Shown piece after piece: positions 1 to 64,000 of a stretch of 64,000 nt of DNA (positions within the stretch are counted from its first letter, which is position 1; each line of letters starts with the position of its first letter). The position numbers and the translations under genes were made by a program. Source of the stretch: Microcoleus sp. FACHB-831 (GTDB taxonomy: Bacteria; Cyanobacteriota; Cyanobacteriia; Cyanobacteriales; FACHB-T130); the NCBI RefSeq assembly GCF_014695585.1, contig NZ_JACJON010000060.1, forward strand, positions 62,001-126,000, in the 5' to 3' direction. The notes under the pieces are model-generated. The model saw only the letters and a program-made list of their open reading frames with translations, had not been told where the DNA came from and ran no database searches.

Positions 1-267
1 CTCGACACCGCTTGGCCCGGTTTTTGGTTTAACGTAGAAGCAACTGCTCTTAGTCTGGATGGGACTTCCATTCAGCGAAACTAGCTGAGTCCCAGCGACT
101 TTTGATGCTTCGGCAACAGTCATTCCAAACCGAACAGATTCAATGCCTCTTAGCGATAATTTTGATTGGTTTGTTAGCCTCGCATATGCGTTAACGGACA
201 GGCTGGTAAGAGGCAAAATTCCTAGTGCGGCGATAGAGAAAGTCAAAAATTTAGCTGTGGGGTACAT
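1..267 (-). CDS. Secreted hypothetical protein (3' part outside window)
   Basis: Reading leftward from an ATG at 265-267, the frame stays open for 89 codons to the window edge, so only the N-terminal part is present. The protein starts MYPTAKFLTFSIAALGIL and has a hydrophobic stretch and a cleavage-type LSVNAYA, which indicates a signal peptide of about 28 residues. The mature part (GIESVRFGMTVAEASKVAG) resembles a cyanobacterial family of small exported proteins recalled from memory. No function is assigned. A plus-strand frame over the same bases lacks any recognisable feature. Confidence 0.6.
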   Translation of the reverse strand, partial: MYPTAKFLTFSIAALGILPLTSLSVNAYARLTNQSKLSLRGIESVRFGMTVAEASKVAGTQLVSLNGSPIQTKSSCFYVKPKTGPSGVE

Positions 268-479
268 GGCAAGCGTTACTATAAGTTTCTGCTCAATTGC
301 TACCGTTCAGAAGACTCCTTTTCCGTATAAAAGTGACATTAGTAGATTTTTTTATATTGATAGAGGTTGTTATGGTAAATCAAGATAATTTGTGTTAAAT
401 AAAAGAGATTTTTCGCCAAGGTTTGGGAGGTGTACAAGTAGTAAAATATTTTCCCAGAAGGTAGCAGAGGATTTCTATA

Positions 480-1040
480 GTGGAAAAAACAGAAAAACAG
501 AAGATGCTGGCGGGTGAGTTATATTGGGCTTACGATCCCGAACTGGCTGCGGAGAACAAGCGGGCACGCCGTCTTTTAAGAACGTACAACGCGACGACTG
601 AAGAAGAACAGGATATGCGATCGCAGGTTCTAAACGAGTTGTTCGGGAAAGTTGGCCCTAAAGTGGAAATTGTGCCCCCATTCCACTGCGACTATGGCAG
701 CAATATTTATGCTGGAAACAATTTATACATCAACTATGGCTGTGTAATTCTAGACTGCAATATTGTGGAAATTGGTGAAAATTTTCTGTGCGGTCCTTAC
801 GTTCAAATTTACACCGCTTCTCACCCAATAGACCCAGAAATTCGCTTATCTGGTCGAGAACTTGCTGCTCCTATTAAGATTGGTAATAATGTCTGGATTG
901 GTGGCGGCGCGGTCGTTTGTCCGGGGGTGACAATTGGCGACAATACAACCATCGGTGCTGGTAGCGTTGTTGTAAAAGATATACCAGCAAATGTTGTTGC
1001 TGTTGGCAATCCGTGCCGAATAATTAAATATTTAAACTAA
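480..1040 (+). CDS. maa: Maltose O-acetyltransferase-type sugar acetyltransferase
   Basis: This 186-residue protein is a hexapeptide-repeat (left-handed beta-helix) acetyltransferase of the maltose/galactoside family, which moves acetyl from acetyl-CoA to a sugar hydroxyl in the cytoplasm. The N-terminal helical part (KQKMLAGELYWAYDPEL, about 7-23) is typical of this family. Hexapeptide turns follow, with the catalytic-type His in TASHPIDPE (about 114) and the terminal repeats IGNNVWIGGGAVVCPG and IGAGSVVVKDIPANVVAVG. The start is GTG at 480, with AGAGG at 466-470 as a ribosome-binding site nine bases upstream. The substrate cannot be read from sequence. It stands alone and converges on the glutamate-synthase-like gene downstream. 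Confidence 0.85.
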   Translation: MEKTEKQKMLAGELYWAYDPELAAENKRARRLLRTYNATTEEEQDMRSQVLNELFGKVGPKVEIVPPFHCDYGSNIYAGNNLYINYGCVILDCNIVEIGENFLCGPYVQIYTASHPIDPEIRLSGRELAAPIKIGNNVWIGGGAVVCPGVTIGDNTTIGAGSVVVKDIPANVVAVGNPCRIIKYLN

Positions 1041-1106
1041 CTTTTTTTAAGCGCGATCGCCTTATTTCCAAAGTTAAGGGGTACATAATACTTTTCAAAC
1101 ATCCTC

Positions 1107-2414
1107 TTATTGCCCCATTACAAAATCAGTTCCCGCTAACGGCAATTTGGCCATCGCAGAAGCTTCTAAAGTTAGCGCCACTAAATCTTCTCGTTCTAAA
1201 TTATGTACGTCAGATTTACCGCAAGCACGGGCAATACTTTGAACTTCCATTACTAGAGATTGAAGATAGTTAGCGACATAAGTTGTAGCCTCCTCGACTG
1301 GCAATCTTGCCATCAATTCTTCATCCTGAGTGGTAATACCAACCGGGCACATTCCTGTATGGCAATGGTGGCAGTGATAGGGTTCAGTTCCTAATTTATG
1401 ATAGTCTTCAATGTAGATGGGTTTATTGCACCCCATAGCAATTAAAGGAGCCGTTCCCAAACTAACAGCATCAGCGCCAAGCGCGATCGCTTTTGCCACA
1501 TCTGGCCCGGAACGAATTCCCCCAGAAATTACTAGCTGAACTTCACCATAAACCCCCATTTCTTGCAGTGCTTCTACTGCTTGCACCAATGCTGGTAATG
1601 TGGGAATTCCAGTGTGTTCTTGAAAGATACTTTGTGTTGCAGCCGTCCCCCCTTCCATGCCGTCGAGAACAATTACATCAGCACCAGCTTTGACGGCGAG
1701 TTTAACATCATCCTTGACCCTCGTAGCTCCCATTTTGACGTAAATTGGGATTTCCCAGTCTGTGGCTTCTCGCAATTCCTCAATCTTAATTTTAAGGTCA
1801 TCGGGGCCGATCCAATCGGGGTGACGGCAGGGCGATCGCTGATCCACTCCTTCCGGCAAAGTTCGCATCCCCGCAACTACTTTATTTACTTTTTGCCCCA
1901 TTAATAAGCCGCCGCCGCCAGGTTTTGCACCTTGTCCAACGACAATTTCAATCGCATCAGCTTTCTTTAAATCAGCCGGATTAAACCCATAACGGGAAGG
2001 CAAACATTGATAGACTAATTTAGCAGATGCCTCTCTTTCAGCAGGCAACATTCCCCCATCGCCTGTAGTTGTGGAAGTTCCTAATAATGTTGCGGCACGT
2101 CCCAACCCAACTTTAGCATTGCGAGACAGCGCCCCAAAACTCATTCCGGCTATTGTAATGGGAATTTCTAACTCAATAGGGCGTTTAGCATGGCGAGTTC
2201 CTAACACCGTTTTGGTAGTGCATTTCTCTCGATATCCCTCTAAAGGAAAACGAGTTAGAGAAGCAGTTAAAAATAATAAATCATCAAATTTGGGGACATT
2301 GCGAAAAGCTCCCCATCCCCGAATTACATAGCGGCCTAATTCTGCCCGTTCCTGGATGGCGTGGATCGCTTCTGGCGAATAGGTGCTGCTGGTTTTTAAT
2401 ATGCGGTTTTCCAT
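1107..2414 (-). CDS. FMN/Fe-S glutamate-synthase-domain protein (GlxD/MgsC type)
   Basis: This 435-residue protein corresponds to the FMN-binding central domain of the large glutamate synthase subunit as a separate polypeptide. It has the PITIAGMSFGALS segment, the glycine-rich GQGAKPGGGGLL loop, the barrel strands VIVLDGMEGGTAA and LVISGGIRSGPDVAKAIALGA, and a cysteine cluster C348-x2-C351-x4-C356 followed by PVGITTQ, matching the 3Fe-4S site of GltB. It lies third in a run amidotransferase, GXGXG protein, synthase. The same set occurs as GlxBCD and as N-methylglutamate synthase MgsABC (family knowledge). The likely role is transferring ammonia or an amine onto 2-oxoglutarate. The exact substrate is unknown because no GmaS/GlnA-like gene is visible nearby. 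Confidence 0.85.
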   Translation of the reverse strand: MENRILKTSSTYSPEAIHAIQERAELGRYVIRGWGAFRNVPKFDDLLFLTASLTRFPLEGYREKCTTKTVLGTRHAKRPIELEIPITIAGMSFGALSRNAKVGLGRAATLLGTSTTTGDGGMLPAEREASAKLVYQCLPSRYGFNPADLKKADAIEIVVGQGAKPGGGGLLMGQKVNKVVAGMRTLPEGVDQRSPCRHPDWIGPDDLKIKIEELREATDWEIPIYVKMGATRVKDDVKLAVKAGADVIVLDGMEGGTAATQSIFQEHTGIPTLPALVQAVEALQEMGVYGEVQLVISGGIRSGPDVAKAIALGADAVSLGTAPLIAMGCNKPIYIEDYHKLGTEPYHCHHCHTGMCPVGITTQDEELMARLPVEEATTYVANYLQSLVMEVQSIARACGKSDVHNLEREDLVALTLEASAMAKLPLAGTDFVMGQ

Positions 2415-2467
2415 TTTTAATTTTGTATTAAAGTAAAGTTGCTAAAACGTGAATTTGCCTTTTTCCT

Positions 2468-3184
2468 TCAATAAGCATCTTTCCACTTAGACCAGTCTTT
2501 AGCTTTGAAGTTGTATAACTCTTTGGCACAAACTACTTTCTTAAAATCATACTTTTCATGATTTATTGCTAATGGCTGTAACTCTTCATCAAGTAGCTGC
2601 CAGTCTTGTGGTGTCATCGTTTCTATCTGAGCATCTGCACCCAATGAAGCAATATTACCGCCCACATAAATAACCCCATCGTAGATAGAATCTGCCAGAT
2701 TTTCTCCAACATTACCGCATATAATTAAGCATCCCTGTTGCATCATAAAAGCAGAACCATAGCCCGCATTTCCTGTGACAATTAGAGTACCGCCTTTGAG
2801 TGAAATTCCGGCTCGTGGCCCCGCATTTCCCAGTATGCAAACTTTACCGCCATGAGCAGAAGCAGCGGCGTTTGCGGAAGCATTGCCGTGAATTATAATA
2901 TTTCCGGACATGAGATTTTCACCGACTGACCAGCCACAACCACCAAAAACTTCAATATCTACTTTTTCGCTCAATCCGCCGCAATAATAACCGACTGCAC
3001 CTTGGAATTGAATTGCGATCGCCTGAGTAATCCCTACTGCTAGATTGTGCCTTCCAGCCGGGTTAATTACCTTTACCGAAGATATACCTTCAGATGCCAA
3101 TGCTTTCAGTTTTTGATTGAGTTCGCGGGTAGTTAGATCGGTACAGTCTAAGACAGCTTGGTGTAGGATAGTTTGGTTATTCAT
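2468..3184 (-). CDS. GXGXG-domain protein, GltB C-terminal-domain homologue (GlxC/MgsB type)
   Basis: The protein has 238 residues. Residues about 75-190 form a parallel beta-helix with repeated glycine turns (VFGGCGWSVGENLMSGNIIIHG, split as strands; GGKVCILGNAG; GGTLIVTGNAG; GCLIICGNVGE), the signature of the C-terminal domain of glutamate synthase. As a separate protein it is the structural subunit between the amidotransferase and the FMN subunit. It lies 69 bases downstream of the amidotransferase gene and 53 bases upstream of the FMN gene on the same strand, so the three are probably one operon. It has no catalytic residues of its own. The assignment rests on the glycine pattern and the gene order. 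Confidence 0.85.
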   Translation of the reverse strand: MNNQTILHQAVLDCTDLTTRELNQKLKALASEGISSVKVINPAGRHNLAVGITQAIAIQFQGAVGYYCGGLSEKVDIEVFGGCGWSVGENLMSGNIIIHGNASANAAASAHGGKVCILGNAGPRAGISLKGGTLIVTGNAGYGSAFMMQQGCLIICGNVGENLADSIYDGVIYVGGNIASLGADAQIETMTPQDWQLLDEELQPLAINHEKYDFKKVVCAKELYNFKAKDWSKWKDAY

Positions 3185-3253
3185 TGTGGTGTTTTTCCTA
3201 GCGAATAGAATTCGCTGCTATACAGAATAAACCAGCCTGTATGGGTTAAATTA

Positions 3254-4231
3254 TCATCCTCTTAAGTCCGCGTAGGCGGACTTTGTTTGTTCAGCCACGA
3301 CTTCAATCGCCGGAGCTATTGGAACGTTCGATACAGACCAAATGTTGATTTCTCCTGCGTCTGGTTCTCTGATGGTGGCGCTGGGATCAAAAGTTGGTAG
3401 GTTCAAGAAGCAACGGTATTCTGAAGCGATCGCTATCATTTCTGGCGACTCGTAAATCACCGCTGGTTTTGCAGCAAATTTATCGCGCACGAGTGCAACT
3501 TTATCTGATGTGGAAATTAAAAATGTATAAGTTCCATCAATGTCGTTTAGCAGGCTATGGAGTGCAGTTTCTAAAGATTTGCCTTGTGTTAGATGGTAGT
3601 TGATGTAGTGCGCGATCGCTTCTGAATCATTGTGCGTCTCAAATACTACACCTTTACGCTCTAAAGCAAAACGCAATTTATAATAATTGGAAACTTGACC
3701 GTTGTGAACGATACACAAATCCTCTCCCGCTGCGAACGGATGAGAATGGTAGGTATCCACGACAGATTCTGTTGCCATGCGGGTATGTCCGATTGCATGA
3801 CTTCCAGCAAATGTTTTTAAGTCATAGTTTTCAAACAAACTTTGGGCGGAACCAACTTGTTTATAAATCTCTAAAAATTGCCCATAACTCATCAAATGCA
3901 CTTGAGGAAAACACGCGCATAATTGGTGTATCAATTCCTTTGAGTTAAAAATTTTACCTTCTAAAGTTACAAGCTTACCATTACCCATTGCCGTAAAACT
4001 TGCAACAACAAATAATTTGCCTAAAAGCTGCTTTATTTCTTCCCATTCTATCGCTTTTTCTGCCAGCAATACTATCTTAAGTTGATTGCTTTCTATGCTA
4101 TTGCCATACAAACCCACGCCACAAGAATCTGGCCCTCTTGTCTCTAAAGGTTGAATCAGATTTAGTAAATCAGATCCGAGGTTCTTATAGAATTGCGGGT
4201 TGCGATAAATAATTCCAGCTATGCCACACAA
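3254..4231 (-). CDS. Class II glutamine amidotransferase subunit (GlxB/MgsA type)
   Basis: This Ntn-type glutaminase has 325 residues and releases ammonia from glutamine for the synthase encoded downstream. The first ATG (4252) would put seven extra residues before the essential cysteine. A TTG at 4231 lies directly before the Cys codon (TTG-TGT-GGC) and has GGAGG seven bases upstream, so processing would leave Cys1 at the N terminus as class II enzymes require. Other family motifs are RGPDSCGVGLYG, GHTRMATES, HSHPFAAG, IVHNGQVSNY and HNDSEAIAHY. It is the first gene of the split-synthase operon and is divergent from the flavoprotein gene, with 132 bases between the two start codons. Confidence 0.88.
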   Translation of the reverse strand: MCGIAGIIYRNPQFYKNLGSDLLNLIQPLETRGPDSCGVGLYGNSIESNQLKIVLLAEKAIEWEEIKQLLGKLFVVASFTAMGNGKLVTLEGKIFNSKELIHQLCACFPQVHLMSYGQFLEIYKQVGSAQSLFENYDLKTFAGSHAIGHTRMATESVVDTYHSHPFAAGEDLCIVHNGQVSNYYKLRFALERKGVVFETHNDSEAIAHYINYHLTQGKSLETALHSLLNDIDGTYTFLISTSDKVALVRDKFAAKPAVIYESPEMIAIASEYRCFLNLPTFDPSATIREPDAGEINIWSVSNVPIAPAIEVVAEQTKSAYADLRG

Positions 4232-4363
4232 AATTATTCCTCCAGAGTTCAAATTTAGTAGTGAATGCCTGTAAGTGTTTATAATAAACCTTTCAAATAA
4301 TAATTTTGTATCTTAATTAACTTGTAGAACAATAATTCTGCAATAACCTTAAGGTGATGACTT

Positions 4364-5569
4364 ATGTCTGAGACAGCCGACATTGTAGTTGTGGGTGGGG
4401 GCTGCATAGGTGCGGCGATCGCGCTGCATTTAGCCGAACGGAAAGCTGGAAAGATAATATTATTAGAAAAAAAGCAGCTTGCTAATGGCGCATCTGGCAA
4501 AGGTATTGGTATTATTCGCACGCATTATACCCACCCAATTTTAGCTGAATTATCCCACAGATCTCAGCAAGTATTTCATAATTTTAAAGAGCGATTTGGT
4601 GGGTATGATAGCGGTTTTAATCCCTGCGGTTACTATGTTTTGGTAAGCGAATCAGATGTAGAAACCCTAAAAACTGTTGTCAATATGCACCAGGATATGA
4701 ATATTAAGGTAAGCCTGGTGGATTTAGCGGAAGTTCAGGCGCGGGTTCCTCAACTAAATCTTAGTGATGTTGCTGCTGTTGCTTACGAACCAAATTCTGG
4801 CTATGGAAATCCGCCTCAAACCACGTTAGCTTTTGCACGACGCGCCGCCGATTTAGGAGTAGAAATCCGTACAGAAACCCCGGTTTTAGAAGTTAAGTTA
4901 GATGCGGCTGCTAGAGTGCAAAGCGTTGTGACGCCAGCGGGTGAAATTATGACGCGATCGCTGGTAGATTGTGTTGGCCCTTGGGCTAAAAAGTTTGTAG
5001 AACATCTGGGATTAGAGTTTCCTGTTACTCCGATTGTTGAACACGTTGTAGTTGTTAAACGGCCAATTGAATTTGCCCAACCTCATCCAGTTATTTCCGA
5101 TTTAGTTAATCTCTGCTACTCGCGTTCCGATGGAAATCAACCATTTACGCGGATAGGTAACTCCGATCCAAAATATCATCCCCAATTTAGGCTAGAAGAT
5201 GCAGATGATTTTCACAAGCAATATTATCCCAATATTGCCGAAGACCTTTATCAAAAATTGACCCATAGGTTCCCCAGTTTGAAAGATGCGGAAATTGCGG
5301 AAAAATATTCTGGCATTTGGGGAATTACGCCAGATTATCAACCAATTATAGATAAGTTAGATGCTGTACCTGGATTTTATTGTGCGGTGGGTTTCAGCGG
5401 TCATGGTTACAAGCTGAGTCCTGTAATTGGAGATTTGATGAGTCAGTTTATTCTGGGGGAAACTAACGATTTTGTGGATAAGTTGAGGCTGTTCCGCCTT
5501 AATCGCTTCCAGGAAAACGATTTAGTTAAGCCCCCAGTGACTTATGGCAAAGCCAAAGGCTTGCGATAG
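4364..5569 (+). CDS. FAD-dependent oxidoreductase, DAO / sarcosine-oxidase-like
   Basis: This 401-residue flavoprotein has an N-terminal Rossmann dinucleotide motif (IVVVGGGCIGAAIALHLAE, about 7-25), the acidic ribose-binding end LLEKK, the GASGKGIGIIRTHY loop of amine-oxidising flavoproteins, and the C-terminal FAD contact VGFSGHGYKLSPVIG (about 345-359). The family oxidises sarcosine, glycine, D-amino acids or N-methyl amino acids. I see no cysteine where monomeric sarcosine oxidase attaches FAD covalently, so FAD is probably non-covalent (tentative). AAGGTG lies eight bases before the ATG. The divergent split-synthase operon suggests a shared amine or N-methylglutamate route (inference). 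It ends nine bases before the convergent Pnkp gene. Confidence 0.8.
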   Translation: MSETADIVVVGGGCIGAAIALHLAERKAGKIILLEKKQLANGASGKGIGIIRTHYTHPILAELSHRSQQVFHNFKERFGGYDSGFNPCGYYVLVSESDVETLKTVVNMHQDMNIKVSLVDLAEVQARVPQLNLSDVAAVAYEPNSGYGNPPQTTLAFARRAADLGVEIRTETPVLEVKLDAAARVQSVVTPAGEIMTRSLVDCVGPWAKKFVEHLGLEFPVTPIVEHVVVVKRPIEFAQPHPVISDLVNLCYSRSDGNQPFTRIGNSDPKYHPQFRLEDADDFHKQYYPNIAEDLYQKLTHRFPSLKDAEIAEKYSGIWGITPDYQPIIDKLDAVPGFYCAVGFSGHGYKLSPVIGDLMSQFILGETNDFVDKLRLFRLNRFQENDLVKPPVTYGKAKGLR

Positions 5570-5578
5570 ATTGCGACT

Positions 5579-8167
5579 TCACAAACGCGGATCGACTGGT
5601 TCGCTTTCAAGGGCTAAAATGCCAAAAATACATTCGTGGACGCGGCGCAACGGTTGGTGCTGAACGAAACGTTCTAGTGCTTCAATTCCCAAGGCAAATT
5701 CGCGTAGTGCTAAGGATCTTTTGATGGATAAACCGCGCGATCGCAACCTTTCTAGATTCTCTTCAGCCGTGTATTCTGCACCATAGATAATCCGCAAATA
5801 TTCCCTCCCGCGACACTTCACCGCAGGTTGCACTAACCCCTTGTGTTGACCAACAAAATCAAGCGGTTTCACTACCATTCCTTCACCACCGCGACTCGTC
5901 ATTTCCTCCCACCATCTGATACCTTCATCCCCACTCGCTGCATCAGTAAACTCCACTACTTTGTAAGCTGTCGCCAGCATCAATGCTTCGTCAACGCGAC
6001 AGATTTTCGCGAGTGTCTCCATGTGCCAAATGTGGTCTTTATCAATATGCACCGCACCCTCTGTTGCTAATAAATGAAACGGTGCTAGCTTCAAATCAGC
6101 TATAGAGTTAACTTGCCAACAATAACGCCGATAAGCTTCAACATATTGAGTCGCCATTTCTGCACGCTGCTGATAGTGAGAAACTGACGCATTAACATCA
6201 ACTCCCCGCGATGCTGCTTTTTCTAAAACTGCTACAGCTTCAGAAAGTGACGCTTGAGATGCAGCACCAACGGCTGCATATTGCCGTTGCAGCAATTCTT
6301 GTGCTTTGGCTGACCAAGGCATCAATTCGCAGTCTAAAATAACCCAGCTAGTATTAAATTCCTCCCAAAAGTTAGCGGTTTCTAATGCTGTTTGTAATCT
6401 TGCCAGCAGTTCTATTTCTACTGCTGTATTATCGAAGAAACGCCGCCCGGTGCGAGTGTAGCAGATGCCAATTCCTTCACCGACAACGCCGAACCGCTTA
6501 CGCGCTGTATCTTCATCGCGGCAAACGATAACAATAGCACGCGAACCCATGTGCTTTTCTTCGCATACGACTTTCGTAACACCCCGTTCTTTATAGTAGG
6601 AAAATGCTTCTGCTGGATGTTCTAATAAACCAGGTTCAAATGAGGTTGCACAGGGGGACATAGTAGGCGGCAAATAGATCAGCCACTTGGGATTAGCAGC
6701 AAATCTACTCATAATTTCTAGGGCAGCGATCGCATTCTCTTCCCTAATCATTATATTGTGCTGCAACCTAGTAGTAATTAACCGCTTGCCCACAACATCT
6801 TCAATATCTAAGACATCATCAAGCTGCTGCTGTGAAGTTAGCAAATGCGTGTTTCCTTGAGGAAACAACGGTTTAACTGATTCGCGATAAATCCGTGCTG
6901 CGGGGACAGAAACTAATTCTTTTTCCGGGTAACGCAACGCCGTCAGCTTGCCCCCATAAACGCAGCCAGTATCGATGTCAATTGTATTATTAAGCCACTG
7001 TGCTTCTGGAACTGGCGTGTGACCATAAACTACCATTGACTTGCCGCGATATTCAGATGCCCAGTTATAGCGAATTGGCAAACCAAATTCGTCGATTTCT
7101 CCTGTCGTTTCTCCATACAAAGCAAACTCGCGCACGCCGCGAGAACCGCGCCCTTGCATTGACTCTTTCATACCCGCGTGGGCAACAACAAGCTGACCTT
7201 CATCTAACACATAATGACTAACAAGAGTCTCGATAAAATCAGCGATTTCTCGTGAAAATGGTTCGCGAATATCATCTGCGATCGCATCAATTTCAGCTAA
7301 ACTCTGTTCCAGCCCATATGTCACCTTGACGTTATTACCCCGCAACTTACGCATTAGCTTAATTTCGTGGTTCCCCGGCACGCACAAAGCAGTTCCCGCT
7401 TTGACCATGTTTCGCACTAGCTTCAACGTGTCTAAAATGCGCGGGCCTCTGTCTACTAAATCTCCCAAAAATACTGCTTTTCTTCCTTGTGGATGGCTGT
7501 ATACAGGACTATTCCAAAAAGATTCATTATCAATTTTACCTGTTACTTCATAACCCAATTTTTGCAACAATGCTTCAAGTTCATCCCCGCATCCGTGAAC
7601 ATCGCCAATAATATCAAACGGGCCACGATCGTGCTTTTTGTTATTCCAAAGGGGTTGTATTTCAATAACAACTGAATCTACCTCTTCCGGCGAATCCACT
7701 ACATAAACATGGTTATACCGAAATCCTTCCTTTTGTAGGCTACGCAACGAACGCCTCAAATTTTGGGAATGTCTGCGGACAACATGGGGGCCAAAGTTGC
7801 GATCGCTCCTATTTTTATTTCTCTCGTGGCATAATTGCTCTGGCATATTCAGCACAATAGCAACTGCAAAATAGTGATACTCACGCGCCAATTGCAATAG
7901 CGGTTTGCGATCCTCTGGCTGAACGTTCGTAGCATCAATTACCGTCAATTTCCCCGCTGCTAACCGCTTCGCTGCAATATAGCGAAGTACCTCGAAAGCG
8001 TCCTTACTTGCAGACTGGTTATTTTCATCATCAGAAACCAACCCTCGGCAAAAATCAGAGGATAATATCTCAGTCGGTCTAAAATGTTTCCGGGCAAAGC
8101 TAGACTTACCGGAACCAGAAGCACCAATGAGGATAACTAAAGATAATTCAGGAATTGTTATTTTCAT
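5579..8167 (-). CDS. pnkp: Polynucleotide kinase-phosphatase-ligase (bacterial Pnkp, RNA repair)
   Basis: This three-domain RNA end-healing and sealing enzyme has 862 residues counted from the ATG at 8167. The start was chosen because MKITIPELSLVILIG aligns with the start of known Pnkp proteins and places the P-loop Lys-Ser at 21-22 and the kinase Asp at 38, as in the Clostridium thermocellum enzyme (recalled). An upstream ATG at 8254 adds 29 unlikely residues. The central metallophosphatase has GDVHGC, GDLVDRGP, GNHE and YGHTPVP. The C-terminal adenylyltransferase has CEEKHMGSRA with the nucleotidyl Lys. Its usual partner Hen1, the 3'-end 2'-O-methyltransferase, is not adjacent. The neighbours are the flavoprotein (convergent) and a lipid kinase upstream. 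Confidence 0.92.
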   Translation of the reverse strand: MKITIPELSLVILIGASGSGKSSFARKHFRPTEILSSDFCRGLVSDDENNQSASKDAFEVLRYIAAKRLAAGKLTVIDATNVQPEDRKPLLQLAREYHYFAVAIVLNMPEQLCHERNKNRSDRNFGPHVVRRHSQNLRRSLRSLQKEGFRYNHVYVVDSPEEVDSVVIEIQPLWNNKKHDRGPFDIIGDVHGCGDELEALLQKLGYEVTGKIDNESFWNSPVYSHPQGRKAVFLGDLVDRGPRILDTLKLVRNMVKAGTALCVPGNHEIKLMRKLRGNNVKVTYGLEQSLAEIDAIADDIREPFSREIADFIETLVSHYVLDEGQLVVAHAGMKESMQGRGSRGVREFALYGETTGEIDEFGLPIRYNWASEYRGKSMVVYGHTPVPEAQWLNNTIDIDTGCVYGGKLTALRYPEKELVSVPAARIYRESVKPLFPQGNTHLLTSQQQLDDVLDIEDVVGKRLITTRLQHNIMIREENAIAALEIMSRFAANPKWLIYLPPTMSPCATSFEPGLLEHPAEAFSYYKERGVTKVVCEEKHMGSRAIVIVCRDEDTARKRFGVVGEGIGICYTRTGRRFFDNTAVEIELLARLQTALETANFWEEFNTSWVILDCELMPWSAKAQELLQRQYAAVGAASQASLSEAVAVLEKAASRGVDVNASVSHYQQRAEMATQYVEAYRRYCWQVNSIADLKLAPFHLLATEGAVHIDKDHIWHMETLAKICRVDEALMLATAYKVVEFTDAASGDEGIRWWEEMTSRGGEGMVVKPLDFVGQHKGLVQPAVKCRGREYLRIIYGAEYTAEENLERLRSRGLSIKRSLALREFALGIEALERFVQHQPLRRVHECIFGILALESEPVDPRL

Positions 8168-8529
8168 CGTTTGTCCAATATGTTTTATCTTATTCTTATA
8201 ACTATTTTTTATGATGCCATCCGGCCAGGGCAGAAGTGTGTTTGTTACTGCCATACTACACCCGACGTGCTGACCCGTTTCCAGATTAATAAATACCGCC
8301 TCCTTCTCCTGCGGCTTTAAATTAACAAACGCTGCTCTAAACGCCTTGCTCGAAAAAGTTAGCAGCGTGGTTCATTTCTATCTAAAACAAAAAAACCGCT
8401 CTCGTCAAATCCGCTTTGGATGTTGTTTTGACCACTCATCATGAATGTGCCTAAGATAAGGCGATCCCCCTTTCCTCGTTGGCAATGATAAGAGCGATCG
8501 CACCAGCCAATGTTCAAAAGCGATCGCTC
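8168..8529. other. Intergenic stretch upstream of pnkp
   Basis: These 362 bases contain no open frame with recognisable features. The only clear structure is the perfect HIP1-based inverted repeat at 8489-8532, which overlaps the stop codon of the lipid kinase gene. A weak GGA seven bases before the pnkp ATG may serve as its ribosome-binding site. Confidence 0.5.
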
Positions 8530-8532
8530 TTA
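8489..8532. repeat. 13-bp perfect inverted repeat containing HIP1
   Basis: TAAGAGCGATCGC (8489-8501) and its exact reverse complement (8520-8532) flank an 18-base loop. The right arm contains the TAA stop of the lipid kinase gene. There is no T-run after the hairpin on either strand, so it is not a canonical intrinsic terminator, though it could end or stabilise the transcript. Confidence 0.7.
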
Positions 8533-9432
8533 CCTCTTCTCCAATTCAGGCACAAAAACTGACAAAGCTTTGGGAATAACCCTAAATCTCGCTGGGGTTG
8601 CCGTTGTTTTTTCCCCATCTGTATTAATTGCGTAAGGTCTGCGAGTAAATAACTGGATATCTTTACCTTCGATAATCCGCACACCTTTACCCGTTACAGA
8701 TTTACCCCGCAGCGCAGGGGGTATCAGCGGTAGCATTTCCCACCAATGGCGAATTTCCAAGCTTTGCAAATCTAGCCTCTGGTCGTCTATAGTCGCATCA
8801 TCCGCGATCGCCAACCCGCTACCGTAATATTTACCGTTAGCGACTGTAATCTGCAAGGTTTTCACCTCGATAGACTGGTTATCCCAATGGATGTCTACCC
8901 AAAACGGTCGCGCTGTCCATACTACCTGCACTGCTGTGGCAATATAAGCCAAAACTCCCCATCGCCGCTTCAATTTTTTGGAAACTCTACGGTTGACTTC
9001 TGCACTCAACCCCAGACTCGCAATATTGAAAAAATACTGGCCGTTCACCCATCCCAAATCAATGCGCTGAAGTCGACCATCGGCAATAATCTTACAAGCC
9101 TCTGGCAGAGATTGAGGAATTCCCAGAGTTCTGGCGAGATTGTTGGCGGTTCCTAATGGCAGAATCCCTACTGGTAAGTTTGTATCCAACAATCCGTCTA
9201 CGGCAGCATTGACGCTGCCATCTCCACCGCCAACGATTACCAGATCGATGCGATCGCGGTATTGTCTAATTAGGTCAGGAAACTGCTTGGGGTTTTCACC
9301 AGACCCTTCTATAATTTCAAAACCCAACTGTTGCAATTGTTCAATTGCTTGCTTTCCCGCGTCGTAACCTCGTCGGGAATTAGGATTAACCAGTAGCAAT
9401 CCTCTTTGTTTCATCCCCCGATCGCGATTCAA
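8530..9432 (-). CDS. Diacylglycerol/lipid kinase family protein (YegS/DgkB type)
   Basis: The protein has about 300 residues and belongs to the DAGK-catalytic family, which phosphorylates diacylglycerol or related lipids from ATP at the membrane face. Visible motifs are LLVNPNSRRG near the N terminus, the nucleotide loop VIVGGGDGSVNAAVDGLL, LPLGTANNLARTLGIP, and the later FNIASLGLSAEVNRRVSKKLKRRWG and ANGKYYGSG. Two starts compete. TTG at 9432 has GAGGA six bases upstream. ATG at 9414 has only a too-close G-run. The TTG is kept because of its spacing. A good sigma-70-type promoter lies at 9550-9578. The lipid substrate is unknown. Confidence 0.85.
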   Translation of the reverse strand: MNRDRGMKQRGLLLVNPNSRRGYDAGKQAIEQLQQLGFEIIEGSGENPKQFPDLIRQYRDRIDLVIVGGGDGSVNAAVDGLLDTNLPVGILPLGTANNLARTLGIPQSLPEACKIIADGRLQRIDLGWVNGQYFFNIASLGLSAEVNRRVSKKLKRRWGVLAYIATAVQVVWTARPFWVDIHWDNQSIEVKTLQITVANGKYYGSGLAIADDATIDDQRLDLQSLEIRHWWEMLPLIPPALRGKSVTGKGVRIIEGKDIQLFTRRPYAINTDGEKTTATPARFRVIPKALSVFVPELEKR

Positions 9433-9786
9433 GGCAAGTCCTCAGCGGCGCGGTTTACAATCTAAACACGCGAATTATAACATCCCATATCCTCGCGGGC
9501 GTTCTGGTGACACCGATTTTTCTCTGATGGCTCGGTTTATTTACCTAATTTAATATAATAATTGCTTTATTTTGTCAACCCCCACAGATGGAATATTGGT
9601 ATTTCCTGGCTTAAGCACTACACGGAGTAGTAATTACCGTACAAAACCGAAAAAACACTTGCCATAATGCACTAAGGTACGCTAGAAATGTAAATGATTG
9701 CTTCCGCGCAAACAACTCTTCAACGGTAGAACATAAGTTGCAGGAAGCGTTTCTAGTTAAATATTGGCAAAACTAATTTCTAATCT
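9433..9786. other. Divergent intergenic region
   Basis: These 354 bases lie between the lipid kinase gene (minus) and the small plus-strand gene at 9787. Apart from the minus-strand promoter at 9550-9578, the region is AT-rich without open frames or strong inverted repeats. No promoter for the plus-strand gene could be picked with confidence. Confidence 0.4.
9550..9578 (-). promoter_or_regulatory. Putative sigma-70 promoter for the lipid kinase gene
   Basis: On the minus strand, TTGACA (9578-9573) is followed after exactly 17 bases by TATTAA (9555-9550), about 118 bases upstream of the lipid kinase start. The -35 box is a perfect consensus and the -10 box is close. There is no experimental support. 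Confidence 0.5.
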
Positions 9787-10011
9787 ATGACTAAGCAGCA
9801 AGTTATTCACCCAATGGTGAAGTTGCAGCATCAAGTAGGTTCACTCGTCGCGTCCAAAATCATCAAACCTAGCGATCGCATTTGGAAAATAGCTCTGCTA
9901 TACGGCGATGAATGGTCTTACTGGAAACAAGAACTGCTGGACTTTGGCTTCACCACACAAGACCCAATTAGCGAATTGCTAGCGGTTGAAGCTTGGGAAG
10001 ATGAGGACTAA
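9787..10011 (+). CDS. Small conserved cyanobacterial protein (DUF4327-like)
   Basis: The protein has 74 residues and no membrane segment or signal peptide. Its pattern (two N-terminal helices, QHQVGSLVASKIIKPSDRIWKIALLYGDEW, read as two segments; then ISELLAVEAWEDED) resembles the short DUF4327-type cyanobacterial proteins with a conserved acidic tail and W residues. This match is from memory and unconfirmed. Function is unknown. No ribosome-binding site is evident. Its stop overlaps the stop of the convergent kinase gene by four bases (CTAA), so the two transcripts must overlap at their 3' ends. Confidence 0.7.
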   Translation: MTKQQVIHPMVKLQHQVGSLVASKIIKPSDRIWKIALLYGDEWSYWKQELLDFGFTTQDPISELLAVEAWEDED

Positions 10012-11324
10012 AGACAATCTGCCAAGGCCAGGGACAGTTCCTTGGCACTTTGGTAGCGATCGCGGGGTTTAGGCTCTGTCACTCGCTCAATTGCAGACCG
10101 CAATTGTGGCGTGACTGTGGGAATGCTTTCCACATCAAACCGATAGCTAGAACCCCGCTTGCGATAAAACTTCATTGGGTTATCGCCAGTTAGTAAGAAA
10201 ATTAGCGTTGGGCCAATTGCATAAAGATCGGACTGAGTACAAGGCTGGCCCCGGTCTTGTTCGGGGGCGCTGTACCCCTCAGCACCGATACGAGTTCCAA
10301 GTGCAGTACCAATTTCTTTAACAGCTCCAAAATCCAGCACTACCACGCGATTGTCAACAGTGCGTACCAAAAGATTCGCAGGTTTAATATCGCGGTGGAT
10401 GAGGGGCGGCTCTTGTTGGTGAATATAGTCCAACACATCGCAAGTTTGAATCATCCAAGCGATCGCCTGGGGGGGAGTACATGGCCCCCGCAGGTAAATG
10501 CGCTTTTCTAAATCCTGACCGTGGATCAGCTCCATCGCCAGGTATTTTTTTCCGCCCTCAACAAAGAAATCATAATACGTTGGTATTCCCGGATGGTGCA
10601 GCCCCTTGAGAATACGGGCTTCTCGTTCAAACAATTCTTGGGCTTTGGAAATTTGAGCCATGTCGGCATTCATTTCCTTTAATACCAGCAACTGGGAACG
10701 TCCGTTAATAGTTCCAACTTTATCCCAAGCCAGATAAGTCGTACCCATTCCTCCCTGTCCCAGCGTCCGCAGCACCTGATACTGGCGGATGAACCGCTGC
10801 ACCTGAACTATGGGTTGCCCGCAGTGTATGCAGAACAGATTATTAGGGGGATTCCCAGAGTGCGTACACAACTCTTGTCGTTTTGAGTTTATTCCCTGCT
10901 GACCCCTTGGGGCAGGAGTTGGGTATTCGCGCTCTGTTGCATCTGGAGGGTGCGGGGGGTTTGTGCGTTGGGGTTGCCAAGAGACTCCAGCCTGTGGGCG
11001 ATGCTGCCCTGTAGCGAGCTGGAATTTCAGCATCGGGCCGCCCCGCGCCAATTGAATCAGGGAATCATTGGATAGCAAACCCTGAGACACTAATATGCCA
11101 TCGACAAAAGTGCCATTAGTGCCCTGATTAACCAGCTGCCACGAACTGTTGGAGTTGGAGTTACCCACTCGTTGCAGTTGCGCGTGATGCCGGGAAACGA
11201 GAGCATCGTTGAGAACAACATCATTATCCGGAGAGCGACCGATCCGAATCGTCGATTCACTCTCGAAATTCCACTGTTGTTGCGGAGTGAGCGCCTGCGG
11301 CTCTAGAAGGCTCAGCGTGACCAC
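10008..11324 (-). CDS. FHA-domain Ser/Thr protein kinase
   Basis: The protein has 438 residues. Residues about 20-100 are an FHA phosphothreonine-binding domain (IRIGRSPDNDVVL, SRHHAQLQ, GTNGTFVDG). Then comes a degenerate zinc ribbon (CTHSG...FCIHCG) in which one expected Cys is Ser. Residues about 180-438 are a Hanks-type kinase with the P-loop GQGGMGTTYLAWD, Lys in LLVLKEMN, the HRD loop IHRDIKPANLL, DFG in VVLDFGAVKE and YSAPEQ. No transmembrane segment is visible, so it should be soluble. The start is GTG (11324). A PP2C phosphatase gene lies upstream on the same strand, suggesting a paired phosphorylation switch. The substrate is unknown. Confidence 0.88.
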   Translation of the reverse strand: MVTLSLLEPQALTPQQQWNFESESTIRIGRSPDNDVVLNDALVSRHHAQLQRVGNSNSNSSWQLVNQGTNGTFVDGILVSQGLLSNDSLIQLARGGPMLKFQLATGQHRPQAGVSWQPQRTNPPHPPDATEREYPTPAPRGQQGINSKRQELCTHSGNPPNNLFCIHCGQPIVQVQRFIRQYQVLRTLGQGGMGTTYLAWDKVGTINGRSQLLVLKEMNADMAQISKAQELFEREARILKGLHHPGIPTYYDFFVEGGKKYLAMELIHGQDLEKRIYLRGPCTPPQAIAWMIQTCDVLDYIHQQEPPLIHRDIKPANLLVRTVDNRVVVLDFGAVKEIGTALGTRIGAEGYSAPEQDRGQPCTQSDLYAIGPTLIFLLTGDNPMKFYRKRGSSYRFDVESIPTVTPQLRSAIERVTEPKPRDRYQSAKELSLALADCL

Positions 11325-11344
11325 AGTTAAACACTAGAGACTAA

Positions 11345-11379
11345 AGGTAATAGGTAATAGGTAATGGGTAATAACTAAT
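11345..11379. repeat. Heptanucleotide tandem repeat (STRR type)
   Basis: Five 7-base units of the type AGGTAAT (the last two diverged to GGGTAAT and AACTAAT) lie between the kinase and phosphatase genes. Short tandemly repeated heptamers are known from filamentous cyanobacteria. Confidence 0.7.
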
Positions 11380-11484
11380 ACTTAGTTCGTAGTCCTCAGA
11401 CGTTTTACCAATGACAAGGACTAAGAACCAATGGCTAATAACCAATTACCAACAAAAACGAGGAACCGTTGAACAATGCACCCT

Positions 11485-13881
11485 TCAAAACATTTGAGGT
11501 TGATCCAGGTTTGGCCGCACCTTTGCCCGGACAATAACGGCTGTGATGTTATCGTGACCATTTTGCTGATTGGCTAGGTCAATTAATTGTGCCAGACCCT
11601 GATCCAGATTAGCTCTAGAACTGAGAAGTGGCAAAAGGTGAGTCTGCCAGCAGCTTTCTAGTAGGTCATGATCTGACATGCCATCGGAACACAGTACCAG
11701 CAGGGTATCTTCATTGAGTTCCAGAAACTGGACATCTGGATTAACAAACTGCTCATCTCGCGGACCAAGGGCTTGAGTCAGTTGATAGGCATCGGGACGG
11801 GAATAGGCGATCGCTGGTTCCACCCCCCGGCTTATTTCTCGCTGTCCCACCTCATGATCTACAGTTACTTGCTCCAGATTGCGTTTGCGACTAACTCGAT
11901 ACAGGCGAGAATCTCCCACATGGGCAACAGCTACCTTTGTATCCTGAACCAAAACAATTACCAGAGTCGTGCCCATACGTCCGCTACCAGAACGGGCGTT
12001 TTGTTGGTTCACATCGTAGATTGCCTTATTTGCTAAACGCACTGCTTCGCGGATAGTCTCTTCTTGGGGCATCTCGTCTTTCCAGTTAGCTTGAAAGAAG
12101 CGTCGCAGAGTTTCCACCGCCATGACGCTAGCCACTTCGCCACCCGCGTGTCCCCCCATACCATCGCAGAGAATATAGAGGCCACGAGCTTGGATGGTTC
12201 GACCCATGGGACTTTCCTGCTTCTGGCTAAAAGTCTGTATGCCAAAGTAGTCCTCATTGTGTTCCCGCATACGGCCAATATCGGTAGTGCCAGCGTCCTC
12301 AAGGCTGAGTAACTGCATGGGGAGAATTATGGTTTCAATATCATCTCCTTCACTCAGGTCACTGCCTTTGAATTCTAAATTGGCTTGCGTGACAGCATAG
12401 TCAGGCTGAGTTAATGTATCGTTCATCAGTCCTATTTCCTTGCTAGCGGACTCTTGGTTGGCTTGCAGTTCGCTGGCGATCGCTTCTAGGCGATCGCGCA
12501 GTTGCTCCATCGTCACTATCCCGCCCTGTCGTAAGTCCCGGCACAATTCATCTACCGAACCAAACTGCGTCCGCTGAGACTGGCTGAATAACACCTGCCA
12601 CATTTGCCCTAAATCGCTTAGTTTAGCTTGAGCCTCGTCCCGTTCTCGATACAGTGCGACAAGGCATATTTTCTGGTCTTCATCCAATCTTAAATTTTCT
12701 CTCAAAAGCAGACTTTGACGGCACTTCCAAGGTTCTAGCGCTGCCCACAGTTTGGCCATCTCGCCCAGCCAGTACAACATCTGGAATGGCGGTACCTCGT
12801 CCTTTCCCCACAGGTCGGCGAGCAACTGCCATTCCAGTCGGTCTTCAAGTAGCACGATAGCGTCCCCATCCTGCTGCCATGCATCGTGGATTTTTGGTAT
12901 GGCCGGGGACATCTGCTCTTGTAAGGCCAAATATGGTTGGGCAGGCGCTGGTATGGCTATGGCCTTCCAGGAGTCTGAATTAAGCAGATCTGACGTTAGA
13001 GCATGGGGGCGACCCCCTGAAGTACTTGATTGCTGATCCATAAGCGCTTCTAAAGGAGACTTTTGATACGGTTGACAGTCTAAAACTCTCACCAGCGCAG
13101 GCTCGTTTAAAGCAGTCTCCACACCTTCGCCCTCTGAGGGTATGGATTTTACGGATGATAGCAGTCGATAACGTTGCTGGGGGTCTAAATAAGAATTCTC
13201 TGATGCGATCGCAGCTACTGGGCTAGGAGCATTGTTGGGCGTCTCGGATGGCATATCGCTACTTCCACTTTTGCCCTCAATGTCGTCTTGGGGAAGAATT
13301 GCCAAAGACCCGATTAATCCGGCGTCTGGCGTCGCTGATTGCACAGAAGCGGGATCTGCTGCGATCGCGCGATCGCTCGACTCTGTACCAGATAACTCCT
13401 GAACCTGGGTTTTCCCAGCCATTGCTGGGTTTTCCGCTTCGATAATAGATGGATTTATATTTGAACTTGCCGTCGTTAAAGTGCTTTCCGCCTCATTTGT
13501 CGCGCTGACTTGCGCCCCTATGTCAGTGGTTTCTATGTTTGAAGATGCAGCTTGCGTGAAGCTTGCTGCTGCATCTAGAGGGGCTTCTTCTGCATTGCCC
13601 TCTGTCGGCGAGACAGGATTACTCGGCGTCTCTACAAGACTTGGTGCTGGCGGGGCAGATGCAGCCACAGCCGCTTCTTTGAGTTGCCAATCAGGGATAT
13701 TTAAGATTGCAGCCAACCGCACCGTTCCCGCGATCGCACCACAATTTTGACAATGTTCTTCACTGAAGGCAACCCCGCTGCCGCATTGGCCACAGATTTT
13801 GTGGCTTAGGGAAGTTCCACATTTTTGACAAAACTTGTTGGTATTCGGGTTTTCAAACTGACACTGGGGACAGACAAGCAT
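11485..13881 (-). CDS. Zinc-ribbon PP2C-type protein phosphatase
   Basis: The protein has 798 residues. The N terminus has two zinc ribbons (CPQCQ...FCQKCG at 4-23; CGQCG...HCQNCG at about 31-48). A long Ser/Thr/Ala/Glu-rich low-complexity linker follows (about 65-270), then a region of about 300-480 that I cannot assign, possibly a degenerate kinase-like fold. Residues about 535-790 are a PPM/PP2C metal-dependent phosphatase with REHNEDYFG, LCDGMGGHAGGEVAS, AHVGDSRLYRV, LCSDGMSDHDL and GHDNITAVIV; the metal-binding aspartates are present. AGGAAG precedes the ATG. It lies upstream of the FHA kinase on the same strand, which fits reversal of that kinase's phosphorylation (inference). Confidence 0.88.
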   Translation of the reverse strand: MLVCPQCQFENPNTNKFCQKCGTSLSHKICGQCGSGVAFSEEHCQNCGAIAGTVRLAAILNIPDWQLKEAAVAASAPPAPSLVETPSNPVSPTEGNAEEAPLDAAASFTQAASSNIETTDIGAQVSATNEAESTLTTASSNINPSIIEAENPAMAGKTQVQELSGTESSDRAIAADPASVQSATPDAGLIGSLAILPQDDIEGKSGSSDMPSETPNNAPSPVAAIASENSYLDPQQRYRLLSSVKSIPSEGEGVETALNEPALVRVLDCQPYQKSPLEALMDQQSSTSGGRPHALTSDLLNSDSWKAIAIPAPAQPYLALQEQMSPAIPKIHDAWQQDGDAIVLLEDRLEWQLLADLWGKDEVPPFQMLYWLGEMAKLWAALEPWKCRQSLLLRENLRLDEDQKICLVALYRERDEAQAKLSDLGQMWQVLFSQSQRTQFGSVDELCRDLRQGGIVTMEQLRDRLEAIASELQANQESASKEIGLMNDTLTQPDYAVTQANLEFKGSDLSEGDDIETIILPMQLLSLEDAGTTDIGRMREHNEDYFGIQTFSQKQESPMGRTIQARGLYILCDGMGGHAGGEVASVMAVETLRRFFQANWKDEMPQEETIREAVRLANKAIYDVNQQNARSGSGRMGTTLVIVLVQDTKVAVAHVGDSRLYRVSRKRNLEQVTVDHEVGQREISRGVEPAIAYSRPDAYQLTQALGPRDEQFVNPDVQFLELNEDTLLVLCSDGMSDHDLLESCWQTHLLPLLSSRANLDQGLAQLIDLANQQNGHDNITAVIVRAKVRPNLDQPQMF

Positions 13882-14046
13882 AATGGAACTTCCTCAATTG
13901 TCATCAAATTCGTGTGCGCCGGATATAACGGACTTTGGGATCTAGTTTGCCACGATTAGATAGGTGGTTGCACCAAACTATCGTCATATTGGTAATTGGT
14001 CATCGCTCGTTAGTTTTCCTCCCTCCCAACGGCCAAATCACAAATT

Positions 14047-14616
14047 TTAAAGTAGTTGCAATTCAGCAGGTGTTAGATCGCGCCACTGACCAGGTTCTAA
14101 GCCAGACAACTGTAGGTGAGCGATCGCTACCCTCACCAGTCGCAGCGTCGGGAAACCCACCGCCGCCGTCATCCGCCGCACCTGTCGGTTCTTGCCTTCA
14201 AAAAGCGTCATTTCTAGCCATGCTGTCGGCACAGTCTTGCGAAATCTAATCGGCGGATCGCGGGGCGGTAGCAGTGGTTCTGGCAACAACTTTACCTTTG
14301 CTGGCCGCGTCTTGTAATTTTCGATAACCACACCTTGTTGCAGTTTGTTAATAGCAACAGTATCGGGAATGTTCTCCACCTGCACCCAGTATGTGCGGGA
14401 ATGTCCAAATCTCGGATCGCTCAGACGGTGTTGCATTTGGCCGTTGTTAGTCAACAGCAACAGACCCTCACTATCCCAGTCTAGCCGCCCAACTGGGTAA
14501 ACAGAGGGAACTGGGATATAGTCCTTGAGCGTGCGGCGTTTTTTCTCAGTTTGGCTATTGTCGGTAAACTGCGACAAAACGCCATAAGGCTTGTAAAACA
14601 GGATATAGCGATACAC
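14047..14616 (-). CDS. rluE: Pseudouridine synthase, RluE/RsuA family
   Basis: The protein has 189 residues, a compact pseudouridine synthase without an S4 domain, as in RluE, which modifies a uridine of 23S rRNA. The catalytic Asp lies in [18 protein letters not shown] (about 41-58). Other family motifs are the N-terminal [30 protein letters not shown] and the C-terminal [26 protein letters not shown] (read as two blocks). The start is GTG at 14616. The precise rRNA or tRNA target cannot be decided from sequence. It is monocistronic, with a heptamer tandem repeat directly upstream. Confidence 0.88.
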
Positions 14617-14626
14617 AATGCAACTT

Positions 14627-14661
14627 GTTCATGGTTCATAGTTCATGGTTCATGGTTCATC
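14627..14661. repeat. Heptanucleotide tandem repeat GTTCATG/A, five units
   Basis: The units GTTCATG, GTTCATA, GTTCATG, GTTCATG and GTTCATC run without gaps. The reverse-complement heptamer family (GAACYAT) recurs as five units at 52632-52666. Confidence 0.75.
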
Positions 14662-14715
14662 GTTTAGAATCTCTCGGCAATTAATAATGAGCAATGAACC
14701 CTGACCAATGACAGC

Positions 14716-17700
14716 TTAGTTAATTTTGACGCGGAAACGGACAAAACCAAAGTTTGCACCAGATGTGTTAGAAAGTGTTTCCAGATTTACTAGGGCAGAA
14801 CCATCAGGATTGTTAGGACTGGGGCAGACATTACTAGCAAATTTTCCAGACGGTGGGACTAGGCTGGAGAAAAATGCTCCCTCATCTGTATCCGGTAAAT
14901 TTGTCAGCGATCGCGCCGAACCAGCCAGATTAAGCCTTATTCCACTACCTGACCCAAAACTATCAGGTATAAAGGTTGTCTGGGGTGGAATTGGATCGCA
15001 GAATTTTAAGTTGTCGATGGGGGCAGCGCCATCCGAGAGAAAATAGATCGTGTACTCTATCTCGTCACCGCTTTGTAGAGGCGCCGAAATATTAGGAACT
15101 CCTAACAGTAAGTTAGCAGGCCAGCCAGTTGCTGTGTCATTGGTGGGATCTGCTGAAATAAAGCTATTGAAGTTAACGCCGCTGATGGCCGTACCATTTC
15201 TAGTTACATTTGTAATTCTCTTCACCAGACGCAGACGCGGTGAGGTGCCAGGTAGACTTGTGATAACTGCCGCAGTTGTAGCAGTACCGTCGTTATTGCT
15301 TGGGTCGGGGTCTGGGGTATCAGAAGTATTGGAAGCAATATTAGTGTAGGTACCGTTCGTAGGTAGGGTGACTGTAACAGTACGAGTAACGCGATCGCCT
15401 CTGTTTAAGGTAATTGCAGGCCATGTCACCACGCCAGGGGCAAACGTACCGCCATCACTTGCACTAACAAAAGTTGCACCACTGGCAATCAAGTCGCGGA
15501 TGACTACATTCGTCGCAGTATCGGGGCCGTTGTTAACAGTAGTGATAGTGTAAGTGACTGTGGCTGGAGCTTGTTCATTGCCAGTTGAACCAGATTTGGT
15601 AGTAGCAACATCAGCTTGCGTTGCACTAGGAACAACTGTAGTGACTCTGGCTGTTGGCAGACTACCGTTGTTATTACTGGGAGTCGGGTCTGGACTATCA
15701 GAAGTGTTGGAAGCCGTGTTGGTATAACTGCCGTTGACAGGTAGGCTCACTGTAATGGTGCGAGTGACGCGATCGCCTTTTCTAATCGTATTAATAGCAG
15801 GCCAAGTCACGACACCGTTGGCAAATGTACCGCCGTCACTCGCACTAACAAAAGTAGATCCGGCGGCAATTTGGTCGCGGATGACTACATTTGTGGCGTC
15901 GTTGGGGCCGTTGTTAATAGTAACGATTCTGTAAGTGACGTTGCTGGGAGCAGATGCAAGGCCAGTAGGGCCAGATTTGAGCGTCACAAGATCGGCTGGA
16001 TTTCCGCTAGCAACAATGGTTGTAACTTGAGCATTAGCAGAAGTTCCGTTGTTGTTGCTTGTATTGGGGTCGAAGGAATCAGAGGTATTAGAAGCACTGT
16101 TGGTATAACTGCCGTTGGCGGGTAGGGTGACGGTAATGGTGCGAGTGACACTTTGACCGTTGTTAAGAGTAATAGCAGGCCAACTTACTACACCGTTAGC
16201 GAACGTACCGCCGTCGCTGGCGCTGACAAAATTTGCACCACTGGCGATCGCATCGCGGATGACTACATTTGTGGCAGCATCCAGCCCGTTATTAGTTGTA
16301 GTAATAGTGTAAGTAACGTTGCCTGGAGTACCCAGGCTAGTTACCCCAGTTTTGCTAGTTAAGATATCGGCTGAGTTTCCACTAGGAACAAGAGTAGTAA
16401 CTTGGGCTGCTGGCAGACTACCGTTGTTGTTACCTGGGGTGGGGTCTGGTGTATCAGAGGTGTTGGAAGATGTGTTGGTATAACTGCCGTTGACGGGTAG
16501 GTTGACTGTAATCGTGCGAGTGACAGTTTGACCGTTGTTGAGGTTAACAGCAGGCCAACTTACTACACCGTTAGCGAACGTACCGCCGTCGCTGGCGCTG
16601 ACAAAAGTTGCACCGGAGGCAATTTGGTCGCGGATGACTACATTCGTGGCATCGTTGGGGCCGTTGTTAGTCGTCGCGATCGTATAGCTGACTTCGCCTG
16701 GTGCAGGACGCCCAGTAGGGCCTGATTTAGTGGTGACAATATCGGCGGAAGTTGTACTGGGAACAACTGTAGTAACGCTGGCTGCTGGATCTGTACCGTT
16801 GTTGTTGCCTGGGGTGGGGTCTGGTGTATCAGAGGTGTTGGAAGATGTGTTGGTATAGCTGCCGTTGACGGGTAGGGTGACTGTAATGGTGCGAGTAGCA
16901 GTTTGACCGTTGTTGACGGTAACAGCAGGCCAAGTCACTACACCGTTAGCGAACGTCCCGCCATCGCTTGCACTCACAAAAGTAGCACCTGCGGCAATTT
17001 GATCGCGGATAACTACATTTGTGGCATCACCAGGGCCGTTGTTAGTCGTCGCGATCGTGTAGGTGGCGTTACCTGGAGCCGCAGGAAGGCCAGCAGGGCC
17101 GGATTTGCGAGTGACGATATCGGCGGCTGAGGCTGTACCTGGGACTTGGGTGGTAAATGGGGATTGATTGTCGTTGGGGGTAGGATCTTGGGTATCAGAG
17201 GTGACGGAAGCTGTGTTGGTGTAAGTGCCGTTGGCGGGTAGGCTCACTGTAACAGTGCGAGTTACAGCAGGATTGTTTGCATCCGTAGGGTTAATGGTAA
17301 TAGCAGGCCACGTTACTACGCCGTTGGCGAACGTCCCGCCATCACTTGCACTAACAAAAGTAGCACCAGCAGCAATTTGGTCGCGGATGATTGCATTTGT
17401 GGCAGCACCAGGGCCTTTATTAGTTATGGTGATGGTGTAAGTGACGTTGCCTGGTGCAGGGGAATTAGCAAGGCCGGATTTACTAGCGGCCAGATCTGCT
17501 GAAGCAGGAACAACTGTAGTGGTAACGGTGCTTGTGGTACTGGGGCTTGTATTCTGTAGACCCCCTGGCAGCACGATATTGGCAGTATTTGTTATTGTCC
17601 CGGAAGCTGATGGACTTACCGTACCAGTGATGGCCAGCGTTATGCTCTGCCCTGGTGCTAAGTTTAGCCCCGTCCACTCACCTGTGGCGGGGTCGTAGGT

Positions 17701-18876
17701 TCCCGCTGGCCCTGGCGTGCCACTTGTAGTATAAGTTGGGCTAACTACCGAGCCTGGGGGGTTTATGGCGTCTGGCACCGTCACGCCTGTTAGGGTACAA
17801 CCAAATTGGCGGTTTGCGGGATTGTAAACTTGGTCGTTTGTGACGGTGATGTTATAAGTAATGGGGCTGCCCGCAGGCACTGAAGATGGCCCAGTTTTCC
17901 CGACTCCCGCGCCAGCAACGGTTGGTTGCGGTAGGGTAGCAAAGTCACTGATGTTTGTAGCGTTACCGGGAGCAACTTGCGTGCCGACTCCAGTGTTAGG
18001 GTCGATCCTAACAAGGCCATTAGTACTACCAGTAGCATAAAGGTTTCCATCTTGACCAAAGGCTAGCGCACCTAGCTGGAAAGTAGCAGCTAGACCTGTT
18101 GTGCCCCCCACTAAGGTCGAACCAGTAACGTCCCCCGCCGGGTTCAAAGTTACTCTGTAAAGACTGGCCGGGCCTCCATTGGTTACATAAAATGTCTGGC
18201 CGCTGGGGTCAGTAGGGTCAAAAGCCAAATCCCCGCTACCAGCGGCCAATCCGCTAATTGTCCCCCTTGCGGTGGCAACGCCAGTTGTTGTATTAATTGT
18301 GTAGATAGCTGTGGGAGTTCCAGCAACACTACTACCCATAGCGTAGATTAGACCACTGGGACTTAAGCCAAGTCGAAAGAAGCCACCTGCTGGCCCACCA
18401 ACGATCGGCCCGACGATGGTGTTGGTTGCAGTAGCTGGGTTCCAATACGCCAGCCTGTATGTCGTTGATCCAGCAGCAGCATTTTCTACATAATAAATAA
18501 AACCCGTGCTTTGCTCTCTGGCAAGAGTGACAGTGGTAAATGAAAGATTTCCCACCACATTGGTGGCTCGGGTCGAAGTATTCATAACATAGATATTTGT
18601 ATCGGTGCCACCACCGGAGCCATACAGGAGGTTGACGAAGCAGGTGTTGGCGGCATCGGCTCTTTGAGGTAGCGACATAACACTCAACACTGTCAACAGT
18701 GGCACTACTGATATTTGCCAGCGTATTTGCAAGTACGCTAGGTTAATTAGCCAGCGTTTGAATTTTTTGAAGTTACTTATATTTTTCTTTTCAGTACGCT
18801 CTAAACGACGTTGTTTCGATTTACCTAAGTACGAATTATTGAAGTTATACACAGTTGGTAGATGTTTAGGAAACAA
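14716..18876 (-). CDS. Large secreted DUF11-repeat surface protein
   Basis: The protein has up to 1386 residues. A signal peptide with an unusually long N-region (h-region ISVVPLLTVLSVMSLP, cleavage after ADA, about 75) is followed by a beta-propeller-like part (about 77-320; repeats such as LAFGQDGNLYATGS). One divergent DUF11 domain comes next, then six near-identical ~120-residue DUF11 repeats (GNVTYTITTTNNGP; VVIRDQIAAGATFVSASDGG) coded at about 15240-17510. Last is a ~170-residue C-terminal domain with a conserved Cys pair and the ending FGFVRFRVKIN, shared with the proteins at 29444 and 33668. The start is TTG at 18876; an in-frame stop lies close upstream and there is no clear ribosome-binding site. 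It is probably an adhesin or structural envelope protein. Confidence 0.82.
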   Translation of the reverse strand: MFPKHLPTVYNFNNSYLGKSKQRRLERTEKKNISNFKKFKRWLINLAYLQIRWQISVVPLLTVLSVMSLPQRADAANTCFVNLLYGSGGGTDTNIYVMNTSTRATNVVGNLSFTTVTLAREQSTGFIYYVENAAAGSTTYRLAYWNPATATNTIVGPIVGGPAGGFFRLGLSPSGLIYAMGSSVAGTPTAIYTINTTTGVATARGTISGLAAGSGDLAFDPTDPSGQTFYVTNGGPASLYRVTLNPAGDVTGSTLVGGTTGLAATFQLGALAFGQDGNLYATGSTNGLVRIDPNTGVGTQVAPGNATNISDFATLPQPTVAGAGVGKTGPSSVPAGSPITYNITVTNDQVYNPANRQFGCTLTGVTVPDAINPPGSVVSPTYTTSGTPGPAGTYDPATGEWTGLNLAPGQSITLAITGTVSPSASGTITNTANIVLPGGLQNTSPSTTSTVTTTVVPASADLAASKSGLANSPAPGNVTYTITITNKGPGAATNAIIRDQIAAGATFVSASDGGTFANGVVTWPAITINPTDANNPAVTRTVTVSLPANGTYTNTASVTSDTQDPTPNDNQSPFTTQVPGTASAADIVTRKSGPAGLPAAPGNATYTIATTNNGPGDATNVVIRDQIAAGATFVSASDGGTFANGVVTWPAVTVNNGQTATRTITVTLPVNGSYTNTSSNTSDTPDPTPGNNNGTDPAASVTTVVPSTTSADIVTTKSGPTGRPAPGEVSYTIATTNNGPNDATNVVIRDQIASGATFVSASDGGTFANGVVSWPAVNLNNGQTVTRTITVNLPVNGSYTNTSSNTSDTPDPTPGNNNGSLPAAQVTTLVPSGNSADILTSKTGVTSLGTPGNVTYTITTTNNGLDAATNVVIRDAIASGANFVSASDGGTFANGVVSWPAITLNNGQSVTRTITVTLPANGSYTNSASNTSDSFDPNTSNNNGTSANAQVTTIVASGNPADLVTLKSGPTGLASAPSNVTYRIVTINNGPNDATNVVIRDQIAAGSTFVSASDGGTFANGVVTWPAINTIRKGDRVTRTITVSLPVNGSYTNTASNTSDSPDPTPSNNNGSLPTARVTTVVPSATQADVATTKSGSTGNEQAPATVTYTITTVNNGPDTATNVVIRDLIASGATFVSASDGGTFAPGVVTWPAITLNRGDRVTRTVTVTLPTNGTYTNIASNTSDTPDPDPSNNDGTATTAAVITSLPGTSPRLRLVKRITNVTRNGTAISGVNFNSFISADPTNDTATGWPANLLLGVPNISAPLQSGDEIEYTIYFLSDGAAPIDNLKFCDPIPPQTTFIPDSFGSGSGIRLNLAGSARSLTNLPDTDEGAFFSSLVPPSGKFASNVCPSPNNPDGSALVNLETLSNTSGANFGFVRFRVKIN

Positions 18877-19426
18877 TTTAATGGCTTGCTTCTTAAATAT
18901 TTATGTGGAGAGCCTAGAATTAATAAATATTTAGCTTAAATTTAATCTTTTCTTTATAAGAATGGAAACCCCCTTTGCTTAAATCTCTAAGGCTAACTAG
19001 CATTATCATGTCAGCTAAATATATATTGTAAGACCTTAGTCAAACAAAGAATTTTATTTTTTATTTCATAATGCCTTTTAACCTAACTTTGCTAGACTGT
19101 CTAGGTACTAGGTATTAGTAATGCAACAAATTTTCATGAGCGTCTTTTTCAGGGCGATCGCGTATCAATACTTATAGGTAACGTTCACATCCCTCTAGTC
19201 GCCTTTTTAAGTGGGAGAAAATACTTAAAGCCCCTAATTTATCCCCGTTGCGGGGAGTTACAAGGGGTAAACAATAGTAGCCTAAAAGTAGGCGATCGCG
19301 TAAATTCCCATGTCAGCTTCTTTGTCCTCGAAGAAGCTACCAATGTTTTGTAGTCCACAGAAAAATTAATTTTTAGATAAATGACGAATAAATAAAAACT
19401 CATTCATCATTTATACTTAAAAATTT
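18877..19426. other. Intergenic region upstream of the large DUF11 gene
   Basis: These 550 AT-rich bases lie between the beta-helix/OmpA gene and the DUF11 gene, both on the minus strand. They hold two HIP1-like sites, a small hairpin CCCCG-TTG-CGGGG near 19245 and a perfect 8-bp hairpin at 19315-19338. No ORF is supported. A promoter for the DUF11 gene is expected here but none is obvious. Confidence 0.4.
19315..19338 (-). terminator. Hairpin after the beta-helix/OmpA gene, possible terminator
   Basis: AGCTTCTT (19315-19322) and AAGAAGCT (19331-19338) form a perfect 8-bp stem with an 8-base loop, about 90 bases downstream of the stop at 19427. There is no T-run, so terminator activity is uncertain. 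Confidence 0.35.
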
Positions 19427-21595
19427 CTACCTCTCCAGTTGTAAATCTTCTTCTTGCACGATCAACTCGATACCTCTGGCGTCTGAGAAGATAAACTCAA
19501 CCCGCCTGTCTCGCGCATAATCCAATCGAGTATTACCTTCAGTACGACGTAGGGATTCACCGAATGCCCTTATCCTCATTCTCTCAGGTGCAATACCCTG
19601 CCTTCTTAAATAATTTCGCGCCGCGATCGCCCGCCGATTTGATAAATTCAAGTTGTAAGCATTGCTAGCACGCGGATCTGTATGTCCTTGAAGTTCTACA
19701 ACTATAGTCGGCTGTTCTCGCAATACCGTAGCAATCCGATCTAGAACTTGGGCACTTTCTGGACTAATAATGTCTTTGTCTAAGGCAAAGTGGACATTTG
19801 TCGGTACTTGAATGCGGATGGGCGTTGGAGGTATTTCTGGTGGCGTTGGTTCGATTGGTGGTTCTGGTGGAGGTGGCGCACTGGTGCATTTGGGTATCTC
19901 TGGTGGCGTTCGGTTTTCTAGCTGCGGCTGGGTTCCATCGTTAGATAAAATTGCGGCATTTATAGCGGGTTCAGATGTTCCGTATTTTGGGTTAGAAGCG
20001 ATCGCGCTTACTCTTTCCCCCGCCTGCAACTTATCAACCGTTGCGCTAAATTTCCCCTTTTCATCTGCCTCAACTGTCGTCAAAACTTCTCTCAAATCGC
20101 CATACGCAGATCGATTAGGTATTAAAGATCCAGCATTGGCATTTAAAGAATTTTCTGCTCCCAACCCTCTGCCCGCGATCGCTTGTTGTACCCGATAAAT
20201 TTCTATGCGGGAACCCGGATCGGCTTTACCAATGACAGTAGTTTTATTGCCCAAAACAAAAAACTCTTTACTGATAAATTCCGGCGCATTAATAGATGCG
20301 TTTCCAGTATCTTTTCTGCGGTTGCGGGAATTCCGTTCAGGATTGGGGCCATCTCCTCGTTGAAAGTCAGTAACATCTGTACCGCTTTGCGTTACTAAGT
20401 CTATACTCAGCCCATCAATATTATTAAAACGGTTGCCGGAAATTATGTTGCGATCGCTCTTTGGATACGAAGCTACTGCTACACCCGCACCCACTTGATG
20501 GCTGATATCATTCTCTACAACCTGGTGTTCGTTTCCCATCAAATACACCGCTGCTCGCTGTAACCGACGACTGTTAAACTTAATTTGGTTACTGCGAATA
20601 GATACTGCCCCATCTGGCTTAAATAAATACACTCCACTGCCATCGTTACCGCATATCAAATTACCGCTAATTTGCGTTTTATCGACCGCACCTTCTAGTC
20701 GAATTGCATCTGGCATCCCCGCTATTCCATTACCTACAATAAGGTTTTCGCTAACTTGCATACTGTTAGCATTAACCCCAGTAATAATAGCGCTACCATC
20801 GTGGTTAGAAATCCGGTTGCGGCGAATATTTGTGCCCAAACTGTTAAATACAGAAACGCCAAAAGCAGAAGTAGTTTGCGGCACGCTCTCATCAGGCAAA
20901 ATGCCCAACCAGTTATTTTCAATTACTACATCTCTGGGCGGTGTTTCTCCCCGCTTATTTAACTCAATTCCCAAGCTTCTAGCAGCAGCTAAATTATTCC
21001 CAAAATAGGAATAATGTATGTAATTTTCTGATGCGGTGCCGATAAAAATATCGGCTGGTGGAGTAGTAGCAGTGGCGCGAAGATTTGATGTGAAACCATA
21101 CAAGGCTAAACCGCGAACGGTGACACCATCTGCCGCTATACTTAGACCGCGAAACACTTCGCGATCGCTTTGGGGTGTTAATTGCACAACTGGAATTGGA
21201 ATCGCAATTTCAGCAGTTGCAGATTTTGTAGCGTCATACCCCTGCTGAGTCGTGCCATCTACTAATACTGGCACGCTGAGGGGTGGCAATGCTTGTGTCA
21301 GCCGGATGGTAGTTTGTTCAGCAGGGAGATTAAACGCAATTTCCGATTTATTTGCTGGGGAGATTTGTGCTTTTTCAGCCGGACTAAGTTGGTCTTGGGA
21401 GATAGTGCCATTAACTAGAGCGATCGCTTCTCTTAAAGTCAGACCATCATCCGCCTTAATTACCCCATCCTGGTTGCTATTCACCACAACTCTCAGAGGT
21501 GTAATTGCACTTTGAGCCAGAGACAGTGCGCTACCACCTGAAGTTATTACTAGAAGCGCTGATGTAGAAATAGAGAAATAGTTAGTAAAGCGCAT
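19427..21595 (-). CDS. Beta-helix repeat protein with C-terminal OmpA peptidoglycan-binding domain
   Basis: The protein has about 722 residues. It begins with a signal peptide (SALLVITSGGSALSLAQS), then GLTLREAIALVNG, the start motif of many right-handed beta-helix exoproteins. Residues about 150-420 form repeated NosD-like strands (VVIENNWLGI, NIRRNRISNHDGSAI, QISGNLICGNDGSGVYL). A Pro-rich hinge (PPPPEPPIEPTPPEIPPTP) leads to an OmpA domain (about 610-715: VELQGHTDPRASNAYNLNLS, RAFGE, RDRRVEF) that binds peptidoglycan. ATG at 21595 is preferred, with an alternative GTG at 21601. It lies 122 bases downstream of the barrel gene and would anchor the surface complex to the wall (inference). Confidence 0.82.
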   Translation of the reverse strand: MRFTNYFSISTSALLVITSGGSALSLAQSAITPLRVVVNSNQDGVIKADDGLTLREAIALVNGTISQDQLSPAEKAQISPANKSEIAFNLPAEQTTIRLTQALPPLSVPVLVDGTTQQGYDATKSATAEIAIPIPVVQLTPQSDREVFRGLSIAADGVTVRGLALYGFTSNLRATATTPPADIFIGTASENYIHYSYFGNNLAAARSLGIELNKRGETPPRDVVIENNWLGILPDESVPQTTSAFGVSVFNSLGTNIRRNRISNHDGSAIITGVNANSMQVSENLIVGNGIAGMPDAIRLEGAVDKTQISGNLICGNDGSGVYLFKPDGAVSIRSNQIKFNSRRLQRAAVYLMGNEHQVVENDISHQVGAGVAVASYPKSDRNIISGNRFNNIDGLSIDLVTQSGTDVTDFQRGDGPNPERNSRNRRKDTGNASINAPEFISKEFFVLGNKTTVIGKADPGSRIEIYRVQQAIAGRGLGAENSLNANAGSLIPNRSAYGDLREVLTTVEADEKGKFSATVDKLQAGERVSAIASNPKYGTSEPAINAAILSNDGTQPQLENRTPPEIPKCTSAPPPPEPPIEPTPPEIPPTPIRIQVPTNVHFALDKDIISPESAQVLDRIATVLREQPTIVVELQGHTDPRASNAYNLNLSNRRAIAARNYLRRQGIAPERMRIRAFGESLRRTEGNTRLDYARDRRVEFIFSDARGIELIVQEEDLQLER

Positions 21596-21723
21596 ATTCA
21601 CTCATGAATGGATGAAATGATGAATAATGAATGGTAAATGATGAATTATGAATAACTGAAATATTATTTCAAGCAATATTCAGCATTCATAATTCATCGC
21701 TTCCTTCCTTCAAACTTCATAAT

Positions 21724-24700
21724 TCATATTTTCTCCATCCTTTTTATTACAGACGGAAGAAGGGGGCTAGAGAAATGAGGAAAAATGCTATATTTTTCAC
21801 TCTTAACTTCAGAAATTGGCAGTTGCGATTTTAGATTCTTGATTGGGAATTTTGGCTTATTAGATTCTTCTTCGCGGCTACCTGCGTCAGAAGATTCTAA
21901 CTGCTTACTACTATTTCCCGCTCCTTCATCAGTTGGCTTAATTTCAGAATTAGCAGGCGGTGTAGTAGGAGGATTAGCCTCCGGCTTGACTTCAGAATTA
22001 GCAGGCGGTGTAGTAGGAGAACTAGCCTCCGGCTTGACTTCAGGATTAGCAGGCGGTGTAGTAGGAGAACTAGCCTCCGGCTTGACTTCAGGATTAGCAG
22101 GCGACGTAGTTGAAGAATTAGCCACTGGCTTCACTATTGATTCTTGTTGCTGCGGTGGCGCTACCTTTTGGCGCCCAAACCCGCCTAACAGTTCGTTAAG
22201 CTTCAAAGTCAGGCCAAAATAAACGCCCCCATTAGACCGATAGCCCGTGAAGTCGCGGTCGTCCACGCTGCCAAAACTATATCCCAGCGAAGCCCGCAAA
22301 TCTGGCGTCAAATAATAACCCGCCTCAACCGCCAACCCAGTTTCCTTAAAACCAGTCGAAGGCTGTCCTATCCACCGCACTTCCCCAGCAATATCCGTCC
22401 TGTATCCCAGCTTATAAGCCGCCCGCGCTTGCGCCAGATACACCATGCTGTCTTGGCTAAAGTCACTCGCATAATACGTCGTGCTATAGCGCATCGCGTA
22501 CTTGCCATAAAATTCCCAGCGCCAATCTGGGGCATAAATCGCCTCTGCGGCTACTAAGTGATCGTTGTAACCCGTGCCGCTACCCAGAAGCAAAGTTTCG
22601 GGAATAGTCGATGGGTTGCGTCGATATTCATATCTCAACAAGGCGTTAAACTGATCCGCGCTTGGGTCGCGGTAAGCCAGCCCCAGTTTCAGATTCACCG
22701 TGTCCCCCAATCCCCGCAGCAGTTGGTTGGAAGCATTCGCCTGCTGGTAGCGCACTAAGGCAGTCAGTGCGGGCGAAACTTTGCCAGCAGCCCCCGCAGA
22801 AATTACGGTATTGCTGCCGTCCTCGCCAGTCCGATGCTCCCAGCGCGCGCTTGCTTGAAAATCTGGATTGTCGGTATATTCAAAACCGACGCTGTAGGCA
22901 TCGCCGCCAGCAAGTCCCAGGGAAGCGGCGCTTTGGCCTGTGGCGTAGGGTTGGGCAAATTGCTGTCCGGCGGCGGTGCGGACAAACAAGTTATTGAAAA
23001 TGTGTTCGTAGCCGAGGTGAACTCGGAAACCAGGAGCAAGGACAATGCGATGATTTAGCCCGACTGCTCCTTGTCCAGTCACGCTACCAAAGGCGCTGAT
23101 AATCGAGTAGCGACTTGTAATGGAAGTGTTTTCGCCCAACTGTCGATCTACGAGGGTGTCGAGGCTGGTGATGGAGTTGTTCTTAAAGAGTCCTCCATCA
23201 AAGAATTGATGAGCGAGGCGGAAAGTAACTCCTTGCATCGCCGCCCAATCTAGGCCAAGAGTGGTGCGGTTGGGATATAAAGGGTCGCTCCGACCGTCCA
23301 AATTCAATTCATTCTGAGCGCGGAAGGTAATGGTTTGAGTCAGGGGTAAGTTTAGACGGCTTACCAGTTGGCTGGCATTGCCATCAAAAGTGTCGCTGAT
23401 TCTGTCGTCGCGATCGCGGTTCACATACTCCAAGCTCAAATCCGCCGCACCAAATTTCTGCACTAACCCCGCGCGTATCGTCGTCAGCGAATTATCCACT
23501 CTCTCGCCCGGTCTGGCTCGCGGTTGCGGGTTAAAAATATCAAAAAAATCAGTCCTGATTGCGGACGCCCTACCAAAATTAATTTCGTGGTCGTAACTCG
23601 CCGTCAAATTTGTGGTTTTGGTAATTTGCGCCGCTACATTAGCGCCGTATCTTGTCTGTCCTGGTGTAAAACTCGTTGTCGCGTTGTTAGAGAAATTCTC
23701 CTCAACAGAACGATAGTAACCCCGACCCAGCAAGAAAGGAGCGATCGCTCCATACGCCTCTACCCTATATGCGTTCCCCGTCACGTTTCCCAAAAACGGA
23801 TCGTCGTTTGTCGAGCGGGCATATTCGCCGACTATTTGCCCGTTTTTACCCAGGGGGAATAGAAAATCCGCTCCCAGTAGCTCAAAGTTCCGGCTGTCTA
23901 GGTTCTCCCGCATATAACTAGCGCCAACCCAACTTTGCCGATTAAATTCTTGGGAAAAATTGTATTGCAGCCGCCCGCCATACAGATCTGTATTCTCACC
24001 CGCGCCCTCGTGCTGGTAAGTAACTACAATCCGCCGCACTTCAGTAGTACCAAACGGGTTAAGCTCTGTCGCCAAAAGCGGACGGCGGAACAACAGCGTA
24101 CCGCGCTCGTAATCAATCTCGTAGTCTGGCCCTCTATATAGAGGTCTGCGGGAAAGGACGGTTCCGGGGCGATTAATTTCTTCTGTCTCTAGAAAAACAT
24201 TCTCGCTTCCTTCCACCAGCAGGCGACGCGACAGGAAATAATAGCCACTCGTACCCGTAGGCACGATCGTATCTCGCTGGAACCCCTGAACGTCCGGGCT
24301 GTACATCGCCGTAAGTTGCAGATTGCCCAAGCTGAAATTGCCCTTAAACCCGTGCAACTGCCTCGTCGTCGCGCTAAATAACTGGGATGCGCGGGCAAAT
24401 TCTGTCGTGTTGTAGTCGCCCCACATCACATAATCGGGTTCGGCGCCAGAAGTAGGCGAAGTGCGCTCTAAACGCACATATACCGAATCTTTAGAGGGAG
24501 TAAGATAATCGACAGTTGAACTATCGCCATATACCGGATAGTTTTGTTCGCAAAATTGCGGCCCCCGGAACAGGCGAGTAATGCCGTCGCAAGTTTCGTT
24601 GAGGTTGCGGGCGCTATTATAAGCACCAGTCAACAACCATTCCCCCACTTTGCCCGTAGCGAAGACAGCAGCGCTGGCATCAAATGCGGTGCCTTTGTCT

Positions 24701-26265
24701 AGGTCGGGTTTAATGAATTCGTTGCGCCTACCCCAGAAATTAGTGCCCCTCGGCCCAATTCGCAAGTCTATTACGCCGCTTACTAGCGATGGTCGTAGGT
24801 TGGTAATAAACTCAACTTGAGTATAGTTTTCTACGACTGTCTCGGTTTCTAAGGGCAGTACTTCCGTACCTTGAGCAGTTTGAGCGGGTATTTCTGGGCT
24901 GGGAATTTTTGGTGTTGAGGCTTGAGCCTGCAACTTTTTGCCATCTACAGCAGCGCGGATTTTTACTTTCCCCGCTTCCAGACTCGATTGCAACTGAGCG
25001 GTAAATTGTCCAGATTTTGCTACTACTTGGAATCCCGGCTCGTCTTTGTCCTCATCTGCACCAACAAATTTACCCGCACTGGAAGTTAAGGTTACTCTCG
25101 CATCTTCGCGGATTAGTTCGCCTTTTTCGTCGGTAATCCTACCTTCTAGGGCAAGAAATGAGCGACCATCGGCGGGGATGCGGGCATTACCTGATGGGAC
25201 AATTTCTATCTTCCTCCCCGTTTCTTTAACGTTGAGTGTGAGGCTGATGGGGGCGGCGTTATCAGCCTGGACGGTTATGGTGTTTTCGCCTTTTTCTAGG
25301 GGAATGTTGTACCAGACTTGGTTAACTATATTTTGCGCTTCGTTTCGGTCGATTTGTGTCTGGATTTTGGAGTCTATTGGTTTTTTGTTAACGCTTACTT
25401 GAACCTGAGTTGCTGCGCTGTACTGGATGCTTAGGTTGGTGGAACGGTTGCGGATAACGCCGCTTTGGGGGGTGAGGATGCGGACTGGGACTTCTAGTGA
25501 TTGGGGGTTGGGAGTTGGCGAATCGTTGGTTGTTGGTTGTTGGTTGTCGGTTGTTGGTTGTTGGTTGTCTGCTGTTAAGCTACCAGGATTAACTGACTGC
25601 TGGCGATCGCTATTTGTTTTTAGAGAGGGGAAATTTCGCGTCTCTACCGCGTATCCTGCAACAGTTTTTTGATTTTGGATAAAAGAGCGGAAATTATCTG
25701 AAGTATGAATTCTTTGATCTTGTCCGCGATCGCGTAGAGATGTTATCTGCAACGTCTCTAGGCTGGGAATATCCGCAGTTTTAGCAAAATTGATAGATGC
25801 GGAATCTTGTGTTTCTAGAGAATAATCGGCGATCGCGCTTGGATTGTTTGGCGTCGCGTCAGCCGACATCGACACCTCTTCTACATCTGATGGTGCAACA
25901 AAAGATTTTTCACTTCTTTCCGACCGTACAGACCTTATTGGCGAACTCTTTACAGCCGAATTCTTTTCAACAGACAAAACGGTATCAGCGCTAACGTGCT
26001 GAAGCAGTAAAGCGCTGAGGCGCTTCGCTTCGTTGATGCGATCGCTTGAATTCCCTAGTGGTAATTCAGACAGTTCGTTGGCTTTGGCCGTCTGAGGAAG
26101 AAACAGGTAAAAACTAACTAGAAAAAACCAAGAAATTTTTCTATTATCACCCCGCGCCGTCGTCTGCTGTAGATTGCTTTTAGCGTTTGACTTATCTACA
26201 GCGATCGACAAAATAAGACTTTTGCAGAGACGCTTGAGGTCTTCTGATCTTGACAGATACCGCAT
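21724..26265 (-). CDS. Large outer-membrane beta-barrel protein with Ig-like N-terminal part
   Basis: The protein has 1513 residues. A long N-region precedes a signal anchor (ISWFFLVSFYLFLPQTAKA, about 44-62). Residues about 65-260 are low complexity and include DNQQPTTDNQQPTTND, coded by a heptamer tandem repeat. Ig-like segments follow (about 265-450; VRILTPQSGVIRNRSTNLSI). From about 490 to 1390 amphipathic strands with aromatic ends and FDGG/YDHEINFG turns predict an outer-membrane barrel. A C-terminal tail carries four 16-residue Pro/Glu/Lys repeats (SSPTTPPANPEVKPEA). The ATG lies one base after the stop of the upstream gene (TAATATG), so translation is probably coupled. It is a candidate export or assembly pore for the neighbouring DUF11 proteins; the family is not recognised. 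Confidence 0.75.
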   Translation of the reverse strand: MRYLSRSEDLKRLCKSLILSIAVDKSNAKSNLQQTTARGDNRKISWFFLVSFYLFLPQTAKANELSELPLGNSSDRINEAKRLSALLLQHVSADTVLSVEKNSAVKSSPIRSVRSERSEKSFVAPSDVEEVSMSADATPNNPSAIADYSLETQDSASINFAKTADIPSLETLQITSLRDRGQDQRIHTSDNFRSFIQNQKTVAGYAVETRNFPSLKTNSDRQQSVNPGSLTADNQQPTTDNQQPTTNDSPTPNPQSLEVPVRILTPQSGVIRNRSTNLSIQYSAATQVQVSVNKKPIDSKIQTQIDRNEAQNIVNQVWYNIPLEKGENTITVQADNAAPISLTLNVKETGRKIEIVPSGNARIPADGRSFLALEGRITDEKGELIREDARVTLTSSAGKFVGADEDKDEPGFQVVAKSGQFTAQLQSSLEAGKVKIRAAVDGKKLQAQASTPKIPSPEIPAQTAQGTEVLPLETETVVENYTQVEFITNLRPSLVSGVIDLRIGPRGTNFWGRRNEFIKPDLDKGTAFDASAAVFATGKVGEWLLTGAYNSARNLNETCDGITRLFRGPQFCEQNYPVYGDSSTVDYLTPSKDSVYVRLERTSPTSGAEPDYVMWGDYNTTEFARASQLFSATTRQLHGFKGNFSLGNLQLTAMYSPDVQGFQRDTIVPTGTSGYYFLSRRLLVEGSENVFLETEEINRPGTVLSRRPLYRGPDYEIDYERGTLLFRRPLLATELNPFGTTEVRRIVVTYQHEGAGENTDLYGGRLQYNFSQEFNRQSWVGASYMRENLDSRNFELLGADFLFPLGKNGQIVGEYARSTNDDPFLGNVTGNAYRVEAYGAIAPFLLGRGYYRSVEENFSNNATTSFTPGQTRYGANVAAQITKTTNLTASYDHEINFGRASAIRTDFFDIFNPQPRARPGERVDNSLTTIRAGLVQKFGAADLSLEYVNRDRDDRISDTFDGNASQLVSRLNLPLTQTITFRAQNELNLDGRSDPLYPNRTTLGLDWAAMQGVTFRLAHQFFDGGLFKNNSITSLDTLVDRQLGENTSITSRYSIISAFGSVTGQGAVGLNHRIVLAPGFRVHLGYEHIFNNLFVRTAAGQQFAQPYATGQSAASLGLAGGDAYSVGFEYTDNPDFQASARWEHRTGEDGSNTVISAGAAGKVSPALTALVRYQQANASNQLLRGLGDTVNLKLGLAYRDPSADQFNALLRYEYRRNPSTIPETLLLGSGTGYNDHLVAAEAIYAPDWRWEFYGKYAMRYSTTYYASDFSQDSMVYLAQARAAYKLGYRTDIAGEVRWIGQPSTGFKETGLAVEAGYYLTPDLRASLGYSFGSVDDRDFTGYRSNGGVYFGLTLKLNELLGGFGRQKVAPPQQQESIVKPVANSSTTSPANPEVKPEASSPTTPPANPEVKPEASSPTTPPANSEVKPEANPPTTPPANSEIKPTDEGAGNSSKQLESSDAGSREEESNKPKFPIKNLKSQLPISEVKSEKYSIFPHFSSPLLPSVIKRMEKI
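21936..22125. repeat. 48-bp tandem repeat inside the barrel gene, four units
   Basis: Four in-frame 16-codon units encode variants of SSPTTPPANPEVKPEA near the C terminus of the barrel protein. The bases are nearly identical between units, so copy-number variation is likely. Confidence 0.7.
25525..25566. repeat. In-frame heptanucleotide tandem repeat, six units of GTTGGTT
   Basis: Six 7-base units (one with T to C) lie within the barrel gene. Three units equal seven codons, so the product shows NQQPTTD/N twice. This is a short tandem repeat of the type usually found between genes. Confidence 0.75.
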
Positions 26266-26266
26266 A

Positions 26267-27181
26267 TTAACGCCGCCCTTCTCGATACACTGGTGTCACC
26301 GCAAAATTCATTCTGGCTAATCCTCCGGGTTCCAGACGAACTAGGCGTGACTGACTGTTGCGTTCAATGAAGCGTTGATTGGGAGCCAATGTATATCCCG
26401 GAAGCGATGTCAGATCTAACGTTCCGCTACGATTGCCAGAGATAACATTGGCTAAGGAAAACAGCCCATTTGCATCTGTTGTGATGCGATTGCCATCATC
26501 CATAAAAATTACAGCATTGGGAACTCCAGGCTCACCTGACTGTTGTTCGCCATCAAAGTTTTTATCAACAAATACACGCCCAATTAAAGTGCCGCAATCT
26601 GACAGAATTCCCGGTTGAATTCGCAGTTGGTGGCTGGCGATGTTGCTTCGAGTTTCCTGTGCCTGATTTCTGCCGTTACCCCTAATAGCGTCGGGAGTTA
26701 CAGTTGCGGCATAGATTATATTTAGTGTCTGGTTGGGAGCGAGACTGGGATAGTTAAATGTAACTGTCCGACCCGATGTGGTGGGGGGTGCCAATGTCAC
26801 CCCGGTCGCCCCCCTATCCGTTGTTAGGGAACCTTGCAAAGCCTTGGATACATATTGCAGTCCGACGGGCAAGGTATCGGTGATGACGATATTGTTGGCT
26901 GTGGCTGTACCGTTATTTTTTAGCGAGAGGCGGTAAATTACCGTCTCCCCAGGCTCCGCGGCAGCGCGATCGCCTGTTTTAATTAATACCAGAACGGCTT
27001 GCCCTGCCGTCACTTTTGTTTGATTTGATGTAACTGGCTTGTCGAGATTGCTACCCGATGCTGATGCTGAATTTAATATTTCATCTGCTGTAACAGGCAA
27101 CCCCTCAAAAACCACATAACCTGGAATAACCACTGTCAAAAATAGGCACAAGTGCCCTAACCGTTCTAGCAGCGTTTTCAT
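26267..27181 (-). CDS. DUF11 plus SdrD-B-like secreted protein
   Basis: The protein has 304 residues. A signal peptide (LCLFLTVVIPGYVVFEGLPVTA, split between 11 and 32) precedes one DUF11 domain (about 70-180: LIKTGDRAAAEPGETVIYRL, SLKNNGTATANNIVITDTLP). Then comes an SdrD-B/carboxypeptidase-regulatory-like domain (about 200-285: LIGRVFVDKNFDGEQQSGEP, TTDANGLFSLANV), whose Asp-rich loop looks calcium-binding. It is the first gene of the surface operon and its stop is one base from the barrel ATG. In other bacteria such domains often precede a barrel within one polypeptide, so the two products probably act together (inference). Function is unknown. Confidence 0.78.
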   Translation of the reverse strand: MKTLLERLGHLCLFLTVVIPGYVVFEGLPVTADEILNSASASGSNLDKPVTSNQTKVTAGQAVLVLIKTGDRAAAEPGETVIYRLSLKNNGTATANNIVITDTLPVGLQYVSKALQGSLTTDRGATGVTLAPPTTSGRTVTFNYPSLAPNQTLNIIYAATVTPDAIRGNGRNQAQETRSNIASHQLRIQPGILSDCGTLIGRVFVDKNFDGEQQSGEPGVPNAVIFMDDGNRITTDANGLFSLANVISGNRSGTLDLTSLPGYTLAPNQRFIERNSQSRLVRLEPGGLARMNFAVTPVYREGRR

Positions 27182-27807
27182 CAGAAAATATAGCTAAATA
27201 AAACATTCACTGCTCTTTTTACAAGGCTTTTGGCGGTAGATTCCCTGATGATTTCTACTGGATTTTTTTATTATCCGGATTCAATAGTAGTTTTTAAGAA
27301 AAAATTTTTACTGTAAGTTGCTTGCACTACAGTAAAATTTCATATCCTACCATCCATCTCATTCCCCAGTTTCTTAATTAGACATTTAGCACTTTTTTAC
27401 CCATTAAAGTGCGCGAACTTACTAGAAGTTCTTTCGCTTTTAAAAAGCACTAGATGTCTCGCGTAAAGATGCACAACTACTTAAACCGCGCTGTTGCTTA
27501 AGCTAATAATTTCCTACCATAGCACAAAATATTCAAATTTACGCAATCTTACGATTTCTCCACCTATCTCTAGCCCTGTTATCTATAGGATTGTACTGAG
27601 AGGAACAGAGGCATAGACGAAGTTCCTCATCGTTCCTCTCTCGTTCTTCTTCACTCTTCAGCGAACAGCAGAATATAAACAACTGAAAGCTCCAGAAAGG
27701 ATTAGAGCGAGTAGGAGAGTACCTGCGCTTTTTGCTGGCGCACCAATGAACAGTGAATGATAACCGATGAATTTTGTTAACGCGAAATCGCGCAAAATCG
27801 GTCTTTT
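27182..27807. other. Intergenic region upstream of the surface operon
   Basis: These 626 bases separate the surface operon from the D-lactate dehydrogenase gene, which reads toward it. They contain the inverted repeat at 27307-27338 and a 9-bp inverted repeat GAGAGGAAC/GTTCCTCTC near 27599-27640. No open frame with protein character was found. Confidence 0.45.
27307..27338. promoter_or_regulatory. 10-bp perfect inverted repeat in the surface-operon leader
   Basis: TTTTACTGTA (27307-27316) and TACAGTAAAA (27329-27338) flank 12 bases, 126 to 157 bases upstream of the first gene of the operon. It could be an operator or an RNA hairpin in the 5' leader. Confidence 0.45.
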
Positions 27808-28803
27808 TTATGACGTGCTTACCTCATTAGGACAAATTCGACCCTGTTCAAAATCTGTAATGTTACTTATTGTTGTCTGGGCAATGTTTGTGAGGGCGTT
27901 TTCGGTGAAAAAAGCCTGATGGCCTGTGACGATCGCGTTAGGAAATGTCAGCAGGCGTTCAAAAACATCATCCTGAATAATAGAATTGGACAAATCTTCA
28001 AAAAATAAATCAGTTTCTAGCTCGTAGACATCCAAACCGAGATATGATAATTTACCCGATTTTAGTGCAGCGATCGCGGCTTCTGTATCAATCAATGCCC
28101 CTCGGCTGGTGTTAATTACCATTACACCCTTTTTCATTTGGTTCAGGACATCAGCATCGATCAAATGATAAGTTTCATCTGTTAGCGGACAGTGCAAGCT
28201 AACAATGTCTGAGCTGGCAAAGAGTTCCGACAGCTCGACATACTTCACACCCAAAGCCTCGCAATCTGGGTTAGGTTTCGTATCATACGCCAGCAAATTA
28301 CAGCCAAACCCGTTAAGAATTTTCGCCACAATTGCGCCAATCTTGCCCGTTCCGACAATTCCAACAGTCCGCTCGTACAGGTCAAATCCCAACAGCCCAT
28401 CTAGAGAAAAATTACCTTCGCGGACGCGGGCATAAGCACGGTGAATCTTGCGATTGAGCGCCAAAATTAGCGCTACCGTATGTTCTGCAACTGCATGAGG
28501 GGAATAAGCTGGAACTCGCACAACAGTTAGCCCTAAATTGCGAGCCGCAGCTAAATCGACGTTATTGTAACCCGCAGAGCGTAAGGCAATTAAACGGGTT
28601 CCTCCGTTCGCGATCGCGCTTAAAGTTTTTTCATCCAATTTATCGTTGACAAATACGCATATTGCGGGAAATCCTGCCGCAAGCGGACTCGTCTCAAAAG
28701 TCAGGCGCGGTTCAAAAAAAACCATCTCGTGACCGCAGTTTTTCGCTTCAGGTTCTAGAAACTGGCGATCGTAGGATTTCGTACTAAAAACAGCGACTTT
28801 CAT
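27808..28803 (-). CDS. ldhA: D-lactate dehydrogenase (D-2-hydroxyacid dehydrogenase family)
   Basis: This 331-residue, soluble, NAD-dependent enzyme reduces pyruvate to D-lactate. The NAD-binding Rossmann motif is VGIVGTGKIGAIVAKIL (about 147-163). The catalytic triad of the family is visible as Arg in INTSRGALID, Glu in LGLDVYELE, and His in TGHQAFFTENAL. The N-terminal catalytic half has LIALRSAGYNNVDL and the helix HAVAEHTVALILALNR. The length matches fermentative LdhA. It appears monocistronic; no strong ribosome-binding site precedes the ATG. Its position between two blocks of surface genes suggests no functional link with them. Confidence 0.9.
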   Translation of the reverse strand: MKVAVFSTKSYDRQFLEPEAKNCGHEMVFFEPRLTFETSPLAAGFPAICVFVNDKLDEKTLSAIANGGTRLIALRSAGYNNVDLAAARNLGLTVVRVPAYSPHAVAEHTVALILALNRKIHRAYARVREGNFSLDGLLGFDLYERTVGIVGTGKIGAIVAKILNGFGCNLLAYDTKPNPDCEALGVKYVELSELFASSDIVSLHCPLTDETYHLIDADVLNQMKKGVMVINTSRGALIDTEAAIAALKSGKLSYLGLDVYELETDLFFEDLSNSIIQDDVFERLLTFPNAIVTGHQAFFTENALTNIAQTTISNITDFEQGRICPNEVSTS

Positions 28804-29443
28804 ATATAGTTTTCAGTCTGTAGTTGTTAGACAGAGGACACGCTTTATGGTATTTAACCACATCTCAATTGAAAAAACAGTCTGGGGCTGTTAGACAGAC
28901 AAACATTTTTATGGTATTTCAATTAATAACTAAAAAGTAAACTAATTTCAGCGATCGCAGCTACAAATCAACTGAACTGTTGTACAGTTTCTTTAGTAGG
29001 TAGTCTGTTACCGCCTGCATCAACTTCAGGGAAAAGCATCTAATAGAATCTGCTGTGATTTGGAGTAGTATTTTAAAATTAGCTGGGGCAGAGAAACTTC
29101 ATTTTTTTATCAGGATGCCTATGAAACTGAAGTTTAACCCAAGGTTGTCTTACACAATATCGGCTTGCTAGACCGCATGGTTGAGATGCGATCGCCAAGC
29201 GCCTCGAAAAGCATCTTGTAAAGATGTGAGAAATCGAGTTGGTCGTATATAGGAAGATGCATGCGTGACTTAAAGTGATGCGATCGCGCATAGAGTATGC
29301 CGTTAACCATCATTTTGTACCTAGCAATCCCCCTATTTACGTCGATTTTAGATTTCAGATGTTGGATTGGCTTGAAAATCCACATATCCAGAATCCAAAC
29401 TTGCCTGTTAGTGCCCGCGACTTAGAAATAAAGCTGCATTTTC
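28804..29443. other. Intergenic region with conserved leader, copy 1
   Basis: These 640 bases lie between the divergent ldhA and DUF11 genes. They contain the leader block 28979-29135 and a second stretch next to the start codon (about 29356-29446), both of which recur upstream of the paralogous gene at 33668. Two HIP1-like sites are present. Confidence 0.55.
28979..29135 (+). promoter_or_regulatory. Duplicated upstream leader block, copy 1
   Basis: This block matches 32851-33005 in order and orientation. Shared strings include TTGTACAGTTT, TTTAGTAGGT, CCGCCTGCAT, AAAGCATCTA, CTGCTGTG and TATGAAACTGAAGTT. It ends about 309 bases before the start codon. It is conserved between paralogues without coding for protein, so a promoter or leader RNA role is plausible. 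Confidence 0.55.
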
Positions 29444-32400
29444 ATGTTCAAGGTCTGCCGAAAATTTCCCATCGCGATCGCCGCCGCAACGAGAAGGCGT
29501 AAAAACTCGATTTATCGCCTCTCTAAGCAGATTGGCTGCCTTGCCTTATTAATCTCTACCGTTGTTGGCTACAAAAATGAAGCGGCTCTTGCTGAAGGCA
29601 GCCGCGAACTAACTTCCAGCGGCGGCAATCGCCCCTATTTAAACTATCGAAACGACTTATCTTCAGGCATACTGCGTCGAACAGTTATCAGGGTATACGT
29701 CCAACCAGGCGAGACGATAGATCTTGGCTCAAGTGCTGTAGGTCTAGGTCAAGGTGTCATCACCTATCGCGACCCAAACGGGACAAGCGGCAGTTGCCTT
29801 ACCACTGGCAAAATTAACACCCGCGCCCAAGAGGTAGCTGGCCCTCTTCCTAACATCGGAGGCTACACTCCTTGCAGTGTTAAAGTCGGGCCTAGTCAAG
29901 GCGGAATTTGGGAAATAAACTTTGTCAGTCCTAATCCTGACAATGCTACTAACCCGCCTCCTGCACTTGCCAATGCCGAATTGATCCAACCAGATAACGT
30001 TGGTTTTGTCACTGCTTGGGATGTAACCGTAAAAAATAGTTCTGGTACTCCTATTCCTGGGAGAGCCTATGCCAACTATTTTGCTCTAAATCTGGGAAGC
30101 AATGGTTTAGCTCTTAGTTCGCTAGTTTACATCCTGACTAGAGATGGTTATCTCTATCAGATAGACTTCAACCGTCTCGACCCCTTTGGGTTTATCTTTT
30201 TTGCCAACAACAAAGGATTCAAAGACACAAGCGGCAATCCGATTTACCGTTCGATTCAACTGGTGGGCGATAACCCTGGCGTTTTTCCTCCCGGCATCAC
30301 CGTACAAGATCCGGGTGCTTTAGACACGCCAACCGATGTCACTCACAAGCTTTTCTTTAACCTGCCTAGCGGCGATCTACCGCTGGTTGACGTACCCATA
30401 GCAGGACGCGGTACAACCTGGTTGCGGAAACCACCAACCCCGCCACCGACTGTTTCTAATTTCACATTTGCAGGCCTTGAAGGTACGCTCAATCAAACCG
30501 GGACTGCACCACCCTTGGGGGGAAATTTTACTTTTCAAGCCAGTGGCACTGGTGGTTATAGGATCGATATTGATATTAACCAAGATGGCGTTTTTGGTAA
30601 TGCCAACGACCGGGTATTTTTCGGCCCAACAGTAGGAGCAGGCGCAGTCAATACTGTATTTTGGGATGGGTTGGATGCAAATGGCAACCCCGTACCTCCT
30701 GGTACGGTGGCTTATGGAGCGAAGATTACTTTAACTGGTACTGGGGAAGTTCATTTTCCGTTTTTAGATCCTGAAAACGATAACCCCAATGGCCTGGTAA
30801 TCCAGCAATTTACTTCAACAGGACAGCCGCTGCCTTCGATTGTTTACTATAACGACACTGGTTTAACGGGTGGAACGCCACCCAACCCGGTTAACGCATT
30901 ATTTGGGTTGGATGGTAAGAGCGGAGTTCATGCGTTCACCAATGGTTTTGGCGATCGCAAGGGTATTGACACTTGGAGCTATGTACCCTCGCCAGAAAGC
31001 TCGATCGTCGGCGGTATCGTAGTAGCGCGGGCTGACCTCCAGATCCAAAAAACTCACGCTCCCGAACCAGTTGTTGCTGGCGGTATTATCACTTACACCA
31101 TTACCGTTACCAACAACGGCCCCTCTAATGCAGTAGGAGCAACAGTACAAGATACCGTTCCGCCTCAAATTACTGGTGTAACTTGGACTTGCGCGATTAC
31201 TGGTACTGGTAGTTGCGGACAAACCAGCGGTCAAGGGAATGCTATCAACACAACAGTTAATTTAAACGCTGGGTCTGTTGCTACTTTTACAGTCAGAGGT
31301 ACTATTTCTCCATCTCTTTCATCTGGTTCGTTACCTAATACAGCAACGGTTAGCAGAAGTAAGGATGCGAACGACGACAACCCTAACAACAACACCGCAA
31401 CCGATAACACTACTGTTCAACCCAACCCAGTCTCTCCCATTGGGATCAAATCAGTTCGTCTCGCGACGGATGCAGATGGTAGCGGGACGGTAACGACTGG
31501 GGACACTGTTGAATTTAGCATCAACTACGTCAATAACACCTCTACCCCCGTCATCGAGTTCCGGGCTACGGATAATATCGATCCTACTAAGTTGAGTTTC
31601 GTCGCTGGTAGTTATAGCCTTACTGCCGCAGGTTCGGGGACAGTTGTCACCCCTAACCCTAACTACAATGGCACAACAGACCCGAATTTTAACAACGACC
31701 CGCAGGGTGGAACGTTGGGTGCAGGCGGTGGAAATGTTGTCATTAAATACCGTGCCATTGTAACTGCACAAGCTGGGATTAGTATTAGCAACCAAGCGGT
31801 TGCTACTTCAAGGGGTGGAACATCAAATCTTGCCTCTACTGTTGTTACGGATGCGTTCCAAAGTACTGAAGATTTGCCACAAGTCACAGATGACAATATC
31901 GAGCAAGGGAATGCCCCTACTATTACTGGGGATGATGAGCCAACTGTAGTTACTGTAGCTGTACCTGGTAATCCGAGTCTGCGTTTGGTGAAGCGAATTA
32001 CATCTATAACTAGGGGTGGTGTAGCGCTAAGCGGTATTAATTTTGGCGGTTTTGTGGATGACCCTACTGATGAGAACGACACTGCTGGGGGCTTTTCGCA
32101 ATTGTTGCCAGCAGGAATTGTAACTTTGGGGTCAGAGACGCCTTTGCAAAGCGGCGATGAAGTGGAGTATACGGTTTATTTTCTGTCGGATGGGACTGCG
32201 ATCGCTAATGATGTCCGCTTCTGCGATTTGATTCCAGCTAGTACAACTTTTGTTAATCAAAGTTTTGGAGCAAATAGCGGCATTTCACTTAATCGAGCTA
32301 GCGCGGCTAGCTTGCTAACTAATGCTGCCGATACGGATGGGGCGACATTTTTCTCGCCTCTAACTCCACTACCCAATGGTAATGCTTGCTCTACCCAAAA

Positions 32401-32497
32401 CAATGCTAATGGTGCTGTGTTTGTCAATCTGGGTAATGTTTCTAATATGGCTGGCAGTAACTACGGTTTTATACGCTTTCGCGTCAAAGTTAACTAA
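29444..32497 (+). CDS. Secreted DUF11-repeat protein, paralogue 1
   Basis: The protein has 1017 residues. The signal peptide has its h-region at IGCLALLISTVVG and cleavage after AALA (about 51). Residues about 52-540 are a unique domain (EGSRELTSSGGNRPYLNYRN; GEVHFPFLDPEN; DTWSYVPSPES) shared only with the next gene. Two DUF11 domains follow (about 540-660, ITYTITVTNNGPSNAVGATV; about 670-800, GDTVEFSINYVNNTSTPV). Last is the ~170-residue C-terminal domain (SLRLVKRITS...FCDLIP...GFIRFRVKVN) shared with the 1386-residue protein. It is probably an exported, surface-displayed protein. It and the downstream paralogue, 1.17 kb away, arose by tandem duplication that included the upstream leader. 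Confidence 0.82.
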   Translation: MFKVCRKFPIAIAAATRRRKNSIYRLSKQIGCLALLISTVVGYKNEAALAEGSRELTSSGGNRPYLNYRNDLSSGILRRTVIRVYVQPGETIDLGSSAVGLGQGVITYRDPNGTSGSCLTTGKINTRAQEVAGPLPNIGGYTPCSVKVGPSQGGIWEINFVSPNPDNATNPPPALANAELIQPDNVGFVTAWDVTVKNSSGTPIPGRAYANYFALNLGSNGLALSSLVYILTRDGYLYQIDFNRLDPFGFIFFANNKGFKDTSGNPIYRSIQLVGDNPGVFPPGITVQDPGALDTPTDVTHKLFFNLPSGDLPLVDVPIAGRGTTWLRKPPTPPPTVSNFTFAGLEGTLNQTGTAPPLGGNFTFQASGTGGYRIDIDINQDGVFGNANDRVFFGPTVGAGAVNTVFWDGLDANGNPVPPGTVAYGAKITLTGTGEVHFPFLDPENDNPNGLVIQQFTSTGQPLPSIVYYNDTGLTGGTPPNPVNALFGLDGKSGVHAFTNGFGDRKGIDTWSYVPSPESSIVGGIVVARADLQIQKTHAPEPVVAGGIITYTITVTNNGPSNAVGATVQDTVPPQITGVTWTCAITGTGSCGQTSGQGNAINTTVNLNAGSVATFTVRGTISPSLSSGSLPNTATVSRSKDANDDNPNNNTATDNTTVQPNPVSPIGIKSVRLATDADGSGTVTTGDTVEFSINYVNNTSTPVIEFRATDNIDPTKLSFVAGSYSLTAAGSGTVVTPNPNYNGTTDPNFNNDPQGGTLGAGGGNVVIKYRAIVTAQAGISISNQAVATSRGGTSNLASTVVTDAFQSTEDLPQVTDDNIEQGNAPTITGDDEPTVVTVAVPGNPSLRLVKRITSITRGGVALSGINFGGFVDDPTDENDTAGGFSQLLPAGIVTLGSETPLQSGDEVEYTVYFLSDGTAIANDVRFCDLIPASTTFVNQSFGANSGISLNRASAASLLTNAADTDGATFFSPLTPLPNGNACSTQNNANGAVFVNLGNVSNMAGSNYGFIRFRVKVN

Positions 32498-32850
32498 AAA
32501 AGGGAATGGGAAGTGGGGGTTTAAATTCCTTAATAACCCGGAGGGTAACTCTGCTTCCCCTTGTTGCCAATGCTTTACCCCCATGCCGATAGAGGGGTAA
32601 TCAATTAAGTTTGGTACAACAATCGGGAATTAATTAGGCCATTCCCGGCGTAAGTGCTTTTGGCAGAGCATGGAGGAGATTATCAGTTTTTCTTTGTTCC
32701 GCCTGCGATCGCGTTGTAGCTTTTAAACCCGTAAGGTTTCATATATTTATCATTCTTGAGTTATTAGACACTTGATTTTTTTTGTGGTAATAAAATATAA
32801 ACTGAAAAACTTGATATTTTTACGGATTGCGTAGAAAATTAACTTAATTC

Positions 32851-33005
32851 TTGTACAGTTTATTTAGTAGGTGGCGCACGACCGCCTGCATGAGTTTCAG
32901 GGGAAAAGCATCTATTAAAACCTGCTGTGGGTTGTAATGTATCTTAGGTTAGATTTCAGCAGAACACGTCCCACTTTTTCCCAGGATGCGTATGAAACTG
33001 AAGTT
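32851..33005 (+). promoter_or_regulatory. Duplicated upstream leader block, copy 2
   Basis: This is the counterpart of 28979-29135, with the same ordered strings. It lies about 660 bases before the start codon because extra sequence containing hairpins separates it from the gene. Confidence 0.55.
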
Positions 33006-33489
33006 GGCACTCAAAATTGCTTCGCGCAATGTCCGCATAGAAGCCGCCAGGATTTGGAGCATCCTACGTTTGTATAAATGGCTTCCTAGAACTCGCACCT
33101 ATAGAAACCCTGGCTTCCCCTTAAGGTGCATTGTTGAATAAACCCGCCTGCGAGGTTTATCTCTGTTTAGGCACAGTTTCTAACTGGGAGCATCTATTTG
33201 TACAAATTGCATTCTCCCCAGATTTAGAATGCCCGTGCCGCAAGAGTTAATCAACATCCTCACAATATTAATATTGTCCCGGAGTCTGAATTTTTAATAA
33301 TTCTCCGGAAGCGGAATATTAGAGGATGTTTATAAAAAAGTAAATTGAAAAGAAACTGGGTTGTTTGAGCTGGGGGCTAAGGAACTAAGTTTTACCAACC
33401 ATCATAAACTCGTTGTCTAGGCCAAAAATAGGACTTTCATCATCGAAAAAACATCAATGATACTGACATTTTTTTGAATTAACCAACAA

Positions 33490-33526
33490 GAATACTCGCA
33501 GGGATACGGGATACCTGCGAGTATTC
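33490..33526. promoter_or_regulatory. 13-bp perfect hairpin upstream of paralogue 2
   Basis: GAATACTCGCAGG (33490-33502) and its exact reverse complement (33514-33526) flank 11 bases, about 140 bases before the start codon. No T-run follows. It is absent from the upstream region of paralogue 1 and could be an operator or a leader RNA structure. Confidence 0.5.
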
Positions 33527-33667
33527 GATAGTTACTCCATCCATCTATGCGATTAAGGATGCGATCGCTGCATAGTTTTTATATGTTGGGATTGGCTTTA
33601 AAATACCCGCATCCATAATCTTGAAATATCTGATGTTTCCACGCCTTAGATAAAAAGGTGTATCTTC

Positions 33668-36600
33668 ATGTTCAAATCTTGCCCCAATTTTGCAAAAACC
33701 AATGCTTTGATGACACGCTGGAGTTGGCGGATTGGCTACCTTGCCTTATTAATCTCTACTCTTGGCTGCAATTCAAAAGCGGCTCTTGCTGAAGGCAGTC
33801 GGGAACTGACTGCGAGCGGCGGCTATCGCCCTTATTTAGGGTATCGAAACGACTTATATGCGAAGATACCGCGTAAAACCATTATCAAGGTATACGCCAA
33901 GCCAGGAGAGACGATCAATCTTGGCTCCAGTGCCGTTGGTGTAGGTAAGAATGGCAAGGTCGGCATCATCAACTATCGCCGCCCAGATGGAACAAACGGC
34001 ACTTGCGAGAGAGCTGGCAAAATTAACAACCGTACCGAAGAAGTTAATGGCACGTTCAGCCCTTGCGTTGTCCCAGTAAGTGCTGGGCAAGAAGGAGTTT
34101 GGGAAATAAACTTTGTCAGCCCAGATCCTGACAGTACTAAAGACCCAACTCCAGTACTCGCCAATGCCAACTGGACTCAACCGGACGATCTTGGTTTTGT
34201 CACAGCTTGGGATGTCACGGTTAAAAATAGTTCTAATAGAGCTATTCCTGGGAGAGCTTACACAAACTATTTTTTCTTTAATTTGGGAGACAATGGCCTA
34301 CAGATTAGTTCCGAACCTTTCATTCAAACTAGAGATGGTTATCTCTACCAAATAGACTTCAACAACCTAGACCCCTTCGGGTTTCTCTTTTTTGCCAACA
34401 ACAAAGGATTCAAAGACGCAAGCGGGAACCCGCTTTATCGCTCCGTTCAACTCATTGGCGATAACCCTGGCGACGTGCCTGCTGGCGTTACCATACAAGA
34501 TCCCAGTTCTCCCGACACGCCAACGGATGTCACGCACAAGATTTTCTTTAACCGCCCTAACAATGACTTGCCAATGTTTGATGTACCCATAGCAGGGGGT
34601 ACAACTTGGCTCCGCAGACCGCCAACCCCCCCGCCGACAGTTACTAATTTTCAATTTACGGGCATTGAGGGTACGCCAAACCAAACTGGGACTGCACCGC
34701 CATTGGGGGGCAATTTTACTTTTAATGCCAGTGCCAGTTCAGGTTATAGAATTGCCCTTGATATTAATCGAGATGGCATTTATGGTAATGCCAACGACCG
34801 AATATTATTCGGTTCAGCCCAGTCTGGGGCAGGCGGAAATACAGTGTTTTGGGATGGTTTGGATGGGGATGGAAAGCCCACACCTGCTGGCACGCTTAGT
34901 TATGGGGCGACAGTAACTTTAACTGGTACTGGAGAAGTTCATTTTCCGTTTTACGATCCTGAAAACAATAATCCCAACGGTCTAATTATTCAGCAATTAG
35001 ATCCAAACACAGGACAGCCGCTTCCTTCGATTGTTTACTACAACGACACTGGGTTAACGGGTGGAACTCAACCTAATCCGCTAAATGCGCTATATGGATT
35101 GGATGGTAGTAAGGGAGTTCATGCGTTCACCAATGGTTTTGGCGATCGCAGGGGTATTGACACTTGGATCTATGTACCTTCGCTAGAATCCGCGATCGCT
35201 GGTGGCATTCTGGTAGCAAATGCCGATCTCAAGATCGAAAAAAATACGGCTACAGAGCAAGTTGTTGCAGGCAATGAAATCGTCTATACCCTTACCGTTA
35301 CCAACAACGGCCCCTCTAAGGCGATGGGAGCAACCGTACAAGACAACATACCTCCTGAAATTACCGGAGTGACTTGGACTTGCGCGATTACATCTGGTAC
35401 TGGTAGTTGCGCTCAAAGCAGCGGAGAAGGCAATGCGCTCAACACAACAGTAGATTTAGACTACAAAGATCAAACAGTTCCTCCCTCAGTTGCCACCATT
35501 ACGATAAAAGGTACTATTTCTCCCACTTTCCCAGGGGGGCAATTGAAAAACACGGCAACAGTTACCCGAGGTAAGGATGCTAACGACCCAGACCTTACAA
35601 ACAACACCGCAACTCGTGAGGTGACGGTTAATGCTAAACCAGCCTTAGTCACGCCCACTGGCTTCAAATCAGCCCGTCTAGCAGAGGACGCAGACAACAA
35701 CGGGAAGGTAACGACTGGGGACACTGTTGAATACACCATCACCTACACCAATAACGCCTCTACCCCCGTCAACAAGTTCCTAGCTACCGACAGCATCAAC
35801 ACGAGTCAATTAAATTTCGTCCCTGGGAGTTATAGCTTTACTGCTTCTGGTATCGGGACAACAGTGACGGGGAACCCTACCTACAACGGCACAACAGACA
35901 AGAACCTTACCAACCCCACGTCGTTGGGATCGTTGGGTGCAGGCGGGGGGAATGTCGTCATCAAGTTCCGCGCTGTCGTGACGGCGCAAGGTGGGACGCA
36001 GATTAGCAACCAAGCGAGTGCAACATCGGAAGGGGGAACATTAGATGTCTCTGTTACCGATGCTGTTGCAAATAAGGACGATATGCCTCAAGTCGGAGAT
36101 GACAAAACCGACGGGGGGAACGACCCGAATAATACTGGGGATGACGATCCTACTGTAATGCCTGTGGGGGAGGCCCCTCCTCCTGGTATTCCTAGCCTGC
36201 GTTTGGTGAAGCGAATTACATCAGTAACTAGGGGTGGCGTGCCGATTAGTGGGGTTAATTTTGGTAGCTTTGTGGATGTTGTAGGTGACGATAACGATAC
36301 TGCCCCTGGTTGGTCGCAATTTTCGCCAGTAGGGATTGCAGATCTGGCGCCAGAGATAGCTTTGCGAAGCGATGATCAAGTGGAGTATACGATTTATTTC
36401 CTATCGGATGGGACTGCGATCGCTAATGATGTCCGGTTCTGCGATTTGATTCCCGAAAAGACAACTTTTATCTCTAACAGTTTTGGAGAAAATAGCGGAA
36501 TTTTAGTGAATCGCGCCGGGGTAGCACGCAACCTGAGTAATACTGGGGATAACGATGAAGCAACATTTTTCGCGCCCCTGGCTCCGTTACCTAATGGTAA

Positions 36601-36715
36601 TTCTTGTTCTAAGCAAAACAATGGTAACGGTGCTGCGATCGTGAATTTGGGTAATGTTTCTAATGTTGCTGGCAGCAACTATGGTTTTATCCGCTTTCGG
36701 GTGAAGATCGACTGA
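33668..36715 (+). CDS. Secreted DUF11-repeat protein, paralogue 2
   Basis: The protein has 1015 residues and is co-linear with the product of 29444-32497. The signal peptide has IGYLALLISTLGCNSKAALA; the Cys is in a poor lipobox (Thr at -3), so signal peptidase I cleavage after AALA fits better. The unique N-terminal domain, two DUF11 domains (VYTLTVTNNGPSKAMGATV; GDTVEYTITYTNNASTP) and the shared C-terminal domain (SLRLVKRITS...FCDLIP...GFIRFRVKID) are all intact, so both copies appear functional. AAGGTG lies 10 bases before the ATG. A palindrome follows seven bases after the stop codon. Confidence 0.82.
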   Translation: MFKSCPNFAKTNALMTRWSWRIGYLALLISTLGCNSKAALAEGSRELTASGGYRPYLGYRNDLYAKIPRKTIIKVYAKPGETINLGSSAVGVGKNGKVGIINYRRPDGTNGTCERAGKINNRTEEVNGTFSPCVVPVSAGQEGVWEINFVSPDPDSTKDPTPVLANANWTQPDDLGFVTAWDVTVKNSSNRAIPGRAYTNYFFFNLGDNGLQISSEPFIQTRDGYLYQIDFNNLDPFGFLFFANNKGFKDASGNPLYRSVQLIGDNPGDVPAGVTIQDPSSPDTPTDVTHKIFFNRPNNDLPMFDVPIAGGTTWLRRPPTPPPTVTNFQFTGIEGTPNQTGTAPPLGGNFTFNASASSGYRIALDINRDGIYGNANDRILFGSAQSGAGGNTVFWDGLDGDGKPTPAGTLSYGATVTLTGTGEVHFPFYDPENNNPNGLIIQQLDPNTGQPLPSIVYYNDTGLTGGTQPNPLNALYGLDGSKGVHAFTNGFGDRRGIDTWIYVPSLESAIAGGILVANADLKIEKNTATEQVVAGNEIVYTLTVTNNGPSKAMGATVQDNIPPEITGVTWTCAITSGTGSCAQSSGEGNALNTTVDLDYKDQTVPPSVATITIKGTISPTFPGGQLKNTATVTRGKDANDPDLTNNTATREVTVNAKPALVTPTGFKSARLAEDADNNGKVTTGDTVEYTITYTNNASTPVNKFLATDSINTSQLNFVPGSYSFTASGIGTTVTGNPTYNGTTDKNLTNPTSLGSLGAGGGNVVIKFRAVVTAQGGTQISNQASATSEGGTLDVSVTDAVANKDDMPQVGDDKTDGGNDPNNTGDDDPTVMPVGEAPPPGIPSLRLVKRITSVTRGGVPISGVNFGSFVDVVGDDNDTAPGWSQFSPVGIADLAPEIALRSDDQVEYTIYFLSDGTAIANDVRFCDLIPEKTTFISNSFGENSGILVNRAGVARNLSNTGDNDEATFFAPLAPLPNGNSCSKQNNGNGAAIVNLGNVSNVAGSNYGFIRFRVKID

Positions 36716-36721
36716 GTAGAT

Positions 36722-36746
36722 TTAGGGTGGGCGATGCCCACCCTAA
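36722..36746. repeat. 11-bp perfect palindrome between convergent genes
   Basis: TTAGGGTGGGC and its reverse complement flank GAT. It lies just after the DUF11 gene and just past the stop of the ppsA fragment. Related palindromes occur at 41860-41884 and 49518-49534. This looks like a dispersed repeat and may also act as a bidirectional terminator. Confidence 0.7.
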
Positions 36747-36750
36747 GAAG

Positions 36751-36960
36751 TTATACTTCAGAGTTTTTTTCGGCTTCAGCTACCATTAAAAGAGTCTTCA
36801 ATACAGAATCGGGATTTAGGCTCATCGAGTCGATTCCGAGTTCTACTAAGAACTGAGCAAACTCAGGATAATCGCTTGGTGCTTGACCGCAGATACCGAT
36901 TTTGCGATTATTCTTTTTGGCAGACGCGATCGCCATCTGCACCATCCGCTTTACAGTAGA
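36751..36960 (-). pseudogene. 3'-terminal fragment of ppsA
   Basis: About 62 codons match the end of the intact ppsA at 41898 (VKRM[VI]QMAIASAKKNNRK onward, to LLMVAEAE), with roughly 88 percent identical residues by eye but many synonymous base changes. It keeps the natural stop codon (36751-36753) and is preceded by unrelated sequence, so no phosphoenolpyruvate synthase can be made. The frame happens to remain open upstream to 37062, giving a 103-codon ORF that is probably meaningless. It is in the same orientation as intact ppsA and lies on the other side of the CHAT module. Confidence 0.85.
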
Positions 36961-37030
36961 GCTTCTGGCATAATAGTTACAACTGCCTAGCAGAGTCTTC
37001 CCCTTATAGCCTAAATGCAAGCATAACCCT

Positions 37031-37405
37031 ATGACGCTCGTTACTCCAGAAGAAATTGCCAAGTTTCGGACTGAATTGGCAGATTATCCCGATGCCTTGG
37101 CTGCTCTTGATGTAATTGAGCAGTGTGATGGCAACTTAGAGAGTGCAGCCGAAGTAATAGTAATTGATGCCGGAGGCGAAATTGTTAGAAAACCAGACTG
37201 GTTAGACGAGTTAGCTGAACAACTACGCGAGGTAGTCTGTAAAGATGAATTTAGAAATGGCATGATGAATGATTCGGTTAATGTAGCCATAGCATACTTA
37301 TTAGCATCAAGTCCTTTTTCTCCTGAACTACTTGTTATTCCAGTTTTTATGTATATCCTTAGAAAAGGAATAAATAAATTTTGTACCGATGCTAAACTCC
37401 AGTAG
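37031..37405 (+). CDS. Small predicted partner of the CHAT protein
   Basis: The protein has 124 residues. The N-terminal half is helical and acidic (TPEEIAKFRTELADYPDALA, ALDVIEQCDGNLESAAEVIV), similar in layout to effector-associated adaptor-type domains seen beside CHAT and NACHT proteins in cyanobacteria (from memory). The C terminus has a hydrophobic segment (SPELLVIPVFMYIL, about 97-110) that may be a membrane helix or a packed helix. No ribosome-binding site is obvious. It converges on the TPR-CHAT gene with a 14-base overlap of coding regions. It could be an adaptor, an inhibitor or a membrane-acting partner; none is shown. Confidence 0.65.
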   Translation: MTLVTPEEIAKFRTELADYPDALAALDVIEQCDGNLESAAEVIVIDAGGEIVRKPDWLDELAEQLREVVCKDEFRNGMMNDSVNVAIAYLLASSPFSPELLVIPVFMYILRKGINKFCTDAKLQ

Positions 37406-40400
37406 CGCTAAAAGCAGCCCAGTAGAAGGGGTTAGCGAATGGGTGTGGTTGGCGTTCACAGGCTTTTTCTAAATATTTATCAGCCTTTAAGCGTTCAATT
37501 TTTGACAATTGAGCAAAAATTGCATTAATTTGAGGCTCGAATTCTTTCAACAGTCTTTTAAACTCCTCAGTTGTGAGATTTCGCAGCCATTTTTGGGCTT
37601 GATTTAGCGCAATTGCAACGCTGGGCATAGTTTGCAAATTGTCATAAAACTTGATTATCAAGAAAGCAGTAGATAAATCGCTCACAGACCAAAGGCTACT
37701 CACCACGCTAGGACTACCAGCAAACAAAAAACCACTGGGTAAGCCAATATATTCATCGCTGCGACTGTCGAATGTAGTCAAGCCAGTTTCGCAAGCGGAG
37801 AGAGTGACGAGGCGACATTGTGGCAGGTTTAGTTTCTCAAAAATATCTATCAGGGTGAGGCATTTATCGCCGTCAACAGTTTTACCTTCTCGCCAAGGTA
37901 GAGAGCGATCGCGCTGTTTTTGGGATAATTCATTAGTTGCTTCTACTGTACTCTCTTGAAGAATTGTCTCTACTGCATTAGCGAGAATTAGGGCTGATTT
38001 GAGAGGTTGAGCAAAGTTAAAACTGCCGTGACAGGAGAAGTGGGCATAGTGGGCAGTTTTGAGGGCTTCGCCTTGGGTAAGGGCGGCTTTAGTAGCGGCG
38101 GCTTTTGGTAAGACGTGGGCGGGTTTAAATTTACTTTGAATTACCTCAACTTCTAAATTAGTATAGGGTAAATCTTCGGTAGGATCTTGGATAGCGAATA
38201 GGTTTTGTTGAGAATGTGGAAGTTGACGTTTTTGGGCCAGTTGTAGAAGTTGACAACTGGGGGCGTATCGCACACCATCGGGGAAGCAATCGAGAAGGCG
38301 ATATCCATCTGGGAGACGATCTTCTAGTTCGCTGTTTTCGGGTAGAAGTCGGCGCGATCGCACTACAGCATCCCCGACAGGCAAAGCATGGAGAGGAAAC
38401 AGATGCAACCAACGATGAGGAATTAGAATTAGTTGGGTGATATGCGGGGGAATAAGTTCAATAATCTCATCTATGTGCAGTATCCTTGATAGTTCTGCTA
38501 ATTGTTCGCTCAATTCATTTCGCCATTTATCTTTTTGTTTTGTGTAGCTATTTCGATAATTTTCTGCCCATTTTTCTAGTTCTTCTCTGTCCGTAGTTGT
38601 AAATGAATACCAAAAGAGCGGCTTTGGATTGTGGCGAGTGATAATGAAGGTGTAGAAGAATAGGTCGGTGATGTACCACTCTAAAATTGTGGTGCGATCG
38701 TCTAAGAGAGCTTGGATATCGGAAAACTGGATCGGTTGAACTTCTTGGGTAAGTTTGAATTCACGATCGTAATCTTTGATTTGTTCTAAAACTTCTGTTA
38801 ACTGTTGCTGTGAAGTGTTGAGTTCGTTACGAATTGAATCCGATCTAGTTTGCTCACCGATCGGGAATTGGTTTCTTGATAAGGTTTCTCCGTTTGACGA
38901 TCGCAAAGATGCAATATTTCTGTTTCTTTCAGAATCTTCGAGTTGTCGCTGTACTGCTGGAATTTCCCGACGCAAGCGATCGAGTTGGGTGATAATTTCT
39001 GGGGGAACGTTGCCTTTGGGATAGACATCGCGATTTGCCAAGAGTTCGACTAAGTTCCGGGCTTTGCTGCGCTCAGCATATTCAACTGCTTGGTCTAAAT
39101 AGTCCAGCACTATGCAAACTTGTACCGTGCTTTGATAGAGATCGTTCCATTCTTCAGCCAGTTTTTGCTTATCATCTTCTCTACCAGAGCCTTTGACGAT
39201 CTCACCGCGTAGGGATTCTACCGTGTCAATAGCGGCAGCAAAAGCACTGTAGGCATCTTGAAACTGTAGGGATGCTTGGTAGGCAAAACCAAGGTTTTTT
39301 TGAGTTTCTGCATAGTATTGAGGGAAGGCTTCACGGGTGTGAATATTTAAAGCATTCAAGTAATAGTGTATAGCCATCGCCAAATTCTCAACCGTTTTCT
39401 CTGGCCTGCGGTAGAGGTAGGCGCTACCTAGATTGTATTGGATGTTAGCCCATTTTTCGGGAAAAGCTTCGCGAGTATGTACCTCTAAAGCATCTAGGTG
39501 ACAACGGATAGCAACTTCCCAATTCTCTACTTTTTCCCCCCAAATGCGGTTAAGGTAAACACCCCCCAGACAGGTTTGGATATTTGCCCATTGATCGGGG
39601 AAAGCTTCGCGAGTGTGTACTTCCAAAGCGTTTAAGTAATACCGAATTGCTAATTCCAAATTCTCTGCGCTTTCCCCCCGACCGAGTGAATGATAAGCAT
39701 TACCCAGACAGAGTTGGATATTTGCCCATTTATCGGGAAAGGCTTCGCGAGTATGTATTTCCGAGGCATTTGAGTAACAGCGAATTGCCTCTTCCAAATT
39801 ATCTGACTTTTCTCCGCGAATGCGATCGCGATAGGTAACGCCCAGACACCTTTGAGTGTTAGCCCATTGTTCAGGGAAAGCTTCGCGGGTGCGTACTTCT
39901 AGGGCATTTAAATGACAAAGAATTGCCATTTCCAAATTTTCTGCCCGTTCTCCCCGAATGCGATCGCCGTATGTATTGCCCAAATTATGTTGAATCATAG
40001 CCCATTCTTCGGGGAAGGCTTCGCGAGTGTTTACTTTCAAGGCATCTAAATAACAGCCGATTGCCATTTCCAAGTTTTCTGCCCGTTTTCCTCGAATGCG
40101 GTTATCGTAGGCAGCACCAAGACTGAGTTGTACTGTAGCCCATTCTTCAGGGAAGCCTTCACGAGTAAATACCTTCAAAGCATTTAAGTAACAACGGATT
40201 GCCTCTTCAAAATTCTCTGCTCTCCCTTCTTGGATGCGTTTAGGGTGGACAGCACCCAGATTGTATTGAGTATTTGCCCATTTTTCAGGAAATGCTTCGT
40301 AGGTAAGTACCTCTAAAGCTTTTAAGTAATATTTAATAGACATCTCTAAATTTTCCGCCCGTTCACCCCGAATGCGTTCGTTAAAGACAATGCCTAGATA

Positions 40401-41768
40401 GTACTGAATAGTTGCCGATTTTTCAGGTAGATTTTGGCAGGTATATAGATCCAAAGAATCTAAGTAACAGCGGATAGCTGCTTCCAAATTTTCAGCTTTA
40501 TCTCCCTGAATTCGTTTAAAGTAGACACCGCCAAGATTGTATTGAGTATCTGCCCATTTTTCAGGAAAACTTTGGCGAGTGTATACCTCCAAGGCAGATA
40601 AGTAATACCTAATCGCTGCTTCCAAATTCTCAGCTTTATTCCCTTGGATGCGATTGCTGTAAGCAAGCCCCAAATTATATTGGGTTTCTGCCCATTCTTG
40701 GGGGAAAGCTTGGCGGATGCGTACCTGCAAGGCATTTGAGAGATACTGAATTGCTGTTTCCAGATTTTCTTTTTTCTCCCCCTGGATGCGCTTAATGTAG
40801 ACACAACCAAGGTTGTTTTGAATCATAGCCCAGTCAAAGGGGAGAGCTTGGCGGGTGCGTACTTCTAGGGCAGTGGAAAAACAGCGGATAGCTGATTCCA
40901 AATTCTCTGTTTTCTTCCCTTGAATACGTTTAGAATAGACACCGCCCAAATTGTTTTGAATTTTCGCCCATTCTTGCGGAAAATATTTGTGGGTGAATAC
41001 CTGCAACGCAGCTAAGAAATGCTCAATAGCCATTTCTAAATTTTCTGTCCATTTTCCCAGAATACGCTGACTGTAGGCATGACCTAGATTGTATTGTGTG
41101 GTAGCCCAGATTTCGGGAAAGGTTTGGCAGGTATTTACCTTTAAGGCAACTTCAAAACAGCAGATGGCCTTTTCCACATTCTCTGCTTTGTCCCCCCGAA
41201 CGCGATCGCAGTAGAGACTGCCCAGATTATTTTGAGTTTCTGCCCATTCTTGGGGATAGGCTTGGCGGGTATCTACCTCTAAGGCAGCTTCAAAACAGCG
41301 GATTGCTGATTCTATATTCTCCGCCTTTTCTCCCCCTATACGCTTACAGTAAAGACTGCCCAAATAGCATTCGGTTATAGCCCATTCTTTGTCGGTAAGG
41401 ACACTACGGATACGCACTGTAGCAGTGCTTTCATAGCCAGCAATGGCAACTTCTAGTTTGCTAGCCCACTCACCTTGAGGAAAGTCCTCAATCCGTCTAC
41501 TGAAAACGCGAATAGCTGACGCAATGAGTAGTGCTTGTGTAGATGACACTTGGGACAGTTTAGCTCTTGCCCACTCACGCAACACCTGATCTAAACGCTC
41601 GTTCAATAGGTCTATGTTAGCTTTTAGAAGGCGATCCACCACTCGCTGCACGACTTGTAGATCGGCATCGCTATCAATAATCGCATCAGTAGTCACCTGC
41701 AAGACTTTCTCTAAAAATCTGATATAATCTTTGCGGCTTGGTTTTCTGATGTCGAATCCTTTTGCCAT
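37392..41768 (-). CDS. TPR-repeat CHAT-domain protease-like protein
   Basis: The protein has 1458 residues from the ATG at 41768 (a TTG at 41780 is less likely). The N-terminal helical region (about 1-150) is followed by 15 consecutive 46-residue TPR-like units (pattern ENLEMAIRCYLNALEVHTRE...FPEKWANIQYNLGSAY), coded at about 39265-41335. A further TPR and coiled region follows (about 840-1010). The C-terminal CHAT caspase-like domain has His1247 in HFSCHGSF and Cys1326 in LSACETGL, so the catalytic dyad is intact, followed by GLPSGFLFAGSPSVVSSLW. CHAT proteins act as proteases in bacterial conflict and cell-death systems (family knowledge). Trigger and substrate are unknown. Confidence 0.88.
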   Translation of the reverse strand: MAKGFDIRKPSRKDYIRFLEKVLQVTTDAIIDSDADLQVVQRVVDRLLKANIDLLNERLDQVLREWARAKLSQVSSTQALLIASAIRVFSRRIEDFPQGEWASKLEVAIAGYESTATVRIRSVLTDKEWAITECYLGSLYCKRIGGEKAENIESAIRCFEAALEVDTRQAYPQEWAETQNNLGSLYCDRVRGDKAENVEKAICCFEVALKVNTCQTFPEIWATTQYNLGHAYSQRILGKWTENLEMAIEHFLAALQVFTHKYFPQEWAKIQNNLGGVYSKRIQGKKTENLESAIRCFSTALEVRTRQALPFDWAMIQNNLGCVYIKRIQGEKKENLETAIQYLSNALQVRIRQAFPQEWAETQYNLGLAYSNRIQGNKAENLEAAIRYYLSALEVYTRQSFPEKWADTQYNLGGVYFKRIQGDKAENLEAAIRCYLDSLDLYTCQNLPEKSATIQYYLGIVFNERIRGERAENLEMSIKYYLKALEVLTYEAFPEKWANTQYNLGAVHPKRIQEGRAENFEEAIRCYLNALKVFTREGFPEEWATVQLSLGAAYDNRIRGKRAENLEMAIGCYLDALKVNTREAFPEEWAMIQHNLGNTYGDRIRGERAENLEMAILCHLNALEVRTREAFPEQWANTQRCLGVTYRDRIRGEKSDNLEEAIRCYSNASEIHTREAFPDKWANIQLCLGNAYHSLGRGESAENLELAIRYYLNALEVHTREAFPDQWANIQTCLGGVYLNRIWGEKVENWEVAIRCHLDALEVHTREAFPEKWANIQYNLGSAYLYRRPEKTVENLAMAIHYYLNALNIHTREAFPQYYAETQKNLGFAYQASLQFQDAYSAFAAAIDTVESLRGEIVKGSGREDDKQKLAEEWNDLYQSTVQVCIVLDYLDQAVEYAERSKARNLVELLANRDVYPKGNVPPEIITQLDRLRREIPAVQRQLEDSERNRNIASLRSSNGETLSRNQFPIGEQTRSDSIRNELNTSQQQLTEVLEQIKDYDREFKLTQEVQPIQFSDIQALLDDRTTILEWYITDLFFYTFIITRHNPKPLFWYSFTTTDREELEKWAENYRNSYTKQKDKWRNELSEQLAELSRILHIDEIIELIPPHITQLILIPHRWLHLFPLHALPVGDAVVRSRRLLPENSELEDRLPDGYRLLDCFPDGVRYAPSCQLLQLAQKRQLPHSQQNLFAIQDPTEDLPYTNLEVEVIQSKFKPAHVLPKAAATKAALTQGEALKTAHYAHFSCHGSFNFAQPLKSALILANAVETILQESTVEATNELSQKQRDRSLPWREGKTVDGDKCLTLIDIFEKLNLPQCRLVTLSACETGLTTFDSRSDEYIGLPSGFLFAGSPSVVSSLWSVSDLSTAFLIIKFYDNLQTMPSVAIALNQAQKWLRNLTTEEFKRLLKEFEPQINAIFAQLSKIERLKADKYLEKACERQPHPFANPFYWAAFSATGV
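39265..41335. repeat. 15 tandem 138-bp TPR-coding units
   Basis: Fifteen units of 46 codons run without interruption. Positions such as EN-E-AI, AL-V-TR, FP--WA and LG-Y are nearly invariant, and the units in the second half are the most alike. This suggests recent amplification or homogenisation. Confidence 0.8.
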
Positions 41769-41859
41769 ATTGACCAGCAAGCTTCCATCTGTAACTAGAT
41801 GGATTTATTATGGCGCTTACCTTGTGGGTTGACTCTAATAGCTTAATAAAAAAAGCCAT

Positions 41860-41884
41860 TAGGGTGGAAGCAATCTCCACCCTA
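41860..41884. repeat. 9-bp palindrome downstream of intact ppsA
   Basis: TAGGGTGGA and TCCACCCTA flank seven bases, 13 bases beyond the ppsA stop codon. It is a variant of the palindrome at 36722-36746, which has the same position relative to the ppsA fragment. Confidence 0.65.
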
Positions 41885-41897
41885 TGCCATTACTGCA

Positions 41898-44336
41898 TTA
41901 GGCTTTAATTCCCTCGGCTTCAGCCACCATTAGCAGTGTCTTTACGACGGAATCAGGGTTAAGGCTAATTGAGTCAATACCTTGCTCAACCAAGAAACGG
42001 GCAAACTCAGGATAATCGCTGGGGGCTTGACCGCAAATACCGATTTTGCGATTGTTTTTCTTAGCGGATGCGATCGCCATTTGAATCATCCGTTTTACAG
42101 CCTCATTACGCTCATCAAACAGATGGGCAACCAAAGCTGAATCCCGGTCTAACCCCAGAGTTAGCTGAGTCAGGTCATTTGACCCAATTGAGAAGCCATC
42201 AAACACTTCGCTAAACTCATCCGCCATAATTACATTGCTGGGCAACTCACACATTACATAAACCTGTAGCCCATTCTTACCTCGTTCTAGACCATGTTTA
42301 GCCATCTCAGCTAACACCTTGCGTCCCTCATCAGGAGTACGACAGAAGGGAATCATCAATACGACATTGGTCAAACCCATCTCATCCCGTACCTTCTTCA
42401 TTGCCAAACATTCGAGAGCAAATGCCTCACGGTAGCGTTCATCGTAGTAACGAGATGCCCCCCGCCAAGCGAGCATTGGGTTTTCTTCTTTAGGTTCAAA
42501 CTGCGGCCCACCTGGGAGATTAGCGTATTCTTTGCTCTTGAAGTCGCTCATCCGCTTGATGACCGGATTGGGATAAAATGCAGCGGCAATTTTTCCAATG
42601 CCTTCGGCTAACTTATCGACAAAGTATTGAGCTTTGTCTTCATAAAGCGCGGTTAGCTTTGCCAACTGCATCTTGACTTCTTCATCCTGCAACTGGTCGA
42701 AGTGAATCAGAGCCAAAGGATGCGCTTTAATGTGATTGGCGATGATAAATTCTGATCTGGCTAAACCGACACCATCGCAGGGAAGTGCTGAAAGACTAAA
42801 TGCTTCTTCCGGATTGCCCACATTCATCATAATTTTGGTGCGGGTGCGGGGCAAGTTTTCGAGAGCTACTTCTCTTACTTCAAAGGGTAATAGTCCTGAA
42901 TAAACCCTTCCTTCTTCGCCTTCGGAACAAGAAACTGTCACCTCTTGACCTGTTTTCAAAACATCAGTAGCATTGCCGCTTCCTACGATTGCTGGGATGC
43001 CCATTTCCCGCGCAATAATAGCTGCATGGCAGGTACGTCCGCCTTGATTGGTAATGATGGCGCTGGCCTTTTTCATAATAGGTTCCCAGTCAGGATCGGT
43101 TTTGTTGGTAACTAAAACTTCACCAGCTTGGAACAAGTGGATTTTTTGTACATCGGTCATTACTCTAACTTTGCCTTGACCGATAGCTTCTCCGACGCTG
43201 CGACCTGTTACGAGTATTTCACTCTTGTCTTTTAGCTGATAGCTACGCAGGACGTTTTTACTTTTTTGAGATTGTACTGTTTCCGGGCGAGCTTGGACGA
43301 TAAACAGTTGATTAGTTAAGCCATCTTTTGCCCATTCGATGTCCATCGGTGTGTATGTGCCGCGTACATCGCTGTAGTGGTTTTCGATGGTGCAAGCCCA
43401 GTTAGCTAGTTGCAAAATCTCGTCATCGGTGAGGGCAAATTGTTGCTGTTCGCTGAGGGATACTCGCTCATTTTTAATTTGTTTGCAGCCACCGATGTCG
43501 CAGATGAGTTTATATTCTTTGCTGCCTAAGCGTTTGGCAAGAATTGGGCGATACCCGTCTTTTAGGGTAGGTTTAAAAACTAGGTATTCGTCGGGGTTGA
43601 CGGCTCCTTGAACGACGTTTTCTCCTAGTCCATAGGCGGCGGTGATTAAGGCGGCATTTTTAAAGCCTGTTTCGGTGTCTATTGAGAACATGACGCCCGC
43701 GGAGGCTAAGTCGGATCGCACCATTTTTTGAATGCCAACTGAGAGGGCGACTTCAAAGTGGTCGAAGTTCCTGAGATGGCGATAGGAAATGGCGCGGTCG
43801 GTAAATAGCGAGGCGAAGCATCTGTGGCAGGCTCCTAAGACGCTTTTGACGCCTTGGATGTGGAGGTAGGTGTCTTGCTGACCTGCAAAGCTTGCATCGG
43901 GGAGGTCTTCGGCTGTTGCGCTTGAACGGACTGCTACTTCTGTTTCATAGCCGTACAGTTCGCACATTTGTTTGTAAGCTTCAATAATTGCAGCGCGAAG
44001 TTCTTGAGGAAAAGGGGTGTGTAATAGCAACGATCTGGCTTTTTTACCGCGTTCGCGCAAGTTGTTGACATCTTCAACATCTAGGTCGGAAAAGAGCGAT
44101 CGCAGTTTTTCTTCTAATCCTGCTTTATGTATGAAATAACGATATGCATAAGCTGTTGTAGCGAAACCGTTGGGGACGTTAACTCCCTTGCTGGTTAACT
44201 GCTGAATCATTTCCCCTAATGAGGCATTTTTGCCGCCTACTAAGGGGATATCACTAATACCAACTTCATCAAACCAAAGTACCAAGGATTGCTCTTTGGA
44301 GGATTGAGAAGACTGTTCGTGAATAACTGCAACCAT
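41898..44336 (-). CDS. ppsA: Phosphoenolpyruvate synthase
   Basis: This 812-residue enzyme converts pyruvate, ATP and water to phosphoenolpyruvate, AMP and phosphate. The N-terminal ATP-binding part has DIPLVGGKNASLGEMI, VRSSATAEDLPDASFAGQQD and FSIDTETG. The swivelling domain has the phospho-accepting His in GGRTCHAAIIAREMGIP. The C-terminal pyruvate-binding barrel has MLAWRGASRYYDE, DGFSIGSNDLTQLTLGLDRD and the catalytic Cys in IGICGQAPSD. The length is normal. The ATG has GGAGG seven bases upstream. The last 62 codons are duplicated as a fragment at 36751-36960. It is upstream of, and on the same strand as, the CHAT gene's 5' end, with a palindrome in between. Confidence 0.93.
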   Translation of the reverse strand: MVAVIHEQSSQSSKEQSLVLWFDEVGISDIPLVGGKNASLGEMIQQLTSKGVNVPNGFATTAYAYRYFIHKAGLEEKLRSLFSDLDVEDVNNLRERGKKARSLLLHTPFPQELRAAIIEAYKQMCELYGYETEVAVRSSATAEDLPDASFAGQQDTYLHIQGVKSVLGACHRCFASLFTDRAISYRHLRNFDHFEVALSVGIQKMVRSDLASAGVMFSIDTETGFKNAALITAAYGLGENVVQGAVNPDEYLVFKPTLKDGYRPILAKRLGSKEYKLICDIGGCKQIKNERVSLSEQQQFALTDDEILQLANWACTIENHYSDVRGTYTPMDIEWAKDGLTNQLFIVQARPETVQSQKSKNVLRSYQLKDKSEILVTGRSVGEAIGQGKVRVMTDVQKIHLFQAGEVLVTNKTDPDWEPIMKKASAIITNQGGRTCHAAIIAREMGIPAIVGSGNATDVLKTGQEVTVSCSEGEEGRVYSGLLPFEVREVALENLPRTRTKIMMNVGNPEEAFSLSALPCDGVGLARSEFIIANHIKAHPLALIHFDQLQDEEVKMQLAKLTALYEDKAQYFVDKLAEGIGKIAAAFYPNPVIKRMSDFKSKEYANLPGGPQFEPKEENPMLAWRGASRYYDERYREAFALECLAMKKVRDEMGLTNVVLMIPFCRTPDEGRKVLAEMAKHGLERGKNGLQVYVMCELPSNVIMADEFSEVFDGFSIGSNDLTQLTLGLDRDSALVAHLFDERNEAVKRMIQMAIASAKKNNRKIGICGQAPSDYPEFARFLVEQGIDSISLNPDSVVKTLLMVAEAEGIKA

Positions 44337-44628
44337 AGGTTTTTCCTCCTACTATGTCCTCAGTGTAGCGATCGCAACCGGAGGAATGGGTAAAATACGG
44401 CACGTTTGTGATTTATCTTTGAAATTCTTTGGGATCACTGCAAACTAGGCCATTTTGCGGTATAAATTGATTGAATCCGGTTTCGCAAAGAGCGATCGCT
44501 TAATATCAACGGCTAAATATAGTAATTTTTTAGGAAGTTTAGAAGTAAGTGGCGATCGCTGCGAGGGGACGCGAAGTCTCCCGATTATGGGTCTGAGGAG
44601 TTATTGTTATCTTTACCCAGATTTATGT

Positions 44629-44827
44629 ATAAAAAACCCGGCATTGGGGGGTCTCCTCCCAAACCGGGTTTGGGGGACGAGTGCTTCCCCCAAACCCCCT
44701 CCACATTAAAGTTTTGCCTTTGGGTTTTGTGTTTGTTTTCATAAAAAACCCGGAATTGGGGGGAGACCCCCAAACCCCCTGTTGGGGGACGAGTGCTTCC
44801 CCCAAACCCCCTCCACATTAAAGTTTT
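44629..44827. repeat. Two direct copies of an ~88-bp dispersed repeat
   Basis: Copy A (44629-44716) and copy B (44741-44827) both run from ATAAAAAACCCGG through GGGGGACGAGTGCTTCCCCC to CCACATTAAAGTTTT. Each can fold on its G-runs and C-runs. They differ mainly in the central part. This looks like a non-coding dispersed element duplicated locally. Confidence 0.75.
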
Positions 44828-44910
44828 ACTTTGGTGAGGCTATGTTAGGCAGGCAGAAGCTTTTATGTTGGTAATGGTAATAGTCGAACGTGGTAAGGAG
44901 GAACAATGAA

Positions 44911-44945
44911 GAATTCCCTATTCCGCATTCCCTATTCCCCATTCC
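44911..44945. repeat. Heptanucleotide tandem repeat, five units of CYATTCC type
   Basis: The units GAATTCC, CTATTCC, GCATTCC, CTATTCC and CCATTCC lie just after the stop of the gap gene. Confidence 0.7.
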
Positions 44946-44955
44946 CCTTTGCCCT

Positions 44956-45951
44956 TTAGATATAGCTGGTTAAGTCCACAAGGCGGTTGGTATATCCCCA
45001 TTCGTTGTCGTAATAGGCCAGGACTTTAACAAAGTTTCCCGTAAGTACGCTGGTTGAAGTCAAATTGACAATTGCTGAATGAGGATCGCCCACGCAATCA
45101 GAAGAGACGAGGGGAACTTCGCTTACTTTGAGAATTGATTTCATGGAATCGCTGGCATACTTGCGAAAAGCGTCGTTAATTTCGTCCTCTGTAACGGACT
45201 TCTGCAACAATGCACTCAGGTCGGTTACGGAACCTGTCGCTGTTGGTACGCGCAAAGCCATCCCATCGAGTTTCCCTTTGAGTTCAGGCAAGACTAAAGC
45301 TACAGCGGTTGCTGCACCTGTTGTAGTGGGGACGATGTTCTGCGCCGCGCCGCGTCCCCGCGCCCACTCTTCGGGATGTCCGGAGTCTACTAGACGCTGG
45401 TCGGCGGTGTAAGCGTGAACGGTTGTCATTAGCGCTTTTTCGATGCCGAATTCATCGTTGAGGATTTTGGCAATTGGGGATAAGCAGTTGGTAGTGCAGG
45501 AGGCGGCTGAAATTACATTGTCGCGTTCGGCGTCGTAGGTTTCGTGGTTGACGCCAAAGACGAAGGTAGGGACTGAACCTTTAGCTGGTGCGCTGATAAT
45601 TACTTTTTTTGCTCCGGCTTCTAGGTGCAAACCAGCTTTTTCAGCGGTGCGAAAGAAGCCTGTAGATTCGATAACAACATCGATTTGCATATCCTTCCAG
45701 GGAAGGGCGGCGGGGTCTCTTTCAGCTACAAGGTCAACTTGTTTACCGTCAACAAGCAAACCTTTGTCGTTGTATCCTACGTCAGCGGGGAAGCGGCGAT
45801 AAACTGAATCGTACTCTAGTAGGTAAGCTGCTAAGTCTGGTTTTAAGGCAACGTCGTTGATGGCTACGACTTCTAGATCGGGGTTTTGGTGGGCAATGCG
45901 AAAAAATGCTCGTCCGATACGCCCAAATCCGTTAATTGCTACTCGCTTCAT
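44956..45951 (-). CDS. gap: Glyceraldehyde-3-phosphate dehydrogenase
   Basis: This 331-residue enzyme oxidatively phosphorylates glyceraldehyde-3-phosphate. The nucleotide motif is INGFGRIGRAFFRIA (5-19); the Asp in VVAINDVALKPDL at the end of the second strand favours NAD. The catalytic Cys is in SAASCTTNCLSPIAKIL, the catalytic His in VHAYTADQRL, and the C-terminal AYYDNEWGYTNRLVDL is complete. The sequence around residues 30-60 differs from the Calvin-cycle Gap2 of cyanobacteria as I remember it, so this is probably a glycolytic or additional paralogue (Gap1 or Gap3). AGGTGA precedes the ATG. Two copies of a 17-base palindromic motif lie upstream. Confidence 0.9.
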   Translation of the reverse strand: MKRVAINGFGRIGRAFFRIAHQNPDLEVVAINDVALKPDLAAYLLEYDSVYRRFPADVGYNDKGLLVDGKQVDLVAERDPAALPWKDMQIDVVIESTGFFRTAEKAGLHLEAGAKKVIISAPAKGSVPTFVFGVNHETYDAERDNVISAASCTTNCLSPIAKILNDEFGIEKALMTTVHAYTADQRLVDSGHPEEWARGRGAAQNIVPTTTGAATAVALVLPELKGKLDGMALRVPTATGSVTDLSALLQKSVTEDEINDAFRKYASDSMKSILKVSEVPLVSSDCVGDPHSAIVNLTSTSVLTGNFVKVLAYYDNEWGYTNRLVDLTSYI

Positions 45952-46261
45952 AGGTTCACCTTTGAGGAATCGTCCAAATTTTTGCTAGGGTATTAACCCT
46001 CTAATACAGCGAAACTATTTGATAGGAACTGTAGTTTATGCAACTATCGGCGAAGAATTAACCAAGGGTTTAGTATCTGATGAGTGTGGTGAGATTAATT
46101 TTGGGAAGAATTGTAGTTTATGCAACTATTTTGCAAGACTTAAGCATCTGATGATGGTGGGGAGGTTAATTTGGAAGCGATCGCCCCCTGAAATAGAAAA
46201 GCGATCGCGCTCTCAAATAAAGAGGCGATCGCTTGAACCTAGAAAATTATTAACCTAAATT
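45952..46261. other. Intergenic region upstream of gap
   Basis: These 310 bases contain two copies of GTAGTTTATGCAACTAT (46031-46047 and 46113-46129), each in a longer similar context with TCTGATGA, and three HIP1 octamers between 46188 and 46232. A plus-strand frame across it (46019-46258) is not convincing. Confidence 0.55.
46031..46129. promoter_or_regulatory. Twice-repeated palindromic motif upstream of gap
   Basis: GTAGTTTATGCAACTAT occurs at 46031-46047 and 46113-46129, 82 bases apart. Its core is TAGTT-TATGC-AACTA, a two-fold symmetric site of the kind bound by dimeric regulators. It lies 80-180 bases upstream of the gap start codon. Confidence 0.45.
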
Positions 46262-47032
46262 TTAATTGCCATTCCCTGGCAGAAAATAACGCAAGCGCCA
46301 CTGTCCGCCAGAACGTACAAAGCTCGTCCGGTAATCGTTTTCCTCATCATGAAGAAAACGGTTTTCAATCCAGCCGCGCTGACCGTTTTGCACCCTCACA
46401 GGCGACCAGCCGGAAACTTGTTGCACTGCTTTTTGCCTAGCTGGTGATAGTTTGTTAAAAGCCTCTGTGTCAAACGAAACATATTGGTTAGACACTGAGC
46501 CTATAACTTTACCACCCATGCCAGGTTCGGCGCGGAGATTGACGTTTTGCCCGACAACAGCGAGGTTGCCAAAATTAGGTCTGTTAGGTCTAACTGACTG
46601 TTTAACTTTGGTGAGATCTGGGCATACCCATACACTCGAACCAGCTTCTTTGTTACCAACACGCGCCTGGGAGTCGATGCCACAACCTTGGCTAACGGCT
46701 TTTTCCATATGCGGCCAAAATTTAGACTGGTTGCTGTCAATTTTATAGCTGTTCAGATTAAGAGTTCCGCCATAATTCCATTGAGTCTGGGGAGTCACAA
46801 TGGCGCGAATAAATTTAGCATCTGAACGCTGTACGGCATTCAACAACCGCTGGCGAAATGGCGAAAAATCGCTGCTAGCGTTGGCTTGAGCTTTTTGAGG
46901 ACTGCTTTGTGCTAGTTTTTGAGATACAGGTTTTGTTTGAGAAAAAGTATTTTGGGCAAAGCTAGTCATTGTTGACCCAGCTATTGCACCCAAGGCAATC
47001 AGTCCAATCGTAAAACTCTGGAAGCGGTTCAT
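46262..47032 (-). CDS. Exported SH3-domain protein
   Basis: The protein has 256 residues. A signal peptide (FTIGLIALGAIAGSTMTSFAQ, split at 7-26) is followed by a low-complexity segment, a domain of about 55-150 (FSPFRQRLLNAVQRSDAKFI), and a bacterial SH3 domain (about 160-240: VVGQNVNLRAEPGMGGKVIG; GWSPVRVQNGQRGWIENRFL). Bacterial SH3 domains usually bind peptidoglycan or periplasmic partners. It is probably periplasmic. The exact role is unknown. It stands alone with separate intergenic regions on both sides. Confidence 0.75.
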   Translation of the reverse strand: MNRFQSFTIGLIALGAIAGSTMTSFAQNTFSQTKPVSQKLAQSSPQKAQANASSDFSPFRQRLLNAVQRSDAKFIRAIVTPQTQWNYGGTLNLNSYKIDSNQSKFWPHMEKAVSQGCGIDSQARVGNKEAGSSVWVCPDLTKVKQSVRPNRPNFGNLAVVGQNVNLRAEPGMGGKVIGSVSNQYVSFDTEAFNKLSPARQKAVQQVSGWSPVRVQNGQRGWIENRFLHDEENDYRTSFVRSGGQWRLRYFLPGNGN

Positions 47033-47209
47033 TGTAACTCGTAACTTTCGTTGCTCATCTTCCTTAAAGGTAAGAAAGATGAATGCGATCGCACCTCACC
47101 CGACTTACTCACCCAATCGGGTGATTGTTTAATCAAAAGCGATCGCTGTTTTAACTTATGGTTAAACTAACTGTTAGTTTGCAGCTAATGAATTAGTAGC
47201 GATGCCTCA

Positions 47210-47809
47210 TTAAAATATTTTTTGAATAAGCAGGCTTAAACCTTGCCAGAAAGCGCCGCCAACAAATACAAAAAATAAACTAATTAAAGCGGTTACTCCA
47301 TAACTGATGCACATCAGCAAACCATCACCTTCCAAGGTAGCAACCACGAACAGCAAAATCCCGATGGTGGGGATGGGGTTGGTAAATGGAATCGGTAACA
47401 AAAGCAGGATACTAAGCCACACCATACAAACACCATTCAATTGCCAAACCCGACGATTGCGGGCCACTTTAGGTAACCGGGGACGGGCAATTTTCTCTAG
47501 CACCCCAGTCACTTTTTGGATGTTTTTTAATAGTTGCTGGGTAAACTTAGGGGGAAATTGAAATAGCGCTATTTTTTTTGGCAGCCAAGGACGCCGCCGC
47601 CCTAAAGCCATTTGCGCTGCTAACAGCAAACTGCCACCACCCAAAAACCAAGTTAATCCGGGCGGTAGGGGAAATAAAAAAGGCAAAACGAGCAAGCCGA
47701 TAACTAGGCTAAAACCTCTTTCAGAAGTTTCTGCCAGAATAGCTGCTAAAGTTAGGGGCTGCGAGGCTAATCTTTCCAGGAGAGAATTAATATCTTTAGA
47801 AAACCGCAT
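47210..47809 (-). CDS. exoD: ExoD-family membrane protein
   Basis: The protein has 199 residues with four to five hydrophobic segments (LVIGLLVLPFLFPLPPG; GGGSLLLAAQMALG; VWLSILLLLPIPFTNPIPTI; ALISLFFVFVGGAFW). The pattern RGFSLVIGLLVLPFLFPLPPG...GRRRPWLP is characteristic of ExoD, a protein linked to exopolysaccharide synthesis in rhizobia. Its biochemical function is not established. It is cytoplasmic-membrane located and shows no operon partner. Confidence 0.82.
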   Translation of the reverse strand: MRFSKDINSLLERLASQPLTLAAILAETSERGFSLVIGLLVLPFLFPLPPGLTWFLGGGSLLLAAQMALGRRRPWLPKKIALFQFPPKFTQQLLKNIQKVTGVLEKIARPRLPKVARNRRVWQLNGVCMVWLSILLLLPIPFTNPIPTIGILLFVVATLEGDGLLMCISYGVTALISLFFVFVGGAFWQGLSLLIQKIF

Positions 47810-47985
47810 TTTTTATAAAGTACGGGTGAATTAGAAAAGAGAAGTAGCAACTAGAGGAGGAATTGCCTATTCTACTAATAGCTGCACCCGTATCCATTTG
47901 ACTTCTATCTCAATAGCGATCGCTTAATCGTTTTTTCCTCTCGACCCAAGTGCTATCCTCTCTTGGCAAGCGACTAAAAAGAGTC

Positions 47986-48591
47986 TTATTTGTTCCGCTG
48001 CATATTGCGACGAGCAACCCAAATAACGAAAGCAACGATAATAATACCAAGTACAATTTTGGAAACTGGGCCGAGGTACTTATCTACAAGTTCATAATTA
48101 TCCCCCAACGCATACCCAATATAGGTGAGCAAAACCACCCATATTGTAGTGCCCAAAGTTGAGTAGGCTATGAATGGTATTATTGGCATAGTGCTAATAC
48201 CAGCCGGGATGGAAATTAGAGTCCGAATTCCTGGTACAAGGCGACCGAGAAAGACGGCTTTATTGCCATGTTTGTAAAACCAGCGTCTTGACTTTTCAAT
48301 GTCATCACCTGATATTCCCAGCCACTTGCCATATTTGTCGGCTAAAGTCTTCAAGCGTTCCTCGCCCAAGAAGGAGCCTGCATAGTACCAAGGCAATGCT
48401 CCCAACATCGTCCCCAACACTCCTGCCAAAACCGCATAGGAGAAGTTCATATTGCCTTTTGCGACGGTGAACCCTGCCAAGGGCATGATCAACTCTGAGG
48501 GGATGGGAGGAAATAGGTTTTCTGCAAACATCAGCAGTCCTATTCCCAGATAGCCCAGCGAAGTCATTATCTCCGTTACCCATTTCTCCAT
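47986..48591 (-). CDS. dedA: DedA-family membrane protein
   Basis: This 201-residue DedA/VTT-family membrane protein is of the type now linked to undecaprenyl-phosphate or phospholipid flipping. It has the conserved re-entrant motif ENLFPPIPSELIMPLAGF (about 24-41), a second motif FLGRLVPGIRTLISIPAGIS (about 114-133) with the essential Arg residues, and a typical C-terminal basic tail after the last helix. GGAG lies eight bases before the ATG. Adjacent genes are also membrane proteins, but the spacing does not support a tight operon. Confidence 0.88.
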   Translation of the reverse strand: MEKWVTEIMTSLGYLGIGLLMFAENLFPPIPSELIMPLAGFTVAKGNMNFSYAVLAGVLGTMLGALPWYYAGSFLGEERLKTLADKYGKWLGISGDDIEKSRRWFYKHGNKAVFLGRLVPGIRTLISIPAGISTMPIIPFIAYSTLGTTIWVVLLTYIGYALGDNYELVDKYLGPVSKIVLGIIIVAFVIWVARRNMQRNK

Positions 48592-48958
48592 CGAGTTGCT
48601 CCTTTGAGTGGGATGTGATTTTACGAGCGTTACGCTACTTTACATTGATTAACATCAGTTTTAACACATGAATTATCCGTACACCATTGTTTAGGAAGCC
48701 AGATGGCGATCGCGTGGACAAGGGGCACTCGCTTGCAAATAATATTTCGCTGCTAAACTTCCGCTGTAGTAACAGCGGTTCGCATCTGTTGCTGAAGTGG
48801 AACTAAAGCTCCGGGTAATTAATAGTTAACTTGCTAATTTTTCAGCAGAAAATGCCCAGTTTTGCATAGTATCTGCTTGACTGGTATTTATCCAATAATT
48901 AAATACTTTTATTTTTTAATTACAATTACTGTATGCGCTTTTTAAATTTGCCTTGTAC
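48592..48958. other. Intergenic region with one strong hairpin
   Basis: These 367 bases lie between dedA and the psiE-like gene. They contain the hairpin CCGCTGT-AGTA-ACAGCGG (48761-48778) and one HIP1 site. No coding potential was seen. Confidence 0.45.
48761..48778. terminator. 7-bp hairpin with 4-base loop, possible terminator
   Basis: CCGCTGT and ACAGCGG flank AGTA about 180 bases downstream of the psiE-like stop codon. It is GC-rich and stable, but lacks a T-run on either strand. Confidence 0.35.
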
Positions 48959-49492
48959 TTAATCGCGATCGTTTTTAGCGTTCGTCCGTCTAACAATCCA
49001 GTAACCTATCGACAAGCAAAGAACTGATATTCCTAACCCAATTACCTGATCGCCTTCAACTTTTTCTAGGTCGAGGATAATAATTTTACGAGCTACGGCA
49101 ATGATAGACGTAACAATCACCAACTCCACCTGAACAACGTGTTTTTTCAGGTAAGCAGTAATATTTTCTAAAATTTCCAGGGCAATCAAAACATTCAAAA
49201 ACAACCCAAATGTTTTGAACAAAGTTTTGTTGAAAGGTTCATTTTGTTGCGTAAACAGGCTTTCCAGCAAAAAGGTTATTAGGTTCCAAATGGAAGCTAG
49301 AATAACCAGCACCATGATGACAGAGAGAACTTTGGAGACAACACCCTCTAGATCTTCCAGCGTATGCAGAAATTTATTATCGGAAGTTGCCTCTTTCACT
49401 TGCTTTGATAGTTTCTTCCATAGCAACATTGTTGTTAGGTTGGCTAAAAGCCAGACGGCAAGAGGTTTATTTTGAGAGCGATCGCGTTTCAT
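48959..49492 (-). CDS. PsiE-like phosphate-starvation-inducible family membrane protein
   Basis: The protein has 177 residues with four hydrophobic helices (VLSVIMVLVILASIWNLITF; FGLFLNVLIALEILENITAY; VELVIVTSIIAVARKIIILD; VIGLGISVLCLSIGYWIV). The pattern matches the PsiE family, especially VELVIVTSIIAVARKIIILD followed by a short acidic stretch. Function is unknown even in E. coli. It lies 53 bases downstream of nrtD on the same strand, with a palindrome between, so it may be partly co-transcribed with the nitrate transporter. Confidence 0.78.
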   Translation of the reverse strand: MKRDRSQNKPLAVWLLANLTTMLLWKKLSKQVKEATSDNKFLHTLEDLEGVVSKVLSVIMVLVILASIWNLITFLLESLFTQQNEPFNKTLFKTFGLFLNVLIALEILENITAYLKKHVVQVELVIVTSIIAVARKIIILDLEKVEGDQVIGLGISVLCLSIGYWIVRRTNAKNDRD

Positions 49493-49517
49493 TATCAGCT
49501 ACAAAATTTATTAGTAA

Positions 49518-49534
49518 GGTGGGCAATGCCCACC
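49518..49534. repeat. 7-bp palindrome of the GGTGGGC family
   Basis: GGTGGGC-AAT-GCCCACC lies between nrtD and the psiE-like gene. It is the same type as the palindrome at 36722-36746. Confidence 0.65.
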
Positions 49535-49545
49535 CTAATCAAAAT

Positions 49546-50409
49546 TTAATCATCGTCGTGGGCAAAACGATTGTAGAGATAGTCTAAGGCATAGTTGCGT
49601 AGCCTGTAGTATTCCGGGTCTTCCATAACGCGGGTGCGATCGCGGGGACGCGGAAACGGAATATCAATTATTTCACCAATCTTAGCCGCAGGTCCATTTG
49701 TCATCATCACCAATCGGTCTGCCAAAAACAGCGCTTCGTCAATATCGTGAGTAATCATCAAGACGGTAATGCGAAACTCATTCCAGATTTTCAGCAGTTC
49801 CTCTTGCAACTCCTCCTTAGTAATAGCATCCAGCGCACCAAAAGGCTCATCCAAAATTAATACTTGGGGACGCATTGCTAACGCACGCGCAATAGAAACT
49901 CGCTGCTTCATCCCGCCAGAAAGTTGCTTAGGTTTTTTGTTAGCAGCTTCCGCCAGTCCCACCATTGCTAAATGTTCGCGGACTATTTCCTCTTTTTCCG
50001 CTTTAGATTTGTTAGGATAAACCGATTTTACCCCCAGATAGACATTCTCAAACGCCGTCAGCCAAGGCAGCAAAGCATAGTTTTGGAACACCACCATACG
50101 ATCCGGCCCAGGTGCGGTGATACGCTTATCTTTCAGCCGCACCTCTCCATCAGTTGGTGTCGCGAAACCCGACACCATATTCAGCAAGGTAGATTTACCG
50201 CAGCCAGAGTGACCGATTAAGCAGATAAACTCGCCTTCAGCAACGTTGAGGTTAACGCCATCAAGTACGGTGTAAGAGCCTTTTTTTGTTGGATAGACTT
50301 TAGTGACATCCTTAATTGTTAGGAAATTATCGCGAATAGGAGTTTTAGGTTTCGAGTTTGAGGTTAGGAGTTTCAGAGGTGAGATTGAAGTCTTTTTGAT
50401 AGATTCCAT
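49546..50409 (-). CDS. nrtD: Nitrate/nitrite ABC transporter ATPase NrtD
   Basis: The protein has 287 residues from the ATG at 50409 (a TTG at 50448 would add 13 residues). It is a stand-alone ABC ATPase with Walker [14 protein letters not shown]-loop VVFQNYALLPW, signature [15 protein letters not shown], and Walker [16 protein letters not shown] with the switch His in THDIDEAL. It powers nitrate import together with NrtC. It lies 150 bases downstream of nrtC, with a palindromic repeat (50511-50540) in the gap that could weaken read-through. Confidence 0.92.
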   Translation of the reverse strand: MESIKKTSISPLKLLTSNSKPKTPIRDNFLTIKDVTKVYPTKKGSYTVLDGVNLNVAEGEFICLIGHSGCGKSTLLNMVSGFATPTDGEVRLKDKRITAPGPDRMVVFQNYALLPWLTAFENVYLGVKSVYPNKSKAEKEEIVREHLAMVGLAEAANKKPKQLSGGMKQRVSIARALAMRPQVLILDEPFGALDAITKEELQEELLKIWNEFRITVLMITHDIDEALFLADRLVMMTNGPAAKIGEIIDIPFPRPRDRTRVMEDPEYYRLRNYALDYLYNRFAHDDD

Positions 50410-50510
50410 GGTTGTGAAGAGTGTTGAGTGTTGAGTTGTCAATACCAAATCTCGGTATCGAATTGGTGAGTTTAACTGGTTGCATCGAAACGAGGTAGAA
50501 CCTCTACCTT

Positions 50511-50540
50511 CTCGTTCCCAGGCTCTAGCCTGGGAACGAG
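50511..50540. repeat. 14-bp perfect palindrome in the nrtC-nrtD spacer
   Basis: CTCGTTCCCAGGCT and its exact reverse complement flank CT. This is a palindrome of a type widely scattered in cyanobacterial genomes (from memory). A smaller hairpin AGGTAG/CTACCT lies directly before it. Confidence 0.75.
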
Positions 50541-50559
50541 GATTAAATCCAAAATTGAA

Positions 50560-52560
50560 TTAGGCGACTTTAGTTGTGCTTCCGTCGATGACAACTTCCT
50601 CGTAACGGACATTACGCTTGATTTCCAAACTGTTGAGATAGCTGATGGGGTCGTCGGCGTTGAAGGTGCTGCCGTCAAACAATTGAATTGGCCCGCGAGT
50701 GTAAGTAATATCCAAAAGGCCGAGTTCTCGCGCCGCCGTGCTGAACACATCAACTCGACACATCCGTTCGATGATTTCCAACCAGTTTCGGGGGAAGGGT
50801 ATCTTGTCCCAACGAGCCATCTGAGTCATCATCCACAGGTGTTCGGTACGAATGGGACGATTTACGCCTTCGCCGAAGAATTGGTGATGGGCATACTCGC
50901 GATGCTGTTCTAAGTTACAGACGTAAGGGTTGGGGTCGCCCAAGTGGAGGTATTTCTCATCAACACCCACATACTCTGGTCGGCTCAACATCTGGCGAAT
51001 ATCTTGCGCGTTGTTTTCGTCCCCACAGTAGCGGCAAGCTTCTAGAAGCGCTTTGACTAAGGCTATATGGGTTTTGGGATAAGCTAAAGCCCAATCTTCT
51101 CTTACTCCCAGCACTTTCCCTGGATGTCCCAGCCAAATCTCTAAGTCGGTGGCAATGGTATAGCCGATTTTTTCGTCAGCGGCGCGGATGTTCCAGGGTT
51201 CGCCGACGCAGTAACCATCAATGTTTCCAGCTTCCAAATTCGATATCATTTGGGCGGGAGGGATGACTGTCAACTTAACATCCCGATCCGGGTCAATGCC
51301 ACCGGAGGCTAGCCAGTAACGCAACAGCAGATTGTGCATGGAAGATGGATGTACCATACCCAAGGTGTGCGGTTGATCTGGCGATTTCAGCAAAGCATCT
51401 TTGAAGTCTGTTAAGGAGAATACGCCTTGGTTGTAAAAGCGTTTCGCCAGGGTGATGGCATTGCCGTTGCGAGTCATCGTCAGGGAACTAACAACGGGAA
51501 CGGCTTTACCTTCGTTTCCGCCTAGCGTCAACCACAGAGGCATTCCGGCTGGCATTTGCGCTGCGTCTAAGTGGCCTGCTGTAATGTCGTCGGTGATGCC
51601 GCGCCAAGAAGGTTCGCGCACGAGGGTGACTTGTTCTAGACCGTGCTTGGCAAAGAAGCCGCGTTCTTTGGCTACGACTAAGGGGGCGCAAGCGCTGAGA
51701 GGGACGAAGCCAATTTCGATATTGACTTTTTCTAGACCGTTGCGGGCGATCGCTCCTTTGGGTTTGGCTTGGCGTTTCTTAGCTTGTTTCTGCCTATTCA
51801 GGAAGTAGATGATCTCGCTTCGCATGCTGTAGTAGCTTGGATGATTCACTACTTCCATGCGCTGGCGGGGACGCGGAATATCTACTTCCATGATTTGCCC
51901 AATATTAGATTCTGGGCCATTGGTGAGCATTACGATTCTGTCAGACAGCAGCAGTGCTTCATCGACATCGTGCGTCACCATGATCGCGGTGATGTGGGTT
52001 TCTTCGCAGATTTGCATGAGCTTTTCTTGCAAACCGCCCCGCGTCAAGGCATCAAGTGCGCCGAAGGGTTCATCTAGTAGTAGTAACTGGGGACGAATGG
52101 CGAGGGCGCGGGCGATCGCTACCCGTTGTTTCATCCCCCCCGAAAGCTGCCCCGGTTGCTTATCAGCATGAATTCGCAACCCCACCATATCGATGTGGTG
52201 TTCTACAATTTCTTTGCGCTCTTTAGGGGATAAATCTCGCATCACCCGCTCCACAGCTAGGGCGATATTTTGACGCACTGTTTTCCAAGGCAAGAGCGAG
52301 TAATTTTGGAATACCACCATCCGGTCTGGCCCCGGTTCTGTAACTTTTTTCCCCTCTAAAACCACGCCTCCTTCGGTCGCTCCATCTAAACCAGCGACGA
52401 TATTTAGTAAGGTTGATTTGCCACAACCAGAGTGACCGATCAAAGAGATAAATTCGCCTTTTTTGATTTCTAGCGAAATATTCTTCAGTGCGACATAGCT
52501 GCCGCCATTAGCTAGGGAATAAACTTTGTCAATCCGATCTACATCAACAAATACAGACAT
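50560..52560 (-). CDS. nrtC: Nitrate/nitrite ABC transporter ATPase NrtC with NrtA-like regulatory tail
   Basis: The protein has 666 residues. Residues 1-260 are an ABC ATPase (Walker [13 protein letters not shown], signature [15 protein letters not shown], Walker [16 protein letters not shown]). Residues about 283-650 resemble the substrate-binding protein NrtA ([54 protein letters not shown]). In Synechococcus this tail mediates ammonium inhibition of the transporter (established). The domain order is intact here. It lies between nrtB and nrtD on the minus strand. Confidence 0.95.
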
Positions 52561-52631
52561 GGCGTTTAATAGTTTTGAGTTTTGTTAGCGTAGCCAAGTA
52601 GCACGTTTTGATGGTTCAGTGTTCATTGCCC

Positions 52632-52666
52632 GATGAACCATGAACCATGAACTATGAACTATGAAC
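52632..52666. repeat. Heptanucleotide tandem repeat GAACYAT, five units
   Basis: Five ungapped units (GATGAAC, CATGAAC, CATGAAC, TATGAAC, TATGAAC) end at the stop codon of nrtB. The repeat is the same family as 14627-14661 read on the opposite strand. Confidence 0.75.
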
Positions 52667-53502
52667 TATTTCTGTTCTTCTGGAATAACTTTGCTGGCAA
52701 CAAATCCCACCAGACGATCTAGCAAGAGTCCGACAACGCCAACCCAGATTAGAGCTAGGATAATTTCACTCACAAAGCCGCTGTTGTATGCATCCCAGAT
52801 AAAGAAGCCAATTCCTACACCACCAATCAGCATCTCAGCAGCAACAATTGCCAGCCATGACAAGCCAATCCCAATTCTCAAACCAGTGAATATATAAGGA
52901 ACAGAAGCCGGGAAGACAATTTGATAGAAATACTCCTGACGGCTGAGGCGCAACACCCTAGCGACGTTTTTATAATCTTGGGGAATCTGCTGCACGCCTA
53001 CAGTTGTGTTGAGGATAATCGGCCAAATGGCGGTGATGAAAATAACGAAGATTGCAGAGGGGTCAGATTGTTGGAATGCTGCCAGAGAAATGGGCAACCA
53101 GGCTAAGGGTGGAATGGTACGCAGCACTTGGAAAAGTGGATCTACGGCATCGTACAAAAATTCATTTGTGCCGACTAAAATACCGATTGCAATACCAACA
53201 ATTGCAGCCAGAGAGTATCCCAAGGCAACCCGTTGCAAGCTGGCTATTATTTGCCAAAATAAGCCTTTATCTGTCGCACCGTTGTCAAAGAAAGGATTGA
53301 GAATTAGTTCCCAAGTTTCTATCAAAACTGTGAGCGGCCCTGGTAAGGTTCCGCCTGTATTGAGTAAAGTAAATATCTGCCACAGTAAAAGAAAGACGCC
53401 AAGAGCAATTATGGGGGCTACTATTTTGCGCGTTTTCTTATTTGTCAATAGGGATGAGAAACCTGAACGATTCGCAGCGATCGCCATTGGACTAACCTCC
53501 AA
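52666..53502 (-). CDS. nrtB: Nitrate/nitrite ABC transporter permease NrtB
   Basis: The protein has 278 residues with about six membrane helices. The inner-membrane ABC permease loop (EAA motif) is seen in VARVLRLSRQEYFYQIVFPASVPYIFTGLRIG (read as two blocks, about 182-213). Other segments are IIALGVFLLLWQIFTLL, ALGYSLAAIVGIAIGILVG and LALIWVGVVGLLLDRLVGFV. It forms the channel for nitrate and nitrite with NrtC and NrtD. It lies 87 bases downstream of nrtA and 105 upstream of nrtC. Confidence 0.93.
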   Translation of the reverse strand: MEVSPMAIAANRSGFSSLLTNKKTRKIVAPIIALGVFLLLWQIFTLLNTGGTLPGPLTVLIETWELILNPFFDNGATDKGLFWQIIASLQRVALGYSLAAIVGIAIGILVGTNEFLYDAVDPLFQVLRTIPPLAWLPISLAAFQQSDPSAIFVIFITAIWPIILNTTVGVQQIPQDYKNVARVLRLSRQEYFYQIVFPASVPYIFTGLRIGIGLSWLAIVAAEMLIGGVGIGFFIWDAYNSGFVSEIILALIWVGVVGLLLDRLVGFVASKVIPEEQK

Positions 53503-53589
53503 AAGAAAGTGATGAGTTTTTAATTATTCTTAGTCAGCGTTCGTTAGCCATTTGTCATCGGTCATTTGCAGCGGGCAAATGACAAACGA

Positions 53590-54921
53590 CTACACTTGCT
53601 TGATGTTCTTAATCTTGAGGCTATCCAAGTAAGCCTGTGGATTTTCTGGATCGAAGGTGACACCATCAAAGAAGGTTTCTATTCCCTTCGATGGGCTGAT
53701 GGGGATGTCAGCCGCAGCGACGCCTATTTCTTTAGCAGCTTCTCGCCACAAATCTTCGCGGTTGACGGCTTTAATGATTGCCTTGGTGTCGAGAGTCGGT
53801 GGCAGATTGCCCCAGCGAATGTTTTCAGTTAAGAACCACAAATCGTGACTTTGGTAAGGATATGAAGCGTTATCATTCCAGTAGCGCATCAGGTAAGGGC
53901 TGTTTTCTACAATCTGGCGATCGTTGCCATAGTTAACTTTACCCTTGAGCCGATCTTCGATATAGTCTACTTTCACTTTCGCCCATTTCCGCTGTGCGAG
54001 AATTTTGCACAATTCCTCGCGGTTTTCCATGTTGTCGCACCACTGTTGCGCTTCTAATACTGCCTTGAGAATTCCTTTGGCAGTCTGAGGATTTTTGTCC
54101 ATCCAATCAGCGCGGAAGCTTAGGGCTTTTTCAGGATGGTTTTTCCAAAACTCACCTGTGACAATGGCGGTGTAGCCGAGTTTTTCCCTAACTAAGCGTT
54201 CGTTCCAAGGGTCGCCTACGCAGAAGCCATCCAGGTTGCCTACTCTGACGTTGGATACCAGTTGAGGGCCTGGTACTACCAGAACTGAGACATCTTTATC
54301 GGGATCTATGCCACCGGAGGCTAACCAATAGCGCAGCATGGTGTCGCTGGTGCCACCTTTGAAGGTCATCCCAAACCGCAGGGGTTTTTTATCTGCTTTT
54401 GCTTGGTCGGCTTTTGCCTTTAATTTTGAGGTGTCCAGGCTGACATCTATATCTTTGTGGGCGTTGGATACGGAAATTCCCTGTCCGTCAATATTCAGCC
54501 GCGCCACAATGTACATGGGGATCTGTTTTTTGCCTTTGGTGACGGTGCCGAGGGACATTTGGTAAGGCAGGGGGGAGAGAACCATTGCACCATCCAGCCC
54601 ACCACCAGCTGAACCAAGTTCTAAGTTATCCCGCGTTACACCCCAAGATGGTTGCTTTAGCAATTTGACATCGGGGACTCCGTGCTTGGCAAAGAAGCCT
54701 TTGGCTTGGGCAATAATCAGCGGCGCAGCGTCGGTTTGACCGACAAAGCCGATTCTTGCACTCTGTCCAGAGCCTTGGTCAATAACGCCTGCTATGTTAC
54801 TGGTCTGCGGATTGCTGGCGTTGCTCTGGGTACAGCCTTTTAAGAGTACTGCTCCGAGTGTTGTTGCGCCAGCGGTGAGTAGAAATTTGCGTCTGGTAAA
54901 TGGGGCTGAAGGCTTGGTCAT
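53590..54921 (-). CDS. nrtA: Nitrate/nitrite-binding lipoprotein NrtA
   Basis: This 443-residue protein binds nitrate and nitrite outside the inner membrane. The N terminus has a twin-arginine type signal (FTRRKFLLTAGATTLG) ending in the lipobox LLKGC, with Cys30 as the lipid-attached residue. The mature domain shows RIGFVGQTDAAPLIIAQAKG, FAKHGVPDVKLLKQPSW, FCVGDPWNERLVREKLGYTA and HDLWFLTENIRWG, all as in CmpA/NrtA. It is the first gene of the transporter operon. No perfect NtcA box (GTA-N8-TAC) was found by eye upstream. Nitrite and nitrate reductase genes are not adjacent in this window. Confidence 0.95.
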   Translation of the reverse strand: MTKPSAPFTRRKFLLTAGATTLGAVLLKGCTQSNASNPQTSNIAGVIDQGSGQSARIGFVGQTDAAPLIIAQAKGFFAKHGVPDVKLLKQPSWGVTRDNLELGSAGGGLDGAMVLSPLPYQMSLGTVTKGKKQIPMYIVARLNIDGQGISVSNAHKDIDVSLDTSKLKAKADQAKADKKPLRFGMTFKGGTSDTMLRYWLASGGIDPDKDVSVLVVPGPQLVSNVRVGNLDGFCVGDPWNERLVREKLGYTAIVTGEFWKNHPEKALSFRADWMDKNPQTAKGILKAVLEAQQWCDNMENREELCKILAQRKWAKVKVDYIEDRLKGKVNYGNDRQIVENSPYLMRYWNDNASYPYQSHDLWFLTENIRWGNLPPTLDTKAIIKAVNREDLWREAAKEIGVAAADIPISPSKGIETFFDGVTFDPENPQAYLDSLKIKNIKQV

Positions 54922-55543
54922 AAGTTATCTTTATAATGTGGCCAAGGTCAGTCGCGATCGCTGAACGGGAGCGTTCTTTAATCTTCACTTCGTCGTTAAA
55001 GCCTACTATAGCGGCTCTTTCAGAGGATGTATAGACCCCAGAACCCGAAAGTTTAATTAAATATTAAATGAAGTGTATAAGTAAAATTTGTTCGTACCCT
55101 AAATGTTTGTATAGGCTGTAATTGCCTTCTCGCAAGAGTTATAAGCTTTATATAGCTATCTTATGTATCAGAGGCCAGGTAGGCTACTTCAAATCTACAG
55201 GCATTAATATATTTATAAGTTTTATTTATATAAATTGGCTCTAGGAGAGTTCCCCGGTTCAGTGCTGGGTTGATTAGACCTCTCCAACAACTCTCAAAGC
55301 CTTTCTATTTCTAATATTGATTTATGAGTGTCAAAAGCCAGACACTCATAAATCAACGGTTACATAGTGCTTTGGGAGTATTGCTATCAAATTAATTTGT
55401 GCTTTGAAGCCAAATTATCTCATTAATTAGAAATTATTTGTTTAGGTATTTAGCTATTCACAACTATTGCGCCTATTCGCCCTATTTTAGAAAAATCTAC
55501 TCTAGCGATATAAATTGGCATACTTAATGGTATTTCCTAATGC
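54922..55543. other. Regulatory/intergenic region upstream of nrtA
   Basis: These 622 AT-rich bases lie between nrtA and the decayed receiver gene. Their most striking element is the 16-bp perfect palindrome at 55317-55356. A loose pair GGAGAG/CTCTCC lies near 55245-55286. NtcA-type and promoter motifs were searched for by eye without a clear hit. Confidence 0.5.
55317..55356. repeat. 16-bp perfect inverted repeat with 8-base loop
   Basis: TTGATTTATGAGTGTC (55317-55332) and its exact reverse complement (55341-55356) flank AAAAGCCA. It is the longest perfect stem in an intergenic region here. It lies about 400 bases upstream of nrtA and about 190 bases downstream of the receiver pseudogene. 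There is no T-run on the minus strand after it. Confidence 0.7.
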
Positions 55544-55840
55544 TCAGAAATCTGCTTGACCCGTTAGCATTATTTTTAGAAATTTTTGCGAATTAGCATG
55601 AATTTGTTTTAATAATTCGTTTTGTTTAATATTAGGCATCAGGTAATCGTAAATAGCTACAGTAACTTCATACTGTTCTTCTGGCAATTCTGACAATGAT
55701 TCTAAAGCCTCTTCTCCCCCAAGCACTGTTTCAATGAGGTAGCCATCTCCTAAACATTAAATATTTTTGAAATTCTATTTCAAGGCTATCAAGAATTGTC
55801 GGCTCATCATCAATACATATAATTACAGGTTTATTGATAA
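55544..55840 (-). pseudogene. Decayed response-regulator receiver domain
   Basis: One frame encodes PVIICIDDEPTILDSLEIEF (beta1 and the acidic pair) and stops at about 55735. A shifted frame then continues GDGYLIETVLGGEEALESL, DYLMPN (phospho-Asp region) and KIMLTGQADF, ending in a stop right after beta4. Compared with the intact receiver upstream it lacks the beta5 Lys region, has a frameshift near 55744 and has no standard start codon, its 5' end overlapping the end of the intact gene. It is a decayed tandem copy of that gene. Confidence 0.75.
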
Positions 55841-56230
55841 TTTTGCCAAACCTGATTTAATAGCTTCAATCAACTCACTATTATTCCAAGGCTTGGGTAA
55901 GTAGGCGTGTAATTTAGCTTGAGATATGGTTCTTTCAATAGCTTCTGCGTCAGCTTGTCCTGTCAGCATAATTGTAATAATTTGGGGATAGTTTTTATGA
56001 ATGAGGATGAAAAATTCATCTCCCTTCATTCCCGGCATCAACCAATCAGAGACAATTACTAGGATGTCTACCTTATCTTCAACTAATTCTTCAATAATTT
56101 CTAAAGCTTCGTCAGCGCTTTCAGCAAACTCACCAACATAAGTATTACCAAAGGCTTTTTGGAGTTCTATCTCCAGACTTTCCAACACCACTACTTCATC
56201 ATCAACACACAAAATTGCTGGTTTAGGCAT
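55823..56230 (-). CDS. Single-domain response regulator (receiver)
   Basis: The protein has 135 residues and is a CheY-like receiver alone with no output domain. Acidic residues are in ILCVDDEVVV (5-14), the phospho-acceptor Asp in VSDWLMPGMKGDEF, Thr in IMLTGQADAEAI, and the conserved Lys in AYLPKPWNN. The LTGQAD and PKPWN motifs are typical of receivers coupled to hybrid kinases and phosphodiesterases. It lies 74 bases downstream of the giant kinase gene (counted from its start-proximal end to the stop at 56353) and may take its phosphate. Confidence 0.88.
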   Translation of the reverse strand: MPKPAILCVDDEVVVLESLEIELQKAFGNTYVGEFAESADEALEIIEELVEDKVDILVIVSDWLMPGMKGDEFFILIHKNYPQIITIMLTGQADAEAIERTISQAKLHAYLPKPWNNSELIEAIKSGLAKLSINL

Positions 56231-56352
56231 AGCTATTTTCTTTTATTTGTAAAGCTTGGTAAGTAAATAGGCGTAATTTAAATTTAACCCAGTCTTGTTG
56301 TTATCCTAGAAAGCGGCTCAAAAATCCCTCGTCAATACCCGAAATCGCTTGC

Positions 56353-59300
56353 TTAGATATGGCTTATTTCTTCGTTGACATTCGTAGGCAGGAATATTGT
56401 AAAAGTGGTTTGACCTGGGAGCGATGAGACTTCAATTTTACCCTGATGTTTTTCAATAATCTTTCTGACAATATCCAACCCTAAGCCGCTGCCTTCTCCA
56501 GGAGCTTTGGTTGTAAAAAATGGTTCAAAGATTTTAGGCATAAGCTCAAGGGGAATCCCCTTGCCACTATCGGTGATGCTGACTAAAGCAGTTGTATCTT
56601 GTTGTTTCACATCAATTTTTAAACTTCCTTTATAGTCCATCGCTTGCAAAGCATTATGCACCAGATTTGTCCAAACTTGATTCAGTTCATCGGGATAACA
56701 CCCGATTGATGGCACCTCACCATAGTTCCTAATCACTTCCACTCCCTGTTTAAATTGGTTGTGATAGAGAGTTAATACAGTTTCAATGCCTTCAATAATA
56801 TTTGCCTGTACCTTATGTCCAGAGTTGTCATAACGCGCATAGCTTTTTAAAGCAAATACGACTTTGGCGGCGCGGTCTGTGGCCGTCGCAATGGTGCGGG
56901 TGCTTTTTTGTACGCTTGCCCACTCATACGCTGTTTTTAAAATTGTTTCGCTATCAGGGTCTTTTAGCAATGGCAAAAAGGCTTGAATATCGTCATAGAC
57001 GCCGATGTTGACTAGGGTAGCGGCGATGGTGTCGGCATTGTCGATCTTCTGTTGTTCGAGTTGACGCTGTAAATCTTTTTTGATAAGACGTTTTTCTTTA
57101 GTTGATAAGAGGGTATTTTGTTGGCTTGATTTAGCAAGGAGAGATAAGAAATATTGCTGGTGTTCTGGAGATAGGTTTTGAAAAAAAGTGGGAAATATAT
57201 CTATATTTTTAGTTAAAAATTCGCTAATATTGTCGATTGATGAGCGAATCGCTCCCAATGGGGTATTAATTTCATGGGCAACACCAGCAATCAATTGTCC
57301 TAGTGCTGCCATTTTTTCCGATTGAATTAATTCTTCTTGGGTAGCTTTAAGGTGGTCGAGAGCTTGCAAGAGTTCTTGGGTGCGTGAGGCAACTTGAATT
57401 TCTAAAGTGCGATTATATTCGGATATCAACTTTTCTGCTTGTTTGCGTTTGGTAATGTCTTGAAAGGCAGCGATCGCGTAGACAACGTTACCCGTTTCAT
57501 CAAAAATTGGCGTGGTAGAAACTTCCAAGGGGACAATCTTATCCGGATGGTAAAGTTCTAGATCGTCAGCCTTGGCTGTTTCACCTGTTAGGGAACGCAC
57601 GATCGGCAGTTGGTCGGTTGGGTAAAACTCCTGGGTTCCGGCACGATAAACTTGAAAAGCCTTTGTCAATTGCTCAGTTTTGGCTTCTGATAAAACGTTG
57701 ATGCCAAGTAACTGTTGTGCTGTCTGGTTGGCATAGTAGAGTTGTCCGGTAGAGTCGTGGACAGATACACCCATTGGCATCGCTTCTAGGTATTGATTCA
57801 ACCGTCTTTCACTTTCGGTGACTTCAGCGTAGAGTTTGGCATTGGTAATTGCGATCGCCGCTTGCCCAGATAATAGTTGTATGACTTCCAACCTGTCAGG
57901 AGTAAAAGCTCCCCCTGTTAGATTATTTTCTAGATAGACAATGCCACTAAGTTGACCTTGATATATCAGTGGCGCACACAATATAGATTTGGTCTTATTC
58001 GCTTTAATATACGGGTCAAGTGTAAATTTGCCCTGATGCGTCGCATCGTTCTCTACAACAGTTTCTTTGGTACGGGTGACATAGTTTACGATCGATTCAG
58101 GTAGGTATTTGTTAACTGGAATTGACTGCAATACTTTAACGTCATCAGCATCCACCTCCCTAGAGGCTTCAATTACCCATTCTCCTGCTCTATCTAAAAT
58201 GAGAAAGCCTGTTTGCGCCCCAGCATTCTGGATGAGAATCTTCATTAAAGAAGCAAGTAACTTATCCAGCACAATTTCGCCGGAAATGGCTTGGGAGGCT
58301 TTCATTAACGTAGCTAAATCCAACGCTTCGCCTGACTGGCTGCCAGTTGCGGAATTGGTGGTTATCGTAGAAGTGCAAGTAATGCTTTTAGGGGCAGATG
58401 ATTTAGGCAATAACTGCGGGTATTTGGCTTCTAACTCCTCTACCTTGGCGATCGCTCCCCAGCGCGTGTAGGCGTAGTGTGCCTCTTTCATATAGGTTTG
58501 GGCAATCTTAGTCTTACCACGCTCTAGATAAAACTTTGCGCCTAACTCATAAGCTAACGCCTCTTCTTGGATAAATTGGTGATCGCTGGCTCCTTTAATG
58601 GCTTGCTCATAAAACTCTACTGCTTGCCAATATTGCCCCAAGACTCGCGCTTTCTCTGCTTCCACTAGATAAAATTTATGCAGGTGATTCATTGGAGCAT
58701 GGTGCGCCCATTTCTGCATCTTTTGTTGATTGGTGTTAACTCGATTGAGCCAATCCTCTTTTTCCGAGTTTGAAGCTTCAGCAAATATGCTTAAATGTGC
58801 TAGAGAATCATATAAATAAAATACAGGTACAGATATCATTGCTGTGACACCATCTAAATACTGTTCTGCTATAACAGCATTTTGTCTAGCTTGATCAGTC
58901 TCCCCAAACAGATAACATAGGATAAGTTTATTTAGATAGAAGAAGTGAAGTCCAGTTCTGTCATTGGCTTTAAGAGCAAGCGGCAGCGATCGCTCCTCAT
59001 TGTAGGCATCACCCATCAAACGGATAGGATTTTTAGACCGACCTAGCAAGTTAAAGACTGCCTGCCGAAACCTGGCAAGCCAATGAAAAGGATTTTCCCG
59101 TCTAATTTGGCTTATAGCGTTACTATAGGTCGCCATTTTTTGTTCTACTTCTATAAGTTCCTGCCCCATGAAATATGAGTGACAGCACAAGTAACAGGAA
59201 GAATAACCCGCAAATTCAAAGCCTCCGGTTTCCACTCCACGTTGATAACTCTCAATCAAAATAGGTAGCGTTTCTCTGATATGTTCTTTCCAGGGCATTA

Positions 59301-62300
59301 CGTGGGAACCCAATACATGAAATGCCTTAGCCGTGCTTTTCTTGTCATTGAACCGTTCCGCCAAACTAAAAACTAATTTTCCAAATTTATAACCCAACTC
59401 AATGTCTTGAACTACTCCACACAAAATTAATGCGTAAGCGGCATAACTATTTGTGGACCAGGTAGCATTGCCATATTTGATAGATAAGTTAACCATCGAT
59501 AGCACAATCAGTAACATAAGTGTAGGAGCCGCTATATAGGCGGCACTACTTATACTCAATAGGATATAGAGCGCTGCCTGCGGCTCGGGTTCGGTCATGT
59601 CCGGCAGGTTAATTAGCTCTTCGATTTCTTGCTCAGCATAGAGTAAAGCGGTTTCCTCAAACCCTCTTTGAATATCTAATTGGCTCGGTTCTTCTGGTAA
59701 GCTCACCCCTAACAGTTTCAGTACTTGAAGCCCAATCTTTATGGATTCTTTGAGGTTTCCCTGTGCACCAGCTGCTAGAATTTTGCTATCGTAAACTTTT
59801 ACTTTGTCCAGCACTGTTTTGGAATAGTTCAATACGACTTCTGCCAACTGCTCCATCTGCTCGAAGTCACCGTTAAGGTACGCCGCCTCTGTTGCTTCGT
59901 CGTACAAAGATAAGGTTAGGTGATACTGTCGCTGCCAACTATCTGCACACAGGAGTTTAAGTCCCGCATTCAAATACCCAACGGCTGCTCGATAAGCTGT
60001 TGCTGCTTTCGCTTTCTTACCCGCGGTCAAATTTAGTTTTGCGATTCCCTCTCGCTCGTCTTGATCGGTAACAAGCTCAACACCAAGATTAAGATGATCG
60101 ACTATTTTAAATATCTCCTCCGATAAGGTTTCTAGTGCGGTATTTTGCAACAGCAAGCGACCAATTTGTAAGTGAACGGCTTTCTTGCGATCCTCGTCTA
60201 TCAAGGCATAAGCAGCTTGTTGTACTCGATCGTGCAGGAACTTGTAATCGTGAATTAATAATTCTTTATCTAATTCGGATAGAGGCAGGATTAATGCAGA
60301 CTGAACTGCTGTAACTAAATCTGTAAAAATTGATTCTTTGGATTGTTCACTAATGATAGAAAGAGTTTTTAAGTCGAAAGATGCACCAATACAAGATGCT
60401 AAACGTAAAACCTGTTGTGTAGATTCCGGCAATCTTTTCACCTTGCCAATCATCAACTCCACAACATTATCTGTAATGTCTTGGGCTTCAATTTGAGCTA
60501 TATTCCACGTAAAGTTGTGATATTCAAAATCAAAAGTTATCAAATTATCGGCGTGCAATGTTTTTATAAACTGATTGACAAAAAACGGATTGCCAAGAGT
60601 TTTTATCATCACGAGTTCTGCCAGAGGTTTTACCTCCGCAGTGTAGCTATGCAATGTGTCGGCAATCAGTTGGCTAATATGTTCTAGTTCTAAAGGGGCT
60701 AAAGTAATAGAATTGATAGTTGCTCCTAGATTACGCAACCCTTCAAGCGTCATTATCAATGGATGTGTTGGGCTAACTTCGTTATCCCGGTACGCCCCAA
60801 TTAGGAACAAATATTGCGTCTCATTATCTGTCATCATCAGTTCAATTAACTTGAGTGTGGCGGAGTCTGCCCACTGCAAATCATCCAGAAAGATGACTAA
60901 GGGATGCTCTTTTGAGCAAAATGCCCGGATAAAGTTTTGAAAGACGAAATTAAAGCGATTTTGAGACTCAGTTGCTCCTAATTCAGGCACGGGTAGCTGC
61001 TTACCCACAATCAATTCCACTTCGGGAATTACATCAATAATTACTTGACTGTTAGAACCAAATGCCGCTAAAAGGTTTTCTCGCCAAAGGTTTAGTTGTG
61101 CTTCGCTTTCAGATAAAATTTGCTGTATTAATCCCTTAAAGGCACTGACAATAGCAGAGTAGGGAATATTTCGCTGAAATTGGTCAAATTTACCTTCTGT
61201 GAAATAGCCGCGCAGTCGAGTATTGGGTTTATGAATTTCGGCAACTAAGGATGACTTTCCAATACCCGAATAACCCGCTACTAACATCATTTCGACCCCC
61301 CCTTGCCCCCCCTTACTAAGGGGGGGTTGAGGGGGGTTAGCTACTCGCTCGAATGCTGTCAGTAAGGTTTCAACTTCTGCTTCACGTCCATAGAGTTTTT
61401 GGGGAATTTGAAACTTGTCAGAAATATCTGACGAGGCGAGGGGAAAGTCTGTTATATTTCCATTTTCGTGTAACTGGGCGAGACATTTTTCTAAATCAGC
61501 TTTAACTCCCCAAGCACTTTGGTATCGTTCCTCCGCTGTTTTCGCCATTAGTTTCATCACAATGTCTGCAACGACTTTGGGAATCTCTGGTAAAAGCTGA
61601 TGGGGCGGTACTGGCTGTTTGGCGATATGACAATGCACCAACTCCAGCACATCGGTAGTCTCAAATGGTAGCTGTCCTGTAAGCAGTTCGTAGAAGGTGA
61701 CACCGAGGGAGTAAAAGTCCGTGCGGTAATCAAGAGTTCTGTTCATCCGTCCCGTTTGTTCGGGCGACATATAGGCTAAGGTGCCTTCTAAAACATTCGG
61801 ATTTTTCAGTGTGGGATTTTCGCGGGTTAATACTGTCGAAATGCCAAAATCGATGATTTTAAGAGTCTCTGTTTCTGGGTTAAAAACGATATTGGATGGA
61901 TTAATATCTTTGTGAATGACATTGAGGGCGTGAATCGCGCCTAAAATCTCAGCCGTCTTGATAGCAATGCTGAGGAATTCTGATAGCGGCAAGGTATGTT
62001 TTAACCCTATCGGCTCATTCATTAATTGCTGTAAAGATGAAGCACCGAAATCTTCTAAGATAATAACTAGAGTCTTCTGATAGGGTAAGAGAGCAAAAGC
62101 TTTAATTACACCAGCGAGATTAAAGTTGCGGGTGATTTCATATTCCTGCTTGTATTGGGTAAGTTTATTCGGCGTGGGATAGTCTTCTTTGAGAACTTTG
62201 AGGATTACGGCTCGATTATCCTGCTCTCTGATAGCCCGATATATTTTTGAATTAATACTTTCATAGATTTGTGTGAGAATCTGGTAGCCAGGAATTTTAA

Positions 62301-62304
62301 TCAT
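56353..62304 (-). CDS. Giant Ser/Thr kinase - AAA ATPase - GAF - PAS - histidine kinase
   Basis: The protein has about 1983 residues from the ATG at 62304 (an upstream ATG adds 13 residues before [16 protein letters not shown]). Residues 1-280 are a Ser/Thr kinase ([27 protein letters not shown]). At about 322-337 the segment [14 protein letters not shown] is coded by a dispersed repeat. Then follow an AAA ATPase ([34 protein letters not shown]), a long TPR-like region (about 650-1300), GAF (about 1330-1500), PAS (about 1510-1630) and a histidine kinase (phospho-His in [14 protein letters not shown]; HATPase ITDSGKGIP and [11 protein letters not shown]). The layout matches the cyanobacterial HstK type. 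The receiver downstream is a likely partner. Confidence 0.9.
61296..61338. repeat. Dispersed C/G-run repeat inside the giant kinase gene
   Basis: Runs of C (CCCCCCCTTG, CCCCCCCTTACT) followed by runs of G (AAGGGGGGG, TTGAGGGGGG) form a self-complementary element that reads in frame as [14 protein letters not shown]. Such elements usually lie between genes in cyanobacteria. Confidence 0.7.
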
Positions 62305-62707
62305 GGTTAGGTTGACGATAAGAGTGAGGAATTTGTAGAACAAAAGGGATAATCAAGACAGTTTGTAGAGGAACCTCTACACAAACTTCGTTAACTACAG
62401 GAGCTAGAAGATTGATTGCCATTGGGGCAGTTTAGTATTTAATTTTGTTCAGATTGTCATGGATTAATATAAAAAATGGAAACCCCTACCTGTATTTTGC
62501 TAACCCTTCTGCAACTACGCGGTAGAAGTGGTTTTATAAACATCGATTACACTTGAATGTTTTCCTGATATTTTGTTTTGGTTCATACAATATCAAGTCC
62601 TTTTGATTGCCCATAATTTACTCGGAACGCCAGCCCTCTGGCGTGCTTTTATTGTGGATAATTAATCCGAGTTGATATAAGTACGATTTGGTTGGAGCGC
62701 TAGGTTT
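62305..62707. other. Intergenic region between two kinase genes
   Basis: These about 400 bases contain an imperfect inverted repeat near 62361-62386 (GTTTG-TAGAGG / CCTCTA-CA-CAAAC) and the hairpin at 62627-62644. No open frame of interest was seen. Confidence 0.45.
62627..62644 (+). terminator. Hairpin with T-rich tail
   Basis: ACGCCAG-CCCT-CTGGCGT is followed on the plus strand by GCTTTTATT. The flanking genes are on the minus strand, where the tail is not T-rich, so its role as a terminator is unclear. Confidence 0.35.
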
Positions 62708-64000
62708 TTAAAAAAGTTGCACGTCCTGCGATCGCTCATCTATTTTTTTACTTTCCTCAATCAAATCAATGACTAGATCGAACCGGAAGTTATTAGCCCA
62801 ATCTGTTAAAGTATTCGCCAAAGTTTCACTTACAGGGCAAATCTCCTCAACAAGTTCTAAAACTGTGTTATCGCTGCATTCAAAAGCCGCATTCCGCAAT
62901 TGTCCTATCCACTCGTTAGGCATTTGCCCTAACAGAATTTCTAATGGTTGTTCGATTTGAGACTGTTGATTTGAAACTTGAGATTGCAAATTCTGTTGTT
63001 GGCTATCTTCGTAAACATAATTCACCCCTAAATATTGACCCATTTTTTCCAACAGCACGTCCTCTCGGAAGGGTTTGCCTAAAAAGTCATCGCACCCTGC
63101 TGACAAAACAATGTTTCGCTGCTCCTCAAAAGCACTCGCAGTCAAAGCAATAATGACTGTCTCCTGACCCTTGAGATGTGCCCTGATGCGTTTTGTTGCT
63201 TCATACCCATCCATTACTGGCATCCGCATATCCATCCAAATCAGGTGCGGTTCCCAACTTTCCCACATAGCAACGCCTTCTTGACCATTCTCGGCTTCGC
63301 GCACCTGAAAACCAATGGATCTCAGTAGTCTAACCAGCAACAGACGATTCTCGAAGCGATCTTCAACAACTAAAATGCGATATTCAGGTTGATTGGGTGC
63401 TAAACCAATAGCTTTACAAGTTGGCTTTTGAGTTGAAATATCAATAGTTTCAGGCAGCTTAATCGAGACATCAAAGCAAAAAATTGTTCCCTCACCTACT
63501 GTGCTGCTGACAGCGATTTCTCCTCCCATCAGTTCCACAAATTTTTTGCTAATAGGTAAGCCTAATCCTGTTCCTTCCTGCGATTGTCGCCCCGTTTCAC
63601 TTTGAATGAAGGGATTAAATACGTTGCCTATCTCCTCTGGCTCAATACCTGGGCCAGTGTCTTCAATTTCAAATCTAATTGTTGTTTGTTTTGGTTTGGG
63701 CGTTGTTTGTATTTCTGGTTCAATTTTTAATTGTGAATTTCGCCTACTTTGGATTTCACAAGTTAATCCCGGCACAGGAGGCGCACCATTAATGCTTTTT
63801 ACCTTTAAAGATACGCTCCCGTTTTGAGTAAACTTGATCGCATTTCCCAGCAGGTTAATCAATATTTGGCGTAATTTACTTTCGTCGGCTTTTACATACT
63901 GAGGAATGTCTGATGTTCTTTCAAATATCAGCTGTAAACCCTTGTCGTTCGCTTTAAAAGAAAACATTTCTTCTAGGCTTTTCAAAACCTTAAGCAAATC
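62708..64000 (-). CDS. Hybrid histidine kinase, C-terminal part (gene continues beyond window)
   Basis: The frame is open to the right edge (the TTG at 63997 is an internal Leu codon, preceded by Asp), so the sensor and phospho-His parts lie outside. Visible are the HATPase domain (N-box LINLLGNAIKFTQ, G1 IEDTGPGIEPEE, G2 GTGLGLPISKKFV) and then a receiver domain (ILVVEDRFENRLLL, phospho-Asp in IWMDMRMPVMDG, Thr-equivalent in ALTASAF, Lys in FLGKPFRED). The last ~95 residues are Gln-rich, then helical (LEILLGQMPNEWIGQLRNAA), a tail of unknown function possibly of HPt-like fold. It lies upstream of the giant kinase. Confidence 0.88.
   Translation of the reverse strand, partial: DLLKVLKSLEEMFSFKANDKGLQLIFERTSDIPQYVKADESKLRQILINLLGNAIKFTQNGSVSLKVKSINGAPPVPGLTCEIQSRRNSQLKIEPEIQTTPKPKQTTIRFEIEDTGPGIEPEEIGNVFNPFIQSETGRQSQEGTGLGLPISKKFVELMGGEIAVSSTVGEGTIFCFDVSIKLPETIDISTQKPTCKAIGLAPNQPEYRILVVEDRFENRLLLVRLLRSIGFQVREAENGQEGVAMWESWEPHLIWMDMRMPVMDGYEATKRIRAHLKGQETVIIALTASAFEEQRNIVLSAGCDDFLGKPFREDVLLEKMGQYLGVNYVYEDSQQQNLQSQVSNQQSQIEQPLEILLGQMPNEWIGQLRNAAFECSDNTVLELVEEICPVSETLANTLTDWANNFRFDLVIDLIEESKKIDERSQDVQLF

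Follow-up and report, generated by a model that had tools for sequence, protein, structure and literature searches.

A conserved C-terminal domain of large cyanobacterial proteins and its association with a giant outer-membrane beta-barrel

Three proteins with a common tail and the adjoining barrel genes

The analyzed window, a stretch of 64,000 nucleotides from Microcoleus sp. FACHB-831, encodes three large proteins (A, B, and C) that end with the same C-terminal domain (CTD), referred to as the tail in the following (Table 1). Each copy extends from the motif LRLVKRIT to the last residue, and the pairwise identities among the copies are 54%, 53%, and 70%, with alignment scores of 446–637 compared to a maximum of 23 for shuffled sequences. 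This confirms the common terminal domain proposed in the initial annotation. The motifs quoted there are present in the window copies, except that protein C has SDDQVEYT where SGDE(I/V)EYT had been given. The N-terminal parts had been described as different, which is correct for protein A, whose preceding part shows only two short matches to B and one to C. In contrast, the parts of B and C before the tail share 65% identity from end to end, and these two proteins are therefore full-length paralogues. The gene of protein A lies on the minus strand; no strand had been given for it before. In the window genome, a single-sequence query recovered the three tails and no other copy at E ≤ 10, and a profile (A4) likewise counted three at E ≤ 1e-10. 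A broader profile (A2) counted a fourth match at E ≤ 1e-5, which is probably a plain DUF11 repeat. Scans for promoters and terminators were uninformative, as such signals were no more frequent than expected from shuffled sequences.

Table 1 Tail-bearing proteins, their C-terminal domains, and the barrel gene set in the window.
Feature	Length	Positions	Strand	Remarks
Tail-bearing protein A	1386 aa	14716..18876	-	ORF; N-terminal hydrophobic segment, DUF11 repeats (Pfam, 7 stretches), C-terminal domain
CTD of protein A	172 aa	14719..15234	-	Up to last residue
Tail-bearing protein B	1017 aa	29444..32497	+	Pfam DUF11
CTD of protein B	172 aa	31979..32494	+	Up to last residue
Tail-bearing protein C	1015 aa	33668..36715	+	Full-length paralogue of B
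CTD of protein C	172 aa	36197..36712	+	Up to last residue; last strand GFIRFRVKID
Right-handed beta-helix and OmpA-domain protein	724 aa	19427..21601	-	Pfam OmpA 4.8e-18, Beta_helix 2.6e-11; kept in gene set
Giant outer-membrane beta-barrel	1513 aa	21724..26265	-	N-terminal Ig-like (Invasin_D3/Big_1-like) domains; AlphaFold model
DUF11 and SdrD_B protein (“SDR”)	304 aa	26267..27181	-	End 1 base before barrel ORF start; conserved upstream of barrel

The order of the gene set is DUF11-SdrD_B protein, giant barrel, beta-helix/OmpA protein, and then the tail proteins. The barrel is predicted to have ~40 strands, as counted on an AlphaFold model of medium confidence (pLDDT 75.6, pTM 0.68). Searches against Pfam and NCBIfam yielded only matches below the cut-offs, and none of the PDB sequences matched at E ≤ 1. 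In structural comparisons the model obtained VIA Z scores of 12.6 with FadL, 11.7 with FimD (345 residues, rmsd 10.9), 11.6 with KdgM and AlgE each, and 11.4 with SprA (514 residues, rmsd 13.5). Judging from this model, the matches do not seem to single out protein translocons, since FadL and small porins score equally high. The best Foldseek match was the S-layer barrel SlpA. Fusions connect several members of the set: barrel ORFs of genomes from families f38 and f10 and of Synechococcus NIES-970 include a match to the OmpA protein, and elsewhere an OmpA domain is part of the Eleftheria barrel and DUF11-SdrD_B is part of the Acinetobacter barrel. Strong tail matches (iE ≤ 1e-10) were absent from the barrel ORFs of the examined loci. 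A single ORF (L055) gave matches to the OmpA protein as well as to the tail.

Distribution and genomic linkage of tail and barrel

A profile search, one of the checks suggested in the initial annotation, detected the tail in 155 of 388 genomes of the class at E ≤ 1e-10; at E ≤ 1e-5 the number was 163, and the eight genomes whose best E value fell between these thresholds were dropped. Because the tail profile also picks up plain DUF11 repeats with weak scores, only matches at iE ≤ 1e-10 were kept in the locus and copy counts. Under this setting, 163 of 164 non-redundant copies end zero to four residues from the stop, and the only internal match is partial. Occurrence in the middle of proteins, which had been named as evidence against a sorting signal, is thus absent as a pattern. 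All 163 C-terminal copies possess an even number of cysteines (two in 158 and four in five copies), so that the second Cys noted earlier is real. The last ten residues follow the pattern GF(V/I)RFR(V/A)(R/K)(V/I)(N/D). The tail is a real protein family, and our literature search found nothing on this domain or on the giant barrel. A single-domain scan of genome contigs returned 64 pattern matches and no relative; the barrel alignment served as query of a further scan.

Tail and barrel were found together in 147 of the 388 genomes, while eight contained only the tail, 13 only the barrel, and 220 neither. The barrel is therefore present in 147/155 genomes with the tail compared to 13/233 genomes without it, and genomes that combine the domain with a missing barrel, another potential objection to the sorting-signal proposal, are rare. 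In five genomes, all from one family (f20), the tail is divergent and a barrel match was absent at E ≤ 10. Among 80 barrel loci, 68 encode a tail protein downstream of the barrel, and 10 of the remaining 12 run into the end of a contig. Tail genes in tandem were seen at many loci. Barrel loci of two genomes (G108 and G272) have no adjoining tail protein, and at a Nostoc locus (L185) no tail was found within about 10 kb of the barrel. The tail was detected by tblastn in two of 72,556 plasmid records, the same two in which the barrel was matched over 99% of the query at 43–54% identity; as these searches used default settings, divergent relatives may have escaped them. Linkage and shared ancestry alone would yield much of this co-occurrence. 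Tails also occur unlinked to barrels. The chromosomes of G135 and G149, each a single contig, carry one tail gene megabases away from the only barrel found and a second one beside it. Tails also outnumber barrels, by 3 to 1 in the window genome and two further genomes (G171 and G375) and by 4 to 1 in another (G299); these barrel numbers are inexact, because at most two barrel candidates were scored per genome.

Distant barrel homologues exist in Pseudomonadota. Their neighbours could be read in four of five non-cyanobacterial records, the fifth (Vibrio) being without annotation, and were annotated as DUF11, SdrD B-like, OmpA family, or hypothetical proteins. In Sinorhizobium, Loktanella, and Eleftheria, the barrel directly follows a giant DUF11 or SdrD_B protein. 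Plasmid p4 of Acinetobacter haemolyticus repeats the cyanobacterial arrangement with a DUF11 protein, an SdrD_B-barrel fusion, an OmpA protein, and a DUF11 protein. While this gene neighbourhood resembles the cyanobacterial set, no tail match of the cyanobacterial type was obtained in the proteins neighbouring the four distant barrels, and the ancestral role of the barrel hence need not involve the tail. In Acinetobacter, two proteins have a different DUF11-like terminal region in common.

Fold of the tail and proteins carrying it

Structure prediction, which had also been recommended as a check, gave a beta-sandwich for the tail (AlphaFold, pLDDT 92.6), and DSSP assigned residues 162–171 of this model to the last strand. 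In the domain of protein C, Cys82 and Cys137 presumably form a disulfide. The tail is a derived DUF11 (CLIPPER) beta-sandwich and has this fold in common with the family represented by PF01345, TIGR01451, and the structure 9IFR. TIGR01451 matched a window copy with 29.1 bits (cut-off 24) and 80/80 tails at E ≤ 1, whereas the score of PF01345 was 17.6 and thus under its cut-off of 24.6, with 64/80 tails matched at E ≤ 1. The tail profile matched 9ifr_A with an E value of 0.014, and a profile-profile comparison aligned the tail with the DUF11 repeats of the tail proteins over 39 columns at 93% probability. Unlike DUF11 repeats, the tail comprises 172 aa with insertions, has an invariant Cys before a conserved Asp (FCD) as well as a second Cys, and stands last in the chain in 163/164 copies. 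The isopeptide triad of 9IFR is Lys-Asp-Asn according to PMC12617251. Lys5 and Asp83 of the tail are invariant (80/80), but reading of the last strand revealed no Asn partner at the expected place.

Two other types of C-terminal signal were considered. Sortase and exosortase anchors (LPXTG, PEP-CTERM) consist of a C-terminal motif, a hydrophobic helix, and a basic tail; the domain described here instead ends after its patterned motif, on the strand modelled for residues 162–171. An autotransporter or outer-membrane protein beta-signal was rejected because the tail is a predicted beta-sandwich and mostly ends with N, D, K, or E and not with an aromatic residue.

At the level of sequence, the parts preceding the tail are mostly unrelated between proteins. 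Among 152 tail proteins, 92% of the ordered pairs are alike over ≥60% of the tail, compared to just 10% for the part before it, and matches at E < 1e-5 were obtained within the tail for 99% and before the tail for 15% of the ordered pairs. A Pfam scan of 10 tail proteins detected DUF11 repeats in two, SdrD_B in two, and GEVED in one, and four were without any family before the tail. The remaining protein, from a barrel-less f20 genome, has DUF4347, cadherin, and CshA repeats. The lengths range from 149 to 2033 aa, the shortest being partial ORFs. The tail proteins look exported according to a crude test of N-terminal hydrophobicity, applied with several settings as evidence of signal peptides. 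A 13-mer at a threshold of 1.8 was found in 99/158 versus 4/152 sequences, and with an 11-mer the numbers at thresholds from 1.4 to 2.0 were 152, 145, 119, and 96 of 158 versus 72, 47, 20, and 6 of 151.

Putative function and relation to known systems

As expected of a C-terminal sorting domain, the tail is strictly terminal (163/164) and occurs on varied cargo. On balance, we lean toward the view that it is a dedicated docking/sorting or export domain served by the barrel complex. Its origin may lie in a DUF11 (CLIPPER) beta-sandwich, to which a disulfide and a patterned last strand (G-F-V/I-R-F-R-V-R-V-N) would have been added at the end of the chain. The tail proteins would cross the inner membrane by means of an N-terminal signal peptide. 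Subsequently, the folded tail, as the element common to different cargoes, would be recognized by an outer-membrane complex encoded beside the tail genes and composed of the giant barrel, the DUF11-SdrD_B partner, and the beta-helix/OmpA protein, the last of which may anchor this complex in the peptidoglycan. Next, the barrel would export the fibrous DUF11-type proteins or keep them at the surface. We infer the recognition by the barrel, the direction of movement, and the surface location. In Synechococcus PCC 11901, a DUF11 signal peptide placed just 14.3% of eYFP outside the cell, according to PMC13297417; this value would be in line with a requirement for a C-terminal part, and the source protein is only a candidate tail bearer. 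The gene set is a concrete candidate, as both the signal (about 172 residues) and the barrel gene are defined, and the question can be reduced to two mutants. If true, the proposal would explain the common end of many large cyanobacterial proteins and could provide a tag with which proteins are displayed at the surface or secreted.

Alternatively, the tail could serve for assembly or capping within a surface fibre or sheath. Tail proteins would then be exported by another route and afterwards be linked through the tail to one another or to the OmpA/beta-helix protein, and the barrel would be a neighbouring subunit, e.g. a porin-like sheath part, and not the receptor of the tail. We regard this as unlikely but worth weighing. 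The tail is similar in fold to pilin and adhesin stalk domains (highest VIA score: CppA pilin, Z 7.6), and DUF11 repeats are reported to form stalks (PMC12617251) and filaments (PMC13319060). The match of the barrel to SlpA and the ORF matching both OmpA protein and tail point in the same direction, and the barrel-less f20 tails suit assembly better than export. However, capping alone does not require that the domain is the last element, and it predicts neither tails on otherwise unrelated proteins nor unlinked tails in barrel-bearing genomes. The sorting or secretion signal suggested in the initial annotation is partly supported: the terminal position, the barrel association, the unlinked copies, and the dissimilar preceding parts speak in its favor, while a possible role as an assembly or docking module and the f20 tails weigh on the other side. 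That a single family was merely duplicated within a conserved operon, with the tail as its best conserved part and without signal function, appears improbable. The paralogy of B and C and the tandem tail genes at many loci would agree with such a history, but the steep drop in similarity ahead of the tail and the wide range of protein lengths do not. Domain swapping onto one constant end would be the simpler account of these sequences, and fast divergence of the preceding part could also have produced them.

In type IX secretion systems (T9SS), a constant C-terminal beta-sandwich is carried by varied cargo and the outer membrane contains a giant barrel. Chaperone-usher systems (FimD/PapC) have Ig-like subunits whose terminal strand matters. 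Tail and barrel are reminiscent of both: a terminal Ig-like domain and a very large barrel occur as in T9SS, Ig-like subunits and a large barrel share one operon as in chaperone-usher systems, and SprA and FimD are among the structural matches of the barrel model. That a cyanobacterial version of either system is encoded here is nevertheless highly improbable. The window genome had no match to SprA (TIGR04189) at E ≤ 1, a search with a weak control (one genome, below the cut-off), and none to Usher (PF00577) at E ≤ 1, for which the E. coli control was positive. PapD_N (E 0.85) and CHU_C (E 0.16) reached only values below their cut-offs in this genome. T9SS and chaperone-usher families were not among the listed matches of 80 tails, and CHU_C and Por_Secre_tail were not among their Pfam and NCBIfam matches at E ≤ 1. 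Moreover, a published survey detected T9SS in Bacteroidetes alone (PMC4793230).

The resemblance of tail and barrel to the sorting domains (Por_Secre_tail, CHU_C) and SprA of Bacteroidota is one of working principle. Isopeptide-domain proteins are reported to co-occur with these sorting domains (PMC12617251). No sequence relation was found, the partners differ (SdrD_B and OmpA/beta-helix proteins), and a presumed disulfide is present in the tail. We tentatively propose, as a possibility, a previously undescribed cyanobacterial outer-membrane export and anchoring system with a single-chain barrel of ~40 strands, an SdrD_B partner, an OmpA/beta-helix anchor, and a disulfide-locked, DUF11-derived CTD as signal. 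Such a system would correspond to T9SS in function but have arisen from another protein family, and it would form part of a larger barrel superfamily whose members in Pseudomonadota serve DUF11 giants.

Three terminal copies and the proteins that bear them

Three proteins of the window, A, B and C, end in the same domain (here called the tail), which starts with LRLVKRIT and stops at the last residue of the chain. The three pairwise comparisons gave 95/177, 93/176 and 121/172 identical aligned columns, and shuffled sequences scored far lower. The motifs quoted in the initial annotation (SGDE(I/V)EYT, YFLSDG and FCD.IP) are present in the tails, with the variant SDDQVEYT in protein C. The proteins had further been described as differing in their N-terminal parts while sharing one end. 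The common end was borne out, as was the N-terminal difference of protein A, but B and C are 65% identical ahead of the domain and are paralogues over their whole length, so that the striking contrast is with protein A. A single-sequence search of the window genome found no fourth copy at E ≤ 10, and a broad profile counted a fourth match at E ≤ 1e-5 (match not listed).

Open reading frames and gene sets of the window
Feature	Position	Strand	Description
Presumed split glutamate-synthase-like set	1107-4252	-	FMN-binding, GXGXG and amidotransferase parts as three ORFs
Protein A	14716-18876	-	ORF reading; ends in the 172-residue domain
Barrel	21724-26265	-	1513 aa
Protein B	29444-32497	+	ORF reading; ends in the 172-residue domain
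Protein C	33668-36715	+	ORF reading; ends in the 172-residue domain
Presumed TPR-like/CHAT-like protein	37392-41780	-	1462 aa; many TPR-like repeats, CHAT-protease-like end
Presumed nitrate/sulfonate-type ABC transporter set	49546-54921	-	Two ATPases, permease, substrate-binding protein

The regions ahead of the tail were compared as ordered pairs among 152 tail proteins, each with more than ~150 preceding residues. The tails were alike over at least 60% of the region in 92% of the pairs and the preceding parts in 10%, and any match at E < 1e-5 was obtained for 99% and 15% of the pairs, respectively. Among ten tail proteins hand-picked for variety, Pfam families ahead of the tail were DUF11 repeats (loci L162 and L216), SdrD_B (L064 and L065), GEVED (L180), and DUF4347 with cadherin and CshA repeats (L219, from a genome of family f20 without barrel). 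No Pfam family preceded the tail in L042, L047, L088 and L090, the sole match of the last lying inside the tail. By a crude test, 145/158 tail proteins possess an N-terminal hydrophobic segment, compared with 47/151 internal stretches of the same proteins; partial or mis-started ORFs account for several of the negatives.

Position, cysteines and fold of the tail

Terminal position was surveyed with a 74-domain profile (iE ≤ 1e-10). The ORFs came from the window, from loci selected because they contain the domain (L034-L093) or the barrel (L111-L190), and from a set picked mostly as exceptions (L214-L233); weaker matches, mostly ordinary DUF11 repeats, were left out. Of the 164 non-redundant domains, 144 finish exactly at the protein end, 13 stop 1 residue short of it, 6 stop 2-4 residues short and one stops 266 residues short. 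The initial annotation had named a mainly mid-protein occurrence as contrary evidence; one of the 164 copies is internal. This sole internal match is partial (model 52-173) and belongs to a protein that also bears a terminal copy (L226, 9736-12219, minus strand). The last ten residues are dominated, in counts per 163, by G (141), F (119), V/I (128), R (139), F (140), R (127), V/A (132), R/K (109), V/I (143) and N/D (105).

Two cysteines occur in 158 of the 163 non-redundant terminal copies, four in 5 and an odd number in none, and per 100 residues the domain has 1.19 of them, versus 0.47 in the remainder of the protein. In an alignment of 80 tails, the column of the second Cys holds Cys in 78, and in the other two members the Cys is presumably shifted. 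The second Cys pointed out initially is therefore real, and the pattern is what a disulfide predicts. Among the positions checked, Lys5, Arg6, Thr8, Tyr64, Cys82, Asp83, Pro86, Gly145 and Phe167 are invariant in 80/80.

All 80 aligned domains matched the DUF11 repeat model TIGR01451 of NCBIfam at E ≤ 1, the window copy scoring 29.1 bits against a cut-off of 24, and 64/80 matched Pfam DUF11 at E ≤ 1, for which the window copy is under the cut-off. A profile-profile comparison aligned the tail with the DUF11 repeats of tail proteins over 39 columns at 93% probability. At E ≤ 0.1, a PDB sequence search yielded 9ifr_A alone (E 0.014), the DUF11 structure described in PMC12617251. The AlphaFold2 model built from 80 sequences is almost all-beta (mean pLDDT 92.6), with residues 162-171 as its last strand. 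Its top VIA matches are mostly pilin and adhesin domains with Z of 7.6 or lower, which may reflect a shared arrangement alone. Because of the TIGR01451, DUF11 profile and 9ifr_A matches together with the predicted model, we conclude that the tail is a derived DUF11 fold.

The barrel, its neighbours and its co-occurrence with the tail

In the window, the DUF11-SdrD_B protein, the barrel, the beta-helix/OmpA protein and, after 550 bases, protein A follow each other in this order on the minus strand. A scan of genome contigs with the barrel alignment confirmed 455 relatives. Among the best 80 of these 455, all from cyanobacteria-titled records, 68 have their genes arranged as SdrD_B, barrel, OmpA and then at least one tail protein downstream; in some of the 80, an OmpA or SdrD_B gene was not detected, and L168 and L169 seem to be the same locus counted twice. 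By our own reading of the locus ends, ten of the 12 loci without tail reach the contig end within ~2 kb; tail-free sequence continues for ~4 kb in L188 and for ~10 kb in L185. A single ORF of L055 (8897-11479, minus strand) has matches to the OmpA/beta-helix protein as well as to the tail and may be a fusion of the two. Matches to the OmpA/beta-helix protein also lie inside the barrel ORFs of L222 (3329-8200), L074, L075, L076 and L234 (9665-14296), which hints that both may act in one complex.

No Pfam or NCBIfam model matched the barrel above cut-off, and a PDB sequence search with it gave nothing at E ≤ 1. Its AlphaFold model (residues 259-1376; pLDDT 75.6, pTM 0.68) contains, after an N-terminal Ig-like part, 41 predicted strands of at least 8 residues, 37 of them of at least 10, and the protein is likely a very large beta-barrel. 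The highest-scoring VIA matches, with Z up to 14.2, cover the Ig-like part alone; GH2 enzymes and intimin are examples. In the barrel part, VIA matched FimD (Z 11.7, 345 residues, rmsd 10.9), the T9SS translocon SprA (Z 11.4, 514 residues, rmsd 13.5), FadL (12.6), KdgM (11.6), AlgE (11.6) and SlpA (10.7), the last also being the top Foldseek match. Since FadL, KdgM and AlgE score 11.6-12.6 as well, the fold search does not single out a translocon.

The barrel was detected by tblastn in 25 plasmid records, comprising 2 cyanobacterial ones and 23 distant homologues with mostly partial query cover, mainly from Pseudomonadota as judged by genus names. Five of the 23 were fetched, of which a Vibrio record lacked annotation; the barrel profile matches the distant barrels of the other four (Acinetobacter, Sinorhizobium, Loktanella and Eleftheria). 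Plasmid p4 of Acinetobacter haemolyticus (L235, 6840-19205, typed mobilizable) resembles the cyanobacterial set in gene order, with DUF11 genes, a DUF11/SdrD_B-barrel fusion, OmpA and a 978-aa DUF11 protein, which shares a DUF11-like C-terminal region with a neighbouring 272-aa ORF (29% identity, 278 columns, 2e-25). The barrels of Sinorhizobium, Loktanella and Eleftheria each come immediately after a DUF11 or SdrD_B giant, and all three giants are matched in their C-terminal region by the SdrD_B-protein profile. As the distant barrels sit with DUF11/SdrD_B proteins, a barrel serving DUF11-type proteins appears to predate the cyanobacterial tail.

Across 388 genomes of the class, including the window's own, 155 have the tail (74-row profile, E ≤ 1e-10) and 160 the barrel (E ≤ 1e-10): 147 have both, 8 the tail only, 13 the barrel only and 220 neither. 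The Fisher value for these counts takes no account of shared ancestry or gene linkage and is not usable as a probability. A three-row profile likewise placed the tail in 155/388 at E ≤ 0.001. Within genus g10, G205 and G336 have both, G136 and G178 neither. Of 72,556 plasmid records, two contain the tail (tblastn, E ≤ 1e-3), one of Kovacikia minuta and one of Synechococcus NIES-970; the barrel matches that span 99% of the query are in the same two records (54% and 43% identity, respectively). In a phylum draw of 386 genomes, whose other-class share is not shown, the tail occurred in 44, all own, same order or same class.

Six of the 13 barrel-only loci were read. A contig end cuts the tail protein just inside the tail in G253, a large protein runs off the contig in G128, the contig ends at the OmpA gene or soon after in G365 and G284, and no tail protein adjoins the barrel locus in G108 and G272, which belong to one genus. 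A tail occurring mainly in genomes without the barrel had been named as contrary evidence; 147/155 tail genomes have a barrel, and the eight others had no barrel match at E ≤ 10. Of these eight, G315 has a contig end just past an OmpA gene, G179 and G249 have no partner gene within the stretch read, and five from family f20 have divergent tails in other surroundings. In the f20 loci L217-L221, PT-rich linkers precede the tail in L217, L218 and L220, and two lipoprotein-like genes lie upstream of the tail gene in L217, L219 and L220, the three loci listed for this feature.

Tail genes can also be distant from the barrel. On the single-contig chromosomes of G135 and G149, a tail gene lies at 877 kb and 214 kb and the only barrel found at 4456 kb and 3610 kb, respectively, each barrel with another tail gene adjoining. 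In G162, one barrel is followed within ~25 kb by four tail genes. Per barrel found there are three tails in the window genome, G171 and G375 and four in G299; at most two barrel candidates were scored per genome, so that counts of two elsewhere may be low.

Reading of the tail and known systems

On the most economical reading, the barrel complex would recognise the tail as a C-terminal docking or export domain and either export its bearer through the pore or dock it onto the pore. Multiple copies, varied cargo and the lack of any observed fusion of the tail to the barrel fit what a substrate mark would show. The OmpA-protein matches in barrel ORFs and the SdrD_B module in the Acinetobacter barrel suggest that the OmpA protein and the SdrD_B module may be permanent parts of one machine with the barrel. 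The f20 genomes speak against any strict dependence of the tail on this barrel family. A rival reading is simple paralogy, of which B and C are an instance over their full length; the low similarity of the parts preceding the tail across the 152 proteins speaks against it. The tail could also be a fibre-assembly domain, and its top VIA matches are mostly pilin and adhesin domains.

We found no paper on this tail or barrel among open-licence PMC papers. Membership tests placed the system neither in the T9SS, where the SprA control was weak, nor among chaperone-usher systems, and a published survey found the T9SS in Bacteroidetes only (PMC4793230). The Lys and Asp of the published DUF11 isopeptide triad correspond, by our own reading, to Lys5 and Asp83 of the tail, whereas a counterpart of its Asn is not evident. 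PMC12617251 characterises DUF11 as an isopeptide stalk domain and describes proteins with isopeptide domains as co-occurring with T9SS sorting domains.
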